Source of the DNA: an uncultured Isosphaeraceae bacterium
GTDB taxonomy: Bacteria; Planctomycetota; Planctomycetia; Isosphaerales; Isosphaeraceae
Assembly: GCA_945957605.1 (NCBI GenBank)
Contig: CAMFLR010000018.1
Span: forward strand, 62,001-126,000
Reading direction: 5' to 3'
Length of the DNA stretch: 64,000 nucleotides
In this document: positions 1-64,000 of the stretch, piece after piece
Numbering within the stretch: position 1 is the first letter of the stretch
How the letters are laid out: the number at the start of each line of letters is the position of its first letter
Notes under the pieces: generated by a model
What the model was told of the DNA's origin: nothing
What the model saw: the letters and a program-made list of their open reading frames with translations, nothing else
Databases searched by the model: none
Position numbers and translations under genes: made by a program

Positions 1-189
1 ACCAAACCTCAACCCGCGTGTTCGAATCGATTCGCCCAGACGAACGGCCGGGGAATAGAGAGGCGACATCGAACAGCCGAAGCCGTCGGGCGTCTGGTTC
101 AGCCGCTCCCAAAATCCGGCGGCGCTCGTGTAAAGAACAAGCGCACAGGCGACGATCCCAACTTTCTTGAGCCACGTGAATTTGCTCAT
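1..189 (-). CDS. Secreted hypothetical protein, N-terminal part only
   Basis: A reading frame starts with ATG at 187-189 on the minus strand and stays open to the left edge, giving 63 residues. A purine-rich ribosome binding site (AGGAGAGGA) lies just upstream of the ATG, which supports the start. Residues 1-24 look like a signal peptide or signal anchor: MSKFTWLKK followed by a hydrophobic run ending in TSAAGFW. The remaining visible residues (NQTPDGFGCSMSP and onward) match no family I recognise. The C-terminus lies outside the window. Export across the inner membrane is inferred from the N-terminus only. Confidence 0.6.
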   Translation of the reverse strand, partial: MSKFTWLKKVGIVACALVLYTSAAGFWERLNQTPDGFGCSMSPLYSPAVRLGESIRTRGLRFG

Positions 190-664
190 TCGACATCCTC
201 TCCTCTCAATCAAGAGAATCAGGGAGGCCGGTCGATCTGGAATGCGAAATCAAATGCATTCGCCGCGAAACCAATCTTCTACCCACGTACCATCCAATAA
301 ATCGCAAAGCGATGCCGGGAAACGTCAGCCAGCTTTTCAAGTCTCCGGATCGCTAACCGCTCCACAGTTATTCCTGCCCGCTGTACGCAGCGAAGTAACG
401 GTGGTGGTAGCTTGTCGGCCCCGGCGATCGCGCGGCCGAAAGAGCTTGACTCCGCTTTGAATTGTTACGAGGGGCAAAGACTTCAACAAAACAAATCACG
501 TAGGCAATGCTGGTTTGATCGTAATCGGAATGTTTTAGTGGAAGGAGTCTGCCGGACCGATCGCGCAACTAGGTCCACGCCAGAAACGGTGACTTCAAAG
601 CCCAATCTGATAAGCTTGCGAGAGCGTCTTGAACTCCTCCGCGTCCGACTCTCACTCAATCGAA
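190..664. other. Intergenic region between divergent genes
   Basis: This gap separates the minus-strand secreted protein from the plus-strand DUF1559-like gene and should hold both promoters. Short frames exist on both strands, but none has a convincing ribosome binding site or recognisable protein composition. I see no clear repeat, RNA gene or terminator. Confidence 0.4.
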
Positions 665-1423
665 ATGCCGTCGCCCGGTCCTCGCCGTCGCTCCTCTACT
701 TGGCGATGGATGATACGAATCGCCATTGTTGCATGCGTCTTCGCTGCATTTGCAGAGGCAATGAAAGCTGCGCGGGAAGCCGCACAATCTTCCTGGTGCT
801 CTAGCAACTTCAAACAGATCGCGCTTGCTCTTCACAATTATCACAACGTCTACGGATCGCTGCCGCCGGCGTACCTTACCGACGCCAAAGGTCGGCCCAC
901 GCTAAGCTGGCGCGTTTTGATCCTTCCGTTCATGGAACAGCAGGCGCTCTATAACCAGTTTAACCTGTCCGAACCCTGGGACGGACCGAACAACATCAAG
1001 CTCCTGTCATCGATACCAGGGCCCTTCAAATGTCCCGATCACCCCGACGATCAGCAGACGGGTCGTTCAAAATGCGCGGCCATCACGGGGCCGGGCACAA
1101 TGTTCCCTGGCGCGACGTCGGTGCGGTTTTCGGACGTCAGCGACGGTACAGCCAACACCGTCATGCTGGCCGAGGTCGAAAGCGTGACCATTCCGTGGAC
1201 AGCGCCCATCGATCTCGACATCCGCACCATGAGCTTCGTTTTGAACGACCCGACAAAACCTTCGATTTCGAGTCCACATTTCAGCGGTCCGTTAGTCACG
1301 ATGGGCAATGGCATGTTCCGGCATTCACTGCCACGTAACCTCGCTCCGGCGACGCTGAAAGGACTCCTCACCATTGCGGGGGGCGAGCGAATCGACCTGG
1401 ATGAAGTGCTCTCTGGAAAATGA
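665..1423 (+). CDS. DUF1559-family protein without a prepilin peptide
   Basis: The protein (about 252 residues from the ATG at 665) has the DUF1559 layout. After a basic N-terminus (PGPRRRSSTWRW) comes one hydrophobic segment, then a KAAREAA stretch like the one that follows the prepilin helix in this family, then NFKQIALALHNYHNVYGSLPPAY, PFMEQQALYNQFN and a VSDGTANTVMLAE motif. Unlike the three other paralogs in this window it lacks the [15 protein letters not shown] methylation and cleavage motif, so it is probably a membrane-anchored paralog and not a processed pseudopilin. An in-frame TTG at 629 would add 12 residues; neither start has a good ribosome binding site. DUF1559 function is unknown; a surface role is inferred from the pilin-like relatives. 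Confidence 0.75.
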   Translation: MPSPGPRRRSSTWRWMIRIAIVACVFAAFAEAMKAAREAAQSSWCSSNFKQIALALHNYHNVYGSLPPAYLTDAKGRPTLSWRVLILPFMEQQALYNQFNLSEPWDGPNNIKLLSSIPGPFKCPDHPDDQQTGRSKCAAITGPGTMFPGATSVRFSDVSDGTANTVMLAEVESVTIPWTAPIDLDIRTMSFVLNDPTKPSISSPHFSGPLVTMGNGMFRHSLPRNLAPATLKGLLTIAGGERIDLDEVLSGK

Positions 1424-1571
1424 GCACGACTTGAGGCGACAGGCGTCAAACACATCGCAAAGCCTGGCCCAGAAACGCCAACCGGCCGCCCAGGTTTGAC
1501 TCAATGGTCAATCCCGGCCAGCCGGAGTTTTGCGTTTAGATCGAAAGGGCGATCGGTCGTCGCGAATCAAA

Positions 1572-1958
1572 TCAACGACGATAGTAGGGACGGCCAGGTC
1601 CCGGGTAGCCGTAGCGATATCCGCCATAACCATAGGGCGCACCGACGACAATCGGTCGCGGGGCGACAACCACCGGCGGGCGCGCGACTACGAATGGAGC
1701 CGGTGCAACCACGACCGGCGGACGAGCAACAACCACGGGGGGCGCGGCGACGATCGGCGGGGCGACAACGGCCGGGCGATATCCGTAGCCGTAACCATAA
1801 CCGCCGTAAACCGGGGCCGCGTTGCCTACGCTTAAGCCGAAACCGGGGCTCGCGTAGCTGAACCCGAAGGCCTGAGCGTTTGCGGACGATCCCGCGCAGC
1901 CCAGGGCGAGCGCCACGAGTGCGAAACGAACCATCGTGCGTCGGGTCGAGGTCTTCAT
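1572..1958 (-). CDS. Low-complexity Val/Pro/Gly/Tyr-rich secreted protein
   Basis: The start at 1958 (MKTSTRRTMVRF) is preceded by a strong GAAGGAAGGA ribosome binding site and gives 128 residues. Residues 1-29 form a signal peptide ending in SSANA-QA. The mature part is highly repetitive: a YGGYGYGYGYRP tract, several copies of a (V)ARPPVVVAP-like unit, and a GYGGYRYGYPGPGRPYYRR tail. Such compositions occur in small exported planctomycete proteins of unknown role, perhaps envelope or matrix components. A longer frame extends upstream to 2123, but its added residues look non-coding. It stands alone, convergent with the DUF1559-like gene before it and divergent from the next one. Confidence 0.7.
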   Translation of the reverse strand: MKTSTRRTMVRFALVALALGCAGSSANAQAFGFSYASPGFGLSVGNAAPVYGGYGYGYGYRPAVVAPPIVAAPPVVVARPPVVVAPAPFVVARPPVVVAPRPIVVGAPYGYGGYRYGYPGPGRPYYRR

Positions 1959-2347
1959 TGTGGATCCTTCCTTCTTGTTGGGTCGCGTGCGAGATTCCCG
2001 GCGAATCACGCCGGCTCCCTTCATACGCAGCCCGTTCCGAATCTGTGCGACCATCTCGCCAGCCAAACGCACGCTGAGAGGACGTGCATTCGGAACGTCC
2101 GGCATTCTACACAGAGTCGCCAATGAAGACAGAGCAGTTTGTCGATGGATTCCAGCCTAAATGAACCTTGGCCAGTTTCCACAAACAGCCCAGGTAACGG
2201 GTATCAATGCCCGAATTCGACCTGACAGCAAGCGTTTTTCGAAAACGACTTCCTTCATTCATACTTTTGACAAACGCACGGTTGCATGCGAAACTATACG
2301 GGTTAGGTACACCTGTCCGGCGGTCTCTGTATGATTGGGATCGACCT

Positions 2348-3298
2348 ATGTCCACTACGCGACGTGGATTCACACTGATCGAACTGCTGGTGGTGATCGC
2401 CATCATTGCAGTTCTCGTGGCGCTCTTGCTGCCCGCAGTTCAGGCCGCTCGTGAAGCCGCGCGGCGCACCCAGTGCACCAACAATTTGAAGCAAATTGGC
2501 CTCGCGATCGCCAACTATGAATTGACGCAAGGTACCCTGCCGCCCGGCTACATCTCGGTCTGGGACTCGATCAACTCGGTCGAGCGTGGCTCCGGCTGGG
2601 GCTGGGGCAGCATGATCCTGCCGCAAATGGAGCAGGGAAACGTCTATAACGCGATTAACTTCTCGCAGCAGATTCTCACAGACGGAAACTCGACGGCCCG
2701 CGTCGTGCCGATGAACATGCACCTCTGCCCGTCGGACAGGATGCCCAATACCTGGACGGCCGATAGCGGATACACGCTTTACGTTTACAAGCAGGTCATC
2801 TACTTCTCGAACCCGATTTGCAACATCGCGGGTTCGAACTACGCGGGCGTCTACGGCATCGGCGAGCCCGGAATTGCCGGCGATGGCGTATTTTTTGCGA
2901 ACAGCAGCGTCCGGCTGCAGGATATTTCCGACGGGCTGAGCAACACGCTGGCGGTTGGCGAACGGGCGGCGTTTACGAACTACGGGCGCGGCTATGCAAC
3001 CTGGGTTGGCTCTGTGCCAGGTGCGCGACTCTGGTCGTGCGCACCCGACCCGACCGACCCGGACAAGGGAAATTGCGTTCGCGAAGACGGTTCGGGGATG
3101 ACGCTTGGCCACACCGGCGAAGGGCACGGGCCTGGTAGCATCGGGGCCGACGTCAACCAGTTCACGAGCACACACGGGCGAGGTGCGAACTTTCTCTTCT
3201 GCGACGGCCACGTTCGCTTCCTGCGTCTGGGGATTTATTACCCCACCTATCTCGCGCTGAGCACACGTGCCGGCGGTGAGGTTGTAAGCGACTATTGA
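2348..3298 (+). CDS. DUF1559 prepilin-like protein
   Basis: The start at 2348 places the type IV prepilin motif ([20 protein letters not shown]) at the very N-terminus. The helix is followed by [17 protein letters not shown], the hallmark of planctomycete DUF1559 proteins. The C-terminal half carries the family features: [15 protein letters not shown], then a glycine- and histidine-rich stretch ending in [11 protein letters not shown], and a terminal GGEVVSDY. The length (316 residues) is normal. Prepilin-peptidase cleavage after the RRG segment and insertion through the N-terminal helix are expected from the motif. A small lipoprotein gene follows 37 bases downstream and is probably cotranscribed. 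Upstream residues in the same frame lack the motif and were excluded. Confidence 0.92.
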
Positions 3299-3335
3299 TT
3301 TGACGGGCTATTGGACGGCACTCGGAGTAAAGAAG

Positions 3336-3632
3336 ATGCGACGTTTCCTCCCCGGCATTCAGGTTTTCGCGCTGGCGCTCGTGCTCATTGCGGGCTGCGG
3401 GGAGGATGAAAAGCGCTTCGGCCGCCGGATTTTGACCATCGACAAGGTTCCCGCCGACATCATGGCGGCGGCCAAGAAGGAACTGCCCGACGTCAAGTTT
3501 GAAGACGCATGGGAGAATCACGAAGATAATAAGGAAGCGATTCACTCGTACGAGATCCGCGGTCGCGCGACGAGCGGAAAGATTCGCGAGGTTCGCGTCG
3601 GTCTCGACGGCAAGATCCTCGAAAAAGAGTAA
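3336..3632 (+). CDS. Small PepSY-like lipoprotein
   Basis: A 98-residue protein starting with MRRFLPGIQVFALALVLIAGC: an N-terminal signal with a lipobox (LIAGC) that predicts lipid attachment at Cys21. The remainder (KVPADIMAAAKKELPDVKFEDAW, a YEIRGRA strand, EVRVGLDGKILEKE) has the alpha-beta pattern of PepSY-like domains, with the typical final DGKIL strand. A purine-rich GGAGTAAAGAAG stretch precedes the ATG. It follows the DUF1559 gene closely on the same strand and is in turn followed by another DUF1559 gene. PepSY assignment is from pattern memory; an envelope location is well supported, a precise function is not. Confidence 0.75.
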   Translation: MRRFLPGIQVFALALVLIAGCGEDEKRFGRRILTIDKVPADIMAAAKKELPDVKFEDAWENHEDNKEAIHSYEIRGRATSGKIREVRVGLDGKILEKE

Positions 3633-3755
3633 GTTCCCTCTCTATCGCTGCTCTCTCGATTCATTGCGGCTGGTCCCTGCATTGATTCCATACCTCCTAC
3701 TCAGGTCCGCGAGTCCCCCGATTGCTCGCCGGCCGCTTTGATCCGAGGATGAGCC

Positions 3756-4769
3756 ATGAAAACGCAACGTCGCGGTTTCACACTGATCGAATTACTTGTC
3801 GTGATTGCCATTATCGCAGTGCTCATCGCGCTGCTGCTGCCGGCCGTGCAGGCCGCCCGCGAAGCTGCCCGTCGCGCCCAGTGCGTGAACAACTTGAAGC
3901 AAATGGGACTCGGCCTGCATAACTACGAAAGCTCGAACGGCTCGTTCCCGCCGTCGAACGTCGTCGCCGACCCGGCGAAGACCTGGCAGACGACCAACGG
4001 ATTCAGCGTTCACGCCCGAATCCTGGGTTACATGGAACAGGGCGTCGCGTTCAACGCGATCAACTTTGGCTTCAAGCACAATAATGCGGCGAACTTCACG
4101 GTCGTCGGCCTGCAAATGAACATCTTCCTCTGCCCGAGCGACGTGAACAAAGATCAGCGCACGCAAATCGGCACCACCGGCTCGACCGCCTGCGTCGTCA
4201 GCTACGGCGTGAATGAAGGCGATTGGTACGTGTGGGGCGGCATCGGTTCGGGCCGGAACAACGGCGTGTTCATGCCCAACGACGTGACCACGATCGCCCG
4301 GATGACCGACGGTACGAGCAACACGATGGTGATGACCGACGTGAAGGTCTACAACCCGCTCTGCGGCCCCAAGGCCACGGTCCCCTCGTTCACCACCACA
4401 TCGGCTCCGCTTCCGACCGACAATCCGGTCGCCGTCGTCCCCGCTTACGGCACCTGCACGCCGGGCCAGGGGCATACGTTCTGGGCAGATGGCAACGTTC
4501 ATGAAACGGCTGTCACAACCGCCTGGCCGCCCAACAAGATCATTCAAAACTCGGCAGGTGTTGGCGATCTCGACATCGAAACGAGCCTGGTTTCCTCAGG
4601 CGGACCGACCATCGCCGCGATCGTCGCGCGGAGCTATCACTCCGGCGGCGTCAACTCACTGATGGGCGACGGCTCGGTCCGGTTCGTCAAAAGCTCGATC
4701 AACGGCCTGACCTGGCGCGCACTCGGCACACCCTCGGGCGGTGAAGTGATCAGCGCCGACGCGTTCTAA
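3756..4769 (+). CDS. DUF1559 prepilin-like protein
   Basis: A 337-residue protein with the prepilin motif [20 protein letters not shown] and the following [17 protein letters not shown] segment. The start is supported by GAGGATGAG just upstream. Internal family motifs include [71 protein letters not shown] and a terminal [10 protein letters not shown]. It is the third DUF1559-type gene within 4 kb, consistent with local duplication. Membrane insertion through the N-terminal helix and processing by a prepilin peptidase are expected. The 3' side runs into a pair of palindromic repeats before the convergent pirin gene. Confidence 0.92.
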
Positions 4770-4804
4770 TCCAAAGCGTTGTCGCGGCGACGACGAAAGA
4801 TTCA

Positions 4805-4878
4805 GGTGCCACTGGCTATGCCAGTGCTATTCAATATCGGTGAAGAAAAGAAGATCACTGGCGTAGCTACTGGCACCC
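4805..4878. repeat. Inverted pair of GTGCCACTGGC palindromic repeats
   Basis: The left unit (4805-4828) reads GGTGCCACTGGCTATGCCAG then TGCT, and contains a CACTGGC/GCCAGTG hairpin. The right unit (4856-4878) is its approximate reverse complement (CACTGGCGTAGCTACTGGCA then CCC). Related units occur at 31996-32020, 32286-32310 and 50498-50574. The pair sits between convergent genes and could act as a two-way transcription stop or be a REP-type mobile palindrome. Confidence 0.75.
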
Positions 4879-4912
4879 GGCAAAACACCTCGGTTTGACG
4901 ATGTACTCGGCA

Positions 4913-5611
4913 TCAACCGAGATCAAACACGAGCAGCTCACTCGGGCCGTCGGCGACGATCTGCAACGCAGATTCTTCGCTGACGGCCGCTCCATCTCCC
5001 ACCTCCAAAGTCTCGCCATTCAACTTCACTCCCCCGCGCATCACCTGAACCCAGGCATGCCGGCCCGCCGCAAGTTCATGCTTCACCGCCTGCCCTGATT
5101 CCAGGTTCGACCAGTAAATCGCGGCGTCCTGGTGGATCGTTACCGAGCCGTCGCGCCCGTCGTTCGACGCCGCCAGCTTCAGCTTTCCCGCACGCTCTTC
5201 GACCGGAATCGTCGTCTGCTCGTAGGTCGGTGTGTGGCCGGTCCGGTCGGGCATGATCCAGATCTGGTAGAGGTGCACCGGCTCACTGTCCGACGGGTTG
5301 AACTCGCTGTGACGGATGCCCGTCCCCGCGCTCATCCGCTGGATTTCACCCGGGCGGATGATCGATTGATTCTCCATGTTATCGTGGTGTTCGAGCTGCC
5401 CTTCGAGCACGAACGTGATGATCTCCATGTCGCGGTGACCGTGCATGGGGAACCCCATCGCCGGCGCGACCTTGTCTTCGTTCATCACCCGCAAGGAACG
5501 AAAGTTCATGTGCTGCGGGTCGTAATAGTCCGAGAAAGAAAACGTATAACGCGTGTCGAGCCAGCCGTGATCGGCCGCGCCTCGCTCTGAGCTTCTACGA
5601 ATCGCAATCAT
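4913..5611 (-). CDS. Pirin family protein
   Basis: The product is a bicupin pirin. The N-terminus MIAIRRSSERGAADHGWLDT, then YTFSFSDYYDPQHMNFRSLR, and the metal-binding stretch GFPMHGHRDMEIITFVLEG with a later GTGIRHSEFNPS are typical: the His pair, downstream His and Glu form the cupin metal site. Length is about 232 residues, as in bacterial YhhW-type pirins. I chose ATG 5611 because GGAG lies nine bases upstream; an alternative ATG at 5617 adds two residues. Some bacterial pirins have quercetinase activity and others bind partner enzymes, so the substrate is open. The gene is isolated, convergent with the DUF1559 gene and divergent from the glycosyltransferase. Confidence 0.92.
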   Translation of the reverse strand: MIAIRRSSERGAADHGWLDTRYTFSFSDYYDPQHMNFRSLRVMNEDKVAPAMGFPMHGHRDMEIITFVLEGQLEHHDNMENQSIIRPGEIQRMSAGTGIRHSEFNPSDSEPVHLYQIWIMPDRTGHTPTYEQTTIPVEERAGKLKLAASNDGRDGSVTIHQDAAIYWSNLESGQAVKHELAAGRHAWVQVMRGGVKLNGETLEVGDGAAVSEESALQIVADGPSELLVFDLG

Positions 5612-5871
5612 CGTCATCGACTCCAAAAAAGTGCCCAAACTCAGGCAACCTCGGTGCATTCTAGGCAGGGAAAAATGGGAAGTCATCTGGTGCAAGTGAC
5701 CACCTGAACACCTATCCCGAGTTGGCACACCTTGCGCGGACGGCAGAATTGCGGTTTTCGCAAATTCAGGCGATCGGTAAACTTACGCGGCGAGCGGAAA
5801 ACATCCGAAACAAGGGACGTGGGTCGGATCGCTCGCTGCAGCCGTGTTTGTCAGCGCAGGGAGGTGTTGGG

Positions 5872-6738
5872 ATGTCTTCAAACGCCACAACCGGGGCCGG
5901 CGCCAGCCCTCGGCTCCTGGTTTCGCTCGCCACATATAACGAGTCCGGCAATCTTCGCGACCTGGTCTTCGAGATCAGAAAGTTCGCCCCCGACTCGACG
6001 ATTTTGATCATCGACGATAACTCGCCCGACGGTACCGGCGCAATCGCCGACGCCCTTCAATCCGAGCTATCCGCGATCGAGGTGATTCACCGTCCCGGCA
6101 AGATGGGACTCGGCACCGCGGTGCTGACCGCAATGAAGTTCGCGGTCGACCACCACTTCGACCTCTACATCAACCTCGACGCCGACTTCAGCCACCCGCC
6201 CCGCTTCATCCCCTCGCTGCTGGAAGGAATGAACCGGCACGACGTGATGATTGGCTCGCGCTACGTTCCCGGCGGAGGCGTGCAGGGCGGATTCAATCTC
6301 AAGCGCAAATTTATGAGCACGGGCATCAATGTTTATGCCCGATTGCTTCTCGGCCTGACTTCGCGCGACAACAGCGGATCGTACCGTTGCTACCGCGTCT
6401 CGAAGCTGGCGATGCTCGAATTCGACCGCGTGCGCTCGCGTGGTTATTCGTTCATGGAAGAGATTCTCTTCTGGTGCCGGCAAGTCGGCTGCACGTTCGG
6501 CGAAACGCCAATCCTGTTCGAAGACCGCCGCGCCGGTAAGTCGAAGATCAACAAGACCGAGGTAGTCAAAGCCCTGCAGATCATTCTGCAACTGGGAATC
6601 GACCGCATGCTCGGCCGCGCCAAGATTTCGAACAAGCCTGCGGTGCGACCGGCGAACGCACGCATCGACAGGCCGACATCACAGCCGAGCCGGCCGACCG
6701 ATTCGCAGCAGAATCGGGAACCATGGCAGTCGGCGTGA
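5872..6738 (+). CDS. Polyprenol-phosphate mannosyltransferase-like GT2 glycosyltransferase
   Basis: A 288-residue family 2 glycosyltransferase. The GT-A fold is marked by LLVSLATYNESGNL at the N-terminus, LIIDDNSPDGTG and NLDADFSHPP, where the two Asp-containing motifs bind the nucleotide sugar and metal. GSRYVPGGGVQG and DNSGSYRCYRV are typical of dolichol- or polyprenol-phosphate mannose synthases. No membrane-anchor domain follows; the C-terminus is a Pro/Arg/Ser-rich tail from about residue 250. The expected reaction is sugar transfer from a nucleotide donor (GDP-mannose in the best-known members) to a lipid phosphate on the cytoplasmic face. GGGAGG eight bases before the ATG decides the start. 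Confidence 0.88.
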   Translation: MSSNATTGAGASPRLLVSLATYNESGNLRDLVFEIRKFAPDSTILIIDDNSPDGTGAIADALQSELSAIEVIHRPGKMGLGTAVLTAMKFAVDHHFDLYINLDADFSHPPRFIPSLLEGMNRHDVMIGSRYVPGGGVQGGFNLKRKFMSTGINVYARLLLGLTSRDNSGSYRCYRVSKLAMLEFDRVRSRGYSFMEEILFWCRQVGCTFGETPILFEDRRAGKSKINKTEVVKALQIILQLGIDRMLGRAKISNKPAVRPANARIDRPTSQPSRPTDSQQNREPWQSA

Positions 6739-6808
6739 GTTGGTTTCGCGGGGATAAATCTCTAGAGCAACGAGTCTCCGCACCGCGCTCACGATATCGC
6801 TAAACCCT

Positions 6809-6833
6809 CGTGACGATGCTCCGCGTCGTCACG
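6809..6833. repeat. Palindromic repeat with TGCTCCGCG loop
   Basis: Perfect 8-bp arms (CGTGACGA and TCGTCACG) enclose the loop TGCTCCGCG. The same loop with different arms occurs at 31937-31961 and, with weaker pairing, at 16694-16716. It lies between convergent genes, 70 bases after the glycosyltransferase stop. Confidence 0.75.
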
Positions 6834-6971
6834 CGATTCGACCGCTCAGCGGTCATTCTCACGTCGCACAATAACACTGACGAAGAAAGCCGCAGGAGAC
6901 TTCTACCGCCTGCAAAGCGTATCGACAATTGGAACCAGCAAACTAACTCATCGCCTCTTGTGCCTCCGGCA

Positions 6972-6992
6972 CCCGGGTTGAAACAACCCGGG
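6972..6992. repeat. CCCGGGTTG palindrome followed by CCACCC
   Basis: A perfect 9-bp inverted repeat (CCCGGGTTG, loop AAA, CAACCCGGG) is flanked by GGCA on the left and GCCACCC-type sequence on the right. Palindromes with different arms but similar CACCC flanks lie at 32166-32187 and 50391-50409. It is located between two convergent genes and may end transcription of either. Confidence 0.65.
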
Positions 6993-7033
6993 CCACCCAA
7001 ATTCACAAGATTACATGTAATTTTATTATCCAA

Positions 7034-7894
7034 TCAATGAATCGCCGACTTCTTGATCACACCACCGCGAACATCAGCCAGCGGATGAATAATCAAGAAC
7101 GCCGAGGGATCAAATTCATCGACGATCGTTTTCAACTTACCGATTTCTAGCCGCGTGACGACGCAAAATAAAATATCCTGCTCCGAGCCCGACATCCCGC
7201 CGCGTCCCTTGTAGATCGTCACCCCGCGCGCCAGGCGATTGATGATCGCCTCGCGAATCGGACCGCTCTTCTCGCCCGAAATAATTGTCACCGCCGTGAA
7301 CTGTTCCAGACCATGCAACAAGAAGTCAAGCGTGCGCGAGGCGGCGACGTACGTCAGGATCGAATAGAGAGCCTGTTCGACGCCCAGCGTGCTTGCCGCG
7401 GCGAGAAAGATCACGATATTCAGACCGAGAATAATGTCACCGACGCGGAGCAGCGAACTCCGTTTGCTCACGAGCAACGCCGCGATTTCCGTCCCGTCGA
7501 GCACGGCATTCCCGCGCATCGCCAGGCCGATTCCGGCACCAAGAAAGAACCCGCCGAACACGGCCGTTAAAACTTTGTCCTGGGTGACATCAGGAAAATC
7601 GATCGTCGCGACGCAGATCGCCAGTCCGACAATCGCCAGCGCGCTTCGAATGGCGAACGCACGGCCGAGGTGGCGATATCCCAGGGCAATAAAGGGGAGG
7701 TTGATCACGAGCAAGAGCGGCCAGAGCGGCCAATCCAGGCGAATCGATAGCAACATCGAAATGCCGGTAACGCCGCCGTCGATGAAATGGCTCGAGAGCA
7801 AAAAACCTTTGATCCCCATGGCGGCCGAAAGCACGCCCGCAATGATGGAAACAAAGTTCATCACTTCGTGAAGTACGCCCGGTTTCTTCGACAT
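7034..7894 (-). CDS. YitT family membrane protein (YitT_membrane plus DUF2179)
   Basis: A 286-residue protein with the YitT layout: five or so hydrophobic segments over residues 12-190 (including FVSIIAGVLSAAMGIKGFLL, FIDGGVTGISMLLS and GAGIGLAMRGNAVLDGTEIAALLV) and a C-terminal soluble domain of the DUF2179 type (TAVTIISGEKSGPIREAIINRL, then RGVTIYKGRGGMSG and EQDILFCVVTRLEIGKLKTIV). The G-x-GGSDG-like family segment appears here as RGNAVLDGTE. The protein lies in the inner membrane. Function is unknown in general; some relatives are suspected transporters. An AAGG element is upstream of the ATG. It follows pyruvate kinase on the same strand by 86 bases and may share its transcript. Confidence 0.88.
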   Translation of the reverse strand: MSKKPGVLHEVMNFVSIIAGVLSAAMGIKGFLLSSHFIDGGVTGISMLLSIRLDWPLWPLLLVINLPFIALGYRHLGRAFAIRSALAIVGLAICVATIDFPDVTQDKVLTAVFGGFFLGAGIGLAMRGNAVLDGTEIAALLVSKRSSLLRVGDIILGLNIVIFLAAASTLGVEQALYSILTYVAASRTLDFLLHGLEQFTAVTIISGEKSGPIREAIINRLARGVTIYKGRGGMSGSEQDILFCVVTRLEIGKLKTIVDEFDPSAFLIIHPLADVRGGVIKKSAIH

Positions 7895-7980
7895 TTTGCG
7901 CTCGACCTTGAGACTGGAAATCTCTCCACGCCGCCCGACTGTGCGACGCGAGTCAACTTCATCGTAAACCGCTCATACGT

Positions 7981-9465
7981 TCAAGGAATGATCTGTACGC
8001 GCATGGCGTTGTGCGTGGGATCATTCGGAATCATGCCGCGAATCCAGATCAGGTTATCGCCCGACTGCACCAACCCGCGCTCGCGCGCCCAGTCGATCGC
8101 GAATGCAAGCGCTGCCTCGACATCGGTAATATCAGGCGCAACCAGCGGCGTGACACCCCAACAAAGCGCCAGGGCACGCGCCTTCTTTTCATCCGGCGTG
8201 AGGGCGATAATCAGCGTGTTGTTTCGCGCCTTCGAAGCAACCAGCGCGGTGCGTCCCGAATGGCTGGCGACGACGAGCAACTTCGTGTCGAGCCTTCGAC
8301 TGGCAAACGCCGCCGCGCTGATGATCGATTCGGTGATCTTGCTCACCCGCCGGCCGATTTGCGGCTCGTTGTTCGGCCGAGGCGCCGCATCGATCTGAGG
8401 CCGAAGCGCCGCGCCCGGACCGGCGAGATACGCCTCCGCCTCGCGAACAATCCGGCTCATCGTTTCAACGACTTCGATCGGAAACTGCCCAATCGCCGTC
8501 TCGCCCGAGAGCATCACCGCGTCAGTTCCGTCGAGCACGGCGTTGAAAACGTCAGTCGCCTCGGCGCGAGTGGGCCGGGTCGACGTCTCCATGCTGTTGA
8601 GCATCTGCGTCGCGGTAATCACCGGCACCCATGCCTTGTGGCAAAGCGAAATGATCCGCTTCTGCAAAGCAGGCACCCGGGCGACGTCCATCTCCACACC
8701 AAGGTCACCGCGCGCAACCATCACGGCGTCGGTCGCAGCGATAATCGCGTCGAGGTCGTCGATGGCTTGCGGTTTCTCGATCTTGGCGACGATCCGCGAT
8801 GCGCAGCCGCGCTTCTTCAACTCCGACCGCAATTGGTCGACATCGGCCGCCTTGCGCACGAACGAAAGCGCGATGTAATCGACTTCGTGTGTCGCGCTCC
8901 AGTCGAGGTCGCGCAGGTCTTTTTCGGTAAGCGCACTGAGCTTGAGGTTAGCGTTGGGCAGGTTGATCCCCTGCTTCGACCTCAGCTTGCCCCCCAGCGT
9001 CACTACCATCCGCGCCTCGCCGGGCGAAACGCTCTGCACGGTCATGGCGATCGTGCCGTCGGCAAAGAGCACAACATCGCCAACTTTCAGGTCGTCGACC
9101 AAGTCAGCGTAGGTGCAGGTCAGGCGCTTGGGGTCGTCGCTGGGTGTTTGATCTCGGACCAGAACAAACTCGTCGCCCAGGCGGCAATCGACCACGTCGC
9201 CGGCAATCGGCCCCAGTCGCAACTTCGGCCCGCCGAGATCCTGCAGAACTGCGATCATCGCGCCCGATTCGGCGCTGGCCTGACGGATCATCGCCAGCGA
9301 TTGCGAGTGTTCCTCGTGGGTGCCGTGCGAGAAGTTCAGCCGGAAGACGTCGACGCCCGCCGCGATCAACGAACGGATCGTGTCGATGTTTCGCGAGACA
9401 GGACCAAGAGTTGCGACGATTTTCGTCCGTACTTGTCCGGCTGGTTCGCTCTGGTGGATCGTCAT
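7981..9465 (-). CDS. pyk: Pyruvate kinase
   Basis: The 494-residue product catalyses phosphoenolpyruvate plus ADP to pyruvate plus ATP, the last step of glycolysis. Visible motifs: TKIVATLGPVS at the N-terminus, FRLNFSHGTHEEH (substrate and metal site), the B-domain region, IVAKIEKPQAIDDLDAI with the catalytic Lys, MVARGDLGVEMD binding the metal, ATQMLNSM, and MLSGETAIGQFP. The C-terminal domain (residues about 360-494) contains LLVVASHSGRTALVASKARN. Start 9465 has GAGG five bases upstream; the frame extends to 9513 without coding character. Length is near the usual 470-490 residues. Divergent from the membrane GTPase module. Confidence 0.97.
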   Translation of the reverse strand: MTIHQSEPAGQVRTKIVATLGPVSRNIDTIRSLIAAGVDVFRLNFSHGTHEEHSQSLAMIRQASAESGAMIAVLQDLGGPKLRLGPIAGDVVDCRLGDEFVLVRDQTPSDDPKRLTCTYADLVDDLKVGDVVLFADGTIAMTVQSVSPGEARMVVTLGGKLRSKQGINLPNANLKLSALTEKDLRDLDWSATHEVDYIALSFVRKAADVDQLRSELKKRGCASRIVAKIEKPQAIDDLDAIIAATDAVMVARGDLGVEMDVARVPALQKRIISLCHKAWVPVITATQMLNSMETSTRPTRAEATDVFNAVLDGTDAVMLSGETAIGQFPIEVVETMSRIVREAEAYLAGPGAALRPQIDAAPRPNNEPQIGRRVSKITESIISAAAFASRRLDTKLLVVASHSGRTALVASKARNNTLIIALTPDEKKARALALCWGVTPLVAPDITDVEAALAFAIDWARERGLVQSGDNLIWIRGMIPNDPTHNAMRVQIIP

Positions 9466-9842
9466 GGCACCTCGGTAAGTTCTCGGAAGCAGGTGTCTGT
9501 TTCGGCCACCCAAACCGTTCCCTCAGCCTTGCCGCTGCCCCTGCTTGGGACTGGGGAGCCTGACAAACCCCGCAAGTCGGGTCAACATCAGACCAAAACG
9601 GGGACAATTTTTGGCGCTCTGAACCGATTAACAAATGGGAGCGAGCGCGCAACGAACAGGGATCCGGAAACGACCGGCTGAACTGCGGTCTCGAAACGCA
9701 ATTGACGGGCCGAGACTCGCAAAACGGAAGAATCAAAGGCATAATAGCAATGGGTTGGTTTGCGCCCATAACGTGGCTCCCCCGGCCAGTGGACGCGGCA
9801 ACTTCACGACCGAGGGCATAACCTTCAGGGCCACGGCACGTT
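9466..9842. other. Divergent intergenic region before the membrane GTPase module
   Basis: This gap separates pyruvate kinase (minus) from the first gene of the four-gene module (plus). It becomes A-rich around 9715-9750, where a CATAAT hexamer is visible at about 9738, but I found no matching -35 at normal spacing. No protein-coding or RNA feature is convincing here. Confidence 0.35.
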
Positions 9843-11771
9843 ATGAAGCGTATTCTCGCCGCGATCATGCTGCTCACCGCTCTCTGTGCGCTGTTCAAGC
9901 TCACTGTGAAAGAGCGCGGGTGGAACGGTCCGGAAACCGTTGAGCCAGAAATCGTTACAGCACCTGCGGCAGACGCGGGAGCCGAGCTCGTCGCCAAGTA
10001 CCCCGACCAGGCCGACCTGGTGAAGCGGGTGTTCGACGAATATCGCCAAAACGCCATCGCCATCGAGCACAGCGACGGCCTCCGCGGCCTGACGCTGCTC
10101 GACAAGCTGGGCGTCGAGACGATTTTCCTCTACGAACGCCACCCCAACGAGTTCCGTCGCCTCCGCGACAGTCTTTCCGACAACGCAGCGGCCGACATTC
10201 TGCTGCACTGGCGTGAATATTTCAGCCTCAAGCACTCGGACGACGCCGATCGTCGCGTGCTGATCTCCGAGATCGCCCGGCTCACCCCCGCCCAGCGCAA
10301 AATTGCGGCAAAGTATCCGAATATTCTTCCGCTCTTACTGACCGAGCCGGAAGGAGTTATGTCGCTCATCACTCGCTGGACCGGCGAGCCGAACGACCTG
10401 ACCGACGCCCTCGCCCTGCTCGGCTTCATCAGCCTCGAGCCCGGCGCGGCCGATCTCCGCGGCGCGATTCGGACGCTCGACAGCGACGGCCCGCTCGCCC
10501 TCGCAGCCTTCCGCGTTCACGGACTCGACGGCTTCGCGCTCGTGTCGATGTATGGCCAGGTGCTGCACGAACTTGGGTCGGCCATGCCGCTCGACAAGGC
10601 CCTCATCGTGCTCCGCGTGAACTCCGAGTACGTCGACGAGTTGCTCCGCACCCATCGCCCCGCCACCGTGGCTGACCATCTGCGACACGTCGCAGCAGCG
10701 CGGCTGACCGAGCTTGTCGGTGGTAGCACGAACGCGCTCCGACTCGTCGTTGAAGGCGGCCAGCCTGGCGAACGCGCATTGCTGGCGGCTGGTCCCGACG
10801 CAGCCGACGTCGTTTACGAAGATTTCGCCGATCCCGCACTCCAGAATCAGGCGATCGATGCCTTGGCCCAGCATGGGAAAATGGCGCTGGCGATGCTCGA
10901 TAAGTACGCGGCCGACAGCGAGTTCCGCGAGATTCTTCAGCAGTATGGTTCGTCGGTCATCCCGCCGATCGCTGCCGTCGACGCCAATCCCGAAACACTC
11001 ACACTTCTTCGGTCGAAATCGAAGCTCACCTGGAAGGAATGGACGGCGAAGAGCGTCCTGTCGCTGACCGGCGAGAACGGTCAGGCTGCCATCGGATTGA
11101 TCAAGCGCGACGGCATTGACCGGGCGAATGAGTTGAACTCGTCGGAAGTTGGTTTCTACCAATTCCTTCCGATGTATGACCTCTTCCACCTCGGTCACGT
11201 CGTCAGTCGCGGACACGCGCCGACTTCGGGCGAAATGACCTGGGCACTCGTCGACGGCTGCTTCGTCGTGATGGACGTGCTCAGCCTCGCCGCCCTTCAG
11301 CCCGAAGGCGCTGCGGCAGCCGAAGCGGCGCGAGCCGAAGTTCGAGGCGCGGCCAAGCAAGTGATCAAAGCCGTCGGTTCCGAAGCAGCCGAGGAAGCGG
11401 GAGCCACCGTCGGCAAGGCGTTTGCACGCCGAGGGGCGGAAGCGGCTTCGCTGCATCTTTCGAAATGGTGGGCAGTTCGGGCGGCCGGCGGGACCTATCA
11501 AATCCTCCAGCGCATCCCGGAAGCCCTCACCAAGCTCACCGCTCCTGAACTCGCGAATCTCGGCCGGGCGCTCTGCCTCAAGGCCGGTTACCGTCTCAGC
11601 ACGCTCGCACCCATCCGGTTCGTTAAGGGGGGTGTCGAGGTTGTCAAAGCCATTCCGCCGGTCAAGGGTTTGAAATACCTCGGCGTCCAGGCCGCTCAGG
11701 CGAGCGTGGGTGTCTTTGGATTTCAGAAAATGGAAGAACACCTGAAATCCCGCCGGCCGCAGTCCCCCTGA
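9843..11771 (+). CDS. Membrane-anchored helical protein, first gene of GTPase module
   Basis: A 642-residue protein of no family I recognise. Residues 4-22 (ILAAIMLLTALCALFKLTV) form a signal anchor. Residues 35-450 are mostly charged amphipathic helices, including NALRLVVEGGQPGERALLAAGPDAAD and DPALQNQAIDALAQHGKMALAML, resembling helical-repeat scaffolds. A second hydrophobic stretch (WALVDGCFVVMDVLSLAAL) lies near residue 470, followed by an Ala/Glu-rich helix and a basic C-terminus. The segment LTWKEWTAKSVLSLTG recalls GRTGWEFFTSKVL in the next gene's product, suggesting shared ancestry. It heads a run of four same-strand genes; the next starts 82 bases downstream. A scaffold role in the envelope is inference only. 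Confidence 0.75.
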   Translation: MKRILAAIMLLTALCALFKLTVKERGWNGPETVEPEIVTAPAADAGAELVAKYPDQADLVKRVFDEYRQNAIAIEHSDGLRGLTLLDKLGVETIFLYERHPNEFRRLRDSLSDNAAADILLHWREYFSLKHSDDADRRVLISEIARLTPAQRKIAAKYPNILPLLLTEPEGVMSLITRWTGEPNDLTDALALLGFISLEPGAADLRGAIRTLDSDGPLALAAFRVHGLDGFALVSMYGQVLHELGSAMPLDKALIVLRVNSEYVDELLRTHRPATVADHLRHVAAARLTELVGGSTNALRLVVEGGQPGERALLAAGPDAADVVYEDFADPALQNQAIDALAQHGKMALAMLDKYAADSEFREILQQYGSSVIPPIAAVDANPETLTLLRSKSKLTWKEWTAKSVLSLTGENGQAAIGLIKRDGIDRANELNSSEVGFYQFLPMYDLFHLGHVVSRGHAPTSGEMTWALVDGCFVVMDVLSLAALQPEGAAAAEAARAEVRGAAKQVIKAVGSEAAEEAGATVGKAFARRGAEAASLHLSKWWAVRAAGGTYQILQRIPEALTKLTAPELANLGRALCLKAGYRLSTLAPIRFVKGGVEVVKAIPPVKGLKYLGVQAAQASVGVFGFQKMEEHLKSRRPQSP

Positions 11772-11853
11772 TTTGCCACAACCCCGGAATTCTCTCCCGC
11801 TTACGACGCCGACTCCGGCCCTGCGTGCCGGACCAAGTTCCAGGACCCGAATC

Positions 11854-12831
11854 ATGCGTGATCTCCGAATCGTCGGCCTTCGATGGATCGTCTCGGCCGC
11901 GCTTATTGCGCTCTTGGCGATGCCGGGGAAGGTTCAGGCAGGCAAGCTCTCCTGGCTCGACGATGTGGTGAAGGAAGTCGTCCGCGAGGCGGAAGTCGGC
12001 GGCAAGGTCGCCGTAAAGTCTGCCGACGAAGCCCTTTCCGCCGGCAAGTCGAGCGGTCGCCTCTTCGCTCGCGAAGCCGCCGACGAAGGGCTCGAACTCG
12101 TCGCGCATCGCGCCGATGAGATCAGCCGTCTCGCCAAGGGTGCCGGGGCCGCCCCCAGCGAGGCGCTGCTCCAGTCGCGCTTCGCCAAACTGCTCAAGCC
12201 CGAGCCCGAAATGCTCCGCGTCTTCAAGACGCTAGCCCCGGCCGAAAAGCGGCTCGTGGTCGAAATGGGTGAAGCGGCCCAGCAGCTCGCCAAGCGTTTC
12301 CCCGGTCAGGCTGAGTCGATGATTCGCGAGTTGGGCACCGAAGGTCTTGCCGCCGTAAGAGTTTATGGCGACGACGTGGCCGAGATTCTCGTCAAGGAAG
12401 GTTCGAGCGCCGTTGGCGTGCTCCGCAAAACCGGCCGCACCGGCTGGGAATTCTTCACCAGCAAGGTCCTGCCGAACAAGAAGAAGCTCGCGGCTGCTGG
12501 TGTCCTCGGCCTCTTCATTGCCAACCCCGACAAGTTCGTCGACACCGCCGGCAACGCCACCAAGTACGCCATCGAGCAGTTCTCGAAGGCAGGCATCTCG
12601 CTCGCGGGCGCAATGGGTGATGGTGCGATCAAGGGCCTTGGCAACACCTTCGGTAGCCTGATCGCCTCGCTCGGCATCTCCGAGACGGCGGCGCGTGTCA
12701 TCGGCATCGGGGCTGCGGTGTTGGTCGTCGCGTTCTCGGTGATGGTGCTCGTCGGCGCTCCCGTCCGCTGGGCCCTCGGCCCGTTCGTCACGGTGATTCG
12801 CCTGTTCCGCCGACCCAAAGCCGTCCGATAA
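11854..12831 (+). CDS. Exported membrane protein, second gene of GTPase module
   Basis: A 325-residue protein starting MRDLRIVGLRW, with CAGGAC nine bases before the ATG. Residues 8-29 form a signal peptide ending near KVQAGK. The middle is helical and rich in Ala, Glu and Lys (KSADEALSAGKSSGRLFAREAADEG; AEKRLVVEMGEAAQQLAKRFPGQ). Hydrophobic segments occur at about 217-230 (AAAGVLGLFIANP) and 283-312 (VIGIGAAVLVVAFSVMVLVGAPV), followed by a basic tail (RLFRRPKAVR). The region before the first segment (VYGDDVAEILVKEG, GRTGWEFFTSKVL) resembles parts of the preceding protein. I know no family for it. The upstream part of the same frame (from 11773) has no coding character. Confidence 0.72.
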   Translation: MRDLRIVGLRWIVSAALIALLAMPGKVQAGKLSWLDDVVKEVVREAEVGGKVAVKSADEALSAGKSSGRLFAREAADEGLELVAHRADEISRLAKGAGAAPSEALLQSRFAKLLKPEPEMLRVFKTLAPAEKRLVVEMGEAAQQLAKRFPGQAESMIRELGTEGLAAVRVYGDDVAEILVKEGSSAVGVLRKTGRTGWEFFTSKVLPNKKKLAAAGVLGLFIANPDKFVDTAGNATKYAIEQFSKAGISLAGAMGDGAIKGLGNTFGSLIASLGISETAARVIGIGAAVLVVAFSVMVLVGAPVRWALGPFVTVIRLFRRPKAVR

Positions 12832-12883
12832 GATTCAAGGGCAACCTGGATGCCCATTCGACGTTAATAGCCCATCTTGCCAA

Positions 12884-12905
12884 GCGCGGAATGTTCTTTC
12901 CGCGC
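12884..12905 (+). other. Hairpin between module genes two and three
   Basis: GCGCGGAA and TTCCGCGC form an 8-bp stem with a six-base loop in the 110-base gap before the GTPase gene. No T-run follows, so it is more likely an RNA-processing, attenuation or stability element than a full terminator. Its role is not known. Confidence 0.4.
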
Positions 12906-12941
12906 GATGGTTTCGTCTGCGCGGTGGAATGAGGCCTGTTC

Positions 12942-15266
12942 ATGGCGAATCGACGGAAGGGACATCTCGACGCCGTCGAGCGCCGGCTGACCGGTGCCAA
13001 GAAGATCGCACTGTTCGGCCACCGCAACGTTGGTAAGACGACGCTGCTAGCGATGTTCTATCGCCAGGCGTCGACCGGTCAGGTACCGGGTGTGCGCTTG
13101 GCGGCCGTCGACCCTCCGAGCGCCGAGTATCTCGCCGAGAAGATCCATCAAATCGAATCGGGCGAGCCGCTTGCCGGTACCCTGGCCGAGACCGAGCTGC
13201 GGCTGCGGCTCTATCACGGCCCGGCCCGGTTCGACCTGATCGTCAAGGATTACCAGGGCGAACACGTTACGCTGGGTAGCGACGAGCCGATCCAGCAATT
13301 TTTCGCCGATTGCGACGCCGTGCTCCTCTGCCTCGACCCCGAAGGTTCGTCGCATCCTGCCGAGCGTCGTCGTCGCCAGCAAGAAGTGGAAAACCTGCTC
13401 GAGCGGTACATCGACGGCTCGAAAGACGGTACGACCGATCGCCCTGTCGCGCTCTTGCTGACGAAGTTCGACCGCGTGATGGCCCAGGCTGGCTCCGGTG
13501 GCCAGGAAGCGGTCGAGCGGCTCGTCGAAGCCCGCTACGGCATGACTCGGCACTTGCTCGCGCGTCACGCACCGCGCGGGGCGATCTTCGCGGTCAGCTC
13601 GTATGGCCGAGGCGCCGTTGATGGCCGTCCTCCCGCCGAGCTTCATCCGTTCGGCCTGGAAGGCCCACTCGGCTGGCTGGCCGATCAGCTTGAAGCTAAC
13701 GATCGCGACCAGCTCGAATGGCTCTGGGACCTCGCTCCCAAGGACCTCCCGCGGCTAGCACGCGGAGTCGCGGCCTACGAGCGGCGTTACCCCAACACCG
13801 AACGCACCAACACATTCCGCAAGCGTCTCGCCACCGCCCGCCGCAAGCGTACCCGACGCGTTCTCGCAAGCTGCGTCGTTGCGCTTGGGCTCGTCGCCGC
13901 CGGTCTTGCCGGGTACGACGCCTACGGCTATCGCGAGGCCGTCGCGTTCGAGGCCGATCAACAGCCGGCGACCTTGGTCGAAACCACGTGGAACGACCTG
14001 CTGACCTGGCATCCCACCTTGCGTTACTTCTGGCCCGCCCGCGCCCGGCAGGCTGAGGAAAAGCTGGCCGAGTGGAAGGTAAAGGCCGCCCAAAATCGCG
14101 TCGCGGCTGGCACGGCCGACCCGGCGATTCGCGAACAGCTTGCCATGCTCAAGGAGCAGCGCCCCGCGCTCGCGCCTGAGATCGCCAAGGTCGAAAAGTC
14201 GCACGACGAAGCCCGGCACGACTCGCGCTGGAAGGACGTGAAAGCCGAAGCGATCGCCTCGGCCGATAAGCCCGCCGCGATCGACCTTGCCCTTCGCGCA
14301 TTCCTACGCGAATTCCCCGACTCGCCGCGCCGAACCGAAGTCGAAGCAATGATCGTCGCGAACCAGGCCCGCGTCGCCGAACGGCAGTCGTTGCTCGAGC
14401 GCAGGGTGATTGACGACCTCATCCGCACTGCCGCACTGCCCGACGCCGATTATCCCGACCTCATCGACCAGTCGCGGGCGTTCCTTAAAGATCATCCCGA
14501 AAGCACCCACCGCGCCGAGGTCGAGCGGCTCCAAGCAGGATTCGTCAAAACGCTCGACGACCGTCAATTTGAGCGTGCCAAAACCTTCTCCCGCGACTTC
14601 CCCACGCACTATCAAGCGCGGATCGAGAAGTACCAGGAATATCTCAAAGCCCACGAAGGCGGCGGCCTGCACACCAGCGAGGCCCGAGAGGCGAAAGACC
14701 GCATCCTTCGCGAGTGGGACGACAATTCGTACCGCGTCGGCTACGAGCTCTACACCACACATCCCGAAGACGCCGAAGGTGTTGCGGCGCGAATGCGCGA
14801 CTACCTTCAGCAGCATCCCGAAGGCCGCTACGTCACGCCAGCGAAAGACTTCCTCGCCTGGTGGGATAAGGTGACCGTCCCCGGCAATTACAAGGTGACG
14901 GCCCTGCGCGGCGAGTTCGATCCCGAAGTCGGCAAGTATCTTTCCGGCGGCGGACCCGACCTGGAAATATCGATCGAAGTCGGCGGCAAGACGTACGGTC
15001 CATCGCCGACGATCGCCAACTCGCACAAGCCAGTCTGGCGCTACACGTTCCCGCAAGCGATCGTCTGGAAGCTGGGCGACCCGGTGACGATCAAGGTCGT
15101 TGATACCGACTGGTCCGACTCGACCGTCGTCGTGCTCAACAGCAAGCCAGGCGACCCACTGGCGATGCGGCTTTTGAGCGGCACCGTGAGGCCGTCGAAG
15201 GGGGGGCACACCACCCTCTACTTCGCGTCGGACTTCAAGATGCCGGTTCTGCCCAGGCCCGAGTGA
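12942..15266 (+). CDS. Membrane-anchored P-loop GTPase with C2-like C-terminus
   Basis: A 774-residue protein. Residues 20-250 are a GTPase-like domain: Walker A GHRNVGKTT at 26-34, DYQGEH at 103-108 as the G3 position, CDAVLLCLDPEG, and LLTKFD at 172-177 as G4. A basic stretch (RKRLATARRKRTRR) precedes one membrane helix at about 307-325. Residues 330-640 are charged helical repeats with short ALRAFLREFPDSPRRTEVE-type units, recalling TPR-like tethers. Residues about 648-750 (YKVTALRGEF, DLEISIEVGGKTYGPSP, GDPVTIKVVDTDWSD) resemble a C2 beta-sandwich. The next gene begins 10 bases after the stop. I infer a nucleotide-controlled switch on the cytoplasmic face linked to a periplasmic rod and C2 tip; TRAFAC-type classification is from motifs. 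Confidence 0.8.
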   Translation: MANRRKGHLDAVERRLTGAKKIALFGHRNVGKTTLLAMFYRQASTGQVPGVRLAAVDPPSAEYLAEKIHQIESGEPLAGTLAETELRLRLYHGPARFDLIVKDYQGEHVTLGSDEPIQQFFADCDAVLLCLDPEGSSHPAERRRRQQEVENLLERYIDGSKDGTTDRPVALLLTKFDRVMAQAGSGGQEAVERLVEARYGMTRHLLARHAPRGAIFAVSSYGRGAVDGRPPAELHPFGLEGPLGWLADQLEANDRDQLEWLWDLAPKDLPRLARGVAAYERRYPNTERTNTFRKRLATARRKRTRRVLASCVVALGLVAAGLAGYDAYGYREAVAFEADQQPATLVETTWNDLLTWHPTLRYFWPARARQAEEKLAEWKVKAAQNRVAAGTADPAIREQLAMLKEQRPALAPEIAKVEKSHDEARHDSRWKDVKAEAIASADKPAAIDLALRAFLREFPDSPRRTEVEAMIVANQARVAERQSLLERRVIDDLIRTAALPDADYPDLIDQSRAFLKDHPESTHRAEVERLQAGFVKTLDDRQFERAKTFSRDFPTHYQARIEKYQEYLKAHEGGGLHTSEAREAKDRILREWDDNSYRVGYELYTTHPEDAEGVAARMRDYLQQHPEGRYVTPAKDFLAWWDKVTVPGNYKVTALRGEFDPEVGKYLSGGGPDLEISIEVGGKTYGPSPTIANSHKPVWRYTFPQAIVWKLGDPVTIKVVDTDWSDSTVVVLNSKPGDPLAMRLLSGTVRPSKGGHTTLYFASDFKMPVLPRPE

Positions 15267-15276
15267 CGACCGTTTT

Positions 15277-16641
15277 ATGTCGTCAGTAACTCTGCGATAC
15301 GAGCAGGCGGTTTACGGCAGCTTTCCCTTCTGGGACAAAGGCTACGCCGTACTCGCCCGCTCCCCCGGTTGCCGCGACGAATGGATCGCCGATCTCCGTG
15401 CAGCCTGTCAGCGCTACGGTGAACGGCCTGCGGGCGCAGCAGATGCGGGCGGAGTCATCGCGCTCAAACTACCAAGCGGCCCCTGGGCGATCATCGCGCC
15501 CCTGCCCCAAGGCATGGACGATCGCGGACGTCCCGGAGCCGTCGCGTTTCACGCCCTCTTTGTTTCTGGTGCCGACTATCGAAAAGCCGGCGCCTTTCCG
15601 TTCGCGTTCGTCCCCCTGTTCCGTCACGACTGGTCGGCCGAAACGACGACGCTCGAAACCGGCGAGTTCAACCTCGAACAAGTTATACCGGCTGAACCAA
15701 TATCGCCCAAAGATCCGCTCGCGCGCCGGATCGCCGAAACGCTGATGCGCGGCAAGCGTGTGGCTCTCGAAACATCGGCATCCATTGAAACTCTTGCGCG
15801 AGACATCTACCAGGCCCTTCCACTCACTCGCCGCGCCCGCGTGAGCGTATCCACCTGGTCATTCGGAAACGGCAATCGCTACGACCTCGTCGCCCTGCCG
15901 CGCTTGCACGGTGTGGCCTTCGATCGCTCGTATGTCGATCCGTCCAAGCTCACGGCCGACGATTCCGCTGAGCAAAGTTTCGCGTCGACGTCGCCACGAA
16001 CGATTCCCGCGCGGTGGTTGTGGGCGGGAGTTGCTTTGCTGGCCGCGCTGCCAATTCTTGCATTGGCTGTACGAACTTCGCGCGAGTCCAATGCTTCGCC
16101 AGCAGTAACAACTCAACCGGCCATTAATCCAACTGAACTCCCTCCCGCGCGACCCAATCATCCTGCCGAACTCCCGAACGTCACACGCCGTCGCGTCGAA
16201 GAAGGACTCGTCGGCCTGGCCGAACGATTCGGCGTCCTCGACGGCAAACTCAGCGCCGACGACCTGAAGCCCCGCACGCTCATGACGCGGCTGCGCGAAC
16301 GCCTGACCTATAACGGCCCGCTACTCTCTGCCTCGCAACTCGCCGATCTCGAAAAAACCGCCGACGGCCCGCGCCTTCACGGCTGGCACGATCACCTGCT
16401 CCATTTCCTCCCCGATCGCGCCCTGCCCGCCGATTTCACCGACGGCCCGCTCGACTGGCAGCTTCAAGTGCTCGCGTGGACCTTCCATGTCGATCTCGCC
16501 GCTCGTCCGCTCGAAGAATGGCCCGCACATCTTGCCGAGTCGCTAAGCCCGCCGTTCGTCGTGCGGTCTAGCAGCCTCGAAGACACTTACCCGCCGCTCG
16601 TGGAATACGCCAAATTCTTGCGTCGACTTCCCAGACGATAA
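15277..16641 (+). CDS. GTPase-associated protein 1-like membrane protein
   Basis: A 454-residue protein whose first 220 residues (EQAVYGSFPFWDKGYAVLARSPGC, then KLPSGPWAIIAPLPQG, GAVAFHALFVSGADY and VSTWSFGNGNRYDLVALPR) resemble, from memory, the N-terminal domain of GTPase-associated protein 1 (GAP1-N) described with NTPase-centred conflict systems. One membrane helix follows at about 247-266 (WLWAGVALLAALPILALAV), then a helical C-terminal region to residue 454. It starts only 10 bases after the GTPase stop, so the two are almost certainly cotranslated partners. Known relatives are mostly soluble; the membrane helix here matches the membrane anchoring of the other three module products. The exact role is unproved. 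Confidence 0.72.
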   Translation: MSSVTLRYEQAVYGSFPFWDKGYAVLARSPGCRDEWIADLRAACQRYGERPAGAADAGGVIALKLPSGPWAIIAPLPQGMDDRGRPGAVAFHALFVSGADYRKAGAFPFAFVPLFRHDWSAETTTLETGEFNLEQVIPAEPISPKDPLARRIAETLMRGKRVALETSASIETLARDIYQALPLTRRARVSVSTWSFGNGNRYDLVALPRLHGVAFDRSYVDPSKLTADDSAEQSFASTSPRTIPARWLWAGVALLAALPILALAVRTSRESNASPAVTTQPAINPTELPPARPNHPAELPNVTRRRVEEGLVGLAERFGVLDGKLSADDLKPRTLMTRLRERLTYNGPLLSASQLADLEKTADGPRLHGWHDHLLHFLPDRALPADFTDGPLDWQLQVLAWTFHVDLAARPLEEWPAHLAESLSPPFVVRSSSLEDTYPPLVEYAKFLRRLPRR

Positions 16642-16693
16642 GCCTTCCCGGAACGACACTGCCCGTCTTTATCAGAACAACTCATATCCTTCT

Positions 16694-16716
16694 GTGATGA
16701 TGCTCCGCGCTTTCAC
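16694..16716. repeat. Degenerate TGCTCCGCG-loop palindrome
   Basis: GTGATGA, the invariant loop TGCTCCGCG, and CTTTCAC. Only the outer GTGA/TCAC pairs match, but the loop is identical to those at 6809-6833 and 31937-31961, so I read it as a decayed family member. It lies between convergent genes. Confidence 0.55.
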
Positions 16717-16800
16717 TTACGTTCGGCTTCTTGGCAGACTTTTCAAAATATGACAAGGCATAAGAGTTACTCAGTTAGGTCGACACAATCGATCGAGTCG

Positions 16801-16833
16801 GGTGGCCCGGACAACAAGTTGTCCCGTCTACCC
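16801..16833. repeat. GGACAACAAGTTGTCC palindrome with GGTGGCC/TACCC flanks
   Basis: GGACAAC and GTTGTCC pair around AA at 16809-16824. The same core occurs at 32169-32184 with longer arms. The flanks GGTGGCC on the left and CTACCCC on the right match the wider repeat group that carries CACCC ends. It sits between the convergent GAP1-like and ankyrin genes. Confidence 0.65.
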
Positions 16834-16895
16834 CTTTTTCTTGGTCTTCAATACGGGATGCGTAGCTCTTGAGGCCGAAAGCAGAGCGCTGCGAG

Positions 16896-18446
16896 CTAGT
16901 CGATCAGCGCCTGCAAAATCGCTGATTCTTCGAGATGCTTGGCCCAAAAACGCGGTGTTGACCAGGGCTGGTCGTCGGGGAGTTCCACGGCGGCACCCTT
17001 GGCGAGGAAAAACTGCACCAGATCGAAACGGCGGTGCAAAACGGCCCACGTCAGCGGTGTGAAACCGAAGAAGCAGTCACGGGCGTTGATGTTCGCCTGA
17101 AATTCTAACAGCACTTCCATTGCCGGAATCGTGTTGGGGAACGCCGTCAGGAAGTGCAGCAGAGTGTTGCAGCCGGATTCGTCGAGCACGTTGGGGTCGG
17201 CGCCGGCCTCAAGAAAGAGTCGCAGTAAATCAGGGTTTGGGCTGGCGCGGAACAACGTCCAGAGACCGATCTCCTTGGGGTTGATGCCGTGAATCAAGGC
17301 CAGTCGCAGCGTCTGGGCGGCTTCCGTGGGACGCTGAGGATCGGGGATGTGGATCGCCTGCAGGGCCAGCTTCGGGTTTTGGTGGAGCACAGCCGCCAAG
17401 GTAGTGATGTCCATGCAATGGATCGGCACTGATCCACCGTAAGAGGCAATCAAATTCGCCATCTCGCGGTTGTGCTCGATCGCCTCCAGCATCGCTACTT
17501 CAGCGCCATCGGTCTGGGCGTTGGGATTCGCACCGTGCTCGAGCAGCATCTGTACCATCGCCAGATCGTTGAGTTTCGCCGCGGCGACCAGCGGAAAAGT
17601 GAGATAATTGTCGGCCTCCTGGGCGTTGGGATCGGCACCGGCAGCCAGCAGCAGCGCGACGATCTCGCGCCGGCCAAACTCGGCGGCGCAAGACAGCGGA
17701 CGCTTCTTGCAGGTTGCCTGAAAATCGAACGCACGCGGGTCAGCGGCCAGAAGCGAGCGGACCTTGTCGATATCACCCTTCGCGCAGGCGAGATTCATAT
17801 CGTAAGGAGCGCCGCGGGCGAGAAGCAGCTCGAACAGGCCCCAGCGCGGGCGGGCGTAGGTATATCCGTGATTGCGAAAGAGCGTGACGTAAACCGGCGT
17901 GAAGCCGAGATTGTTCGCGACGTCGAGCGTGGCGCCGTGGTCGAGCAGAAACGTCATGAACTCGGCGCTCTCGGCGGTGTCCTCCGCCTGCGCCGCCAGG
18001 TGCAAAGGCGTATTGCCATCCTCGTCGGTGGTATTCACGGCCGACGGATCGCGCAATAGCTCGCGACGAAGGGCGGCCTGGTCGCCTTCGCGCAGCGCAC
18101 GCCGTAAAGGACCTTCCGCAAGCGCCAGCGGCTGTCGTGCCTCGATTGCCCGGTCGATGAGCGACACGACGTCGCCAAAGCCACGGGCGGCTGCGATATC
18201 CACGCTTCTCAAGGGAATCCGACAGAGGTACTGCACGGCGACATTCGCGTCGGCACCGTGCTCCAGCAAAAGCTTCACGATGCTGGCACGGCCTTCGCGG
18301 ACCGCGTAATGCAGAGGCGCGAGCGGTCCTTCGGGAACCAAGCACGCCAGCGATGGCGTCGCGTACAGCAGAGCGCGCACCGTCGCTTCGTCGCCATCGC
18401 GACAGGCCGTCACCATGCGGGCGCCATCGGTGTTTGCGTCGGTCAT
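16896..18446 (-). CDS. Ankyrin repeat protein
   Basis: A 516-residue protein made almost entirely of ankyrin repeats. Clear units include PLAPLHYAVREGRASIVKLLLEHGADANV near residue 45, DGNTPLHLAAQAEDTAESAEFMTFLLDHGA near 143, RPLSCAAEFGRREIVALLLAAGADPNAQ near 247, NDLAMVQMLLEHGANPNAQ, NPDLLRLFLEAGADPNVLDESGCNTLLHFLTA, and FGFTPLTWAVLHRRFDLVQFFLAKGAAVEL at the end. There is no signal peptide or membrane helix, so a cytoplasmic protein-binding role is likely; the partner is unknown. It is convergent with the GTPase module and divergent from the lipoprotein gene. The start at 18446 lacks a strong ribosome binding site. Confidence 0.85.
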   Translation of the reverse strand: MTDANTDGARMVTACRDGDEATVRALLYATPSLACLVPEGPLAPLHYAVREGRASIVKLLLEHGADANVAVQYLCRIPLRSVDIAAARGFGDVVSLIDRAIEARQPLALAEGPLRRALREGDQAALRRELLRDPSAVNTTDEDGNTPLHLAAQAEDTAESAEFMTFLLDHGATLDVANNLGFTPVYVTLFRNHGYTYARPRWGLFELLLARGAPYDMNLACAKGDIDKVRSLLAADPRAFDFQATCKKRPLSCAAEFGRREIVALLLAAGADPNAQEADNYLTFPLVAAAKLNDLAMVQMLLEHGANPNAQTDGAEVAMLEAIEHNREMANLIASYGGSVPIHCMDITTLAAVLHQNPKLALQAIHIPDPQRPTEAAQTLRLALIHGINPKEIGLWTLFRASPNPDLLRLFLEAGADPNVLDESGCNTLLHFLTAFPNTIPAMEVLLEFQANINARDCFFGFTPLTWAVLHRRFDLVQFFLAKGAAVELPDDQPWSTPRFWAKHLEESAILQALID

Positions 18447-18630
18447 CAGTGTGACGCTTTCATATCAAAGGCGCGATCGAATGGCCCCGCGCTCGAGGAG
18501 GATCTTCTCGATCTCTGCAATTCCAACTTCTCGCGCCCAGGCCTGGTCCCACTCGCTTCGTCAGATCGTCGTCTTTGATACTACACCGTTGCCGTTCCTT
18601 TTCCGCATGGCTCGCGCCTACAATACGGGC

Positions 18631-19164
18631 ATGCGAAACGGTCAAAAATGGATGAATGTGCTTCTTTTGCTATTCGCCGCACTCACCGGCTGCGGTCGCG
18701 GTGAAAACGCAACACCCGCAACCGTCGCCGCTGCCGAGAGCAAGTGGAAAGCCGCGGGCGTGAAGAACTACAACCTCGAATGGTCGAATTCCGGGCTCGG
18801 TACGGGGCATTATCGCGTCTTTGTGCGCGATGGCGAGGTTAAGGCAATCTACAGCGTTCTCAACAATGGGCGAGAGATTGTCGCCAAGCCGGCTCAGCCA
18901 CGGTTCTACTCGGTCGAAGGTCTGTTCCTCACGATCAAAGACGAAATGGCCCAGCTCGATTTACCAACGCCTTTCGGCCAGCCCAAAGGGACCACGGCCA
19001 TCCTCAAGTTCACGCCCGACTCGTCGCTCGGGTATCCCAAAAGTTATCGCCGCGATGTCCTCGGCTCGGCGAAAGGTGTCTCAATCGACGTGCAATCGCT
19101 CGACCCCAATCCTCAGATTAACATTCCGCCACCCGTCTCCGGAGACGCCGCCCCCGCGCGTTAA
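18631..19164 (+). CDS. Lipoprotein resembling DUF6174
   Basis: A 177-residue protein beginning MRNGQKWMNVLLLLFAALTGC: a lipoprotein signal with lipobox ALTGC, Cys21 being the acylation site. The mature part (AAESKWKAAGVKNYNLEWSN, HYRVFVRDGEVKAIY, EGLFLTIKDEM, YPKSYRRDVLG) follows the pattern I remember for DUF6174: W and NYN near the start, then V-x-DG-x-V and a late YP motif. The frame is open upstream to 18415, but those residues overlap the divergent ankyrin gene and lack coding character. It is an envelope protein of unknown function. The following methyltransferase gene begins about 100 bases downstream. Confidence 0.7.
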   Translation: MRNGQKWMNVLLLLFAALTGCGRGENATPATVAAAESKWKAAGVKNYNLEWSNSGLGTGHYRVFVRDGEVKAIYSVLNNGREIVAKPAQPRFYSVEGLFLTIKDEMAQLDLPTPFGQPKGTTAILKFTPDSSLGYPKSYRRDVLGSAKGVSIDVQSLDPNPQINIPPPVSGDAAPAR

Positions 19165-19261
19165 ATCGCTGGACGCTTGCAGTAGGCTTGCGTCTCGTGC
19201 AAAGTTGCTTTCCCCCTTCACATGCTCATTTCACCGACTTTCACTCATGGAACTGTAACAC

Positions 19262-20065
19262 GTGGCCAAATCGCCGAGTTCGAAGGAGCAGCCCGCCGCC
19301 GATAACGACCAGGGAACCGCCTGGAGCCGTCAGGCCACGCGCTACGACGAACTCTTTCTCGACCCCTTCCGCCCCGGCGTCGAAAGTCCACTCCTCCCCG
19401 CACTCGCCGCCTTGCCCAATCCCGAAACGCTCACCATCGCCGACCTCGGCTGCGGCACAGGTCCGCTCTTGCCGCATCTCGTCGGCAAATTCGGCCGCGT
19501 GATCGCCCTCGACTTCGCCCCCGCCATGATCGCCAAGTCGCGCAAGCGTTTGGGCAAGCGTGCATCTCAGGTTGAATTTCTCCAGCGCTCGATGGACGAA
19601 CTCGACGACCTCGCCGGAACGCTCGACGTCGCCGTCGCCGTCAACTCAATCGTCATGCCCGACGTCCGCATCATCGACCGTGCCCTCAGCGCGATCCATG
19701 CCGCGCTCAAGCCGGGCGGCCGCTTCTTCACCGTCTTACCGGCGATGGACGCGATTCAATATCACACGATGATCCTCCACGATCACGCACTCGACCGCGG
19801 TCTCGAACCCGAAGAGGCCGAGCGTCATGCCGTGTTTCATGCCGAGCATCATTACTACGACTTCGCCTTCGGCCGCTTCGGTTTCCTCGGCCTTCGTCAG
19901 AAATTCTGGCAGCCCTGGGAAGCGACTCACCGGCTAAGCAAGGCGGGGTTCCGCGATATCGAGCTGAGCAAGGTTCTCTATCCCTGGGACGACAACATCG
20001 CCGGATTCCAGGATTTCACCCACCTGCCCCAAAGCTGGGATTGGTTCGTCCAGGCCCGCCCCTGA
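19262..20065 (+). CDS. Class I SAM-dependent methyltransferase
   Basis: A 267-residue protein with the Rossmann-type SAM-binding motif I (LTIADLGCGTGPLLPHL, about residues 58-75), motif post-I (VIALDFAPAMIAKSRKRL), then DVAVAVNSIVMPD and LKPGGRFFTVLP as motifs II-III. The C-terminal part (EEAERHAVFHAEHHYYDFAFG) may bind the substrate. The frame opens with GTG at 19262 and no ATG is available before motif I, so GTG is the likely start despite a weak ribosome binding site. The substrate cannot be told from sequence. A small membrane protein gene follows 37 bases downstream and may be in the same operon. Confidence 0.87.
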   Translation: MAKSPSSKEQPAADNDQGTAWSRQATRYDELFLDPFRPGVESPLLPALAALPNPETLTIADLGCGTGPLLPHLVGKFGRVIALDFAPAMIAKSRKRLGKRASQVEFLQRSMDELDDLAGTLDVAVAVNSIVMPDVRIIDRALSAIHAALKPGGRFFTVLPAMDAIQYHTMILHDHALDRGLEPEEAERHAVFHAEHHYYDFAFGRFGFLGLRQKFWQPWEATHRLSKAGFRDIELSKVLYPWDDNIAGFQDFTHLPQSWDWFVQARP

Positions 20066-20102
20066 CGCCGGGTCCATCTCATCGCATTGAGGAGCACCAA
20101 CC

Positions 20103-20393
20103 ATGGCCGAACCCGCACACGAAGCGCAAGATAAGTCGATCAAGGATCGCAAGCAGCAACTCTACGAGCGCGACGCCTCCCCCGTTCTCGTCGGCTCGGG
20201 CAAGTCGTTCAAAGAATTCCTTCGCGACACCCCGCCGAACCCGCTCTCGGCCGGCATGAAGGCCGCACTTTTCGCCGCAGGCGCGGTCGTCGCGGTCCTG
20301 CTCATCCTCGCACTGATGCGTGTCGCAGGTGGACCCAAAAAGCCAGTCAAGGCGACGCTTGTTTCAAATCCAGTGATAACTGTCGCCGCTTGA
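20103..20393 (+). CDS. Small single-span membrane protein
   Basis: A 96-residue protein with GAGGAG placed ideally before the ATG. The first 50 residues are charged and hydrophilic (EAQDKSIKDRKQQLYERD), and one membrane helix lies at about 53-73 (AALFAAGAVVAVLLILALM), followed by a short basic tail (GGPKKPVK). It resembles no named family I know. Its topology would place the N-terminal part in the cytoplasm. It follows the methyltransferase closely on the same strand. Confidence 0.7.
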   Translation: MAEPAHEAQDKSIKDRKQQLYERDASPVLVGSGKSFKEFLRDTPPNPLSAGMKAALFAAGAVVAVLLILALMRVAGGPKKPVKATLVSNPVITVAA

Positions 20394-20501
20394 CACCGTC
20401 TATGACACTTGTCAGGATGCAATAACCGCCAAAGAGTGGCGAATAGCGTCTGACGTTTTTTGGACGAGCCGCGTTGCCGTTACTACGGGAGTGAGTCCGC
20501 C

Positions 20502-21452
20502 ATGAGGTTTCGTTTCGCCGCGCCTTTGGTGCTGGTCGCTGCCTGGGGAGTTACCGCCCCTGCGCAAGTCAAACTCGAGCGTAAGGTCACCGAGAATGCC
20601 ACGGTCGTCGGCAAAACCGAGATCAAGGTCCACCAGATCTTAACTCTGGCCGGAATGGACATCGAAACCAATTCCGACTCCGGCTCGCTGGCGACGGTCG
20701 CAGTCGGCAAGCGCAACGCCGACGGCACGATTCCGCTGAACGTGACGGTCGACAAGATCTGGGTCAAAATCTCGTTGCCGATGGGCATCGAAATCGACCT
20801 CAACACCGACGATAAAGACCTCAAGGTCGACCTCCCGCAGCTCTCCTTCCTGGCCGACGTGCTCAAGGCGAGCAAAGGAGCGAACTACACGCTCGTGCTC
20901 GATTCCAAGAACCAGTTCGCGCGGGTTGAAGGGATTGAAAAGAATCTCGACCGTGCTAAGGATCTGCCCGAAGCCGCACTCGCCGGCATGAAGGCCCGCT
21001 ACAATTCCGATCGCGTGAAACAAGAGTTCGAACAAGTACAAAACGCCGTACCCGATGGATTCCTCCGCGAAGGCGAACCGTGGGAACGGACCGAAGTCAG
21101 CGACATCGGCGCCGGCCAAACGCTGACCTTCAAGCGCAAGTTTGAGTATAAAGGCACAATCAAGCAGGGCGACAAAACGCTTGATAAGATCGACATCAAA
21201 GCGCTTGATGTAACCTACAAGCAAGACACCGGCATGCCCCAACCGCTCAAGGTGACGAAGAGCGACATCAAGGTCGAGTCGAGCGAAGGCACGCTGCTGT
21301 TCGATCGCGAGCGCGGGACGATCGTCGAGCGCAACGACAAAACGCACATCAAGGGCGACATGACCATGGAAGCGCAAGGTAACGAGCTTCCCGCCAAGCT
21401 CGACCTGACCTTTGAAACGAAGTACTCGGCAACGCCCAAGGCGAAGCAGTAA
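20502..21452 (+). CDS. Secreted protein, possibly DUF6263-like
   Basis: A 316-residue protein with an N-terminal signal peptide (MRFRFAAPLVLVAAWGVTAPAQ) and a mature part of alternating strands and charged turns: KLERKVTENATVVGKTEIKVHQ, TIPLNVTVDKIWVKI, EGIEKNLDRAKDLPEA, GFLREGEPWERTEV, TLTFKRKFEYKG and LKVTKSDIKVESSEGTLLFDRERG. This arrangement resembles planctomycete DUF6263-type secreted proteins, but I hold that assignment loosely. GGGAG lies upstream of the ATG at 20502. A strong hairpin with a T-run follows the stop by 28 bases, so the gene ends its transcript. A lipid- or ligand-binding role in the envelope is a guess. Confidence 0.68.
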   Translation: MRFRFAAPLVLVAAWGVTAPAQVKLERKVTENATVVGKTEIKVHQILTLAGMDIETNSDSGSLATVAVGKRNADGTIPLNVTVDKIWVKISLPMGIEIDLNTDDKDLKVDLPQLSFLADVLKASKGANYTLVLDSKNQFARVEGIEKNLDRAKDLPEAALAGMKARYNSDRVKQEFEQVQNAVPDGFLREGEPWERTEVSDIGAGQTLTFKRKFEYKGTIKQGDKTLDKIDIKALDVTYKQDTGMPQPLKVTKSDIKVESSEGTLLFDRERGTIVERNDKTHIKGDMTMEAQGNELPAKLDLTFETKYSATPKAKQ

Positions 21453-21479
21453 GCTTGCGAGAATTCGCTGGAAAACAAG

Positions 21480-21526
21480 ACGATCGAATGAGCCCGACGG
21501 TTTGGTTCATTCGATCGTTTTTCTTT
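21480..21526 (+). terminator. Intrinsic terminator
   Basis: A perfect 12-bp stem (ACGATCGAATGA at 21480-21491 with TCATTCGATCGT at 21507-21518) is followed by TTTTTCTTT. It lies 28 bases after the secreted-protein stop and before the convergent membrane-protein gene. Confidence 0.88.
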
Positions 21527-21535
21527 GATCGCGAT

Positions 21536-22159
21536 TCAATGCAAAGCCTCAATGATTCTCGCTATGATCGACGATCCAATCCATGACCAACCAACCCACC
21601 GCCCAACTCTTTCGAGAGGTTCTTTAGGTCGTCGCCAGCCTTCGATCGCCAAAACATAGACCCACGCCGCTACAATGCAGATTGCAATCGAGAGCCCATG
21701 GCCGTATGGCAGATGGGACCAAAATGTATGGGGCATACCAGCCATCAAGAACGGTTTGAAACCTGTCAATTTCGGGTCGCCATGGACAAACCACAGATAA
21801 TAAACAAGGCTGTAAGTTATTATTCCTCCCGATGCGGCTAATGCGACATGTCCAGGACCATATCGCCGATTTCGTCTGTTTCGATGTGGCCGAAAAGCGA
21901 TTAAAGCGAGCGATAGACTGATCACGTAAAGGCAGGCGTCGAAATCCTGGATAGAGCGACGAGCAAAATCCTTGATCGCAAGAGCCTCTGCTGGCCAATT
22001 CGCTGGAGCTGCCCCGCCGAATTGCGGAGAGGAATTCTCCCATTGTTTCACTGCAACAAACGTACGATCGGCCGACACGGCGCAGAGCCCGGCCACTATT
22101 GCAATGATCGCGAAGATCACGAATCCGAGACCTGATGGCAGCGAAGACGGGAATTTCAT
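21536..22159 (-). CDS. Hypothetical multi-span membrane protein
   Basis: A 207-residue protein with about four hydrophobic segments: FVIFAIIAIVAGLCAVSA near 13-30, DACLYVISLSLALIAF near 73-88, GGIITYSLVYYLWFV near 111-125, and IAICIVAAWVYVLAIEGW near 154-171, plus a C-terminal WSWIGSSIIARIIEAL. I recognise no family. It is the second gene of a minus-strand pair, 14 bases after the neighbouring membrane protein. Base composition here is noticeably less GC-rich than in the metabolic genes around it, consistent with an accessory segment. Confidence 0.62.
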   Translation of the reverse strand: MKFPSSLPSGLGFVIFAIIAIVAGLCAVSADRTFVAVKQWENSSPQFGGAAPANWPAEALAIKDFARRSIQDFDACLYVISLSLALIAFRPHRNRRNRRYGPGHVALAASGGIITYSLVYYLWFVHGDPKLTGFKPFLMAGMPHTFWSHLPYGHGLSIAICIVAAWVYVLAIEGWRRPKEPLERVGRWVGWSWIGSSIIARIIEALH

Positions 22160-22173
22160 GGGAGAAAAGCCTA

Positions 22174-22752
22174 TTACTTATACGGCAGCCAAAGTTCGAT
22201 CACACCCCAAAACAAATTCATGAAGTAGACCAACAGCCAGTAAATGCCCAGTGCTCTCCCAGTTCGGTCTAGCCAGGAACGCTCCGGCGACCAACGTCCG
22301 CCGAGAGCCAAAGCAATCCACACACCAGTCACGCTCATCGATATACCGCCAACGGCCTTGCTCCAGTACCATGAATTACCGAAGACCACTTTCGAAGGAG
22401 TCGGCTGATTCGCGGCCTTGGTAATTGTCTCTCCAATGCGCGTGGTCACCAGGCAAGCAATCATGCTTCCCACTGTTGCCAGTGAGGCGACCGTACCAGG
22501 TTGACGAAGAATTCGACTTACCGACGGCCGAGGTTTCCGCCAACGGAGCGGGATGAGGACGAGAGCCAGAGCGACGGCGAAGCACGACGGCCACCCTATC
22601 TCAAACAAGTGAAGCCAATGGCCGATGCCGACGGAGAGAGTTTGGTTCCCCTGAGGGGGCGTGTCTCTCCAACGTTCTAGAGCGAAACCGAGCGCCGTGG
22701 CGGCAACAAGGCCCATCATGTCGCTCAGCGTGAAAGATCGAGGTGAAGGCAT
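22174..22752 (-). CDS. Hypothetical membrane protein
   Basis: A 192-residue protein opening with FTLSDMMGLVAATALGFAL, an N-terminal layout often seen in planctomycete membrane proteins of unknown role. Further hydrophobic segments are SCFAVALALVLIPLRW, VASLATVGSMIACLV, GGISMSVTGVWIALALG and IYWLLVYFMNLFWGVIELWLPY. It precedes another membrane protein gene by 14 bases, so the two are probably cotranscribed and may interact. No catalytic residues are evident. Confidence 0.62.
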   Translation of the reverse strand: MPSPRSFTLSDMMGLVAATALGFALERWRDTPPQGNQTLSVGIGHWLHLFEIGWPSCFAVALALVLIPLRWRKPRPSVSRILRQPGTVASLATVGSMIACLVTTRIGETITKAANQPTPSKVVFGNSWYWSKAVGGISMSVTGVWIALALGGRWSPERSWLDRTGRALGIYWLLVYFMNLFWGVIELWLPYK

Positions 22753-22939
22753 CGGACAAGGTTGCTCCGGCTGGTTTGCTCATCCTGAGGTTACGAACGA
22801 GCAAGTCACACGGTCAAGCCATTTTCCTGAAACAGTTGAACATGCGAGTTTTTACCTCAATCCAATCGTCAGAAAACGATTCTTAGCGAGCGTTAGCCTT
22901 GATGTCCTGAACGAACATTAAATCATCATTCGAGGACTC

Positions 22940-23287
22940 ATGGATCTTCGATCTCTCGCAGACTACCTGGTCTTTCACACATGGTGGACTTACAACTCCA
23001 TAGGCGACCCCTGGATCGAGGTTCCCTACCACGCCTTCAACCTCTTCGAGGGCGCGGCATGGCTCACGATTTCCGCCTTGGTATTGCGTCGGTTCCTGCG
23101 ATATCGCCACAGTAAGATCGAAATCGCATACGCGCTGGCCTTCTTCACCTTCGGCCTCACCGACTTCCGCGAAGCCTACGTCCTTCAATCGTGGCTCATC
23201 TGGCTCAAGATCGCGAACCTCCTCCTGCTCTTCTGGCTCCGAGCCCTTGTCATCAAACGGCATTATCCAGAAAGCAAGCTATATTGA
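22940..23287 (+). CDS. Small multi-span membrane protein
   Basis: A 115-residue protein with GAGGAC before the ATG. Hydrophobic stretches include GAAWLTISALVLRRFL, IEIAYALAFFTFGLTDF and WLIWLKIANLLLLFWLRALVI, suggesting three membrane helices. The Trp- and Asp-rich start (FHTWWTYNSIGDPWIEVPYHAFNLFEG) may lie near the membrane surface. No family is recognised. It is divergent from the preceding membrane pair and convergent with the next gene. Confidence 0.65.
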   Translation: MDLRSLADYLVFHTWWTYNSIGDPWIEVPYHAFNLFEGAAWLTISALVLRRFLRYRHSKIEIAYALAFFTFGLTDFREAYVLQSWLIWLKIANLLLLFWLRALVIKRHYPESKLY

Positions 23288-23353
23288 TTATAGCAAACAA
23301 CTTTATTCTGATCCCATACGATTCTGAATTCTTTGACTGTGAGTGTATGCAAA

Positions 23354-23719
23354 TTATTCGAGCGTGTGATCCAGGTTAGGTGCTTTGCATTGTTCTGCGT
23401 CATGCGCCAAATCTTTGCGGTCTCGCGAACTGTCATCGATAGAGCTATCGACTTGCTTGATGCACGCGCCAACCCCGCATCCGATACACGTGAAGAATAG
23501 CCAGACAAAAACAGCGAAGGAACAAACCATTAAAACCGCGAACGAGAAAATTGGTTTGTGTTCTGTTACGTTAGGGTCGATCGTGCCCGACACAATGCTC
23601 CACACGGCGAGCAATCCCAACGACGACCCAATCAGTGCACCACGCACCGCATACGTGGCCTTGGTGTCCGAGGTCTGTGTATTAGCTTCGGGCATAGCAC
23701 GGCTGGGATCGTTTTCCAT
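23354..23719 (-). CDS. Small two-span membrane protein
   Basis: The start at 23719 (MENDPSRAMPEAN) is supported by AGGACC about nine bases upstream and gives 121 residues. Two membrane segments are visible: ALIGSSLGLLAVWSIVSG near 27-44 and FAVLMVCSFAVFVWLFFTCIG near 60-80, the second followed by CGVGACIKQ. The C-terminus is charged (SSIDDSSRDRKDLAHDAEQ). Cysteines cluster at the end of the second helix. No family is recognised. It belongs to the group of small, lower-GC hypothetical genes at 21.5-24.8 kb. Confidence 0.6.
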   Translation of the reverse strand: MENDPSRAMPEANTQTSDTKATYAVRGALIGSSLGLLAVWSIVSGTIDPNVTEHKPIFSFAVLMVCSFAVFVWLFFTCIGCGVGACIKQVDSSIDDSSRDRKDLAHDAEQCKAPNLDHTLE

Positions 23720-23906
23720 TTTGCAAGGTCCTGAGAACTCTTGCCGATTAACAAACTCTCGCCTCGCTATTCCTGTCAAAAGAGCATGGAGTTCTTTTGA
23801 TCTCCGGCGTCGGCGGCAAGGTCATCGTTCACAGCAATCTGCAACGGGAACCACTCTACTTTAACAAGTGAGTCACCCCTCCTTCGCTCATCCAACGTCT
23901 AACAGT

Positions 23907-24806
23907 TCATCGCGTAACAGCCTGCCCGGCGGCCGGCTTCGAGCGACCCGGGCGCAGTCCTTTCGCGTAGTAGACGTCCATCGGAATGTGGTGGTCGATG
24001 TAGACCTGCGAAAGGAGATCATACAGCGTCGGGTCATATTTCTTGAGGTCATCGGGAGTCATCACTGTCTTATCGCCATCCTTATATTCGTAGTTCGACC
24101 AAAACCAGGTCTGCGTCCCTTCCGCCCAGTATTCGTTGGCGTTGGTGGAGGCGTAGTGGCCTTTCCAGAGGCCCTTGTCCATCGCGGCTTTGTAAGCGTC
24201 GCGAATTTTGCGGAGAAGGTCGGGATCGGCGCGTCGAATCCCGATGTCCATGATGCCGTGCGCGAACTCGTGGACGAAGATGTTTTCGCCGAAATAGCGG
24301 GTACCTGGATAGCCCAGCAGATTCTCTTCAGCGCACGATGTCGGGTTGCCTCCCATGCCACGGGCTCGACGATCCCAATATTCTTTATCCGTGAGTCGTC
24401 CGATACGTTCCTGATAGTGCTCGCGCTCATCTTTTGTGAGCCGCCGATCGTCCGGGGCGGGTTTTTTCCAGTCTTTCTGCTCGGGCAAGTCGGTGGTCGA
24501 CTCGGACTGGGCCATCACGATCACGCGCATCTTGCGGCCGACCATCGCTTCGCGGAGGTCGGGACGCTTGGCGAGCATGTGGATAGCAATGCCCCGGGCC
24601 ACGAGCAAAGCACTATCTGGGACCTTCTCGGACGAGACGACTGCGATGCCGACTGCGTTCGTATACTTCTTGTAGAAGGGATCGAGCTTCAAATCGGAAG
24701 GTATCGGTCCAACAGTGGCCTTGCCGTGGCCCTCAACTAACGGCTTATCTGCACCGAACAGAGGCAGAACCAAGAGGAAAACAAGCGGCCGTACGGTCCA
24801 ATTCAT
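23907..24806 (-). CDS. Secreted zinc metallopeptidase-like protein
   Basis: A 299-residue protein with an N-terminal signal peptide (MNWTVRPLVFLLVLPLFGAD). The zinc-binding motif HEFAH lies at residues 179-183, within NIFVHEFAHGIMDIGI, with a plausible third ligand at Glu229 in NEYWAEGTQTWF, about 46 residues later. A DPLL-KI-DAYKAA helix separates them, and YDPTLYDLLSQVY follows. The combination HExxH plus downstream EYWAEG is typical of gluzincin-like secreted proteases, possibly of the group related to anthrax lethal factor domains, but that subfamily is uncertain. The catalytic residues look intact. It would act in the periplasm or outside the cell. It stands alone next to an AT-rich gap. 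Confidence 0.75.
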   Translation of the reverse strand: MNWTVRPLVFLLVLPLFGADKPLVEGHGKATVGPIPSDLKLDPFYKKYTNAVGIAVVSSEKVPDSALLVARGIAIHMLAKRPDLREAMVGRKMRVIVMAQSESTTDLPEQKDWKKPAPDDRRLTKDEREHYQERIGRLTDKEYWDRRARGMGGNPTSCAEENLLGYPGTRYFGENIFVHEFAHGIMDIGIRRADPDLLRKIRDAYKAAMDKGLWKGHYASTNANEYWAEGTQTWFWSNYEYKDGDKTVMTPDDLKKYDPTLYDLLSQVYIDHHIPMDVYYAKGLRPGRSKPAAGQAVTR

Positions 24807-25070
24807 GGCCCAATACCCCGGAAAAACGTTCGGTTCAGAGGTTCATAAAGGACCGATTATCCCGTTCCAAATGGGGGAAAAGCAACATAGGCGAGAAGAA
24901 CATCTTGAGGATGTTATTTCTATTATGTTAACACAAAATGATTTCTAATAGACAATCATGTAACCGATTATCTTAACTTTATAGCATTTTTGTGGCTCCG
25001 CCATAGCGGTTCAAAAACCGCTTCCACTCAAATTTATTCACATCAATATAAAAGCAGATGACAAGGGTAG

Positions 25071-25090
25071 CCCAGGTTCTCGAACCTGGG
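25071..25090. repeat. CCCAGGTTC palindrome
   Basis: CCCAGGTTC and GAACCTGGG form a perfect 9-bp stem with a TC loop. The flanks GGGTAG on the left and CGGCGCAGCCGC on the right resemble those of the other palindromes in this window. It lies between the flagellar block and the metallopeptidase. Confidence 0.6.
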
Positions 25091-25189
25091 CGGCGCAGCC
25101 GCAAGAACTCCCTCGAACTCGTCGTTGCCCTCGTTTGCATCTGTTCAAAATCTGTTCTCAAACATCACTCAACAGATTTCCACGACTCC

Positions 25190-25254
25190 CCAAAAACGAC
25201 GATCGGCCCGTCCCGGCCTTCGCTCGAATTTGAGCGACTGGCGGGGACGGGCCG
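25190..25254 (-). terminator. Probable terminator of the flagellar block
   Basis: CGGCCCGTCCC (25204-25214) pairs perfectly with GGGACGGGCCG (25244-25254), with an inner CGCTC/GAGCG stem. Reading on the minus strand the hairpin is followed by ATCGTCGTTTTT, a T-run about 11 bases on. It lies 48 bases beyond the fliA stop. Confidence 0.7.
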
Positions 25255-25301
25255 TGAATAATCGCCTGATAATGGCGTATGAAGACAGCTTGCCTGCTTG
25301 C

Positions 25302-26078
25302 TCAGGTACCGAATTCAGGACGACGGGTGTTGAGCTGCGACTGCAACCGCTGAATGATCGACGAGTGCATCTGCGAAACCCGCGACTCGCTCAGATCCAA
25401 GGTCGCACCGATCTCCTTCATCGTCAATTCTTCATAATAGTAAAGAATGATGATGAGGCGTTCGTTGCGATTCAGCCCCTTCGTCACCATGCGCATCAGG
25501 TCTTTGCGCTGGAGGCGACGGGTCGGGTCTTCACCCTTCTTGTCCTCGAGAATGTCGATCTCGCGGACGTCCTTGTAGCTGTCGGTTTCGTACCACTTCT
25601 TGTTCAGGCTGATGAGGCCAACAGCGTTGGCGTCCATTGCCATCTTTTCGTACTCGGGCATCGGCAGGCCAAGGCGTTCGGCCAGCTCGCTGTCCGTCGG
25701 CGGACGGCCGTGCTGGGCTTCGAGAGCCTTGCGGGCCTCTTCCATCTTCGAGTGCTTCGACCTGACCAGGCGAGGAACCCAGTCCATCGTTCGCAGTTCG
25801 TCGAGCATTGCACCTCGAATACGAGGCACGCAGTACGTTTCAAATTTCACGCCACGACCGAGGTCGAAGGCGTCGATCGCGTCCATCAGGCCGAAGACGC
25901 CGGCGGAAATAAGGTCGTCGAGATCGACCCCTTCCGGCAGCCTCTGCCAGATGCGCTCGGCGTTGTACTTCACCAGCGGCAAATACCGCTCGACCAGCCG
26001 GTTACGCAAGGGCGTGGTTGGGTGTTCCTTGAACTCCCGCCAGAGTTCCGTCACATCCACGTCCAGCTTGGTTGACAT
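25302..26078 (-). CDS. fliA: Flagellar-type sigma factor FliA/WhiG (sigma-28)
   Basis: A 258-residue sigma-70 family factor without region 1. Region 2 is visible as NRLVERYLPLVKYNAERIWQ, then DLISAGVFGLMDAIDAFDLGRGVKFETY and RIRGAMLDELRTMDW, the signature of FliA/WhiG proteins. Region 3 spans about 115-170, and region 4 ends with LTMKEIGATLDLSESRVSQMHSSIIQRL, the -35-binding helix-turn-helix. GGAGG eight bases upstream sets the start at 26078. It is the last gene of the flagellar block, where it would direct RNA polymerase to late flagellar promoters. A FlgM anti-sigma factor is not in the window. Confidence 0.95.
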   Translation of the reverse strand: MSTKLDVDVTELWREFKEHPTTPLRNRLVERYLPLVKYNAERIWQRLPEGVDLDDLISAGVFGLMDAIDAFDLGRGVKFETYCVPRIRGAMLDELRTMDWVPRLVRSKHSKMEEARKALEAQHGRPPTDSELAERLGLPMPEYEKMAMDANAVGLISLNKKWYETDSYKDVREIDILEDKKGEDPTRRLQRKDLMRMVTKGLNRNERLIIILYYYEELTMKEIGATLDLSESRVSQMHSSIIQRLQSQLNTRRPEFGT

Positions 26079-26313
26079 CCTGCAGACCTCCATGTCGGCT
26101 GCGAGAGCGGCACATCCTGTGCAGAGTTCTTTGTGAGGAGCTTCGCTCACGCCGGCAAGCGTTGGCGGCGTGTTCGACACCTCCAGCCCGGCTGCCCGCT
26201 CAGGAGCGAAGCCGTGCCCGCTTCCTCACTCAAACTCTCTCGCGGTCCAAGGAACCCGTATTCATCCTAAGTATCGGAAAATCGTCGCGATCGGCTTGAG
26301 TCGTACTGTCGAT

Positions 26314-26538
26314 TTATTGCGAACAATCGGCAGCGACAGCTTCGCTCGCGTGCTGCGCAGGGCGGCCGAACCGCGCCGCGATCGCCGGGAACAGTCGCAA
26401 GAGTGCTCCTTGCGCACTGCGCTTCTGTTCGGCCTTGCACGCACGAACGAGCCGGGATTCGGCAGCCAGTCCCGGCGGCCCTTCCCTCCCTTCAAGAGAC
26501 CGGACCATGCGGCGGAGTCCATCGGCTTGGTCGGACAT
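26314..26538 (-). CDS. Stand-alone FlhG-type DQAxxLR activator peptide
   Basis: A 74-residue protein starting MSDQADGLRRMVRS. Residues 3-9 exactly match the DQAxxLR motif that, in full-length FlhG/FleN, forms the N-terminal helix that stimulates FlhF GTPase activity. It begins 62 bases after flhF on the same strand with GGGGGAAG upstream of the ATG, the position where flhG normally lies. The MinD-type ATPase domain is absent: no KGGVGKT motif is present in this or any other frame before fliA. The rest (SRLVRACKAEQKRSAQGALLRL) is basic and unlike MinD. It could be a minimal FlhF activator or the remnant of a decayed flhG. Confidence 0.6.
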   Translation of the reverse strand: MSDQADGLRRMVRSLEGREGPPGLAAESRLVRACKAEQKRSAQGALLRLFPAIAARFGRPAQHASEAVAADCSQ

Positions 26539-26600
26539 GGCACTTCCCCCGAAAACACAATCGAACGAGATTCAGATGATTTGTCGCAACAAGGCGGAGA

Positions 26601-27734
26601 TCAGCCGACAACATCCTGCCCCAGAATCAGCCGGGCTAGCCGGGCACGATTCGCAGGTTCAATGTCATCAGGCACAGCTTGGCCGGTTGTGATGTAGCTC
26701 ACCGGGCGATTCGATTGATTCAGAACCGCGAGCAAGCCCCCCATCCCCTCGGCCTCATCCAGCTTTGTCAGAATCAAGCGATCGGCGCGAACCATCGCGA
26801 ACCGTTCGACGGCGGCACGCAGGCTACGCTCACCGGCCGTTGCGCTCAAGACCAGATGGACCTCATCTGGCTGCGCAGCGGCAAGAAAATCGGCGAGCTC
26901 GCGAATTCGCACCTCATCGCGCGGGCTGCGACCCGCCGTATCGACGAGCACAAGATCAACATCCCCCAACTCGTCGATCATCCGCCGCATCTCATTCGGC
27001 GAATTGGCAACAACGAGCGGCAGGTCGATAATTTCCGCATATGTCCGCAATTGTTCGACGGCAGCAATCCGATAGGTATCAACTGTGACCAAGCCTGGAC
27101 GCAGCCCCTTGGTCAGCTTGAAGTCGGCAGCGAGCTTGGCGATCGTCGTCGTCTTCCCCACGCCCGTCGGCCCAACCAGGGCCACAACCCTGCGCGTGCC
27201 AGCTACGGCGGCAATCGGCGGGGCGATCGAAATACAATCCTCAACCGCTTCCGCGAGCGCAAGTTTGATAGCTTCGGGCCGATACACCTCGTCGGCTTCA
27301 AGGCGATCGGTCACGTAACGCGCGAGGTAACGGCAGAGTGTTTCGGGAACGTCCGACTCAAGCAACGCGGCGTAAATTGGTACGAGCGACGAAGGCAGAT
27401 CGGGCAGCAAATGATCGAGCCGGCCAACGCGGCTGAGGTCGGCGACCGCCGCGTGCAACTGGCCGAGTTGTTCGCCCACTTGCGAGCGAATAGCGTCGTT
27501 CGTTGTGGGCGATGTATATGCGGACGTGTCGACAGAAATCGGTGTTTCGGAATTGAGCGGACGATCGCTGGCGATGACTTCGACCATCTCGCGACGGCCC
27601 AGGCCGAACAGCCGGCGGCGACGAACTTCGCGAGTGTTGAGGATCACGGCATCACCGCCCAGGTCTCTGCGCACGTGCGCGAGCGCCTCTTTGAGCGAGC
27701 CAGCCCGATATCTCCTCGCATTCCCACTCGTCAT
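26601..27734 (-). CDS. flhF: Flagellar biosynthesis GTPase FlhF
   Basis: A 377-residue SRP-type GTPase. The N-terminal B-like domain (YRAGSLKEALAHVRRDLGGDAVILNTREV) is typical of FlhF. The NG domain follows: VVALVGPTGVGKTTTIAKLA (G1), VTVDTYRIAAVEQLRTYAEI (G2 region), LVDTAGRSPRDE (G3), LILTKLDEAEG (G4) and VSYITTGQAVPDDIE near the end. FlhF places the flagellar base at the membrane and sets its site and number. ATG 27734 has GGAGG upstream; a TTG four codons earlier overlaps that site. It follows flhA by 23 bases. Its usual partner FlhG appears here only as a short activator peptide. Confidence 0.96.
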   Translation of the reverse strand: MTSGNARRYRAGSLKEALAHVRRDLGGDAVILNTREVRRRRLFGLGRREMVEVIASDRPLNSETPISVDTSAYTSPTTNDAIRSQVGEQLGQLHAAVADLSRVGRLDHLLPDLPSSLVPIYAALLESDVPETLCRYLARYVTDRLEADEVYRPEAIKLALAEAVEDCISIAPPIAAVAGTRRVVALVGPTGVGKTTTIAKLAADFKLTKGLRPGLVTVDTYRIAAVEQLRTYAEIIDLPLVVANSPNEMRRMIDELGDVDLVLVDTAGRSPRDEVRIRELADFLAAAQPDEVHLVLSATAGERSLRAAVERFAMVRADRLILTKLDEAEGMGGLLAVLNQSNRPVSYITTGQAVPDDIEPANRARLARLILGQDVVG

Positions 27735-27757
27735 CGCTTTGCTCAACCTCCAGCGCC

Positions 27758-29896
27758 TTATTTCGCCAGGCCAACCGAAGCGGTCGACGCCTCATCCGGC
27801 ACGTCTTCTTCGGTCACCATGCCACACTCTTCCACCGGCGTATCGCGCGGAATTTCCCGCTGGCTCAGCACCACAAGCCTCGGCAAATCGGCCCGGGTCA
27901 GATCCTTGAGCACCGGTCGCGCAGCGGCCGAACCGAGTACGATCGGTGGGTGTCCCGCTTCAACCAGTGGCGCCACTGCCATCGCAACCGTCTTCACCAG
28001 GTCGCGCACCGCATCGGTGCCAAGCGCCGTTTCAGGACGCAACTCGTCTTCACCCGCCGCAACAAGCAAATCGTCGACCGTCTTCGACAGCATGACGACC
28101 CGCAATCGGCCATCCTTGCCGAGATAGTTTTGCACGATTCGTCGAGCCAGGGCGCGCCGAACATGCTCGGTAAGGATATCGGCGTCGCGCGTTTTTCCTG
28201 CGTGAATCGCCAAGGTTTCGAGAATCGTTTCCAGGTCGCGCACGCTCACACGTTCGCGCAAGAGATTCTGCAAAACTTGCTGCAATTCACCGGCACGAAG
28301 CAAGCCCGGCACGACTTCATCTACCAAGGCCGGCGAAGTCGCCCGCGCCCGGTCGAGCAATCGGCCAACCTGTTCGCGTGTCATCATCTCATCGGCGTGT
28401 GCCAGCACGACTTCACCGAAGTGACCGGCCACAACCGCCGATGCCTCGACAATCCGGCATCCTGCCAGCTCGGCAACTTCGCGGCCGTCGGCATGAATCC
28501 AGACTGCGGGCTGACCTGTCGTGGGATCGACACCGTCGCGACCGTCCGGACGTGTCACCAAACCCGCGGGCGGCACGGCGAGCAATCGGCCTGCGAAGGC
28601 GACGCCCTGCCCCACGACGGTTCCACGAATTTTCAAACGATAATCATGTGGTCCCAGGGCGATCTCGTCGCGAATCCGCACCTGCGGCACGATGAGACCA
28701 AGATCTTGCGCCACGCGATGGCGAATCGCTCGCAAGCGGTCGAGCAAATCTCCCCCGCGCGTGGGATCGGCCAGGCCAATGAGGCGATAGCCAATCTCGA
28801 GCTCGAGCGGGTCGACGTGCAGCAGATCTTCCATCCGCTCACCGATCGGCTCGGCGGGCACTGGCTCGGGCTCGGCTTCGATCGTGAGTTGCGACGTCGC
28901 GTCCTGAGCCTGGTTGCCGTTCGCAATGAAGTAGGCACCCAGCCCAAGCGCAGCAGCAATGGCGAGCAGCGGAATGGCGGGGAGCCCCGTGAACGACAGC
29001 AAGCCGAGAAACACCGCCGCAACGACAAGCACGCGAGGCCGGCCGAGAAGCTGACCAACCACTTCGCCGCCGAGGTCGGATTCTTCGCTCGACCGCGTGA
29101 CAATCAAACCTGCGGCAAGAGCCGTAAGAAACGCCGGCACCTGGCTCACAAGGCCGTCACCAATCGTCAGCTTGGTGAAGACGTCGGCCGCTTGGCTGAA
29201 GCTCATCTTGTAATTGACGATGCCCAGAAACAGCCCCGCGAAGATGTTCACGAACGTGATGATCACGCCCGCAACGGCATCACCGCGCACGAACTTTCCG
29301 GCACCGTCCATCGCACCGAAAAAGTCGGCCTGGCGATGCACATTCTCACGACGCGACTGCGCCTGCTTTTGGTCGATAAGTCCCGCGTGCAAATCGGCAT
29401 CAATCGCCATCTGCCGCCCCGGCATGCCGTCGAGCATGAACCGTGCCGCAACTTCGCTGATGCGCGTTGCACCTTTCGTGATCACGACGAACTGGATCAC
29501 GAAAATAATGATAAAGATGATCACACCAACAACAACTTGATCACCCGCGACGAACTCGCCAAACGCCCGAATCACGCCTCCCGCCGCATCAACGCCGGCC
29601 GTGCCGGCGCGGGTGAGCGTGAGTCGCGTCGTGGCGACGTTCAGAACCAGTCGCGTGAGCGTTGTTGTAAGGAGAATCGTGGGAAATGCACTGAATTCGA
29701 GCGGCGAGCGGATCGCCAGGGTCGTCAGCAAAACGAGCACGGCGAGCGTGATATTGGCAGCGAGGAGGAGGTCGAGCACGGCCGGCGGCACCGGCACGAT
29801 GAAGACGAGCAACGCCCCTACGAACGTGATCGGCAGCACTACGCCCGTGAGGCGCGACCAGCCGGTGTCGATAGGGCTAAGCGTCGCCGAAGACAT
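27758..29896 (-). CDS. flhA: Flagellar export gate protein FlhA
   Basis: A 712-residue protein of normal FlhA length. Eight membrane segments fill residues 18-330 (for example LLLAANITLAVLVLLTTLAI and VVGVIIFIIIFVIQFVVITKGA). The cytoplasmic FHIPEP loop region is clear: ARFMLDGMPGRQMAIDADLHAGLID, with the conserved charged residues. The soluble C-terminal domain (350-712) includes LEIGYRLIGLAD, the linker region, and QLLDRARATSPALVDEVVPGLL-like export-chaperone docking parts. FlhA forms the nonameric export gate and couples proton flow to substrate export. A GGAGGAGAGGA site precedes the ATG. It lies 190 bases after flhB. Confidence 0.97.
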   Translation of the reverse strand: MSSATLSPIDTGWSRLTGVVLPITFVGALLVFIVPVPPAVLDLLLAANITLAVLVLLTTLAIRSPLEFSAFPTILLTTTLTRLVLNVATTRLTLTRAGTAGVDAAGGVIRAFGEFVAGDQVVVGVIIFIIIFVIQFVVITKGATRISEVAARFMLDGMPGRQMAIDADLHAGLIDQKQAQSRRENVHRQADFFGAMDGAGKFVRGDAVAGVIITFVNIFAGLFLGIVNYKMSFSQAADVFTKLTIGDGLVSQVPAFLTALAAGLIVTRSSEESDLGGEVVGQLLGRPRVLVVAAVFLGLLSFTGLPAIPLLAIAAALGLGAYFIANGNQAQDATSQLTIEAEPEPVPAEPIGERMEDLLHVDPLELEIGYRLIGLADPTRGGDLLDRLRAIRHRVAQDLGLIVPQVRIRDEIALGPHDYRLKIRGTVVGQGVAFAGRLLAVPPAGLVTRPDGRDGVDPTTGQPAVWIHADGREVAELAGCRIVEASAVVAGHFGEVVLAHADEMMTREQVGRLLDRARATSPALVDEVVPGLLRAGELQQVLQNLLRERVSVRDLETILETLAIHAGKTRDADILTEHVRRALARRIVQNYLGKDGRLRVVMLSKTVDDLLVAAGEDELRPETALGTDAVRDLVKTVAMAVAPLVEAGHPPIVLGSAAARPVLKDLTRADLPRLVVLSQREIPRDTPVEECGMVTEEDVPDEASTASVGLAK

Positions 29897-30086
29897 CCGT
29901 TCCTCTCCTCCTTAAACGTCCGTGTCGCGATCGTGGGTCGTCGAGACAGAGCAAATCTTCCACGCTCCCGCACGCTTTGCGGGTGGTGAATTCACTGCGA
30001 GCAGTTCGGGGATGAGCGTCGGATGTGTGGCCGAACGATACCCGCGACCCCCTGATGTGTCCAGCCCGATTATCAGCCCGTGGATT

Positions 30087-31112
30087 TCAGGAAATGGGCC
30101 AAATATCCGTAAGTTCGCCGAGGATTTCAGGACTCAGCGGCGTACCGGGACGACTCGACGCAAGGGCCAGCGCAATCGCGAGTTTGGGTGCCTCAACAAT
30201 CTCAACTCTCGCGGCCGCGGCCGCCTTCCGCATCGCCAAACCCGTCGCCCCCTTCGCCGACGATCGCACGTTGATCCGCGACGCCGTCGGAGCCCCCGCA
30301 AGCACGACAGTAATCCCCTGTTCGCCCGTCACCACGAGCCTTGCCCCCTGCATCAACTCGGGACTATTCCCGCGCAATGCTTGCGCCAATCTTCGCCGGC
30401 GCGATTTCGCCGCCGGATCACCATCCATCGCCTTCTGATCTTCTCGCGCCTCGTCGGGAGTGAGTCGCAACATCGACTCGAACCGCATTCGCCCCAGCGC
30501 GTAATCAATCAGGCCGAGCACAGCCGCCGCGACAGCCATCGTTACCAGCAGCCCGCGCACAAGATCGCACCAGCCCCGCGCCATGGCGGGAATCGGCAAT
30601 CGCGCGTACCCATTGAACTCGTTCATGCGCATGCCAATCGCCCAAACAGCGACGGCCAGAATCACAATCGTTTTGCCGAGAATCCACGCACCTCGACTCA
30701 ACCTTGCACCTAGGCCACGTCCACCGACGGCCCACAATCGCCCAGGATCGAGAGCCAGTACGCCCGGTGCCCACAGCCCGCCCACCTGCGCCTGATGCGC
30801 GGCAATTCCAGCCGCAACCAAGCCAAGAAACAGCAGGATCAGCGGACCCAGCACGCCAAACGCGGCATCCCGCATGAGGGTGACACTTTCACCCACCTCG
30901 AGCGAGAGCGGCAGTTCACCTGTCCACGGAGTCCTCACCAGCGTGACCAAGCCGGTCGCAAGTTGCTCGCCGCAAACACCGAGCAACAAGCTTCCTGCAA
31001 GCAAAGCGGCAGCGCCGGTAAGCTCGGGACTGTGCGACACCTGGCCGCGATCGCGGGCTTGTTGCCGTCGCAGTTTTGATGGTGCTTGTGTGCGATCTTC
31101 CGACTCGGACAT
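30087..31112 (-). CDS. flhB: FlhB export-switch protein lacking the NPTH motif
   Basis: A 341-residue FlhB. The N-terminus EDRTQAPSKLRRQQARDRGQV, four membrane segments within residues 30-205, and the linker EDQKAMDGDPAAKSRRRRLAQ are normal. In family members the cytoplasmic domain then has VVVNPTHYAVAL, where the Asn-Pro bond is cleaved autocatalytically to switch substrate specificity. Here the aligned stretch is VVTGEQGITVVL: NPTH is replaced by GEQG at residues 263-266 with no change in length. Later conserved parts (EIVEAPKLAIALA, GTPLSPEILGELTDI) remain, so the gene is not frameshifted. Autocleavage is predicted to be absent. It starts 6 bases after fliR. Confidence 0.93.
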   Translation of the reverse strand: MSESEDRTQAPSKLRRQQARDRGQVSHSPELTGAAALLAGSLLLGVCGEQLATGLVTLVRTPWTGELPLSLEVGESVTLMRDAAFGVLGPLILLFLGLVAAGIAAHQAQVGGLWAPGVLALDPGRLWAVGGRGLGARLSRGAWILGKTIVILAVAVWAIGMRMNEFNGYARLPIPAMARGWCDLVRGLLVTMAVAAAVLGLIDYALGRMRFESMLRLTPDEAREDQKAMDGDPAAKSRRRRLAQALRGNSPELMQGARLVVTGEQGITVVLAGAPTASRINVRSSAKGATGLAMRKAAAAARVEIVEAPKLAIALALASSRPGTPLSPEILGELTDIWPIS

Positions 31113-31118
31113 CGCCGC

Positions 31119-31865
31119 TCAACCTCCTTCGGAGCCGAGCGCGAGATCGAACCACGATCCCCACGCTACGTTGAGCGTTCCCACCAAGGCCACAATTCCC
31201 AAGATCGCGATGCCCGTCCCCAGCACAAACCGAATTGGCAGCGATAAGGTCGCCAGCGGGAGCGAAGGCGCGGCCCGACTGATAAGGCCGAGTGCAACAC
31301 CCGCAAGCGTTAGGGCAATGGCCGCGGGAGCAGCCGCGCGCACAGCCAGGGCGAGTGCAACTCCCACCCGCCCAAACGCGAGTTGTGCAACTTCGGCGTT
31401 GAGACCGAATTCGACGGCGGGCAGGGCTTCGTAGCTTTCGACAAGCACTTTCGTCAACTTGAGCGGACCATCGAGCGTCACAAAAACGCCGATGGCGATC
31501 AGTCCGTAAAGATGTCCCAGCGGCGTAAGCTCATATCCTGCATCCGGGTCAAAAAGCGCCGCGGCGGAAAGTCCCGCCTGCGCACCAACAACTTCACCCG
31601 CCTGTCGCGCCCCGGCAATCACAAGCCCCGCCGTCCAACCCAGGCTCGCGCCGATCAGCCCTTCGACCAGAACCGCCAGGATGAGATTCTCGGCCTGATT
31701 GGGAACATGCAAACCAGGCACAATGAGCGGTGAGAGAATCGTCGTGAGCGCCGCTGCGACTAAGATCCGATAGCGCACTTCAAGTCCAGGCGCAGCCAGC
31801 ACCGGCGCGGTGAAAGCCAGTCCCAGTGTGCGCGAAAAGACGAGTGCAATCGCCAGCGGATTCAC
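31119..31865 (-). CDS. fliR: Flagellar export protein FliR
   Basis: A 248-residue membrane protein with six hydrophobic segments. Typical FliR elements are the N-terminal LALVFSRTLGLAFTAPVLA-like stretch, then ILVAAALTTILSPLIVPG, LVEGLIGASLGWTAGLVIAGARQAGEVVGAQAGL and DGPLKLTKVLVESYEALP. FliR forms the helical export-gate core together with FliP and FliQ. The start is GTG at 31865, with AGGAC about ten bases upstream; no ATG fits better. Length is near the usual 250-260. It is separated from fliQ by a 460-base gap filled with palindromic repeats. Confidence 0.93.
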   Translation of the reverse strand: MNPLAIALVFSRTLGLAFTAPVLAAPGLEVRYRILVAAALTTILSPLIVPGLHVPNQAENLILAVLVEGLIGASLGWTAGLVIAGARQAGEVVGAQAGLSAAALFDPDAGYELTPLGHLYGLIAIGVFVTLDGPLKLTKVLVESYEALPAVEFGLNAEVAQLAFGRVGVALALAVRAAAPAAIALTLAGVALGLISRAAPSLPLATLSLPIRFVLGTGIAILGIVALVGTLNVAWGSWFDLALGSEGG

Positions 31866-31936
31866 GAGTTGGTTCCGTCCTGCAAAGTCCTAGCGGGCTA
31901 TCTCAGCAAGATTCCGGAGAGTGCTAACCTCACACT

Positions 31937-31961
31937 CGCTCCCATGCTCCGCGTGGGAGCG
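31937..31961. repeat. Palindromic repeat with TGCTCCGCG loop
   Basis: CGCTCCCA and TGGGAGCG form a perfect 8-bp stem around the loop TGCTCCGCG. The loop matches the copies at 6809-6833 and 16694-16716 exactly, while the arms differ and remain complementary. It lies inside the fliQ-fliR gap. Confidence 0.75.
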
Positions 31962-31995
31962 TCTTGGCGACCGCTCCGCGGGCATGAATTTCGTA

Positions 31996-32020
31996 GGGTG
32001 CCACTGGCTCTGCCAGTGCT
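31996..32020. repeat. GTGCCACTGGC palindromic repeat unit
   Basis: GGGTGCCACTGGCTCTGCCA then GTGCT, with a CACTGGC/GCCAGTG stem. It is paired with the reverse-oriented unit at 32286-32310 and closely matches the unit at 4805-4828. Confidence 0.75.
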
Positions 32021-32165
32021 CTTCGTTTTCCGTCTACGTTTGAAGCAACGCGTTCGGTATTCGATACAACGAGCAATCGGGTAGCCGAGACCACTCATTG
32101 TCCCGATCACGAAGCAATAAGAGGATGTCGTCACCTCTTCCGCTTCGCCTCTTGTGGCTGCGCCA

Positions 32166-32187
32166 CCTGGACAACAAGTTGTCCAGG
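32166..32187. repeat. CCTGGACAAC palindrome with CCACC flanks
   Basis: CCTGGACAAC and GTTGTCCAGG form a perfect 10-bp stem with an AA loop, flanked by GCCA on the left and CCACCC on the right. The core is shared with 16809-16824. It lies between the two oppositely oriented units in the fliQ-fliR gap. Confidence 0.75.
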
Positions 32188-32285
32188 CCACCCAACACTA
32201 CCCTTTGCGTTGTCCCTACCAGTTAGCTCCTAGTCATCTTAGGCAGGGTGTCACTTGCACCCCTCGTCTTCCATTTGCAATCAGG

Positions 32286-32310
32286 AGCACTGGCAAAGCC
32301 AGTGGCACCC
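32286..32310. repeat. GTGCCACTGGC repeat unit, reverse orientation
   Basis: AGCACTGGCAAAGCCAGTGG then CACCC, with a CACTGGC/GCCAGTG stem. It is the reverse complement type of the unit at 31996-32020 and ends 16 bases before the fliQ stop. Confidence 0.75.
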
Positions 32311-32325
32311 AACATGCACCATGCA

Positions 32326-32592
32326 TCAGATCAGCTCGGGAATCGAGCCAATCGTCTCGCTCGCATAGGCAACCCAGCGTGAAATCAACCACGGCAAGAT
32401 CACAAGAATCGCCAGCAAAACGGCGATCAATCGCGGTACCTGCGCCACGACTTGCTCGTGCATCTGCGTCATGGTCTGCAACACGCCGATCACGAGCCCC
32501 ACAATCAGCGCGACGGCGAGCAGCGGCCCACCCAGCAGGAGCGCCATTTGCAGCGCTCCGCGCGACCAGTCGATCACCTGTGAACCATCCAT
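32326..32592 (-). CDS. fliQ: Flagellar export protein FliQ
   Basis: An 88-residue protein of normal FliQ length with two long membrane helices, MALLLGGPLLAVALIVGLVIGVLQ and LIAVLLAILVILPWLISRWV. Between them TMTQMHEQVVAQVPR matches the family loop (Q-x-Q-E-x-T-L-x-F-x-P-K in better-known members, with variation). FliQ assembles with FliP and FliR into the export-gate core. GGGAGAAAG precedes the ATG. It lies 18 bases after fliP on the same strand and is followed by the repeat-filled gap before fliR. Confidence 0.93.
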   Translation of the reverse strand: MDGSQVIDWSRGALQMALLLGGPLLAVALIVGLVIGVLQTMTQMHEQVVAQVPRLIAVLLAILVILPWLISRWVAYASETIGSIPELI

Positions 32593-32610
32593 GGCGGCTT
32601 TCTCCCAACG

Positions 32611-33498
32611 TCAACCCGCGGGACGAATCGCGAACGTCTGCAACAACCGCGACGCCACCAGAAACCAACCGTCCGCCAGCACGAAAAGAATCAGCTTGAG
32701 CGGCAAGGCCACCATCGATGGCGGCAGCATGAACATTCCCATCGCTGAAAGCACGGCCGAAACCACGAGGTCGATCACCAGGAACGGCAGGTAGATGATG
32801 AACCCGATGATGATCGCCGTCGTCAGCTCGCTGAGCAAAAACGCCGACGCGAGGATTGCGAACGGAACCTCATCGACATATTCCGGCTCCTTTTCGTCGG
32901 GAGAGGAATAGCTGTAAAGCTCCGTCACATAATGCCCGTGATTCGTCCGCACGATCTGGTCGAACATGAACTGCCTGATCGGCTTCGAGCCTTCTTCCCA
33001 CGCCTTGTTCGCGTCGATCTTCCCGGCAAGCAACGGTGCCACGGCACGCTGATGAACAGTCTCGCCCACCGGCTTCATCACAATCGCCGTGAGAAGCAGA
33101 GCAAGTGCTGTGAGCACCTGATTGCCGGGAATTTGCGGACTTCCCAGCGCCTGCCGCAGAAGCACCAGCACGATCTGAATTCGCACGAATGACGTGAGCA
33201 TCAGCACGGCGGCGGGTGCCATTGAAACCGCCGCGAACAGCGCGACGTTTTGTAGGCTCTTCATCATGTCGCCGCTGGGCAACACACTGGGGACGACGGG
33301 TGCGGCCGGCTTTGCGGGCTCAGTTTCGCCGACGGGCGCATTGGCACGTGAAGTCGCTTGCGCGGCGACCGTGCCGCACCAGCAAAGACCGCACACGAGC
33401 ATGACGATCGCCATGCGCTGCACTGTTCGGCGAGTCTCGTTCGCGAGCACACTCGAACCGGCGGTGACGGTTTTGCAGACCATTGCCTTTCCGATCAT
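32611..33498 (-). CDS. fliP: Flagellar export protein FliP
   Basis: A 295-residue FliP with an N-terminal signal-like segment (MAIVMLVCGLCWCGTVAAQA, about residues 29-48) and a Pro/Ala-rich linker. The family core follows: MAPAAVLMLTSFVRIQIVLVLLRQALGSPQIPGNQVL, then LTAIVMKPVG, and the C-terminal VPFAILASAFLLSELTTAIIIGFIIYLPFLVIDLVVSAVLSAMGMFMLPP. FliP pentamers form the export-gate pore with FliQ and FliR. Its ATG overlaps the fliO stop (ATGA), with GGAGG upstream, showing translational coupling. An internal ATG at about residue 29 is a weaker alternative start. Confidence 0.95.
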   Translation of the reverse strand: MIGKAMVCKTVTAGSSVLANETRRTVQRMAIVMLVCGLCWCGTVAAQATSRANAPVGETEPAKPAAPVVPSVLPSGDMMKSLQNVALFAAVSMAPAAVLMLTSFVRIQIVLVLLRQALGSPQIPGNQVLTALALLLTAIVMKPVGETVHQRAVAPLLAGKIDANKAWEEGSKPIRQFMFDQIVRTNHGHYVTELYSYSSPDEKEPEYVDEVPFAILASAFLLSELTTAIIIGFIIYLPFLVIDLVVSAVLSAMGMFMLPPSMVALPLKLILFVLADGWFLVASRLLQTFAIRPAG

Positions 33499-33992
33499 AC
33501 TGCGCCTCCCACACGCTGGCGCAACGTGGAAAGCAGCGGCGCAACAGCAGGTCGAGGCGCGGCTTTCACCGGTTCTGACTTTACATCCTGATCCATCTCG
33601 CCGAGCAAGCTGGGCGCCCCTTGCGGCCCGGTGCCGACGATCAGCACGCGATCACCGGCTTTCAGCAAGTAGACAGAGTGCTTGGGCGAAAGCGATGTCT
33701 TGCTCAACACCTTCAGCGGACCACCCTCACCACCTGGCTTGAGCTTGCGCGCGGTGACAACCACGCCGCCAAACACCGCGAGCGCGAGAGCGATTCCCGT
33801 CGTGCCAACCCACCATCCGCCCGGAGATGTTGAAGAACTGGCGGCCGACTGGTCGATCTTATGACGTGGGATGATCCGTTGCCGTCCGCTCGGTTCATTC
33901 GCAGAAACGGCTGGTTTGGTTTCGCCAGCCGCACTTGCGCATGCAGGCGCGAGCAACAAAAACATCACGGCAAATCGGCAAGTAATCGACAT
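33495..33992 (-). CDS. fliO: Flagellar biosynthesis protein FliO
   Basis: A 165-residue protein with a signal peptide (MSITCRFAVMFLLLAPACASAAG) and a second membrane helix near residues 65-83 (GTTGIALALAVFGGVVVTA). The C-terminal cytoplasmic part KVLSKTSLSPKHSVYLLKAGDRVLIVGTGPQGAPSLL is characteristic of FliO, which assists assembly of the FliP pore. Its stop overlaps the fliP start. The frame continues upstream to 34193 across the neighbouring fliG-like gene, but only the part from 33992 has coding character. The start is 20 bases after the mini-FliG stop and lacks a strong ribosome binding site. Confidence 0.9.
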   Translation of the reverse strand: MSITCRFAVMFLLLAPACASAAGETKPAVSANEPSGRQRIIPRHKIDQSAASSSTSPGGWWVGTTGIALALAVFGGVVVTARKLKPGGEGGPLKVLSKTSLSPKHSVYLLKAGDRVLIVGTGPQGAPSLLGEMDQDVKSEPVKAAPRPAVAPLLSTLRQRVGGAV

Positions 33993-34011
33993 ATTGATTC
34001 TGGCCGGCGGT

Positions 34012-34560
34012 TTATACAAGCAGCACCTCCTGGCCGTTGGGGTCGGGCAGCGTGATTTGCCCCTGGTCGTGTAGCCGACGAAACCACTCGGCCACTTCAA
34101 CCTGCGCCGTTTCGGCCGCATCGAGGCGGAACGGTCCCAGGCGATCGAGGCGATTGGTAAGTTCCGTTGCGGCATCGCCGACAAGCGCGGCAAGCACCTT
34201 TTCCTTCACGGGCCGCGAAGCTCCTGCGAGTGCCAGCGCCCAGGTTTCGGCATCTTCGGGATGATATGCCTCGCGGATATCGACATCATCCATGTTCACA
34301 AGATCATCGAATACGAATCGCAGCCGCTTCAAACCGAGACCGTAAAACTCTTCGAGCACGGCCTGTTGTTCGGCGGGGGCAATTCGTTCGAGGCGCGCAA
34401 TTTCGAGCGTGACGGCTTCAACTGCAGCGCGATCGAGCTGCGCCAGTAGTTGGGAGGCGAGCGGCTGTTCGAGGCTGACGACGAGAATCGCCGCCTTGCG
34501 CAGCGGGTTATCGCCTGAGATGTTCACTGCCTGGCCATCGAAGTTTGCTGAGGGGTTCAT
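34012..34560 (-). CDS. fliG: Mini-FliG: FliG_N joined to FliG_C without the middle domain
   Basis: A 182-residue protein; full FliG is about 330. Residues 18-75 match the FliF-binding N-terminal domain: NPLRKAAILVVSLEQPLASQ, then VTLEIARLERIAPAEQQAVLEEF. Residues 83-172 match the C-terminal torque domain: VFDDLVNMDDVDIREAYHPED, then WALALAGASRPVKEKVLAAL and LGPFRLDAAETAQVEVAEWFRRL-DQGQI. The middle domain with the EHPQR FliM-binding motif is missing, and the two halves join around residues 76-82 without a frameshift. Its ATG overlaps the fliF stop (ATGA), so it is coupled to its expected partner. It may form a simplified switch ring. Confidence 0.85.
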   Translation of the reverse strand: MNPSANFDGQAVNISGDNPLRKAAILVVSLEQPLASQLLAQLDRAAVEAVTLEIARLERIAPAEQQAVLEEFYGLGLKRLRFVFDDLVNMDDVDIREAYHPEDAETWALALAGASRPVKEKVLAALVGDAATELTNRLDRLGPFRLDAAETAQVEVAEWFRRLHDQGQITLPDPNGQEVLLV

Positions 34561-36143
34561 CCCACGGCCCCCCCTTCTCCCTGACCAATCCAGCGCTGGA
34601 GCACTCCGGCGGCGGCTTCGGGGTTGCGTCGCACAAGGTCGCGCACTCGTTCCGAAGGTGCAGGAACCGGTCCCGAAGGAGCATCGACCGACAGCCCCGA
34701 TCGCACGCGCGTTCGCGCGGGTTTCACTTCGGGTCGACGCGAGTTGAGCATGCCGAATGCCGTCATCAACGCGAGCGAAACCGCGACACCAACACTGGCT
34801 CCAAGCGCAGCCACAGGGGCCCATGCTGGCCAGTTTTTCACGGTGTCCGTCGCACCCGCAGGCATGATGATTGGTGCCGATGCGCCAAGGTCATCGAGTG
34901 CCATGGTCACTTTCACTAGGCCGCGCTCGGCCGTTGGCACCAAAACAGCGCACGCACCTTCCACCGTGTCTTCGGTTCTTTCCACAAAAGGTGTCAAATC
35001 TTCACGTGAAGGATTCTTGGTGGGATGAGTTTCGCGGAAGATCTTCAAATAGTAGCTCCGCGGCACCTGCACCCAGATTTGTGCCCTGCCGACGGTTGGT
35101 AGCGCGGGCAACGCAAGCGCTTGCGGAGGCTGATGCGCATGCGGCTCGGTTGCGGCGATTTCCTTTGCAGCAATCGCCGCGTCCTGCTCATTTTCCAGGC
35201 CGATCGGATGATTTGGCTTCATCGCGTCGGCCACGGGAAACGCAGGAGCGGCATTCGCGTTTTCTGCACCGCTAGCGCGATGCGCATGCGCCGGATCGGC
35301 GACAGGTTCGGCTAGCGTCGGCGGCTCAACCTGCACGACGACGTCGATACCGGGAATGATCGGCCCCAGCTTTTCCAGCAGCAAGTCGCGCAGTTCTTCA
35401 CCGCGGGCCATGCTCTGCGTCTGAGACGCGGCCGAGGGATCTCCCTTTCGGGTGTAGAAATGTCCCTGGCGATCGCTGATCGTTATATCTTCGGCGCGCA
35501 GGCTTTCAACGGACGTCGAAAGCAATGTTTGAATCGCGCTAATGACTGTATGTCTGGGACGCGGCTGGGCGTCGATCTGCACCGTCGCGCTCACCTCGAC
35601 CTTTGGCCTTAAGCCAGATTTGATCGTGCTGCGAATGATAGAAACATGCGCTGAGCCGCCGTCGAGGTAATTCTCGACCATCGCTTCGAGTCTGCGCTCT
35701 TCCTGCCATTGCTGTTTGGCGAGTCGGTCTTGCGGCGAACTCCACGGATCGGCGGTCGGTGGTTCGCGATCGATCTTCTCGAGCGAATACGGCTCGGCAC
35801 CGTGTTTCGCGATGGCGTCGATGGCATCAGCCCATTTGATGGGCGGAACGCCAATGCGGTTGCTTGCATCAACCTTGAAAGTCACCTTCTCCTGCACAAG
35901 CGCCTTTTGAATCGCCTGCGCAGTGTCTCGCGAGAATTTGCGACCGTCGTATAACCAGGCCCATTCCTGGCGCTCGGTGGGAATCGCCAGGTAGGCAACG
36001 CCAACAAGCGCCGCCACGGCGAGCCCGATCAGGGCCAGTCGCGTCGAACGACCTCGGGTGCTCACCCAGCGACGGGCCCGTTCCATCTCCCCGCGCACGC
36101 GTGTCGCGGCCGAGGCGGACGACGTCGATGAATCGGTCCGCAT
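34557..36143 (-). CDS. fliF: Flagellar MS-ring protein FliF
   Basis: A 528-residue MS-ring protein. One membrane helix lies near residue 35-55 (STRLALIGLAVAALVGVAYLA) and a second near 445-468 (WAPVAALGASVGVAVSLALMTAFG). Between them are the ring-building domains, with WLYDGRKFSRDTAQAIQKALVQEKVTFKV, QQWQEERRLEAMVENYLDG and AHVSIIRSTIKSGLRPKVEVSATV. The C-terminal RVRDLVRRNPEAAAGVLQRWI matches the FliG-binding tail. Start 36143 was chosen because GGGGAGG lies seven bases upstream; the frame opens earlier at a TTG. It heads the minus-strand flagellar block and overlaps mini-fliG by four bases. Confidence 0.92.
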   Translation of the reverse strand: MRTDSSTSSASAATRVRGEMERARRWVSTRGRSTRLALIGLAVAALVGVAYLAIPTERQEWAWLYDGRKFSRDTAQAIQKALVQEKVTFKVDASNRIGVPPIKWADAIDAIAKHGAEPYSLEKIDREPPTADPWSSPQDRLAKQQWQEERRLEAMVENYLDGGSAHVSIIRSTIKSGLRPKVEVSATVQIDAQPRPRHTVISAIQTLLSTSVESLRAEDITISDRQGHFYTRKGDPSAASQTQSMARGEELRDLLLEKLGPIIPGIDVVVQVEPPTLAEPVADPAHAHRASGAENANAAPAFPVADAMKPNHPIGLENEQDAAIAAKEIAATEPHAHQPPQALALPALPTVGRAQIWVQVPRSYYLKIFRETHPTKNPSREDLTPFVERTEDTVEGACAVLVPTAERGLVKVTMALDDLGASAPIIMPAGATDTVKNWPAWAPVAALGASVGVAVSLALMTAFGMLNSRRPEVKPARTRVRSGLSVDAPSGPVPAPSERVRDLVRRNPEAAAGVLQRWIGQGEGGAVG

Positions 36144-36505
36144 CAATCGCCTCCCCATGCCGTCGAGCAATTTTGCTCAACAGCCAGAGCGGACGAGTCC
36201 GGCTCGACATTCGCCTGATTCACGCTCGAAGCGCGAACTTTGGGCAAACGGCCCCTTCCCTGGAGTCTGAGCCTTCCGCATCCTGCGAGGCAGAGTTAGC
36301 CACAATTGAGGATTTCTGTCAACGCGGAGTGATTGTTCCGCTGGTTTGAGCACCAACGGGGTGGAATTGGCGATTGAGGCGATGTGGATCGGCGTGAATC
36401 GTCTTGGAACAGGCGCGAACCCGTTTTGATATTCCCTGCACTGGTAAAGAAATCGCCGATGGAGACGTAGCCGATTGTTGCTGCGGCTTTGCAGGAGTAA
36501 TCACC
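36144..36505. other. Divergent promoter region of the flagellar block
   Basis: This gap lies between fliF (minus) and a small basic protein gene (plus). A candidate promoter for the plus-strand gene is visible (see the separate entry). No sigma-28 or sigma-54 type consensus was found for the flagellar side. No coding frame is convincing. Confidence 0.4.
36404..36433 (+). promoter_or_regulatory. Candidate sigma-70 promoter
   Basis: TTGGAA (36404-36409) and GATATT (36428-36433) are separated by 18 bases, about 70 bases before the start of the small basic protein. Both hexamers match the housekeeping consensus only partly. Confidence 0.3.
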
Positions 36506-36706
36506 ATGGCGGCCGGTTACGGAGAACAAATCAACAACCGCCTCACCTGGTGGTTCACAACTCTCTTCGGCGAAAAGCCCTGGCAGATCAAGAAGTCATC
36601 GGGACGGTTCAGGAAAACCATGAAGTCTCGCATGGAGCGGCGTGAAGCCAGGCGAGAACCCGAACGAACGCCCACTTATGGAAAGTACAGCGGACACGAG
36701 TTCTGA
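36506..36706 (+). CDS. Small basic hypothetical protein
   Basis: A 66-residue protein starting MAAGYGEQINNRLTWWFTTLFGEKPWQIKKS, with AGGAG nine bases before the ATG. An amphipathic Trp-rich first half is followed by a very basic second half (RFRKTMKSRMERREARREPERTPTYGKYSGHEF). The charge suggests nucleic acid or membrane-surface binding, but I recognise no family. The frame extends upstream to 36404 without coding character. It is divergent from fliF, which makes a link to the flagellar block possible but unproved. Confidence 0.65.
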   Translation: MAAGYGEQINNRLTWWFTTLFGEKPWQIKKSSGRFRKTMKSRMERREARREPERTPTYGKYSGHEF

Positions 36707-36743
36707 GCTTGCACCGGAGAGATCGAGATAAAGGTGCGCTCGA

Positions 36744-37877
36744 TCAATTCCTGTCCAGACGCTTCTCTTCGCTTTCCTCCAAAAGCTTATCAACCGCGTC
36801 GTCCAACGCCTGACCTCGAATGTTCTTGTACCGAATCAGCCCTTGCGCATCGAGCACGTAAGTCGTCGGCCAACCAATGACATTCCAGCGCCGGATGATC
36901 GCCGCATCACGCCCGCGATCCCACCACGACCGCCACGTCATCCCTTCGCGTTGCGCGACCAGTTTGCCCATTGCCGCAGCGTCATCGCCATTGAAACCCA
37001 GCAGAACGAACGGTTTGCCTTGCAAACGCTTCACCAGCAACCGCTCCTGGGGCACCATCGCCATACAGGGTCCACACCAGCTCGCCCAGAAATTCAACAC
37101 CACCACCTTTCCCAGATGGTCACTCAATTTTAGCGGCACACCGTCGAGATCACTGCCCGTGATCTCGGGAGCAACCTTCCCCACCGTCAGGTTGCGAGTC
37201 TCGAACAATGCAGCTTCCGCGAGTTGGCCCAGATGGTATGGGCCTCCGCCCTTCACGTCGGCAAAGTCTGCGACAACTTGCTCAAAACGCCTGACTGATT
37301 CCGCCGCCATCGCTTCTGCGGCTTCTTGCGACATTCCCGCCGAACGCCAATCCGAATGATTTTTGAGGTACCACGCGAGGTCGAAACATGCGGTGGCTCG
37401 CACGTTGCGGCTCGCGCTCTTTTCCATCGCCAACCGCAGAAATCGTTCCGTACCGGAATGAAGCCCCCAAGCCGAGGCCGTGTCGTTGTACGGCGATCCG
37501 AGCACTCCGCACGCCTTGGTGAGCTTCTCATCGTGCAAGAAATCGCGGCCAAGAATCTCGATCGCCTCGGTGAAGTTGCTCTCGGCTTTCGGCCCCGACC
37601 AGGGATTCGTCAGAACCCACACAAGGGCGTCGATGGTGGCCGGATCCTTGGGATACTTCCGCGCTAGCTTGATGAAGCGATCCTGAAAGATCGGCCTGGG
37701 AAATGTCGACCGGAGGCGATCCCGTTCTTCGTCAGTCTTCGCATCAGCGGCGCGGACTTGATAATCCCGATTCGCCGCGTCCCATTCCTTGACCAGAGCC
37801 TGATATGCTTCGGCAGCGCGTGGTTTGTTGGTGGGCGACCCGAGGAAGGTAAGGATACTCAGGAGCGCAAATTGCAT
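36744..37877 (-). CDS. TlpA-like thioredoxin-domain protein
   Basis: A 377-residue protein. Residues 1-16 look like a short export signal. Residues 20-225 form a helical domain (AAEAYQALVKEWDAANRDYQV; FDLAWYLKNHSDWR; FEQVVADFADVKGG) often found before the redox domain in planctomycetes. Residues 233-370 are a TlpA/AhpC-TSA-type thioredoxin fold: GKVAPEITGSDLDGVPLKLSDHLGKVVVLNFWASWCGPC, with the redox CxxC, followed by IGWPTTYVLDAQGLIRYKNIRG containing the cis-Pro. It would act outside the cytoplasm as a thiol-disulfide exchange protein. It stands alone, and its stop lies 38 bases from the convergent small basic protein. Confidence 0.88.
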   Translation of the reverse strand: MQFALLSILTFLGSPTNKPRAAEAYQALVKEWDAANRDYQVRAADAKTDEERDRLRSTFPRPIFQDRFIKLARKYPKDPATIDALVWVLTNPWSGPKAESNFTEAIEILGRDFLHDEKLTKACGVLGSPYNDTASAWGLHSGTERFLRLAMEKSASRNVRATACFDLAWYLKNHSDWRSAGMSQEAAEAMAAESVRRFEQVVADFADVKGGGPYHLGQLAEAALFETRNLTVGKVAPEITGSDLDGVPLKLSDHLGKVVVLNFWASWCGPCMAMVPQERLLVKRLQGKPFVLLGFNGDDAAAMGKLVAQREGMTWRSWWDRGRDAAIIRRWNVIGWPTTYVLDAQGLIRYKNIRGQALDDAVDKLLEESEEKRLDRN

Positions 37878-38011
37878 CGGATGAGTCTCCGCGATGCACC
37901 TCGTCTGCGAGTCTTCAAATCAAACATACGACAATTGTAACAGGAAGCGAATTGACTTGAAACAGATTGACCTAATCGTGCTTCAAGAATCTCAACCATT
38001 CAACGCACAAA

Positions 38012-38045
38012 CGGCTCGCCTTTCCATTTCTGGAGAGGCGAGCCG
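38012..38045 (-). terminator. Hairpin terminator of the Cys-rich protein gene
   Basis: CGGCTCGCCT (38012-38021) pairs perfectly with AGGCGAGCCG (38036-38045), with an inner TCCA/TGGA pair. On the minus strand it is followed by a short TTTG stretch. It lies about 110 bases beyond the stop of the Cys-rich gene at 38157. Confidence 0.65.
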
Positions 38046-38156
38046 CTGTGTGTTCGATGGTCAAAGCTCGGCTTCTGGACGTTGATCAGGCGTTGTGAAG
38101 AAGCTTTGGATCGATCAACCCGAGCAAGTCAGGTCAGTTCATCCCGTGGGCAACAA

Positions 38157-38702
38157 TTAGTTGCCGGCCGGGGTGAGCTGGAGAAGGCTGCTCTGGGTGG
38201 CGATGGTCGGGGCCGGGGGAACTTCGTCCGCGGCGAGGGCGGGACGCATTTCACCAGGAGCGGCGTAGGCCGAAACCTGGGGAGCGGCCTTAGGAGCAGC
38301 CTGCGGAGCGGGCCACGCCTGGGGGCTGGGGGCAGCCTGCGACGAAGGAACAACGGCGGTGCCGCAGGTGTCGCAAGGAGCAGCGTTGTTGTGGCCCCAG
38401 TTCCAAACCTTCTTCTTCTTCAGGACCCACTCGTAGGTGTAGGTGCACTTAGGAAGCGAGAGCTTGGGAAGGTGGCACTTCGGCATCGAGAACTTCGGCA
38501 TCGACCAGCACTTCTTGGCCGGAGCGCACGTGTCGCAACCGGTGTCGCACTGGGCAGTCGGGATCACCGACTGGGGCGAGCCCTGGGGCGAAGCAATGCC
38601 GCAGGTCGCACAACCGTCATTGTGGTGTCCGCCGGCCAGGCTCACGCCGCACGCGCCGAGAGCAAGGGCCAGGCTGACGCTCAAGGTCAAGGGCTTCAAC
38701 AT
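38157..38702 (-). CDS. Cys-rich secreted hypothetical protein
   Basis: A 181-residue protein with AAGGAG upstream of its ATG and a signal peptide (MLKPLTLSVSLALALGACGVSLAGG). The mature part has cysteine pairs in CATCG, CDTGCDTC, AKKCW and CDTCGTA, and a repeated Pro/Lys unit MPKFSMPKCHLPKLSLPKC. An aromatic KKKKVWNWGHNN segment follows. The C-terminal third is low-complexity Ala/Pro/Gln. Metal binding or disulfide cross-linking in the envelope is plausible, since planctomycete walls contain Cys-rich proteins, but this protein matches no family I can name. A strong hairpin follows it. Confidence 0.72.
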   Translation of the reverse strand: MLKPLTLSVSLALALGACGVSLAGGHHNDGCATCGIASPQGSPQSVIPTAQCDTGCDTCAPAKKCWSMPKFSMPKCHLPKLSLPKCTYTYEWVLKKKKVWNWGHNNAAPCDTCGTAVVPSSQAAPSPQAWPAPQAAPKAAPQVSAYAAPGEMRPALAADEVPPAPTIATQSSLLQLTPAGN

Positions 38703-39295
38703 GGGAGAAGTAACTCCTTGGCAAACGTCTGTTATAGAGTTGGCGGCCAGCTTCCTGAGCCAACCTACCGACTCTCTGTATTTCAGTCAGACCAGGCATC
38801 GTCTCTCGGCGAGCTTTCCCGAGCCCGAGGCCTTGCGGCCCATGCGAGCGACGACGCCACCCGATCAGTGCTCCCGAGTCCTCGCCGCGGCTATACCTGG
38901 GCGAGCCACTTATTTCATCGACAACCCAGACCCAATGCTTGAACGCCAAACATCTTTTTCTGCAACGACTTACGTCGACTGAGACTGACACTTCTCCGGG
39001 TCACGGCAACCTGTCCGCTCGGGTAAAGTTTGCCGGGTGAGCGATTCCGAGAACCCGCAAAACCGGAACGAATCATTTTTCCCGACGCACAAACCTTGCG
39101 CCCAAGTTGAGGTCAACGACTCGCGAAAACCAACCGCTATCGCGCAAGTCAACCTCCGCGCATCCAGAGTTTCATCGCTCGGCCGGCTGACATATGTACA
39201 CAAAACGGCGTTCGGGGGATTTTTGGTCGATCAATTCAAGTCGTTGTCTTCACGTGACCTTGAGGATTTCGGTGAGATTGCGGATCGGGCTCGGG

Positions 39296-39324
39296 TTGAC
39301 AGCGCTGCGCGGGTTCGGTTATAC
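39296..39324 (+). promoter_or_regulatory. Near-consensus sigma-70 promoter
   Basis: TTGACA at 39296-39301 and TTATAC at 39319-39324 are separated by exactly 17 bases. The -35 matches the consensus completely and the -10 in four of six positions including the critical A and T positions. Transcription would begin near 39331, about 490 bases before the MBOAT gene. Confidence 0.5.
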
Positions 39325-39480
39325 CCCCTGTCGTCAACGGGGAAGGATGACGTTGGACCTCGCCGAACCGGCTGGGTCGACTCGCCGAGGGATCGGCGCC
39401 CTCCTTCCTGGCTCGTTTCGCACCCTCGCTCAATCTCAACCCCCAATACGTCTGGCACGGAAGCAATAGAAGAGACACGC

Positions 39481-39512
39481 TCAACGATCCCCCGCCCTCG
39501 GGATGATCGTTG
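39481..39512 (+). other. Hairpin in the gene-poor region
   Basis: TCAACGATC and GATCGTTGA form a perfect 9-bp stem with a C-rich loop. No T-run follows. It lies about 150 bases downstream of the predicted transcription start and might mark the end of a small RNA. Confidence 0.4.
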
Positions 39513-39816
39513 AGTCTGGAAACGTCCGTCTGCGCCTGGCCCGCATTGGCTCGCGGTATCCCCGCGCCCAGCGATCACCAGCGAGACGACCGATCCAAGG
39601 ACGGTGCGGTCGCGGCGGGGGGGCACACACCGGATCAAGGATGAGCCGGTCCCCCGCCCCTCGCAAATCGACCGCATTCTTCCACCCAACCGAGCCGCGC
39701 TCGGCCCCTTCCTCTGCCTGTGACTGTTGGGCCGGTGAATTGAAAAGCGGTGCGCGGGCGACGCGGATTGTCGAGTGAAGCAAAGCTCAAGGATGGCGGT
39801 AGGGGGTCGTTACGAT

Positions 39817-41214
39817 ATGGGGCTCGAGATCGCGCGACCTCAGACCTCTCGGCTTGCGCCTCACCGCCGTTATTTCCCCGTCCCGCATGGGGAAACATCG
39901 CAAACGCCGGGTGAAGAGCGCTTTTCCGGCCTTTACGCCGGCGAGCCCGAAACCTGCCGGCGCAGCCTGCGACGGTTCCTACCGATCGCCGCACATTTTG
40001 GTGCACTCGTCACCGCCTTCTATGTCTACAACCTTGAAGGCCGCGCGTTTCAGTTGCTCGCCCTCGCGAGCCTCTTCGCGCTGCCCATTCATTACATGCT
40101 GCCGCTCGCGTGGAAGAAGCCATTCTTCATCGTGGTTTCGATTGCAGGCCTGGTGGCCGTCTTCGATATCGCCGCGTCTGCGGTGGTCGTCGGCGTCGCG
40201 GTGGTGCTCATCGGCATTTGCTATCTGCCGATCCGCTGGCATGCACGCGTCGGCTTGATCACCGCGGTGATGGTAGCGCTCTCGTTTGCGCGCGTCGGAC
40301 GTCTTGCGCCCAATGTGTCAGAAACCGCCTGGGCCGTGCTCGGTTCGATGTTCATGTTCCGCATGATCGTCTACCTCTATGAGCTGAAGCACGCCAAGCA
40401 GCGCGAGTCGCTTGCCGATACGCTTAGCTACTTCTTCCTGCTGCCCAACTTCGCGTTCATCCACTTTCCGGTGGTTGATTATCGCACCCTCCAGCGCGGT
40501 TATTTCGCGAACGACGTCCACGCCACTCAGCAAACCGGCCTGCGGATGCTCTTCCGAGGCACGGTTCAGTTGCTGGTCTATCGCTTCATCTATCACGACG
40601 TGCTCATCGCCCCGGCCGACGTGACGAACTTCGCCACGTTGCTGCTCTTTCTCGTTTCGAATTACCTGCTCTATCTCCACGTCTCTGGCCAGTTCCATCT
40701 CGCATGTGGGATGTTGCACATTTTCGGATTTTCACTTCCTGAAACACATCACCGCTACCTGCTGGCCACGAGCTTCACCGACTACTGGCGACGCATCAAC
40801 ATTTACTGGAAAGATTTCATGGTCCGGGTGGTTTTCAACCCGGTGGCGTTCCGGCTCAAGCGTCGCCCGCAATGGGTTGCGCTCAGCGCCGCGACGTGCG
40901 CCGTGTTCGTCACCACGTGGGTTTTGCACGCCTACCAGTCGTTCTGGCTTCGCGGAAGCTGGGGTTTCTCCTGGCACGATACCCTCTTCTGGGGAATCCT
41001 CGGCGTGCTGGTGCTGATCAACGTTCAGCGCGATGCCAACACGCCGCGTCGTCGAACGCTGGGTGCAAAAGGCGACGACGTGCCGACGCCCCATGCACTC
41101 GCATTGCGAGTGCTCAAAACCACGGGCACGTTCTTCACGATCGCGCTGCTCTGGTCGCTCTGGACGAGTGCGAGCGTTTCGAGCTGGCTGGCGATGATCC
41201 GGCGAGCCTTCTAA
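39817..41214 (+). CDS. MBOAT family O-acyltransferase (DltB-like)
   Basis: A 465-residue membrane protein with about ten hydrophobic segments. Its core matches membrane-bound O-acyltransferases: SYFFLLPNFAFIHFPVVDYRT, then LYLHVSGQFHLACGMLHIFGFSLPETHHRYLLATSFTDYWRRINIYWKDFM, and TTWVLHAYQSFW, whose His is the likely catalytic residue. Such enzymes pass an acyl or aminoacyl group across the membrane to an extracytoplasmic acceptor; DltB and alginate O-acetylases are relatives. ATG 39817 has AGGGGG ten bases upstream; earlier in-frame starts at 39775 (GTG) and 39793 are possible. It is the first of five same-strand genes; the next starts 15 bases after its stop. Confidence 0.88.
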   Translation: MGLEIARPQTSRLAPHRRYFPVPHGETSQTPGEERFSGLYAGEPETCRRSLRRFLPIAAHFGALVTAFYVYNLEGRAFQLLALASLFALPIHYMLPLAWKKPFFIVVSIAGLVAVFDIAASAVVVGVAVVLIGICYLPIRWHARVGLITAVMVALSFARVGRLAPNVSETAWAVLGSMFMFRMIVYLYELKHAKQRESLADTLSYFFLLPNFAFIHFPVVDYRTLQRGYFANDVHATQQTGLRMLFRGTVQLLVYRFIYHDVLIAPADVTNFATLLLFLVSNYLLYLHVSGQFHLACGMLHIFGFSLPETHHRYLLATSFTDYWRRINIYWKDFMVRVVFNPVAFRLKRRPQWVALSAATCAVFVTTWVLHAYQSFWLRGSWGFSWHDTLFWGILGVLVLINVQRDANTPRRRTLGAKGDDVPTPHALALRVLKTTGTFFTIALLWSLWTSASVSSWLAMIRRAF

Positions 41215-41229
41215 CGAGGGCTTCTGGAT

Positions 41230-42375
41230 ATGTCGAAATCCGCTGGCCGCGTTGCAATTCAACCGCTTCTGGGCACACTCGTGCTCCTGGCCTGCGCGAT
41301 TGTGCCGTTCAGCGTCGCATCGTGGCCCGCGCGATTGCAGGCCACCCTACGCAACGACGCTCCCAACGCGCGCGATTACGCGCAAATCGAACACAACTAC
41401 TACGAGCGCATCCTCGACGATCCGCATCCTCACGGCGCACAATCCGCCGCGTTCAATCCGGGTGCGCTCGCAACAGCCGTGGACGACATACGCGAGTATG
41501 TTCTCAAACCATCGCTGCACACGATGCACAAAGGCGCAACCTGGACGACGAACGCCCGCGGCATGCGCGATCGCACTTATAACGAAATTCCGCCCGCAAA
41601 TATGTTACGCGTTGCCCTGGTGGGTGATTCGATCGCCAGCAGCTGGGGCGTGAACGATGGCGAAGGATTTGAGCCACGCTTGGAAAACGCGTGGCGTATG
41701 GAAATCCTCAACTTCGCGGTCCCAGGACATTCTCCCGGCCAGCGTTGGGAGCATTTCTCGCGCGTTGGCTGGGAGATGCGCCCCGATGTAGTGATCGTCG
41801 AGAGCACGCTCGCCGACATCGGCTGGGACGAACGCCGGCTCCGCGTTTTGCTTCCCAAGGGGCACGGCCTCGATGCGCCGGTGTTTGCCGAAACGTTACG
41901 CAAACTTGCGGTCGATCCAACCAAGCTCAGCCCCGCCGAACTCAAAACCAAGCTTCATCCACTGAGGACAGAATTGCTCGCAGGTATTTATCGCCAGATT
42001 GTGAGCGATTGCCACTCGCGCGGTGTGCCGGTCGTCTGGCTGCTTCTGCCGCGTGTTGGAAAGCCGGTCGATCCCGAAACTCACGCGACGCTTACTAATC
42101 TTGCTAAGTCAGCCGGGTTCGATCGCCTGGTGGATGTCTCGGGCATATTTGACGGCCAGTCAGCATCAAAACTGGCGATCGCGCCTGATGATTTTCATCC
42201 CAACGCCTTGGGCCACGCACAACTTACAGTAGCCATCGACGCCCAACTGAGCGATTTTATGTCGTCTCTGACCGTCCGGTCTCGACCAGTGAAGTGGGAA
42301 GATCCGTCGTCGCCTCACCATGCGCCGGCAAATTTTCCTTCAGGCTCTACGCAAGCGGGAGTGAACGTGCGATGA
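41230..42375 (+). CDS. SGNH hydrolase-like protein (DltD/AlgJ-like role)
   Basis: A 381-residue protein with an N-terminal membrane anchor (PLLGTLVLLACAIVPFSVAS, residues 12-31) and a periplasmic SGNH domain. Block I is VALVGDSIASSWGV with the nucleophile Ser134 in GDS; NFAVPGHSPGQRWEHF is the block II region; and the catalytic Asp-His pair lies in APDDFHPNALGH near residue 312. It follows the MBOAT gene by 15 bases, the classic arrangement in which an SGNH protein finishes or assists acyl transfer outside the cell. Its stop overlaps the start of a second SGNH gene (ATGA). Confidence 0.88.
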   Translation: MSKSAGRVAIQPLLGTLVLLACAIVPFSVASWPARLQATLRNDAPNARDYAQIEHNYYERILDDPHPHGAQSAAFNPGALATAVDDIREYVLKPSLHTMHKGATWTTNARGMRDRTYNEIPPANMLRVALVGDSIASSWGVNDGEGFEPRLENAWRMEILNFAVPGHSPGQRWEHFSRVGWEMRPDVVIVESTLADIGWDERRLRVLLPKGHGLDAPVFAETLRKLAVDPTKLSPAELKTKLHPLRTELLAGIYRQIVSDCHSRGVPVVWLLLPRVGKPVDPETHATLTNLAKSAGFDRLVDVSGIFDGQSASKLAIAPDDFHPNALGHAQLTVAIDAQLSDFMSSLTVRSRPVKWEDPSSPHHAPANFPSGSTQAGVNVR

Positions 42376-43571
42376 ACCCAAACAACGGCTTCAAGCCATC
42401 GCCCCGCCACTTCGCGCTCACGCTTTCGCTTCTTCTGCTCGGCGTGCTGCCGCTCCCCCGCGCGCTCAACGCTGCGCGCCAAAGTGCCAGATCGCTCGAA
42501 CTCAATCGCGCCGATCGCGAAGCCGGTGCCGGCGGATATTACGAAGGACTCATCGACGGCGCCGAAAGCACGAAAGGGACGCGTTCGGAACTCTCGCTCC
42601 GCCTGATGGGTAAGCCCGTCGAATGGGCCCGCTTCCAGGCTGCAAACGTCTCGCGACCCATCGTGCACGACTTCCTCCAGTTCGACCTCTGGCCCAACTT
42701 GAGCCAGGAATTGTTCGGCCACAAGTTCACCACGAACCGCCACGGCATGCGCGATCGCGACTACACTGTCGCCAAGCCCGACAATACATTTCGCATCGTC
42801 CTGCTCGGCTCGTCAATCGACATGGGCTGGGGTGTCGCTGATGACGACACCTACGAAAACTTGCTGGAAGACTGGCTGAACTCACACGCCAAACTCCGCG
42901 GAATCAACCGCCGGTTCGAGGTGCTCAACTTCGCCGTCGCCGCATATGCCCCGACTCAGCGCTACGCCACGCTTTCGCGCCGAGCTGCCGCATTCTCACC
43001 CGATATGGTGATCTATTCCGCCACCATGCTCGACGTCCGCCTGCTCGAGCTCCATCTCAGCAATCTTTTGCTCAGGCGTGTTGATCTGACCTATCCATTT
43101 GTCCGGCAGGAAATTCAAGCCTCTAACATCACTGAGGAAGACATCCGGCTCGACAAGGATCGTCAGTTCGTCCATCGTGACGACGCCAAGGCAAAAATCC
43201 GCGTGCGATTCTGGCCAATCATGGATTCGGTCCTGGGCGCCCTCGCGGCCGATTGCCGGTCGATGGACATCCCGCTCGTGATGATCGCAATCCCCCGCGC
43301 GGGCAAGGCCGACGCCATTGGCGCGCGTGAAACCGCCATGGCTCATCTGGCCGGCATCGCCGCGCACCACGCGACGCCTATGTTCGACCTCACCGACTCG
43401 TTTGATGCCTACGACTCTTCGAAGGTTGAGGTCGCCGCCTGGGACGACCACCCCAACGCATTCGGCCATCGCCGCATTTTTCTTGGCCTGGCCAAAGGGC
43501 TAACTGAGAACTCGGATCTCTATCGCACCATGTTTGGAACGGAATCCACCGGCGCGGTGACTTTGCCATAG
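42372..43571 (+). CDS. Second SGNH-like protein with GSS in place of GDS
   Basis: A 399-residue paralog of the preceding protein. An N-terminal anchor (FALTLSLLLLGVLPLP, residues 14-29) is followed by TTNRHGMRDRDY and block I, IVLLGSSIDMGWGVADDDTYENLLEDW. The Asp of the usual GDS is Ser here (GSS at 146-148), but the presumed nucleophile Ser remains. NFAVAAYAPTQRYATL matches the second block, and WDDHPNAFGHRRIFLGLA supplies the Asp-His pair. The region TTN-GMRDR-Y is shared with the upstream protein, indicating tandem duplication. The start overlaps the preceding stop by four bases. Activity may differ from that of its twin. Confidence 0.87.
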   Translation: MNPNNGFKPSPRHFALTLSLLLLGVLPLPRALNAARQSARSLELNRADREAGAGGYYEGLIDGAESTKGTRSELSLRLMGKPVEWARFQAANVSRPIVHDFLQFDLWPNLSQELFGHKFTTNRHGMRDRDYTVAKPDNTFRIVLLGSSIDMGWGVADDDTYENLLEDWLNSHAKLRGINRRFEVLNFAVAAYAPTQRYATLSRRAAAFSPDMVIYSATMLDVRLLELHLSNLLLRRVDLTYPFVRQEIQASNITEEDIRLDKDRQFVHRDDAKAKIRVRFWPIMDSVLGALAADCRSMDIPLVMIAIPRAGKADAIGARETAMAHLAGIAAHHATPMFDLTDSFDAYDSSKVEVAAWDDHPNAFGHRRIFLGLAKGLTENSDLYRTMFGTESTGAVTLP

Positions 43572-43621
43572 CCTTTGAGGCGCCGCTTCTTGGACGGCGC
43601 GAAACGGGAAGGAACCCACTC

Positions 43622-45190
43622 ATGAACGACCACTTTGATCATCACCACCTGAGCCGGTTGCTCGCCGAATCCGCCCGGCTCCATCCCGAAGCCATCGCCG
43701 TTGAAGATAGTGCTGGCGCAAAAATAACTTATCGCGAACTCGCCCACGCTGCCGATCGTATCGCCACACGCCTCACGCGTTGGGGAGTCGGCCGAGGCGA
43801 TCGCGTTGGCCTGTTTTTGCCTAAGTCGATCGAAGCCGTCGCCGCAATTCACGGCATTCTTCAAGCCGGCGCGGCTTATGTGCCTGTCGATGCGACCGCC
43901 CCTCCCAGCCGCGGCGCCGAGATTCTCGCCGACGCAAAAATCAAAGCGATGATCGTCGCCGAACGGCTCGCGCCCGCACTCGAAGCCGCCTGGCCGAATT
44001 GCGGCCCGCGCCCCAGGCGCATCGTCGTGGGGCAGGCCCAATCGACGACCGACGCATCGTGGACCGAAGTCCTCGAAGACGACGCCCCCACGCCGCTCGA
44101 ACCGCCACGCCGCGCGTGCGATCCGGCCTACATCCTCTACACCTCCGGTTCAACCGGTCGCGCCAAGGGAGTTTTACTCTCTCACGCAAATGCATTCGCA
44201 TTTCTCGACTGGTGCAACGAAGCTTTTCCTCTGCATTCCACCGATCGCGTTGCCTCGCATGCCCCCTTTCATTTTGATCTCTCGGTGTTTGATCTCTTCC
44301 AATCCTGCCGATCGGCTGCTTCGCTTGTACTAATTGACGAAGTGCTCGCCCGCGAGCCCGTTCGGCTTGGCGAGTTCATCACCTCGCGCGAAATCGACGT
44401 CTGGTATTCCGCACCATCGATTCTTGCCCTGCTTGCCGATTACGGCGGGCTAGAAAAATCTGGCCGACGCGCTCCGCGAATCGCACTCTTTGCAGGCGAA
44501 GTCTTTCCGATCACTTCACTTCGTCGACTCCGCAATCTCTGGCCGACCACGACCTTCTGGAATCTGTACGGCCCGACCGAAACCAACGTCTGCACCGCGC
44601 AACGCATCCCCGATACGGTCGACGCATCGCAAGCCGACGTCTTCCCGATCGGCCAGGTTTGCGCCTCACATCACGCTCGCGTGGTAGGTGAAGACGGCCA
44701 AGACGTCGCCCCCGGCACCCTCGGCGAGCTTTGGATTTCGGGCCCGGGCGTGATGCAGTGCTACTTCGGCCGGCCCGATCTGACTGAAGAAACGATCGTG
44801 ATTGATACCGATGGTGCACGCTGGTACCGCACCGGCGATCTCGTCACCGACATTGGCAACGGCGTGTTTCAATTCCACGGCCGCCGCGATCGGATGATCA
44901 AAAAGCGTGGCTATCGGATCGAACTCGGCGAGGTCGAGTCAGCGCTTTATCGTCACGCCGAGGTCGATCGCGCTGCGGTTGTCGCCCAGCATGATTCGGA
45001 AGCCGGTGTTTCCATTGCCGCGTTCGTCGCGCTCAAGCCGGCGGGCAAGGCGTCGATCATCGCGATGAAACAACACTGCATCAAACACTTACCCCATTAT
45101 ATGGTGCCCGACTCGTTCACCTTTCTCCCCCACCTGCCCACCACCTCGACCGACAAGGTGAATTACCGCGAGCTGCGGACGATGTCCTGA
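43622..45190 (+). CDS. Stand-alone amino acid adenylation enzyme (DltA-like)
   Basis: A 522-residue AMP-binding enzyme. Adenylation motifs are clear: YTSGSTGRAKG at 173-183 (phosphate binding), YSAPSILALLADYGG, NLYGPTETNVCTA, WYRTGDLV, and FHGRRDRMIKKRGYRIELGEVESAL. The late catalytic Lys is present in TSTDKVNYRELR. No thiolation or condensation domain follows, so it resembles DltA and stand-alone acyl or aminoacyl ligases that load a separate carrier protein. AAGGAA precedes the ATG. It lies between the SGNH pair and an acyltransferase, which indicates that it activates the group that the MBOAT protein transfers. No carrier gene is seen. Confidence 0.9.
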   Translation: MNDHFDHHHLSRLLAESARLHPEAIAVEDSAGAKITYRELAHAADRIATRLTRWGVGRGDRVGLFLPKSIEAVAAIHGILQAGAAYVPVDATAPPSRGAEILADAKIKAMIVAERLAPALEAAWPNCGPRPRRIVVGQAQSTTDASWTEVLEDDAPTPLEPPRRACDPAYILYTSGSTGRAKGVLLSHANAFAFLDWCNEAFPLHSTDRVASHAPFHFDLSVFDLFQSCRSAASLVLIDEVLAREPVRLGEFITSREIDVWYSAPSILALLADYGGLEKSGRRAPRIALFAGEVFPITSLRRLRNLWPTTTFWNLYGPTETNVCTAQRIPDTVDASQADVFPIGQVCASHHARVVGEDGQDVAPGTLGELWISGPGVMQCYFGRPDLTEETIVIDTDGARWYRTGDLVTDIGNGVFQFHGRRDRMIKKRGYRIELGEVESALYRHAEVDRAAVVAQHDSEAGVSIAAFVALKPAGKASIIAMKQHCIKHLPHYMVPDSFTFLPHLPTTSTDKVNYRELRTMS

Positions 45191-45215
45191 TTTCGATCGT
45201 GGATATCTCCACGTG

Positions 45216-46256
45216 ATGGCGTGCAGTGGGATTGATGTGACACCTCGACAAGTCTTCGCCTGGAAATTCTGGTTCTACGACGTCGCGCTGCCACTTGCGC
45301 GGCGGATTGGTCCGCGATTTACCGATGCAGCCCTCGGTTTGCTGGGACGGCTTGCTGCACCGTTTCGCCTTGGTTTGAAGAAGTGCGCAGCAAAATCACT
45401 GGCACGCGTCAACGGGGAATTGAGCGCGAACTGGGACGTGCACCAAACCGCGAGCGCACTCGTCGCCAACGTCCCTCGCTACCTCGCGCGCGACTATCCG
45501 CTCGATGATGCGGGCGACCAAACTCTGGCGCGATTCACCGTCGAAGGGGAAACCCATCTCATCGACGCACTTGCCGAAGGCCGCGGTGTCGTGCTCGTGG
45601 GCAGCCATCTCGGTGCGCACGTCGCGGGAATTCACTGGCTTTTCCGACGTGAAATTCCCATTCGCCTTCTCGTTCAGCGACCCAAGCATCTCTCAAAAAC
45701 ACTCGAACGCTTTTTCCAATCTGCAACTCCGCATCCCCAAGCAAAACTCTTCCTTCGCCGCGGCCTGACCACCGGCGAAGCGGCCGATCGCATTCTTCGC
45801 GCGCATGCAGCGCTTCGGGCGGGAATGGCGGTTTACTTCAACGGCGACATCCCCTGGCTCGGCCCCAACGCGCGACCTGGAACACTCGCCGGCGTCGCGC
45901 GGCCGTTTCTCGCGGTCTGGGCCGATCTCGCTGTTCTCACTCACGCGCCGGTGATTTTCGTCACTTGCACGCATGAAGCCGGCGGACGCTATCGGCTCAA
46001 CTTCACGTCGCCGATAACAATTGCTTCGGGCGATGAGCAGAGTGCCGTCGATGCCTATCTGCGACACCTCGACGATGCAATTCGCACGCATCCAACTGAG
46101 GCCGTGCCGCACCTCACCTGGCCCAGCTTCACAAGCGATGATTTTGTGATGCCATGCGAGCGCAAGCATCATTTGCGGCCATTACTCGAGCCTCACGCAC
46201 CGCGATCGCCGGGCGGGCTCGCGCCCCAACCCAGCTTGTTCCGCAAGGTGCGATAA
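45216..46256 (+). CDS. LpxL/HtrB-like lysophospholipid acyltransferase
   Basis: A 346-residue LPLAT-superfamily protein. The N-terminal WKFWFYDVALPLARRIGPRF and the HxxxxD/E-type region GRGVVLVGSHLGAHVAGIHWLF, then IRLLVQRPK, AGMAVYFNGDIPWLGPNARP and the later substrate-pocket residues match lipid A acyltransferase relatives. The canonical catalytic Asp/Glu after the His is replaced in SHLGAH, where the second His may matter. It would transfer an acyl group to a lipid acceptor at the inner membrane. ATG 45216 is preceded by GTG 45213, and a CGTGGA/TCCACG hairpin overlaps that site. Its last 64 bases overlap the convergent NAD kinase gene. Confidence 0.82.
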   Translation: MACSGIDVTPRQVFAWKFWFYDVALPLARRIGPRFTDAALGLLGRLAAPFRLGLKKCAAKSLARVNGELSANWDVHQTASALVANVPRYLARDYPLDDAGDQTLARFTVEGETHLIDALAEGRGVVLVGSHLGAHVAGIHWLFRREIPIRLLVQRPKHLSKTLERFFQSATPHPQAKLFLRRGLTTGEAADRILRAHAALRAGMAVYFNGDIPWLGPNARPGTLAGVARPFLAVWADLAVLTHAPVIFVTCTHEAGGRYRLNFTSPITIASGDEQSAVDAYLRHLDDAIRTHPTEAVPHLTWPSFTSDDFVMPCERKHHLRPLLEPHAPRSPGGLAPQPSLFRKVR

Positions 46257-47059
46257 AAGCTGTGGCCAGGTAGGCGGACCATCGGGAATGGCGAACTACC
46301 GCGGCAGACTGCCACCCGGTCGCCCTCGCGTAGTTGAACTTGCACCTGGCCATCAACCACGAGTACGGTGCTCGCCGAGCCGCGCGGGGTCATTTCAAAA
46401 ACCTTGTCGCATTGGTCCACAAGCGGCCGCTGCGTCAGCGTGTGCGGGCAGAGCGGTGTGACCACGAACATATGAGAATCAGGCGGCAAAATCGGCCCGC
46501 CAGCCGAGAGACTGTGCGCCGTCGAGCCGACCGGCGTGGCAATGATCAACCCGTCGCCACGATATGTCATCACACTCTCATCGTCGATCGACAGGCCGAT
46601 TTCGAGCAGGTGAAACACCGGCCCTGCGCGGAGCACGACGTCGTTCAGCCCGCGATAGGTCTTGCGCGTGCCGTCGCGACCAATATGCGTACAATCGAGC
46701 GACATCAGGTTGTCGATCGTGAACCGTCGCGCGGCGAGGTCAGTCAATCGTTCGTAGCAAAGCGACGGCGTGAAGTCGGCGAGAAAACCCAGGCGACCGA
46801 GATTTACGCCGAGCACCGGCGTGGGGCGGTTGCCCATCCGTCGGGCGGTGTGCAGCACCGTGCCGTCGCCGCCCAGAACCATCGCAATATCGGCTTCGAG
46901 ACCGGAAAGATCGGTATCCGGGGCGAGATCGACGTTCACCATCCGTAGCCCGGGATGATCCACGATCGCCGCACGAAGGCTTTCGGCGTGCGCCCTTACT
47001 TCGGGTTTCGTGCCGTTGCCCAGGATCGCGATCGCCAGATCTGCCGGTTTTTCGGTCAT
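46193..47059 (-). CDS. nadK: NAD kinase
   Basis: A 288-residue NAD kinase, which phosphorylates NAD to NADP. The diagnostic GGDGT motif is in IAMVLGGDGTVLHTARR near residue 65, followed by PVLGVNLGRLGFLADF. The NAD-binding segment is seen in LNDVVLRAG, YRGDGLIIATPVGSTAHSLSAGGPI and FVVTPLCPHTL, all typical. VDGQVQVQLREGD precedes the C-terminus. Length is typical. The stop lies inside the coding region of the convergent acyltransferase, so the two genes overlap tail to tail by 64 bases. It is divergent from the receptor kinase gene. Confidence 0.96.
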   Translation of the reverse strand: MTEKPADLAIAILGNGTKPEVRAHAESLRAAIVDHPGLRMVNVDLAPDTDLSGLEADIAMVLGGDGTVLHTARRMGNRPTPVLGVNLGRLGFLADFTPSLCYERLTDLAARRFTIDNLMSLDCTHIGRDGTRKTYRGLNDVVLRAGPVFHLLEIGLSIDDESVMTYRGDGLIIATPVGSTAHSLSAGGPILPPDSHMFVVTPLCPHTLTQRPLVDQCDKVFEMTPRGSASTVLVVDGQVQVQLREGDRVAVCRGSSPFPMVRLPGHSFYRTLRNKLGWGASPPGDRGA

Positions 47060-47200
47060 CAGTCAAAATCTCGAAGCCGCTCGAACGTTCAACCTGCCCA
47101 CGAATTGTCGCCTCGCGCCGGGAAATCGACAAGCCCGCCTCACCCGCCGACAAGTGGTGCTAGGCTTCTTGCGGACGCGTGCGATTTGCCGGATCGTAGT

Positions 47201-50200
47201 ATGGACACCCCTCGACGGAGCAACGAAGCCCTCTCCACGCCCTTCGTAGCGAAAGACGTGTATCTCATGCCCGCGCGCGACTCCGACACGAATCTGCATT
47301 TTGGCATTCTGGCCCTTCAACTCGAATTTATCTCGCGCGACGCTTTGAGCGCGGCGTTGAAAGCCTGGATGGTCGACCAAACCAGGCCGCTCGGGCAGAT
47401 TCTCGTCGCGCAAAATGCCTTGACCGACGACCTGCGGTGCCTGGTCGACTCGCTTGTCGTCAAGCAGCTCGAACGCGCGGCGAGTGGCGTGCCCCACGTG
47501 ATCACGCCCGATTCGACAATCGACCTTGTGCATACGACCGTGCCCAAGCCGGCCGATCCGTATGCCACGCGCGCACCTTCGATTGGCGAAACGACCTCGA
47601 AAGGTGCGCGATTTCGGATTCTGCGACCTCACGCCCGCGGCGGACTCGGCGTGGTGCACGTCGCACACGACACCGAATTGAATCGCGAAGTCGCACTCAA
47701 GGAAATCCTCGATAAACTCGCCGACAACGAAGACAGCCGCAGCCGGTTCGTCGCCGAGGCCGAAATCACCGGCGGTCTCGAACACCCGAGCATCGTGCCG
47801 GTTTACGGCCTGGGCCGCGACATGACCGGCCGGCCGTATTACGCCATGCGGTTCATCCGCGGCGATAGCCTGCAAGACGCGATTCGCAAGTTTCACGGCC
47901 CAACCGGCCCCAAGCGCGGCTCGGGCGAGCGCGTGATCGCGCTTCATAAACTGCTCAAGCGATTCATCGACGTTTGCAACGCACTCAATTATGCTCACTC
48001 GCGCGGAATCGTCCATCGCGACTTGAAGCCCAGCAACATCATGGTGGGCGATTACGGCGAAACACTCGTCGTCGACTGGGGTCTAGCCAAGCGGCTTCGC
48101 GGCGGAGATTCTGCGCGCGAGATCGGCCCCCTTTCGCCGCCAATTGGCTCACAACCAATGGAAACGCTCGCGGGTTCGACCGTTGGTACACCCAACTACA
48201 TGAGTCCCGAACAGGCGGAGGGCCGCACGGAAACAATTGGTCCTGCCAGTGATGTTTATAGCCTGGGCGCCTCGCTCTACGAATTGCTCACGGGCCAAAC
48301 ATCATTCGCGGGCATCAACGATCTCGGTACGATCTTGCATCGTGTGCAAAAGGGTGATTACCCGTCTGTGCGCGTGATTGACCCCACAATTCCTCGAGCG
48401 CTCGAAGCAATTTGCTTGAGGGCAATGGCGGTCCGGCCCGAAGATCGTTACGCATCGGCCGGAGCACTTGCCGAGGACCTGGAACACTGGCTGGCCGATG
48501 AGCCTGTCGCGGCGATGGCCGAAAGTACGTTGCAAAAGTTCCAGCGCTGGACTCGCCGCCATCGCTCCGCAACCCTCTCGGCCGCAGCGGCGCTTGTGGC
48601 GATCAGCGTCGTGGCGACGTCGGCGTTCGTCGTCGTGAAAAAGGCGCTCGCCGACGAGCAAGTGGCTCTTCAAGAACGCACCAAGGCCCTGACTGCGCAA
48701 AAGCAGGCGACCGAGGCGGCCGAGCACGATCGCAAACGCGCCGAGGGGCGTGAAACATTAGCGGTTGAGGCGATCAAAAACTTCGAGCAAGCGGTGGTGG
48801 GCAACCCGCTGTTGAAGAACGACGCCAAGCTGAAACCGCTGCGCGACACCTTGCTGAAACAGCCGCTTGACTTCTCGCGCAAGCTCCGCGAAATGCTCCA
48901 GGCCGATGGCGATACTCGACCCGAATCAATCCGCCGCCTCGCCGAGGCCACCTATTCGCTCGCATACACGACAAGCGAAATTGGCGACCAGACCGATGCC
49001 ATTCGCGGCTACGAAGAAGCCCTCGCCGTCTTCCAGCGGCTGGTCGACGAGCACACTACCGGCGCCAGCGATCAGGAACGCGTGGCAGAGGCGTCGAACA
49101 ATCTTGCCCTGCTTCAGCGCGCGACGGGCCGACACGATGCTGCGCTCAAATCGTTCAACCACGCGCTGGAAATCTTCGAGAAACTCGCGAAGGAACAGCC
49201 TGAAAACGACGCGCTCGAAAACAGCGTTGCGAGCATCCTTGCGAATATCGGCAACCTTCACCGCGACTCCGGCAAGATGCACGAAGCGTTTGTTGCACTC
49301 GAACGCGCATTGTCTATCGGCAAGAAGCTCGTAAAAGATCGGCCCGATAATCCAACATATCAGGATAATCTCGCCAATTGTTTTAACAACCTCGGGAATT
49401 TGGCGGTCGCATCGGGAAAAGCCGACCAGGCTCGTACGTTCTATCAATCGGCTCTCGATCTCCGCGAACAGCTCGTGAAAAACGCTCCCGCGAACGATAC
49501 CTATCGTCGCAATCTTTCGACCAGCATCCTTAACCTCGGCGCACTCGAACGCGACACGGGCCAAACCAAGGCCGCGCTCGCATCATTCCAGCGAGCGATT
49601 GCGATTGTCGAAAAACTCGCGGCCGAGCAGCCCTCTGCGCTTGAGTTCCAGGAATCACTGGCGCACTGCTACAGCGATTTGGGCCTATTGCAAAGCGAAA
49701 CCGAGCAAACCGCCGACGGAATCGCATCGTTCAAACGGGCGATTGCCATCGACGAACGACTCGCCGCGGGTAACCCAACAGTCCACACATACCGACATGA
49801 ATTAACGAAGAATTATAATAATCTCGGCTTGCTTGAGCGCTCGGCCGGCCAGAATGACGCGGCACTTGGCTCGTATCGACGAGCTGTTGAATTGCTCGAA
49901 GCGCTCGTGCACGATCATCCCAATTTGATCGACTACCAAAGCAGTCTCGCCGGCAGTCTTACCAATCTTGCGAATTTGCAGGCCGATCTCGGCAAGCCCC
50001 AAGACGCGCTCGCGATGCACCGGCGCGTGCTTGAAATGCTGGCGAATCTGCGAACCAGGAACGCGCAGGATCCATCGTACGGCATGCGCATCGCGCGGGC
50101 GCATTTGATTCTAGCGCGCGACCTTGCTCTACTGAGCGCCCAAGGGAACGCAGAGAAGGCAAAGGAATCAGGCGACCAGTCGATGGCCGAGCTACGCCTG

Positions 50201-50329
50201 GCCGAGAAGGAAGGCTGGACGATCTGGGAATTCGTCGAGCTCGATCGCGCGTTCGCAAAGCTGCGCGAACGCGACGATCTGAAAGCATTTCTCGCTGAAA
50301 AGAAGGCGAAAAAGCCCGCCAAGCCGTGA
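47201..50329 (+). CDS. Membrane Ser/Thr protein kinase with TPR tail
   Basis: A 1042-residue kinase. Residues 30-95 (NLHFGILALQLEFISRDALSAALKAW) form the N-terminal helical module seen in many planctomycete kinases. The kinase domain runs from about 138 to 440: glycine loop HARGGLGVVHVA, Lys167 in VALKEI, HRDLKPSNI at 272-280, and DWG at 292-294 in place of the usual DFG, with VGTPNYMSPEQAEGR. One membrane helix lies near residue 458-480. The outer part has about ten TPR-like repeats (for example NNLALLQRATGRHDAALKSFNHALEIFEKLA). It probably senses a ligand through the TPR tail. Start 47201 is uncertain; ATG 47267 is possible. Confidence 0.9.
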   Translation: MDTPRRSNEALSTPFVAKDVYLMPARDSDTNLHFGILALQLEFISRDALSAALKAWMVDQTRPLGQILVAQNALTDDLRCLVDSLVVKQLERAASGVPHVITPDSTIDLVHTTVPKPADPYATRAPSIGETTSKGARFRILRPHARGGLGVVHVAHDTELNREVALKEILDKLADNEDSRSRFVAEAEITGGLEHPSIVPVYGLGRDMTGRPYYAMRFIRGDSLQDAIRKFHGPTGPKRGSGERVIALHKLLKRFIDVCNALNYAHSRGIVHRDLKPSNIMVGDYGETLVVDWGLAKRLRGGDSAREIGPLSPPIGSQPMETLAGSTVGTPNYMSPEQAEGRTETIGPASDVYSLGASLYELLTGQTSFAGINDLGTILHRVQKGDYPSVRVIDPTIPRALEAICLRAMAVRPEDRYASAGALAEDLEHWLADEPVAAMAESTLQKFQRWTRRHRSATLSAAAALVAISVVATSAFVVVKKALADEQVALQERTKALTAQKQATEAAEHDRKRAEGRETLAVEAIKNFEQAVVGNPLLKNDAKLKPLRDTLLKQPLDFSRKLREMLQADGDTRPESIRRLAEATYSLAYTTSEIGDQTDAIRGYEEALAVFQRLVDEHTTGASDQERVAEASNNLALLQRATGRHDAALKSFNHALEIFEKLAKEQPENDALENSVASILANIGNLHRDSGKMHEAFVALERALSIGKKLVKDRPDNPTYQDNLANCFNNLGNLAVASGKADQARTFYQSALDLREQLVKNAPANDTYRRNLSTSILNLGALERDTGQTKAALASFQRAIAIVEKLAAEQPSALEFQESLAHCYSDLGLLQSETEQTADGIASFKRAIAIDERLAAGNPTVHTYRHELTKNYNNLGLLERSAGQNDAALGSYRRAVELLEALVHDHPNLIDYQSSLAGSLTNLANLQADLGKPQDALAMHRRVLEMLANLRTRNAQDPSYGMRIARAHLILARDLALLSAQGNAEKAKESGDQSMAELRLAEKEGWTIWEFVELDRAFAKLRERDDLKAFLAEKKAKKPAKP

Positions 50330-50343
50330 ACTAACCCATCAAC

Positions 50344-50574
50344 GATGGGTAGCAGTTTGGAATGAGTGCCAAATCCGGCCTTGTTGGCAACTGGGGCATG
50401 CTGCCCCAGGCACCCATCCCACACCTAACGTAACGTCCAATCCTTATGCGGGAATTCAGGGTGGTGAATCATAATCGCGCCCAGGTCGGCCGTTTCTGGG
50501 TGCCACTGGTGGTAGGCCACCAGTGATTGGACGTGACCCAGGGCACACTTGGTGGCGTACCACCAGTGGCACCC
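50344..50574. repeat. Cluster of palindromic repeats between convergent genes
   Basis: Three elements lie here. At 50391-50409 CTGGGGCA/TGCCCCAG forms an 8-bp stem, bracketed by GATGGGT and ACCCATC. At 50498-50512 GGGTGCCACTGGTGG is the exact reverse complement of 50560-50574. Within this pair CACTGGTGG and CCACCAGTG (from 50502) form a 9-bp hairpin. The units belong to the GTGCCACTGG family. They fill most of the gap between the kinase and dxs and may end transcription from both sides. Confidence 0.75.
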
Positions 50575-50626
50575 GACGGTGGTCACATTTCGACCAACCC
50601 GAAATCCATCCTGAGCGAAGTTCATC

Positions 50627-52570
50627 TCAGCTCGTCAGCGTTCCGCCGGCGCTGAAGGAATCGCTCGCGACGGTCGACATCCCCACGCTTCGCGCCAGCT
50701 CGAGTGCGGCGGCAGTGATGCCGTCGAGGTCGAGGCCCACTTCGGCAAGTTGCTCATCGCGCTCAGCGTGCAGCACGAAGGTGTCGGGCAGGCCGAGGCG
50801 GCGAACGTGCGACGTGTTCAAGCCGGCTTCATTCGCGGCTTCGAGCACGGCTGAGCCGAAGCCGCCCATCAGGCAGCCTTCTTCAACCGTCAGCACGAAT
50901 CCACATTCTTCGATCGCCTTGAGCATCGTCGTCTTGTCGAGCGGCTTGGCGAAGCGGGCGTTCACGACGCCGATCCGCAGGCCATATTGCTGACGGAGCC
51001 GTTCGGCCGCCTGTAGGCAGGTGACGACCAGCGTTCCGCAGGCCAGGAACATGCCGTCGGTTTCCCACTCGAGGATTTCGGCCTGGCCCAGCTCGATCGG
51101 CGTCGGCTCGCGCTCGATCGTTTCAAGATTCGCCTTGGGATAGCGGATCGAGGTCGGACCGTCGCGATGGAGTGCGAACTCGAGCATCGGCGCGACGTCT
51201 TTTTGATCGCCGGGCGCCATCACGACCATGTTGGGGAACATTCGCATATAAGCGAGGTCGTATGTTCCGTGGTGCGTCGGACCATCGGCGCCGACAAGCC
51301 CTGCGCGGTCGAGCGTGAAGATCACCGGGAGGTTTTGCAGCGAAACTTCCTGGAAAATCTGGTCGAACGAGCGCTGGAGGAACGTGCTGTAAATGTCGAC
51401 GACCGGCTTGGCACCGGCCTTTGCCATCCCCGCCGCGAAGGCGACCGCATGGCTTTCGCAGATACCGGTGTCGAAGAACTGGTTGGGGAATTTCTCGCGG
51501 ATCTTCTGCAGCTTGTTCCCCTCGCACATCGCAGCGGTCAGCACGGCGACGGTCGAATCCTTCTCCATCTCGGCATAAAGCGCGGCGCTAACGGCGTCGG
51601 TGTATGCCTTGCTCGACGACTTCGTGAGCGGAATGATTCCGTTCTCGCCCGATTCGAACGGCGCTGGAGCGTGGAACTTGACGGGATCGCGCTCGGCCGG
51701 CTCGAATCCACGTCCTTTATCGGTGAGCACATGAAGAAGCACCGGCCCGTCCATGGCCTTAACCTTCTCCATATAATAGCGCAGGGTTTTGATGTCGTGG
51801 CCGTCGATCGGTCCGAGGTAGGCGAAGCCGAGTTCCTCGAACAACATGCCGCCGTGAAAGGTCGCCTTGATGGCGTCCTTCGCCTGCTGGAACCACTTTT
51901 CCGACTGCGCACCCACGAGCGGAATCGACGGCAAGATTCGCTTCACCCGCTTGTTCCACTGGCCGTAAGCCGGGGTCATGCGGGCCTTGTCGAGGTAGTA
52001 CGCCACGCCGCCGACGCGTGGGCAAATCGACATTTTATTATCGTTGAGAACGACGAGGAACTTCTTGCCGACGGGTCCGGTCGCGTTGTTCAAAGCCTCG
52101 AAGACGATGCCCGAGGGGAACGCGCCGTCGCCAATCACCGCGACCGAGTGACGATCGGCCTCGCCCATCAGGTTGTCGCCCGCCTTCAGGCCGAGGGCGG
52201 TTGAAGGGGCGCAGCCGGCGTGGCCGGTCATGAAAAGGTCGAAGTCGCTTTCGGTGGGATTCGGGTAGCCCATCAGGCCGCCCTTGGTGCGAATCGTCCG
52301 TAGCGAGTCGGCCCGTCCGGTGATGAGCTTGTGCGGGTAGATCTGGTGACCGGTGTCCCAGATGAGGCGGTCGCGGCTGAAGTCGAACGTGAGATGAAGC
52401 GCGAGGCAAAGCTCGACCACGCCGAGATTGCTGGCAAAATGCGCAGGCCGGTGATTGACGACGTTCACAAGGCGCTCGCGCATCTCCGCGGCGAGCTGCT
52501 CGAGTTGAGCGTCGTCGAAGTTCTGTAGGTCGGCCGGCGACTGGACCTTGGCCAGCAAGTCGCGACTCAT
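50627..52570 (-). CDS. dxs: 1-Deoxy-D-xylulose-5-phosphate synthase
   Basis: A 647-residue thiamine-diphosphate enzyme that condenses pyruvate and glyceraldehyde 3-phosphate in the first step of the MEP isoprenoid pathway. Visible parts: HFASNLGVVELCLALHLTFDF and DTGHQIYPHKLITGR at the N-terminus, GDGAFPSGIVFEALNNA as the ThDP-binding GDG motif, YLGPIDGHD, then FDTGICESHAVAFAAGMAKAG with the catalytic Glu, and DRAGLVGADGPTHHGTYD in the second domain. The C-terminal transketolase domain ends with RRLGLPDTFVLHAERDEQLAEVGLD. Its start shares bases with the stop of the prenyl synthase gene (TGATG), indicating coupling. Confidence 0.97.
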   Translation of the reverse strand: MSRDLLAKVQSPADLQNFDDAQLEQLAAEMRERLVNVVNHRPAHFASNLGVVELCLALHLTFDFSRDRLIWDTGHQIYPHKLITGRADSLRTIRTKGGLMGYPNPTESDFDLFMTGHAGCAPSTALGLKAGDNLMGEADRHSVAVIGDGAFPSGIVFEALNNATGPVGKKFLVVLNDNKMSICPRVGGVAYYLDKARMTPAYGQWNKRVKRILPSIPLVGAQSEKWFQQAKDAIKATFHGGMLFEELGFAYLGPIDGHDIKTLRYYMEKVKAMDGPVLLHVLTDKGRGFEPAERDPVKFHAPAPFESGENGIIPLTKSSSKAYTDAVSAALYAEMEKDSTVAVLTAAMCEGNKLQKIREKFPNQFFDTGICESHAVAFAAGMAKAGAKPVVDIYSTFLQRSFDQIFQEVSLQNLPVIFTLDRAGLVGADGPTHHGTYDLAYMRMFPNMVVMAPGDQKDVAPMLEFALHRDGPTSIRYPKANLETIEREPTPIELGQAEILEWETDGMFLACGTLVVTCLQAAERLRQQYGLRIGVVNARFAKPLDKTTMLKAIEECGFVLTVEEGCLMGGFGSAVLEAANEAGLNTSHVRRLGLPDTFVLHAERDEQLAEVGLDLDGITAAALELARSVGMSTVASDSFSAGGTLTS

Positions 52571-53493
52571 CAGCGATCCCTTTCCAGTAAATCCATCGCC
52601 AGGGTTCGGAGCGTCGTGCCCCGTTCCCCGAGGGGGGCGAGTGCCGCCACCGCCTCTTCCGCTAAGGCTCTCGCCCGCGCCCGGCTACCAGGAATTCCCA
52701 GCAGGCCAGGATACGTCCACTTCCCCAGGCCCGAATCCTTGTTCACGCGCTTGCCCAATTTCGTCTCATCACCTTCGACATCAAGCAGGTCGTCGATGAT
52801 TTGAAACGCCAGACCCACCGCGTGCCCGTAGTCCACCAATCCCTGTAAAACACGCTCGTTCGCCCCCGCCACGATGCCGCCCATCTTGAGCGACGCCCGC
52901 AACAGGGCTCCCGTCTTACGGCGATGAATCGCCTCGAGCGCCTCGATCGTTGCATCGTCCCGGCCTTCGGCTTCCAGGTCGGCCATCTGGCCGGCGACCA
53001 TGCCGATCGGCCCTGCCCCTTCCGCCAGCGCTCGCACGCAATCGGCGGCCGCACTGGCGGGCTGGGTGTATCGTGCCACCACTTCAAATGCCAAAGTGAG
53101 CAGGCCGTCTCCTGCGAGAATCGCCGTTGCCTCGTCGAACGCCTTGTGGCAGGTCGGCCGACCACGCCTCAGGTCGTCGTCGTCCATTGCCGGCAAATCG
53201 TCGTGAATCAACGAATAGGTGTGAACCATTTCCAGCGCACACGCCGCGGGAAGGGCGTTCTCGCTATCGCCGCCGCACGCTTCGGCCGCCAATAGACATA
53301 GGACGGGCCGTAGGCGTTTCCCGCCGCCCATCAAGCTGTAACGCATCGCCTCAGCGAGCCGGGGCGGGCAATTGCTCCACGCGCCGTTGAGGGATTCGGG
53401 AACGAACCGCCCGAGGGCCGATTCGACCCGAAGTCGAGCGTCGCGAAGGATTTCGGCGAGACGAGACGTCTCGATGGACGGGTGCGTTGTCAT
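52570..53493 (-). CDS. ispA: Polyprenyl (farnesyl/geranylgeranyl) diphosphate synthase
   Basis: A 307-residue all-helical prenyltransferase. The first Asp-rich motif is in LIHDDLPAMDDDDLRRGRPTCHKAF (about 96-119), in the DDxxxxD form typical of bacterial FPP synthases, and the second is in FQIIDDLLDVEGD. GGKRLRPVLCLLAAEACGG marks the substrate site. It builds C15 or C20 prenyl diphosphates from IPP and an allylic primer; chain length is not certain. It lies directly upstream of dxs with overlapping stop and start, a common isoprenoid operon. Start 53493 was chosen since residues upstream in the frame lack coding character. Confidence 0.92.
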   Translation of the reverse strand: MTTHPSIETSRLAEILRDARLRVESALGRFVPESLNGAWSNCPPRLAEAMRYSLMGGGKRLRPVLCLLAAEACGGDSENALPAACALEMVHTYSLIHDDLPAMDDDDLRRGRPTCHKAFDEATAILAGDGLLTLAFEVVARYTQPASAAADCVRALAEGAGPIGMVAGQMADLEAEGRDDATIEALEAIHRRKTGALLRASLKMGGIVAGANERVLQGLVDYGHAVGLAFQIIDDLLDVEGDETKLGKRVNKDSGLGKWTYPGLLGIPGSRARARALAEEAVAALAPLGERGTTLRTLAMDLLERDR

Positions 53494-53889
53494 GGGGCGG
53501 AGACGTAAACCGAGGGTCGGCAAAGAAAACCGCGGCAGCCACCGCAATCCAGCGCGGACAAGCCGGACCACCGTTCCTGCTTGCCGACCGGCTCAAGGTA
53601 TTGTGGACATCAGAGCGTCGATTGTCTACCCGCCTCCACCTATTTCTTCGAGTAATCCAAAGGGCTTTGCCGTTTAAAGCCCATAAAGTCTTCCGAAATT
53701 ACGCATCTAACCAACACATTGGCGCCGAATTCCCTAATTCCCTGCGCCCCTTTGACCTAAAACAGATGTCGCAGCGGCTGACTGCCGTTCGTCCCAGTAA
53801 GAATTGGTCTACTGCGCGGTTTGTTTGTGAGATTTGTGCGCGCGGGGCAATTATAGTAGTGAGGTGCCGCGTCGAGCACTCGAGGGAGA
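53494..53889. other. Divergent intergenic region before the ECF sigma gene
   Basis: About 400 bases between the prenyl synthase (minus) and the ECF sigma factor (plus). The last 60 bases contain a TATAGT hexamer at 53852-53857, but no -35 at standard spacing. ECF factors often read their own promoters. No coding frame is convincing. Confidence 0.4.
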
Positions 53890-54453
53890 ATGCGCGTGCT
53901 GACACAAGCCGAGGTCGACAGCATTCTTGATCGAGTCGAAAACGGGCACCGAGACGCATTCCGCCTGATTGTCCGCGAGTTTAGCCTCCCTCTTCGCTCA
54001 TTCCTCGCCAGTCAGTTGCACCATCACGACGACGTTGACGACATGACGCAGGATGTCTTTATCGCCGCCTATCGCGACCTGACAACCTTCCGCCGCGGGT
54101 CCGACTTTGGTGCCTGGCTTCGTGGCATCGCCCGGAACAAGCTCCTCGACCATTTTCGCAGCACCTCCCGCCGTGAACGCGCGCTCGACCGCTTCCGACA
54201 AGAGATCGGCCGGCTCGTCGAGCATGATCTTGAAACCGCCGCTCTTACCCAGAATGCCGAGACAATCGAAGCCCTGTTGCATTGCATCTCACGACTGCCT
54301 GAAAAACTGCGGCGCGTGGTGCGAGCGGGGCTCGAAGGGGACAAGCCGGCGGAGCTTGCCAAGCAGTACGTAACCACGGTCGGAGCGATTTATAACCTGC
54401 ACTACCGGGCCAACCAGTTGCTTCGCGAGTGCGTGCAGAAGGGAATGGGGTGA
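53890..54453 (+). CDS. ECF-type sigma-70 factor
   Basis: A 187-residue sigma factor with regions 2 and 4 only. Region 2 is seen in RDAFRLIVREFSLPLRSFLA, DDVDDMTQDVFIAAYRDLTTFRRGSDFGAWLRGIARNKLLDHFR, the classic ECF signature. Region 4 is in ALLHCISRLPEKLRRVVRAGLEG, then KPAELAKQYVTTVGAIYNLHYRANQLLREC, a slightly unusual helix-turn-helix. GAGGGAGA precedes the ATG. The next gene, a FecR-like membrane protein, begins in the stop codon (TGATG), which marks it as the likely anti-sigma or signal partner. The extracellular signal is not known. Confidence 0.92.
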   Translation: MRVLTQAEVDSILDRVENGHRDAFRLIVREFSLPLRSFLASQLHHHDDVDDMTQDVFIAAYRDLTTFRRGSDFGAWLRGIARNKLLDHFRSTSRRERALDRFRQEIGRLVEHDLETAALTQNAETIEALLHCISRLPEKLRRVVRAGLEGDKPAELAKQYVTTVGAIYNLHYRANQLLRECVQKGMG

Positions 54454-56147
54454 TGGAAGCCGATCTCCAGCAACTACTTGCGGCCTGGCTCGGCCAGGAG
54501 ATCGACCCCGCACGCCATGCCGAGCTGATCGCCCGCGTTCGCGACGATGAAGCCTTCCGCCAGGCGTTCGTCGCCGAGATTCACCTGCTCGGCATGCTTA
54601 AAACAGTGCAGTCGCCCGAGTCGCGCTGGCTGCGCATCGAGGACGAGCTGGGCTGGAACGCCCCCGACCTGACCGATCACGAAGCGCTCGAAGATGTGAT
54701 CGTCCAACAACTTCCGATCGAGCCTCCTGCCGAAAAACGGTTCCGATTCACCTGGCGGATGGCTGTTGCGGCCAGTCTCGTTCTGGCCATCGGTGCCGTT
54801 TTCACATTCAACGCGGTTCAAAACCGCAAACAGGCTCCTCTGCCCTATCCCAAGGTCGATGCCCTCAACGGTCTGGCGATGTTTCTCAAGGGCGAAGGGG
54901 TAAAGTGGACGTCGGACACCGAGCCGCATCCCTCGACCGGCGATATCCTTGCGGCGACGCATCTCGACTTCACCGCTGGGCGAATTACCCTATCGATGCT
55001 CACCGGCGTGGTTGTCGAAGTCGAAGGGCCGGCGCATCTCGAGTTGGTCGATACCGCCAAGGTGATTTGCCATCGCGGCCGGATTCGCGCCAAGGTACCC
55101 CCAGGCGCAGAAGGGTTCGTCGTCCTCGGTCCGTTCGCGGCCATTCTCGACCTCGGCACCGAGTTCGGCGTGAATGTGAACGATGACGGCACCATGAAGG
55201 GCCGCATCTTCAAAGGGAAGCTCGAAGCCTCGCTCTTGGGCGCAAATGGTTCACCCGAACGGAGTTACTATCTCGACTCCGAGCATGCCGACAGGACACA
55301 AGAGTTCCTGATCGACTCCCGCGCCCGGCGCATGGACGTCGTCCCAAAGACCAACGACTTCCTCTCTGCCTCCGCGGCAACGGCCCTGCCGTATCTCACG
55401 TTGCCGCAAACTTATGCGAAAACGGTTCTCGACTCTCGTCCCTGGAGTTACTGGCGGTTCGAGTCGGTCGGCTCGGCGCCGGAATTCGAGGTGAAGAACG
55501 AAATTGCCGGCCGGCCATCCCTGCGCGGGATGGGTCACTTCACGACAGCCGGTTGGCCAGGCGCAAACCAGTGCATCGAGTTTCCCTCAACGCCCGATCG
55601 CCAGTTCCTCGCTATGAAGGAGCTTTGGACCCCCACCTGGCGCGATGGGTTTGCGGTCGAATACTGGTGCGTCGGCAGCTCAATTAGCCATTCATCGCTC
55701 GTCGCCGCGGTCGCGCCTCAAGATACGAACAACCACGTCTTCCTGATGGAACTCACGTCGCGCAACCGCCTGACGTTCCACAAACCAGCATCGCACCGAT
55801 TGCTTCATCGCTGGCCGGCGGGCTGGGAGGGAGGCGACAATGTGTACTCGCCCGACCCCTATGTGCCCAATCGTTGGCAGCACGTCGTCGGCCAGGTTCG
55901 CGGCGATCGGATGGAGCTATACGTCGATGGCGAGCCGGCGGGAACCCTGTCGATCAAGCCGGAGCATCAGGACACGCTCTGTCAATTCGTAGTCGGCCGG
56001 TTGACGACTCAGCCCGGCAGCGGCGTGTCGATCGATCGTCCATTCGTCGGCCGACTTGATGAGCTCGCGGTTTACGATCATCCCTTGTCGATCGAAGAGA
56101 TTCGGGCTCACTCACAGCTCGGGCATGCTGATCCTGAAAGACGATGA
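54453..56147 (+). CDS. FecR-LamG fusion protein, likely anti-sigma partner
   Basis: A 564-residue protein coupled to the ECF sigma gene by TGATG. Residues 1-85 are cytoplasmic (LAAWLGQEIDPARHAELIARV, anti-sigma-like). A membrane helix lies at about 98-117 (MAVAASLVLAIGAVFTFNAV). The FecR domain spans about 150-270, with PGAEGFVVLGPFAAILDLGTEFGVNV and GRIFKGKLEAS. The C-terminal half (about 330-560) is a LamG/concanavalin A-like fold: WSYWRFESVGSAPEF, WQHVVGQVRGDRMELYVDGEPAG and FVGRLDELAVYDHPLSIEEIRAH. A carbohydrate or cell-surface ligand sensed through LamG could control the sigma factor. This architecture is typical of planctomycetes. Confidence 0.9.
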   Translation: MEADLQQLLAAWLGQEIDPARHAELIARVRDDEAFRQAFVAEIHLLGMLKTVQSPESRWLRIEDELGWNAPDLTDHEALEDVIVQQLPIEPPAEKRFRFTWRMAVAASLVLAIGAVFTFNAVQNRKQAPLPYPKVDALNGLAMFLKGEGVKWTSDTEPHPSTGDILAATHLDFTAGRITLSMLTGVVVEVEGPAHLELVDTAKVICHRGRIRAKVPPGAEGFVVLGPFAAILDLGTEFGVNVNDDGTMKGRIFKGKLEASLLGANGSPERSYYLDSEHADRTQEFLIDSRARRMDVVPKTNDFLSASAATALPYLTLPQTYAKTVLDSRPWSYWRFESVGSAPEFEVKNEIAGRPSLRGMGHFTTAGWPGANQCIEFPSTPDRQFLAMKELWTPTWRDGFAVEYWCVGSSISHSSLVAAVAPQDTNNHVFLMELTSRNRLTFHKPASHRLLHRWPAGWEGGDNVYSPDPYVPNRWQHVVGQVRGDRMELYVDGEPAGTLSIKPEHQDTLCQFVVGRLTTQPGSGVSIDRPFVGRLDELAVYDHPLSIEEIRAHSQLGHADPERR

Positions 56148-56548
56148 TTTGGGACTCAAGAAATTCGCTCATGATTGCACGCCAGCGATTTAAATCTGAG
56201 AAAATCTTTTGAAAATCGTGTGAGATCCGCAACGCATCGGCACATTGTGAATGTGCAACGATCGAAAGTGAATTGAACCGACCGCGGTTTTCCCAGCCAT
56301 TCGGCGCGGGAAGCTTCGGATACGGTTGATCGCTCCCCTCTTCCGCTTCCTCAGCCATAACCTGGATTCGCGCCTTCGATTCTCAACGACGTTGTTGAGT
56401 CATTTCGTTGTGCGCTCATCGCACGCGACGTCGTGCCATGCTTCTGTGCGCGCCAAGGTTGCGAGAAACGGAATGGGACACCTCTCGGAGCCGTTGCGAA
56501 TCACTTCATCGTCGGGTCGACCATTCCATGATCAAGGGAGTTGGTGTT
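56148..56548. other. Gap between FecR-LamG and DUF1559 genes
   Basis: About 400 bases, all genes on the plus strand. It probably holds the promoter and leader of the DUF1559 gene. No strong palindrome, terminator with T-run or convincing frame was found. Confidence 0.35.
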
Positions 56549-57619
56549 ATGCGTCGTCGTGGATTTACGCTCATCGAGTTGTTGGTGGTGATCGCCATCA
56601 TCGCGGTGTTGATCGCTCTGTTGCTTCCGGCCGTGCAGGCAGCGCGCGAGGCCGCTCGCCGGGCCCAGTGCGTGAACAACATGAAGCAGCTTGGCCTTGG
56701 GCTGTTCAATTACGAAAGCGCCGTCGGAGCGTTCCCCTGGGGCGAAGCGCCGCATAACATCGGCTCGAACAGCGTTCCTTCTGCGCTCTGCTTGATGCTG
56801 CCGTACATCGAGCAAACTTCGCTCTACAACGCCGTGAATTTCTCGCACCAGGGGCCGCAGCTTTGGAATAACATCGACCCAGCCAACTCGACCGTTCAAA
56901 TCACCAAGATCAACACGTTTATCTGTCCCTCCGACGTCGATCGGATCAGCTTCGCAGCGCGTAACACCCTTACGCCTGGCAACACGAACTATCAGACCAA
57001 CGCCGGGGCCGATGCCTATTCGTTTCTGACGGGAACCACGAGCCCAGGTGGCGCAGGATCGGCCAACCTCTTCAGCGGGCCGTTCCCGTCATACTGCGTC
57101 GTCGTGCGCGTGGCGTCGATTACGGACGGCACTTCGAACACGGTTGGAATGTCGGAAGTGGTGCGCGGCCAAGGGGCATACGCCGGCGGATTCGACGGCA
57201 TGAAGCCATCATCGTCGTTCGTGAACATCTCGGCCGCTGCTTCAGGTGCAACCGCTGGCGCCGCTAATCCGCAGCTTGACTACAAGACCTGCCTCGCAAC
57301 CGGCGGCGTCACACCGACGAACGTCATCGGCACCACCGCCGGCGACTGGCCGATTGGTGCAGCGTGGTGGTGGGGTCGTTCAGGCCAGACACGCTACAAT
57401 CATGTTATGCCGCCCAACACATATAATTGCGACTTCGGCGGCGGCAATTCCGATAGCGACGACGACGCCATTACCGCCAGCAGCCGACACGCCGCGAGCG
57501 TGAACGTTTTGATGATGGATGGCTCGGTGAAGAACATCAAGAATTCGGTGTCGATCACCGTCTGGCAGGCACTCGCCACGATGTCCGGCGGCGAGGTCGT
57601 TTCAGCCGACGCGTATTGA
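56549..57619 (+). CDS. DUF1559 prepilin-like protein
   Basis: A 356-residue protein with the prepilin motif [18 protein letters not shown] and then [24 protein letters not shown] nine bases upstream sets the start at 56549; the frame extends upstream without the motif. Family features follow: [74 protein letters not shown] and the terminal [10 protein letters not shown]. It is located after the ECF/FecR-LamG pair, which might control it. A clear terminator follows 28 bases after the stop. Confidence 0.93.
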
Positions 57620-57647
57620 TTTGAACGCTGATTGATCGATCCTAGAG

Positions 57648-57682
57648 AGAGCCAGCGCGATTCCGGGCCGCTGGCTCTTTCC
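57648..57682 (+). terminator. Terminator of the DUF1559 gene
   Basis: AGAGCCAGCG (57648-57657) pairs with CGCTGGCTCT (57669-57678), a perfect 10-bp stem, followed by TTCC. The T-run is short. It lies 28 bases after the DUF1559 stop. Confidence 0.75.
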
Positions 57683-57804
57683 ACGTCTGGCATCGACCCG
57701 TTTTGATCCGCTCATTGCTTAGTGCCGGCGACTCTGATAGGTTCGGGTGCAAGCGGCCAAGGCGCCGCAAGCAGGTTTCTCCTTCGGAGAGGACTTGGTC
57801 GATC

Positions 57805-58014
57805 ATGCCCGAACAAAATCAAGATCAAGCCTGGATTCCGGCCTTCATCGTTGGCTTTGGTATGGCGATGTTTCTGGTTTGTATCCCGTTCAAGGAAATT
57901 ACTTCCAACAACTGGGCAAGGCTGCTCTGCGGGACGATCGGTCTGATGATGTGGTTCTCGATCTCGATTCCCCAGCTCATCGCGCGATCGAAAAACAAGC
58001 CGGCGAACGGATGA
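57805..58014 (+). CDS. Small two-span membrane protein
   Basis: A 69-residue protein starting MPEQNQDQAWIP, with GAGAGGAC about 10 bases before the ATG. Two membrane segments are visible: FIVGFGMAMFLVCIPF (about 14-29) and LLCGTIGLMMWFSISIPQLI (about 40-59), followed by a basic tail (ARSKNKPANG). No family is recognised. Its stop codon lies inside the loop of a strong two-way terminator, so termination and coding end are combined. The longer frame from 57703 lacks coding character upstream. Confidence 0.68.
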   Translation: MPEQNQDQAWIPAFIVGFGMAMFLVCIPFKEITSNNWARLLCGTIGLMMWFSISIPQLIARSKNKPANG

Positions 58015-58032
58015 TCGCCGGCTTGTTCTTTT
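57996..58032. terminator. Bidirectional terminator overlapping a stop codon
   Basis: CAAGCCGGCGA (57996-58006) pairs perfectly with TCGCCGGCTTG (58015-58025). TTCTTTTGC follows on the plus strand, and AAAAA at 57991-57995 gives a T-run on the minus strand. It serves the small membrane protein (plus) and the large anchored protein ending at 58035 (minus). Confidence 0.85.
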
Positions 58033-58034
58033 GC

Positions 58035-61000
58035 TTATTCCGCTCGCTGGAATTGCAGCCCCAACTGCGTGAATCCCGGTAGAATCGCGGTCGACGACGC
58101 GGTCCGGCCGATGAAGTACGGCAAGGCACGTTCGGAGAGCGCCTTGGCCGAACCCCGCCACACATTATTGCGCAAGTAGCCGTCCCAATCATTCTCGCCC
58201 TGCGGCAGACCCTGCAGGCCGAACAGCCGCGAGCCGCTGCGGAATTCAAACAGCGTGATCGGCGTACCGCCGCCGTCGCTCAGGGTGAGCCGCGAGGTCA
58301 ACTCACGCTCGGGCACGTTCCGTTTCTCCGGCGCACCGGTGCGACCGCCGAATAATGTCAACTCGATCGTGTTCCCCGTTTCCCGATCCTGGAAGCTCGC
58401 GACCAGCTTCCCAGCACCGCCGTTTCCGGCCTTCGCCCCGAGCTTTTCAAGCTGTGCGGCAAGCCCCGCAGTCAGCGTGCGACGGAAGCCTTCGTTGTCG
58501 CGTGGTGGCGTTCCCTGAATCTCGATCGCCACCGTCGCGCCTTCCTTGATCAGCACCTTCGTCTTGGGCGACGCCTCGGCCGCGAGCGCTGCGTTGAGGT
58601 CGGCGCTGGGGACTTCGTAGGATCGTAGCGAAGTCTGCTGGCCGATGATTCGGGGAATCGCCCAGTGTAGACCATCGGGGTTGTTTCGCGCGTGGATTCC
58701 GCCGCTGAAGTTCCACACGATCCGCTTGGCCGCGATCTCGAAAACCTGCCGGCCGTCGACAACCAGGAACTTCGGCCCGCCGTACTGAATCGACTTCGCA
58801 TTGGGAATCGGCGAGACGAATTCTTCGATCGGCTTGCCCGTCGTCATGTCGAGTCGAACGACTGTCTCGTTCACAACGGCCGCCAGTTCCTTGCCATCAG
58901 CCCGAAGCGCGGCGGCTTGCAAACCTGTAAAACCCGACGCTCCTAAAGGCTGACTTGCGCCCAGCGGTTCGCCGGTATTCGCATCAAGGAAAACCAGCGC
59001 ATTATCGCGGAAGATCACCACCGTCTTTCGCGTCGGACCAACCGCCGCTGCTCCCAACCCCGCGCGTTCGAGCGTGTATATCGCCTTCGCATCGGGCACG
59101 GACCAGAGCGTCAGCGTGCCCGACTTGCTCATCGTCAGCACGTTTTTGTCTGAGACGAACGCGGCTGAGACGATTTGCCGATTTTCGCCTGTCTCAGTAT
59201 CGAACGGCCGCCAGCCGACGACGTGCTTGCCGTCGGCTGCGTTATGGAGATCGAGCCGGTCGCGCTCGATACCTGTTAACAGCAGCACGCTCGTTCCGCT
59301 CGGGTTGAGCGCGACGACTTCCGATGCGCTCGGAATCTGGAATCGCCCGAGCGACGAGCCGGTCGAAATATCGACGCGCTCGATACGATTCTGGCTGCCG
59401 CCGATATCGGTCGATTTCCCTTCCTGAGCGATCTTCCCATCCGGCCCGGCTTCGATCACGGCTTGCGATGAGTCTGGCCCCGCCATGTGCAGGCCGAGAA
59501 CTTCCACCGAATTGATCCGAACGCCAATCGGCCGCGCCGTCGGTTTCTTGGGATTGCTCACAACCTCAACCGGCACTTTCCACGCGGGGGCAGTCGCGGG
59601 AAATGTGATCTTCTTCACTGAGGCACGATCGGGAGTCTTAATCGCCGGCAGGCTGGCGTCGACGGCGTTGCCGCCGCTTTTCACGAGCGCGATTGCACCC
59701 TGTACCTTGTCGCGCGGCATGGTTTCGATTCGGAGCACCTTGGTCGATCGCCCCTTGCTCACAACCACGACGTGCTCGCCATCGAGGATGCGCCGCGGAC
59801 CATCTTCAAGCTGGCGTTTCGGGTCGAACGGAATGGTCCAAATGATTTGCCCCGTCTTGCGCTCGATGATCGTCTGGTCGTAAATCAGCCAGCCGGAGCT
59901 ATCGGGCAGCCACTCGATTCCGCGTGTGTCGTAACCGAACGACTCCTTCAACCCGGCATAGCCGGGCTTGCGCAGGTCCGACTCAAACGAGCCGGTTGTG
60001 AGATCCCAGGTCACGATTCGAGGCGGGTTGAACGCGAACTTGACGAGAGCGCTGAGCGCTGTACCATCGGGCGAGAAGGCGACGCCTTCGGGGCTCACAT
60101 TGTCTTCGCCATCGACGCGCGGAACGGGGAGCGTGCCCACGAGTTTGCCGCCGTCCATCTCGTAAATGACGATCTGCTGGCCCGCCATGATCGCCACGTT
60201 TTTCCCGGTGGGACTCACCGTGAACGCCTTGGGCCGCGAGCTCCAGCCGTCGGGCGTGTCGATCTTGAATAGCGACTTGTTGGTGATGAAATTCCAGACT
60301 TCGAGTCGCTTCGCGTAGGTCGTGCCGATCAGAATCTTGTCGGCGCCAACGAACGCGAGCACGTCGGGAATCCGCTCGCCGTCGGGAATTCGCGCGATGC
60401 GTTTGCCGTCGGCGAGGTTCCAGACGTCGGTCATGCGCGGGACGGGGTGGGTGTGCGTCGCGAAGTATGATCCATCCGCGCTCAGGATCATTGGCTTGGC
60501 GGTTTCGATATCGCCTCGCAGAACTCCCACCTTCGACGGTTCGCGCATGTCCCAAAGTTCGCGCGTCTGGTTAGCGTTGTCGTTGCCGCCGACGAGCACG
60601 AAGGGACTGAGCGCCCTCGGATAGATGACGTCGTTCTGGCTGAACGACTCGGGGATGGGGATCGTCCATTTCACGTTCGCGCCAAGTTCCACGGGCGGGC
60701 CAGGGTCGGGCTTCACGTTCCAGGGGCTGCCAGTTCCCGTAATCGCTTTTTTCTTGGCGAACGGTTTTATGATCGGCGCTGTGGGGGCGGGTGCTGCGTC
60801 TTCGACCGGCTCGGGTTTGTTCTCGGCGACGGGTGCTGCATCAGCAGCGTCGGGTGCAGGAGCGGGCTTCGACCCGTTCATCATCACCAGGCCGACGACG
60901 AGCACGAGCAACAGAATGACGCCGCCACCAATGAAAATCGCGATCGGTACGCCGCCGCCGGAATCACCTCGGCCCGACGCTCCGCTGCGCCTGATCGGCT

Positions 61001-61208
61001 GGTCGTAACTCGCCCCTTCATCACCGTCTTCGTCAACAATGTCGTCATCCATGCCGAAGAGGTCGGGCGCCTCGGCAGCGGGCTTGGCCTTCGCCTGCGG
61101 CACGCGCATCATCGTTCCGCACGCCTTGCACTGCACCTGTTTCCCGGCGTGCGTCTCCGCGACCGAGTACTTCTTTCCACACCCAGCGCATGCGAATTGG
61201 AGAGGCAT
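58035..61208 (-). CDS. Large anchored zinc-ribbon and beta-propeller-like protein
   Basis: A 1057-residue protein. The N-terminus MPLQFACAGCGKKYSVAETHAGKQVQCKACG is a four-Cys zinc ribbon found at the front of many planctomycete proteins. An acidic stretch is followed by one membrane helix near residue 87-109 (PIAIFIGGGVILLLVLVVGLVMM) and an Ala/Pro-rich linker. Residues about 180-920 contain repeated strand units of WD40-like type (ELWDMREPSKVGVLRGD; MILSADGSYFATH; TLTLWSVPDAKAIYTLE), suggesting one or two beta-propellers. The C-terminal 140 residues are a separate domain. It probably displays a propeller outside the cytoplasmic membrane. The start lacks a strong ribosome binding site. Confidence 0.8.
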   Translation of the reverse strand: MPLQFACAGCGKKYSVAETHAGKQVQCKACGTMMRVPQAKAKPAAEAPDLFGMDDDIVDEDGDEGASYDQPIRRSGASGRGDSGGGVPIAIFIGGGVILLLVLVVGLVMMNGSKPAPAPDAADAAPVAENKPEPVEDAAPAPTAPIIKPFAKKKAITGTGSPWNVKPDPGPPVELGANVKWTIPIPESFSQNDVIYPRALSPFVLVGGNDNANQTRELWDMREPSKVGVLRGDIETAKPMILSADGSYFATHTHPVPRMTDVWNLADGKRIARIPDGERIPDVLAFVGADKILIGTTYAKRLEVWNFITNKSLFKIDTPDGWSSRPKAFTVSPTGKNVAIMAGQQIVIYEMDGGKLVGTLPVPRVDGEDNVSPEGVAFSPDGTALSALVKFAFNPPRIVTWDLTTGSFESDLRKPGYAGLKESFGYDTRGIEWLPDSSGWLIYDQTIIERKTGQIIWTIPFDPKRQLEDGPRRILDGEHVVVVSKGRSTKVLRIETMPRDKVQGAIALVKSGGNAVDASLPAIKTPDRASVKKITFPATAPAWKVPVEVVSNPKKPTARPIGVRINSVEVLGLHMAGPDSSQAVIEAGPDGKIAQEGKSTDIGGSQNRIERVDISTGSSLGRFQIPSASEVVALNPSGTSVLLLTGIERDRLDLHNAADGKHVVGWRPFDTETGENRQIVSAAFVSDKNVLTMSKSGTLTLWSVPDAKAIYTLERAGLGAAAVGPTRKTVVIFRDNALVFLDANTGEPLGASQPLGASGFTGLQAAALRADGKELAAVVNETVVRLDMTTGKPIEEFVSPIPNAKSIQYGGPKFLVVDGRQVFEIAAKRIVWNFSGGIHARNNPDGLHWAIPRIIGQQTSLRSYEVPSADLNAALAAEASPKTKVLIKEGATVAIEIQGTPPRDNEGFRRTLTAGLAAQLEKLGAKAGNGGAGKLVASFQDRETGNTIELTLFGGRTGAPEKRNVPERELTSRLTLSDGGGTPITLFEFRSGSRLFGLQGLPQGENDWDGYLRNNVWRGSAKALSERALPYFIGRTASSTAILPGFTQLGLQFQRAE

Positions 61209-61455
61209 CTCAATACCCGAGCTAGGATTCGTGCATGAACGTAATGATGAAGGGATGCCTCATGGTATGTGGACGGATCAGAGAACGCTAGAAGGAACAC
61301 GATCGCCACGCGACGTTCTCTCGCCCAATTCCACTTTCCATTGCAAACCTTCGTCCGATAGAATTAGAACCTCTTGCTCAATAACCATTTGTGAATACTG
61401 AAATGACCCCTCTGAGACTTGAAGTCCCGATCTCTTTTCTTCGCCGGGAGTCTGC

Positions 61456-62760
61456 ATGAACCCGGCCAATTCTGGTTCCTCATTCTGGCGATGCACCCAG
61501 TGCGGTACGCCAAATCCAACAGCGGGATATGTCACGAACTGCCTCGGCTGCGGCGCGCTCAAACCGGCGCAGCCAGCATCTGTGGCCGCTCCCAAATCGA
61601 ATCGCGTCGACGAGCTAAAGAAAAGCCTGGTAAAACGCGCCGCAACGCTCAAAACGAAGCTTGCCACGACACGAAAAGTCGCCTCGCGCCCGGCTCCAGC
61701 TCCCCAAAAGGCGAGCACACCTACTGGTGAATCGATCCCCAAACGCAAGCCATTTTTAATGCGTTGTCTGGGCTGGATCACGGTGGTTTCGAGCTGGATC
61801 TATGCATTCGCGATGGTCGCGCTCTTGTTTGTGATTGCTCGGTGGGGCGAGACCTGGTGGCCGACCACCTTTTTGCTCTTCGCCCCGCGCTGGCTGATGC
61901 TCGCGCCGCTGCCGCCTCTTCTGCTGTTTTTGATCATCACCCGCCGCAAGGGGGCGATTCTGCCGCTCGTGGCCGCGACCGGTCTCACGCTTGGGCCGTG
62001 GATGGGATTTTGCGTCCCCTGGCGCGCGATGACGCAAAGCCAAACGCCCGGGGACCTCAAGATTCGCTTCGCCACGTGCAACACCGAAGAAGGGCGCGCG
62101 AAGGCATTACCCAAGCTAATGGCCCTGATGAACCCCAATATCGTGGTGATGCAGGAGTGCCCCAAGAGCGGCTCCTGGCTTACGACGCACTTTCACGAGC
62201 CTGGCTGGACGACGTATTACATCCAGGGAATCGGCATCGCCACGCGATTTCGTCTGACCGCTGTCGAACTGCGTCCGCTTGCGAATCCGGCCTGGGCAGG
62301 AGGTTCGCTCGTGCGATTCACGCTCGAAACCCCTTCAGGGCCGCTCAACGTCTTCGCCGTGCACCTTGAAACCCCGCGCGAGGGATTAGCGGCGGTGATG
62401 GAAGATGGTCTCGATTCGATCCCGCTGCTTCGAGAAAACATGAAGCAGCGCTGGAGCGAGTCGAAGGATGCCGCCGATTGGGTGGCCGAATCGACCATCC
62501 CCTACATCATCGCCGGCGACTTCAACATGCCGGCCGACTCGCCGATTTACGCCCGAGACTGGTCGCGGTTTCTGAACGCCTTCTCCGCGGCTGGCATGGG
62601 CTACGGTCACACCAAGTACACGCGATACTTTGGCGTCAGAATCGACCACATCCTCTGCGGACCCGGCTGGATCGCCAGGCGCTGCGGCGTAGGACCGCCC
62701 GTCGGTTCCGACCACCATCCCGTCGTCGCCGACCTGGAATGGACGTCGCCAGGTAAATAG
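61456..62760 (+). CDS. Membrane-anchored EEP-family phosphodiesterase with zinc finger
   Basis: A 434-residue protein. Residues 10-37 (FWRCTQCGTPNPTAGYVTNCLGC) form a zinc finger close to the RanBP2 type: W-x-C-x2-C-x3-N and a final C-x2-C. A basic linker precedes three or four membrane helices at about 105-200. The C-terminal 230 residues are an endonuclease/exonuclease/phosphatase domain: IRFATCNTEEGRA, VVMQECP with the metal-binding Glu, FAVHLETPREG, IIAGDFNMPAD, RIDHILCGPG and GSDHHPVVADL, containing all catalytic Asn, Asp and His residues. Substrates in this superfamily range from nucleic acids to phospholipids. The topology places the catalytic domain after the membrane helices. Confidence 0.88.
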   Translation: MNPANSGSSFWRCTQCGTPNPTAGYVTNCLGCGALKPAQPASVAAPKSNRVDELKKSLVKRAATLKTKLATTRKVASRPAPAPQKASTPTGESIPKRKPFLMRCLGWITVVSSWIYAFAMVALLFVIARWGETWWPTTFLLFAPRWLMLAPLPPLLLFLIITRRKGAILPLVAATGLTLGPWMGFCVPWRAMTQSQTPGDLKIRFATCNTEEGRAKALPKLMALMNPNIVVMQECPKSGSWLTTHFHEPGWTTYYIQGIGIATRFRLTAVELRPLANPAWAGGSLVRFTLETPSGPLNVFAVHLETPREGLAAVMEDGLDSIPLLRENMKQRWSESKDAADWVAESTIPYIIAGDFNMPADSPIYARDWSRFLNAFSAAGMGYGHTKYTRYFGVRIDHILCGPGWIARRCGVGPPVGSDHHPVVADLEWTSPGK

Positions 62761-62772
62761 AGCGTTGCACAA

Positions 62773-63279
62773 TCAGAGTTTGATCTTGAACGTCACCGTG
62801 AACGTTCCGGTGCGATTGTTGCCGCTCAAGGTCGCCGTGAAGCCGCCACTCAGTCCGGCGTGCTGACCGGCAACCGACTGCGCGGTTCCTTTAAGCGTTG
62901 CCGTGAAGCTACCGTCGGCCTTTGTATGCCCGGTTCCGGTGTACGTCACCTGGACCTGGTCTGTGGTTCCCGCAAGACTCAACTGCCCCTGCGAGTAGGT
63001 ATCGTTCGTCGGCTTCTTGCCGGCCGCATGGCTCGTGATCACGTGATGACCGCTGCCGTGGCCATCGCCAATGATGTTCGCCTTGCCGATGCCGGTGTAG
63101 TTGACAAGCTGGGCAGTTGGAGAGATCGGCGTAATCTCAGTAACTGATCCGTGGATGGTTCCCTGGATCGTCACGCCGAGGTTGATCTTGAAAGCGGGTA
63201 CGCGCAATCCTGCACTCAAGACCTCGCGCTTTTCCAGCCCTTCGATCCCGGAAACACAGGGAACACAGCTACGACGCAT
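62773..63279 (-). CDS. Secreted protein with planctomycete LExR N-terminal motif
   Basis: A 168-residue protein with GGGGGAA before the ATG. It starts MRRSCVPCVSGIEGLEKREVLSAG: the segment GLEKREVLS matches the LExR-x-LLS motif found near the N-terminus of many exported planctomycete proteins. The rest is beta-rich and Thr/Gly-rich (VTIQGTIHGSVTEI, QLSLAGTTDQVQVTYTGTGHTKADGSFTATLKGTAQSV, SGGFTATLSGNNRTGTFTVTFKIKL), resembling a small beta-sandwich. It has no catalytic signature. It is probably a surface or extracellular protein. It is convergent with the phosphodiesterase gene, their stops 13 bases apart. Confidence 0.75.
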   Translation of the reverse strand: MRRSCVPCVSGIEGLEKREVLSAGLRVPAFKINLGVTIQGTIHGSVTEITPISPTAQLVNYTGIGKANIIGDGHGSGHHVITSHAAGKKPTNDTYSQGQLSLAGTTDQVQVTYTGTGHTKADGSFTATLKGTAQSVAGQHAGLSGGFTATLSGNNRTGTFTVTFKIKL

Positions 63280-63596
63280 CGCAATTCCCCCATGTACTTA
63301 ATACATCACGCCTGACTTGGTCGGACCTGGTCCTCGTCCGCGCAGGTGTTCCATCTTCTCAGCTTATAGGATCAATTTCGAGAAAAAGCGCCGCTTTTGT
63401 GTGGTTATGTGTAACTTTCCCGAACATAAACCGCATTCGGATTGTAAGTTTTGCATTTGTTTCAAGATAGCGCGCGTTTCGTGGCGATATCTCGTAACTG
63501 AAACGCGTACGAACAATCATTCAAGTGCCCCGGCATATGTTTCCCTCTCCGGCGGCCCCAACTGTCACCCGACCGAACCAGGGAAGGAGCGGCGTC
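63280..63596. other. Divergent intergenic region at the right end
   Basis: About 320 bases between the LExR protein (minus) and a sulfotransferase (plus). The central part (63370-63480) is AT-richer, with a short AAAGCG/CGCTTT hairpin near 63385-63400. It should contain both promoters. A frame at 63317-63949 crosses it but is out of frame with the sulfotransferase and lacks coding character. Confidence 0.4.
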
Positions 63597-64000
63597 GTGC
63601 AGGACGCATCGCCAACGACCGCCATTTCGCACTCCGATTCTCGTTTACGACTCGCTGTCATTGGATCGCCCCGGTCTGGCAACACCTGGATCAGGTGGAT
63701 GCTCGCGTCGTTCTACGACCTGAAGCCGATCTCGATCCATTATCCGCACGAGCTCGACTGGTCGAATCTCCCCGAGCGCTGCGTGATCCAGATCCACTGG
63801 TATCCGCTGCCCGACTTCCTGCCCCTGCTCGACGCCAACGACATTCGCGTGATCCAGCCGTTGCGGCACCCGCTCGACGTGCTGCTCTCGTGGTTGAACT
63901 ACACCTATTTTGTCCACGAAGACGGCAAGTGCCCTGGCGTTTGCGATAGCTGCCGGATCGTCGGCGCGACGCCCCGGAGCGATACCTTCCTGGATTATGT
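63597..64000 (+). CDS. Sulfotransferase, N-terminal part only
   Basis: A frame opening with GTG at 63597 stays open to the right edge (134 codons). AAGGAG nine bases upstream strongly supports this start. Residues 22-32 (VIGSPRSGNTW) are the 5'-phosphosulfate-binding loop of PAPS-dependent sulfotransferases, and VIQPLRHPLDVLLSWLNY matches the 3'-phosphate-binding motif with its Arg and Ser. IQIHWYPLPDFLPLL lies between them. A Cys-rich segment (CPGVCDSC) occurs near residue 118. The enzyme would move sulfate from PAPS to a hydroxyl or amine acceptor. Planctomycetes have many sulfated-sugar enzymes. The C-terminal half lies outside the window. Confidence 0.82.
   Translation, partial: MQDASPTTAISHSDSRLRLAVIGSPRSGNTWIRWMLASFYDLKPISIHYPHELDWSNLPERCVIQIHWYPLPDFLPLLDANDIRVIQPLRHPLDVLLSWLNYTYFVHEDGKCPGVCDSCRIVGATPRSDTFLDY

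Follow-up and report, generated by a model that had tools for sequence, protein, structure and literature searches.

The stretch of DNA analyzed here (64,000 nucleotides; hereafter, the window) comes from an uncultured Isosphaeraceae bacterium and carries, at positions 9843–16641 of the plus strand, four consecutive open reading frames of 642, 325, 774 and 454 aa, separated by 82, 110 and 10 bases (Table 1). An earlier reading made from the letters of the window without database searches (the sequence-only reading) had described four consecutive genes of this extent, and we agree: orthologues of equal extent are present in dozens of genomes, and because these match the four lengths the frames can be taken as real genes. 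At the ancestral locus, the module lies between a divergent pyruvate kinase gene, which belongs to the same cluster in 11 other loci, and a methyltransferase gene. Directly behind gene 4, the window has an ankyrin-repeat gene (16896–18446, minus strand; PF12796, 3.4e-42) that did not cluster with genes of the other loci compared and is therefore probably a local insertion. A flagellar cluster with FliA-, FlhF-, FlhA-, FlhB-, FliR- and FliP-like genes, as judged by eye, lies 3′ of the module (25302–34193, minus strand); its FlhA was confirmed by PF00771, and this flagellar neighbourhood is ancestral in many Isosphaeraceae. Comparisons were made with 45 Isosphaeraceae genomes (37 in some counts), which include Singulisphaera acidiphila DSM 18658, Paludisphaera, Aquisphaera and Tautonia, within 249 genomes of the class; the neighbouring family is Gemmataceae (f3).

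Table 1. Positions of the four genes, their predicted parts and the ancestral neighbours in the window.
Feature	Position	Strand	Basis
Divergent pyruvate kinase, ancestral upstream neighbour, outside the module	7981..9513	-	NF004491, 504.6 bits; locus clusters
Gene 1, 642 aa, membrane-anchored all-helical (solenoid-like) envelope protein, Isosphaeraceae-specific	9843..11771	+	family conservation, AlphaFold2
Gene 1, N-terminal membrane helix, residues 4-22	9852..9908	+	family-mean hydropathy 2.21
Gene 1, second hydrophobic helix, residues 467-485, with invariant D471 and D478	11241..11297	+	hydropathy, alignment
Gene 2, 325 aa, envelope protein, hydrophobic near the N-terminus and with a membrane helix near the C-terminus	11854..12831	+	hydropathy, orthologues
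Gene 2, domain common to the T4CP/ParB-associated envelope family c36, residues 126-243	12229..12582	+	hhalign
Gene 3, 774 aa, DO-GTPase2	12942..15266	+	PF19993, 41.6 bits (cut-off 27)
Gene 3, GTPase domain, residues 22-195 (G1 26-33; G3 DYQGE 103-107; G4 174-177)	13005..13526	+	PF19993, alignment
Gene 3, membrane helix, residues 307-325	13860..13916	+	hydropathy
Gene 3, predicted extracytoplasmic helical-repeat region, about residues 330-640	13929..14861	+	PF13525; position inferred from domain order
Gene 3, C2-like domain, D-x-D loop in most members	14880..15236	+	PF00168, 9bkw_A, loop aspartates
Gene 4, 454 aa, GAP1-like protein	15277..16641	+	orthologues, PF20013 in family
Gene 4, putative GAP1-N2 domain, residues 9-126, motif DDxGRPGAxAFH	15301..15654	+	PF20013
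Gene 4, membrane helix, residues 250-268, not conserved in family	16024..16080	+	hydropathy, alignment
Gene 4, helical C-terminal half, which relatives have lost repeatedly	16204..16641	+	alignment, tree
Methyltransferase, ancestral downstream neighbour, outside the module	19262..20065	+	locus comparison

The third gene had been credited with intact G1, G3 and G4 motifs, a membrane helix, helical repeats and a C2-like end, and each of these elements was recovered, the C2-like end less firmly. PF19993 matched all of the 22 orthologues analyzed, and the alignment showed G1 (GHRxVGKT), G3 (DYQGE) and G4 (T[KR]xD) in 22/22, with an invariant Walker B glutamate (DxxGE), the residue that marks the DO-GTPase family (PMC7159879). 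Considering that a strongly basic stretch lies on the N-terminal side of the membrane helix, the positive-inside rule predicts that the GTPase domain is cytoplasmic and the remainder outside. In that remainder, TPR-like repeats of the YfiO/BamD type (PF13525) were matched in 12 of the 22 members (best, 2.4e-7) and a C2 domain (PF00168) in 8 (best E, 0.009), and the gene 3 profile weakly matched 9bkw_A, a solved chain with a C2-like sequence (E = 0.01). An N-terminal CxxC, as expected of a zinc ribbon, was absent from all 22 members. Profile searches found gene 3 as a single copy in 45/45 Isosphaeraceae genomes; on plasmids, only a remote match to the GTPase domain was obtained.

The likeness of gene 4 to the GAP1 N-terminal domain, also proposed in the sequence-only reading, was below the Pfam cut-off in the window protein itself, which scored 14.5 bits against PF20013 (cut-off, 24), but was backed by its relatives. 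PF20013 matched 15 of 25 family members (best E, 1.2e-4), and L217, a homologue from Gemmataceae that the gene 4 family profile retrieved, reached 25.8 bits. By sequence comparison, gene 4 is thus a predicted divergent GAP1-N2 protein, the match being real through these relatives. GAP1-M was marginal (2/25 members, best E 0.0014; E = 0.094 in the Gemmataceae locus L221), and GAP1-C was not matched. Gene 4 was found in 42/45 Isosphaeraceae genomes by profile search, but in about half of the family it consists of the N-terminal domain alone or of this domain plus a terminal helix, and on the GTPase tree the gene switches between its full, middle and short forms no fewer than eight times. The claim that every product carries a membrane helix therefore holds by hydropathy for all four window proteins but not for gene 4 throughout the family, and its membrane anchor is evidently not needed everywhere.

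Gene 1 has no named homologue in Pfam, NCBIfam, PADLOC or the PDB sequences, and no signal-peptidase motif was seen at its N-terminal helix. Its AlphaFold2 model is of middling confidence (mean pLDDT 73), with a helical array at residues 45–430. When the model was compared with the PDB using Foldseek and VIA-align 2, only generic helical repeats were retrieved (best Z, 5.0 on 48 residues), and a loose likeness to TALE-type and designed solenoids was not used. The gene was found by profile search in 43/45 Isosphaeraceae genomes (35/37 in the 37-genome set) and in no other genome among the 249 of the class, and no homologue was found on plasmids. A separate stretch of another genome (G015:C1:782485-782829, L239) matches profile positions 465–593 of gene 1 (E = 1.1e-23) within a 1784-codon open frame; judged from sequence, it is a putative partial relative or fusion of the C-terminal part of gene 1.

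Gene 2 is likewise without named homologues in Pfam, NCBIfam, PADLOC and the PDB sequences. We placed its start at 11854, since an alternative TTG start at 11773, giving 352 aa, was unsupported by relatives; its hydrophobic stretches then fall at residues 11–29 and 283–301. Compared with the PDB in the same way as that of gene 1, its AlphaFold2 model, again of middling confidence, yielded only generic helical repeats (best Z, 5.1 on 42 residues), which were likewise not used. No significant internal repeats were detected in the profiles of either gene 1 or gene 2, and a relationship between the two was rejected (hhalign probability 12.7). Gene 2 was present in 35/37 Isosphaeraceae genomes, and no relatives were found in viral contigs. 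By profile comparison, its central domain matched a family of envelope proteins, c36 (hhalign probability 97.4, E = 1.1e-11; E = 5.2e-13 in a second comparison), and in the reverse search the c36 profile found gene 2 orthologues in some 30 Isosphaeraceae genomes.

The c36 family is patchy across the class, occurs once on a conjugative plasmid (pSINAC03), and is usually encoded directly behind a second membrane-anchored protein. A VirD4-type coupling protein (PF02534, 8.5e-68) lies near c36 in about one third of the copies examined, most of these also with ParB. A patchy planctomycete module can be recognized that consists of an anchored coiled protein and c36, in some copies with ParB and a coupling protein of the VirD4/TraG type close by; examples are L235 5729–10884, in the genome of the window itself (G000:C1, about 841.7–846.9 kb), L236, L237, L240 and L273–L292. 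A single open frame covers c36 and its upstream partner in two genomes (L275, L277). A match of c36 to this partner was discarded as an artefact of two fused ORFs in the alignment. The ParB/VirD4 form (G000:C1, about 842–847 kb; pSINAC03) resembles the window module in that a gene 2-like protein lies beside a membrane-anchored helical protein, with an NTPase present in several copies. It differs in the nature of the NTPase, a T4SS coupling protein, in the presence of ParB, in its patchy occurrence, once on a conjugative plasmid, and in its upstream protein, profile comparison having ruled out that gene 1 is a relative of it. The recurrence at c36 loci of an anchored helical protein followed by a gene 2-like protein suggests, by analogy, that genes 1 and 2 may act as a pair.

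All four genes are essentially universal, single-copy and vertically inherited in Isosphaeraceae. Nearly all genome misses correspond to incomplete assemblies, the exception being gene 1 in G030, which is 98% complete but split into 520 contigs. Where the rates could be compared, which was in few genomes, the divergence of the module genes was similar to that of pyruvate kinase. Conservation of the neighbourhood, the check proposed with the sequence-only reading, was confirmed for retention across the family and less so for contiguity: genes 1 and 2 were adjacent in 20/34 genomes, genes 2 and 3 in 23/35, and genes 3 and 4 in 23/35. Some of these breaks are contig ends, while others were measured and span several kilobases to megabases (G024, G036). 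Parsimony on the GTPase tree gave 8, 4 and 7 linkage changes for the three pairs, which are upper estimates. The genes were retained even where rearrangement had separated them, and in G006, G023, G032 and G035 genes 1 and 2 remain paired but lie away from genes 3 and 4. Genes 1 and 2 were found together in Isosphaeraceae only, and full-length gene 3 relatives outside this family were confined to four Gemmataceae, in one of which (L213; G101:C308) gene 3 adjoins gene 4 and no gene 1 was found.

Membrane-linked pairs of DO-GTPase2 and GAP1-N2 have already been described, with planctomycetes among their carriers (Kaur et al. 2020, eLife e52696, PMC7159879). The switch pair itself is therefore not new, and the earlier statement that no described system has this set was too strong. 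The window pair probably belongs to this group, an assignment that its sequence makes through the GTPase and, less firmly, through GAP1-N2. Shared with the described systems are a DO-GTPase2 with the Walker B glutamate, a predicted GAP1-N2 gene that follows it immediately, membrane helices in the two proteins, extracytoplasmic domains behind the helix, and planctomycete hosts. By contrast, the module has a single GTPase without the N-terminal zinc ribbon(s) reported for 60% of DO-GTPases (PMC7159879), the marginal GAP1-M and undetected GAP1-C of gene 4, and no FNIII protein, Pfam giving no FNIII match in genes 1–4 or in the flanking genes (7034–7894, 16896–19164); nor was an effector gene recognized beside it. 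It has, in addition, the repeat and C2-like arm of gene 3, the two new envelope proteins and family-wide universality. What is new at this locus is the two unnamed envelope proteins encoded by genes 1 and 2, together with the family-core retention of all four genes. DO-GTPases have been tied to membrane-proximal systems (PMC7159879), and in Gammaproteobacteria their genes lie beside PSP operons, a membrane-stress role being predicted (PMC11237479). The module shares the GTPase family and the predicted membrane-stress link with the latter, whereas no PspA/B/C/F gene was recognized at the Isosphaeraceae locus.

On these results, the view that a membrane GTPase and a GAP1-like partner stand with two accessory envelope proteins is supported. 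We judge it an even call that the four genes constitute a lineage-core membrane module of Isosphaeraceae around a DO-GTPase2/GAP1-N2 switch, with a constitutive envelope role rather than that of a defence weapon. At the cytoplasmic face, the GAP1-N2 domain of gene 4 would bind the GTPase domain of gene 3 and set its GTP/GDP state; this state would pass through the membrane helix of gene 3 to its repeat/C2 arm, which may engage lipid or calcium, both putative, and a complex of the gene 1 and gene 2 products. The whole could then serve as a constitutive switch for envelope organization or envelope stress, in agreement with the membrane-stress remark on DO-GTPases (PMC11237479). These steps, leading from the GTP state to the arm and on to genes 1 and 2, are inferred, and on this view the four proteins would meet. 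A more specific version, which we hold tentatively and at somewhat less than even chances, is that a DO-GTPase/GAP1 pair, of a kind known mainly from predicted conflict systems, now works in this one family as a core trans-envelope GTP switch with a dedicated gene 1/gene 2 complex, gene 2 sharing ancestry with a protein of the mobile coupling-ATPase module.

The strongest rival holds that pairs 1–2 and 3–4 are two separate modules, adjacent through ancestral synteny and without functional cooperation. Genes 3 and 4 occur together in the Gemmataceae locus, gene 1 occurs in no genome outside Isosphaeraceae, the four genomes named above keep genes 1 and 2 apart from 3 and 4, and the c36 relatives of gene 2 have a different upstream partner and an NTPase that is unrelated; the Gemmataceae locus and the dispensability of the membrane part of gene 4 in half of the family also count against a joint switch. 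On the other hand, the order gene 1–gene 2–gene 3–gene 4 is ancestral and intact in many genomes across the family, in which the full set has been retained nearly everywhere, so we regard the two-module view as rather unlikely. As no losses exist that could be correlated, universal presence fits independent core genes as well, and co-occurrence cannot decide between joint and independent action of the two pairs.

That the module is instead an immune system of the GAP1-N2 type, in which genes 1 and 2 would be the effector or sensor, appears improbable. DO-GTPase/GAP1-N2 loci were proposed to be conflict systems with variable effectors (PMC7159879), genes 3 and 4 are of these families, planctomycetes are named carriers, and the gene 2 group also occurs beside conjugation genes. 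Yet the module is core, single-copy and vertical rather than patchy between relatives, no FNIII or known effector gene lies beside it, and PADLOC gave no convincing match. Since this distribution is unlike the one expected for conflict loci, a core envelope function is favoured over a typical variable conflict system, and the hint of such a system in the sequence-only reading was not upheld. Least probable of all, and very much so, is that the module serves as an accessory of the flagellar export/localization machinery: FliA-, FlhF- and FlhA-type genes do lie about 9–13 kb downstream, and part of the module is near FlhA in many relatives, but FlhA is nearly universal in the class, including families in which the module is missing, and in several genomes, for example G020 and G024, the two lie far apart. 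Plain ancestral synteny suffices, so that this neighbourhood needs no functional link.

The near-universal retention of all four genes thus looks like a housekeeping job at the envelope rather than a come-and-go defence. We found no experiments on DO-GTPases in the literature consulted, where the class is known from its computational proposal as a conflict switch, and a pair that is universal, single-copy and vertical in one family offers a clean place to ask whether DO-GTPases perform envelope housekeeping. Moreover, genes 1 and 2 add two conserved, unannotated envelope proteins to a bacterial family with an unusual and poorly understood cell envelope.

Relatives of the pair also occur in other arrangements. 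Several Gemmataceae loci (L216, L217, L219–L223, L230, L231) encode a GAP1-N2-like protein, mostly without a match to gene 3; it lies beside either a protein called c16, which has about 200 aa and no match in Pfam, or, as judged by eye, an oxidoreductase-like gene. In another family of the same class (f5; G159, L224 6625–8505), inspection by eye showed a DO-GTPase-like protein that carries a zinc ribbon at its N-terminus and lies beside a GAP1-like protein, which is the more usual architecture.

Follow-up and report, generated by a model that had tools for sequence, protein, structure and literature searches.

Probable Repeated Loss of the FlhG ATPase Domain Leaves a Conserved DQAxxLR Helix beside FlhF in the Isosphaeraceae

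FlhG is a MinD-type ATPase with an N-terminal DQAxxLR enhancer helix and a C-terminal membrane-targeting sequence, and a live question is which of its functions is central, the activation of FlhF or the ATPase cycle. A review describes the glutamine of DQAxxLR as co-catalytic in the FlhF dimer, where it replaces a cytidine of the SRP RNA, and FlhG dimers as binding the membrane via the C-terminal sequence (PMC12826062). In Bacillus subtilis, the activator glutamine outweighs ATP hydrolysis in importance: FlhG Q8A resembles an flhG deletion, the ATPase mutant D65A leaves hook distribution without discernible change, and FlhG without the membrane sequence shows a modest effect (PMC12327844). No published report of an ATPase-less FlhG was found in the literature that we searched, which mostly left subscription papers outside.

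We analyzed a 64,000-nucleotide stretch of DNA (the window) from an uncultured member of the Isosphaeraceae, a family of soil and freshwater bacteria. Its flagellar genes lie on the same strand in the order fliF, fliG, fliO, fliP, fliQ, fliR, flhB, flhA, flhF, a short open reading frame (ORF), and fliA (table 1). The FlhF that the original prediction had named as the neighbor of the short ORF is real: it scored 195.2 bits against TIGR03499 (cut-off 174.15) and 1.6e-45 against PF00448, as an SRP-type NG GTPase with a B domain, and FliA matched TIGR02479 at 1.6e-79. The short ORF begins 62 nt after the stop codon of flhF and is followed by fliA, and therefore occupies the place of flhG, directly downstream of flhF. 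It starts with ATG, 5 nt behind a Shine-Dalgarno-like GGGGGAA, and encodes a 74-residue protein that begins MSDQADGLRRMVRSLEGREG... and reads in full MSDQADGLRRMVRSLEGREGPPGLAAESRLVRACKAEQKRSAQGALLRLFPAIAARFGRPAQHASEAVAADCSQ. The N-terminus, MSDQADGLRR, contains DQADGLR at residues 3-9, which fits DQAxxLR. In contrast to FlhG, the ORF has no MinD/ParA-type ATPase domain with a Walker A motif by Pfam or NCBIfam; it matched nothing in Pfam at E<=10 or in NCBIfam at E<=1, and there was no significant match in the PDB. Thus, a DQAxxLR frame with a ribosome binding site and no ATPase, as originally predicted, was borne out, and the link of the peptide to FlhG rests on motif, position, and family comparison. 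Lacking the ATPase domain, for which it was tested, the ORF does not count as a member of FlhG, yet its mode of action is very probably that of the FlhG N-terminus. It resembles FlhG (YlxH, FleN, MinD2) in its position after flhF and before fliA, in DQAxxLR at residues 3-9, in a predicted N-terminal helix and, in some relatives only, in a C-terminal stretch resembling the FlhG end; it differs in its length (about 74 vs. about 300 residues) and in the lack of the ATPase domain.

Table 1. Features of the flhF-fliA region in the window (positions of the 64,000-nucleotide stretch).
Feature	Position	Strand	Basis or remark
Short FlhG remnant ("mini-FlhG"), putative, 74 aa	26314..26538, stop codon included	-	Place, length class, and motif common to 15/16
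Putative activator (enhancer) helix, codons 1-16, DQAxxLR	26491..26538	-	Purifying selection on codons 2-14; predicted helix
Residues 46-59, LLRLFPAIAARFGR: candidate relic of the membrane-targeting sequence at the FlhG C-terminus, unproven for the window copy	26362..26403	-	Shuffle test; short low-confidence helix 50-57
Shine-Dalgarno-like GGGGGAA	26544..26550	-	5 nt before ATG
flhF, SRP-type GTPase, presumed target of the peptide	26601..27746	-	TIGR03499, PF00448, model
fliA, FliA/WhiG-family sigma factor	25302..26078, likely ATG 26078	-	TIGR02479; ORF extends to GTG at 26180
flhA, export gate	27758..29896	-	PF00771, 2.3e-235
flhB, fliR, fliQ, fliP, fliO, fliG, fliF: remaining basal-body/export cluster	30087..36170	-	

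The gap between flhF and fliA spans 523 nt in the window but 1261 nt in G008 and 1355 nt in G059, the full-length relatives closest to it, and the ATPase domain is thus physically missing from the window locus. The case that the original prediction had set against itself, a full flhG in relatives with the window copy frameshifted, fails on the same comparison. A frameshift or assembly artefact was rejected, since the DNA itself lacks the domain in 16 genomes; these include assemblies of 3-9 contigs (G021, G024, G048, G049, and G051), and a congener of the window genome (G001), with an FlhF 79% identical, carries the same short form. About 200 nt upstream of fliA (about 26268-26303, minus strand), we observed a promoter-like TCAAGCC-N13-TCCGATA (window spacing), perhaps a FliA-type promoter; a simple pattern for this element matched 17 of 42 loci, of short and long forms. 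Elsewhere in the window (12942-15266, plus strand), a 774-residue protein carries a DO-GTPase2 domain.

The spread of the short form was addressed by searching 45 Isosphaeraceae (Planctomycetota) genomes with two queries, FlhF and a profile (A1) built from 11 full-length FlhG proteins. FlhF was present in 41 of the 45 genomes and the FlhG ATPase (A1, E<=1e-20) in 26, counting one that retains a damaged piece only (G013) and one, 64% complete, with an FlhG ATPase match but no FlhF match (G053). The 41 FlhF genomes thus divide into 25 with the FlhG ATPase and 16 with none (G000, which is the window genome, G001, G007, G014, G015, G017, G021, G024, G040, and G046-G052). In 15 of these 16 genomes, the gap between flhF and fliA is filled by an ORF of 59-78 residues that starts M/V-x-DQA(D/E)xLR, with GTG as start codon in G040, and is preceded by a purine-rich Shine-Dalgarno-like stretch. 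The search of related genomes for the same short form, as the original prediction had proposed, therefore returned the same ORF, motif, Shine-Dalgarno-like sequence, and gap in 14 others, so that the window ORF is not a frame that arose by accident. In the sixteenth genome, G052, the frame after flhF (locus L098) reads MDDPAESLG, and both the glutamine and the arginine of the motif are gone. G011 was not counted among the short forms: the contig that carries its flhF breaks off early, leaving a DQA frame of 41 residues, and a full FlhG is encoded on a different contig. A wider sample of 80 loci, nearly all from Planctomycetota, comprised 66 long FlhG (the damaged G013 included), 5 short forms, 8 loci without the motif (three with a contig ending near flhF, one being G052), and 1 that was cut off. 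The five short loci are contigs of G001, G007, G017, G015, and G046, and no short form was seen outside the Isosphaeraceae in this small sample. The G013 protein itself (L105, 273 aa) has a damaged ATPase, with a profile match split in two and the middle missing, and looks like a further ATPase loss under way. In G027, G032, G036, and G038, as well as at loci L170 and L181, FlhF is followed by neither a DQAxxLR peptide nor FlhG in the gap; the frame in the gap of L170 and L181 resembles a small membrane protein. The four genomes had no FlhG ATPase by A1 at E<=1e-15, and they carry flagellin.

A separate MinD-like FlhG, for which the original prediction had also proposed a search, was not found in the window genome: the best A1 match was 8.7e-10, compared with 6.5e-143 to 3.8e-154 for the true FlhG of G008, G010, and G019. 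Across G000, G001, G007, G014, G015, G017, G021, and G024, the best E-values ranged from 4.8e-14 (G015) to 8.7e-10 (G000). Other MinD/ParA-like ATPases do occur in these genomes, as would be expected if the split were only apparent and the ATPase half, encoded elsewhere or reached via a frameshift, worked with the peptide. However, these matches lie far below those of true FlhG and span the common nucleotide-binding region only, and the 236 nt between the end of the window ORF and the ATG of fliA are too short for the domain. Moreover, G021 (5 contigs) and G024 (3 contigs), the short-form genomes with the fewest contigs in that search and rated 99% complete, are likewise without the FlhG ATPase. 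Thus, we regard an ATPase half working from elsewhere as highly improbable. A second FlhG elsewhere had been rejected as a candidate by profile search of 12 genomes and then of the 45 family genomes.

In trees built from FlhA, FlhF, and FliA (versions of 43 and 40 rows), the short forms were scattered. The genus of the window stands beside the full-length G008/G059, G021 stands beside the full-length G002, and the short forms of genus g14 stand beside the full-length G005/G018 group; genera g7 and g15 grouped together, and the place of G017 was unsure. The 40-row tree required a minimum of 4 state changes, with well-supported branches forcing 4, and a single short-form clade was rejected in it (log-likelihood 195 lower, AU p 2.24e-5). 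The 43-row tree needed 5 changes, and if regain of the domain is disallowed, both trees imply 5 losses. The rows dropped were G011b and G023b (no FlhF) and, from the 40-row tree, also G006, G037, and G028 (long branches); G023, G042-G046, G053, and G054 were partial or included only as fetched, and G043, G053, G054, and the flhF contig of G023 stand in no tree. Because the short forms do not make up one clade and the helix was kept each time, FlhG was cut down repeatedly to its putative FlhF-activating helix. Where the original prediction saw a single case, the sequence comparisons show it to be one of several separate losses. We concluded that the ORF is a genuine gene for a small protein, evidently descended from flhG by deletion of the entire MinD-type ATPase domain.

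The full FlhG proteins of the Isosphaeraceae mostly end in PGFFxxLAARWALxRVA, and the tails of the short forms were compared with a 52-column profile built from the C-terminal 52 residues of 19 full-length FlhG proteins, with 500 shuffles for each tail. Scores as high were reached by 1 shuffle for G021, 1 for G007, 3 for G051, 6 for G001, and 6 for G048, but by 101 for the window copy, which therefore does not pass, and the remaining nine copies likewise gave no match. An earlier version with 34 columns and 200 shuffles gave 0 for G021, 0 for G007, 5 for G001, 4 for G051, and 31 for the window. The matching tails indicate that at least some of the short forms consist of the N-terminus and the C-terminus with the middle cut out; that the window copy, by its kinship with G001, is also an N- plus C-terminal piece is a guess. 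A membrane anchor common to every short form was rejected, with 5 of 15 copies at <=6 of 500 shuffles, and the hydrophobic moments and tail charge of the short forms showed nothing clear. The predicted structure of the peptide (six alignment rows) was poor overall (mean pLDDT 57); it contained a helix at residues 3-16, with block pLDDT values of about 79 and 68, and a short, low-confidence helix at residues 50-57. The FlhF model was good (85.5) and matched the solved FlhF of S. putrefaciens and B. subtilis (8r9r and 2px0), and the FlhF GTPase motifs were invariant in an 8-row alignment that included six short-form genomes.

The flagellar system in which the peptide is found is itself strongly reduced. 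Flagellin (PF00669) was found in none of the 31 Isosphaeraceae genomes examined (of 45), whereas 13 of 13 planctomycetes of other families have it; rod/hook proteins (PF00460) matched in 1 of 28 genomes, weakly, compared with 5 of 5 outside the family; and FliM (PF02154) did not exceed the cut-off in any of 28 genomes, with two weak matches below it, compared with 5 of 5 outside. The FliM/FliN C-terminal domain (PF01052) was present in 24 of 31 genomes. In the window genome, its sole match is a 380-residue protein (L230, G000:C4, 1492-2634, minus strand), possibly a fused FliM-FliN. A crude look for the motif of the FlhG-docking peptide at the FliM/FliN N-terminus, with start codons unsettled, found none in 24 loci. 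The export base is retained in the family as FliF, FliG, FliOPQR, FlhAB, FlhF, and FliA. Four members of the family are described, in a published comparison, as producing no motile swarmers and having few flagellar genes (PMC5352709). The filament-less basal bodies of Buchnera, which is thought to be non-motile, are similar in that the export core is kept and the filament is absent (PMC3459982); in contrast, the Isosphaeraceae are free-living planctomycetes and have kept FlhF and the FlhG helix. Since flagellin is missing in full-length and short-form genomes alike, the filament was lost before, or apart from, the ATPase. Because flagellin and a recognizable FliM are missing and rod/hook genes nearly so, "flagellar counting" is probably moot, and it is unlikely that flagellar number is what matters here. 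The original prediction that activation and counting were separated and only the activator kept thus stands in one part, a helix without the ATPase, conserved in relatives; the counting probably does not hold in a family without flagellin, and "only the activator" does not hold everywhere, because the tails of G021, G007, and G001 resemble the C-terminal end of FlhG.

The loss of flagellin, of almost all rod/hook matches, and of a recognizable FliM might also mean that the flagellar locus is decaying and that the ORF is a dying flhG remnant that no longer functions, and this possibility was weighed on the pattern of conservation. All 15 short ORFs share D3, Q4, A5, L8, and R9, encoded by varying codons (six for R9, four for L8). 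Pairwise comparison of the 15 ORFs (105 pairs) gave, for codon positions 1/2/3, 388/256/750 differences across codons 2-14; in codons 15-30, a stretch unaligned beyond register and thus a rough contrast, they numbered 999/1006/1065. Within genera (17 pairs from g1, g7, g14, and g15, which are not independent), codons 2-14 had pS 0.404 and pN 0.111, a pN/pS of about 0.27 that is near the FlhF values (FlhF C-terminus, pS 0.39-0.69 and pN 0.08-0.12), whereas the aligned tail had pS 0.46-0.67 and pN 0.45-0.51. In a simple neutral simulation of four pairs, the observed identity was reached in 442, 1601, 41, and 17 of 20000 runs, the pair G024/G007 (1601) being the weak one. These results indicated that, within genera, codons 2-14 are under purifying selection and the tail is close to neutral, giving the picture of a constrained N-terminal helix with a nearly free tail. 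The near-neutral tail would suit a dying remnant, as would the damaged ATPase of G013 and the decayed copy of G052, whose lost motif shows that the peptide was dispensable at least once. In G052, FlhF also changes faster (pN/pS vs. G049 0.136/0.34, compared with 0.084/0.42 for its sister G050) and has altered motifs; this co-decay with the activator motif, one case only, counts in favor of the peptide acting on FlhF. Against a remnant, 15 of 16 copies are intact and have a Shine-Dalgarno-like sequence, the constraint on codons 2-14 is close to that on FlhF, the same five residues were kept after separate losses, and FlhF is well conserved, which together make a functionless remnant unlikely. 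Flagellar remnants without a filament, combined with selection on the helix, instead suggest that selection maintains FlhF and the activator helix in an export base without a filament.

Thus, we proposed that the short gene is an ATPase-less descendant of flhG and that its peptide probably acts as the activator of FlhF in a flagellar export base that has no filament, where production, binding, and activation are all inferred. As it does within full-length FlhG, the N-terminal helix would most likely bind the FlhF dimer and contribute Q4 to the composite active site, which would speed GTP hydrolysis and reset FlhF. Loss of the ATPase domain removes ATP-dependent dimerization, and the usual C-ring and membrane cycle of FlhG cannot run as described; activation would no longer be gated by that dimerization or by the C-ring partners of FlhG, and would become constitutive and set by the amount of peptide. 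In some lineages, activation might perhaps also be set by membrane contact of a basic or amphipathic tail. The proposed arrangement is similar to SRP RNA on Ffh-FtsY in that a small accessory element speeds a paired SRP-type GTPase, the FlhG glutamine having been described as taking the place of the SRP RNA cytidine (PMC12826062); it differs in being a peptide rather than RNA and in its putative target, the FlhF homodimer. Conservation tells that the helix matters and not how it acts, and no ATPase is left to release or gate it, so that it could bind FlhF mainly as a stabilizing or placing partner or as a competitive brake. However, conservation falls precisely on the residues of the activator motif as described, the co-catalytic glutamine included, and we consider such a role improbable; it is from this motif that GTPase activation by the peptide is proposed. 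In summary, activator kept and ATPase lost is well supported as an evolutionary account by the comparisons made here, and plausible as a functional one. The fullest form of the proposal, a free one-helix GTPase-activating peptide that arose by repeated loss of the ATPase domain and constitutively drives FlhF in an export machine without filament or hook, has in our estimate about an even chance of being correct.

The natural reductions agree in order with the B. subtilis results, with the helix kept, the membrane end kept in some, and the ATPase dropped, and the repeated retention of the helix suggests that this is the portion of FlhG of greatest importance. If the proposal is true, evolution has split the activator role of FlhG from its ATPase role and retained the activator alone. 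Nature has deleted the ATPase more than once, sparing the activator helix alone, and thereby provides minimal FlhF-activator pairs for structural and GTPase work. Moreover, since FlhF and its putative activator are under selection in the Isosphaeraceae, where no filament can form, FlhF must do something besides setting flagellar number.
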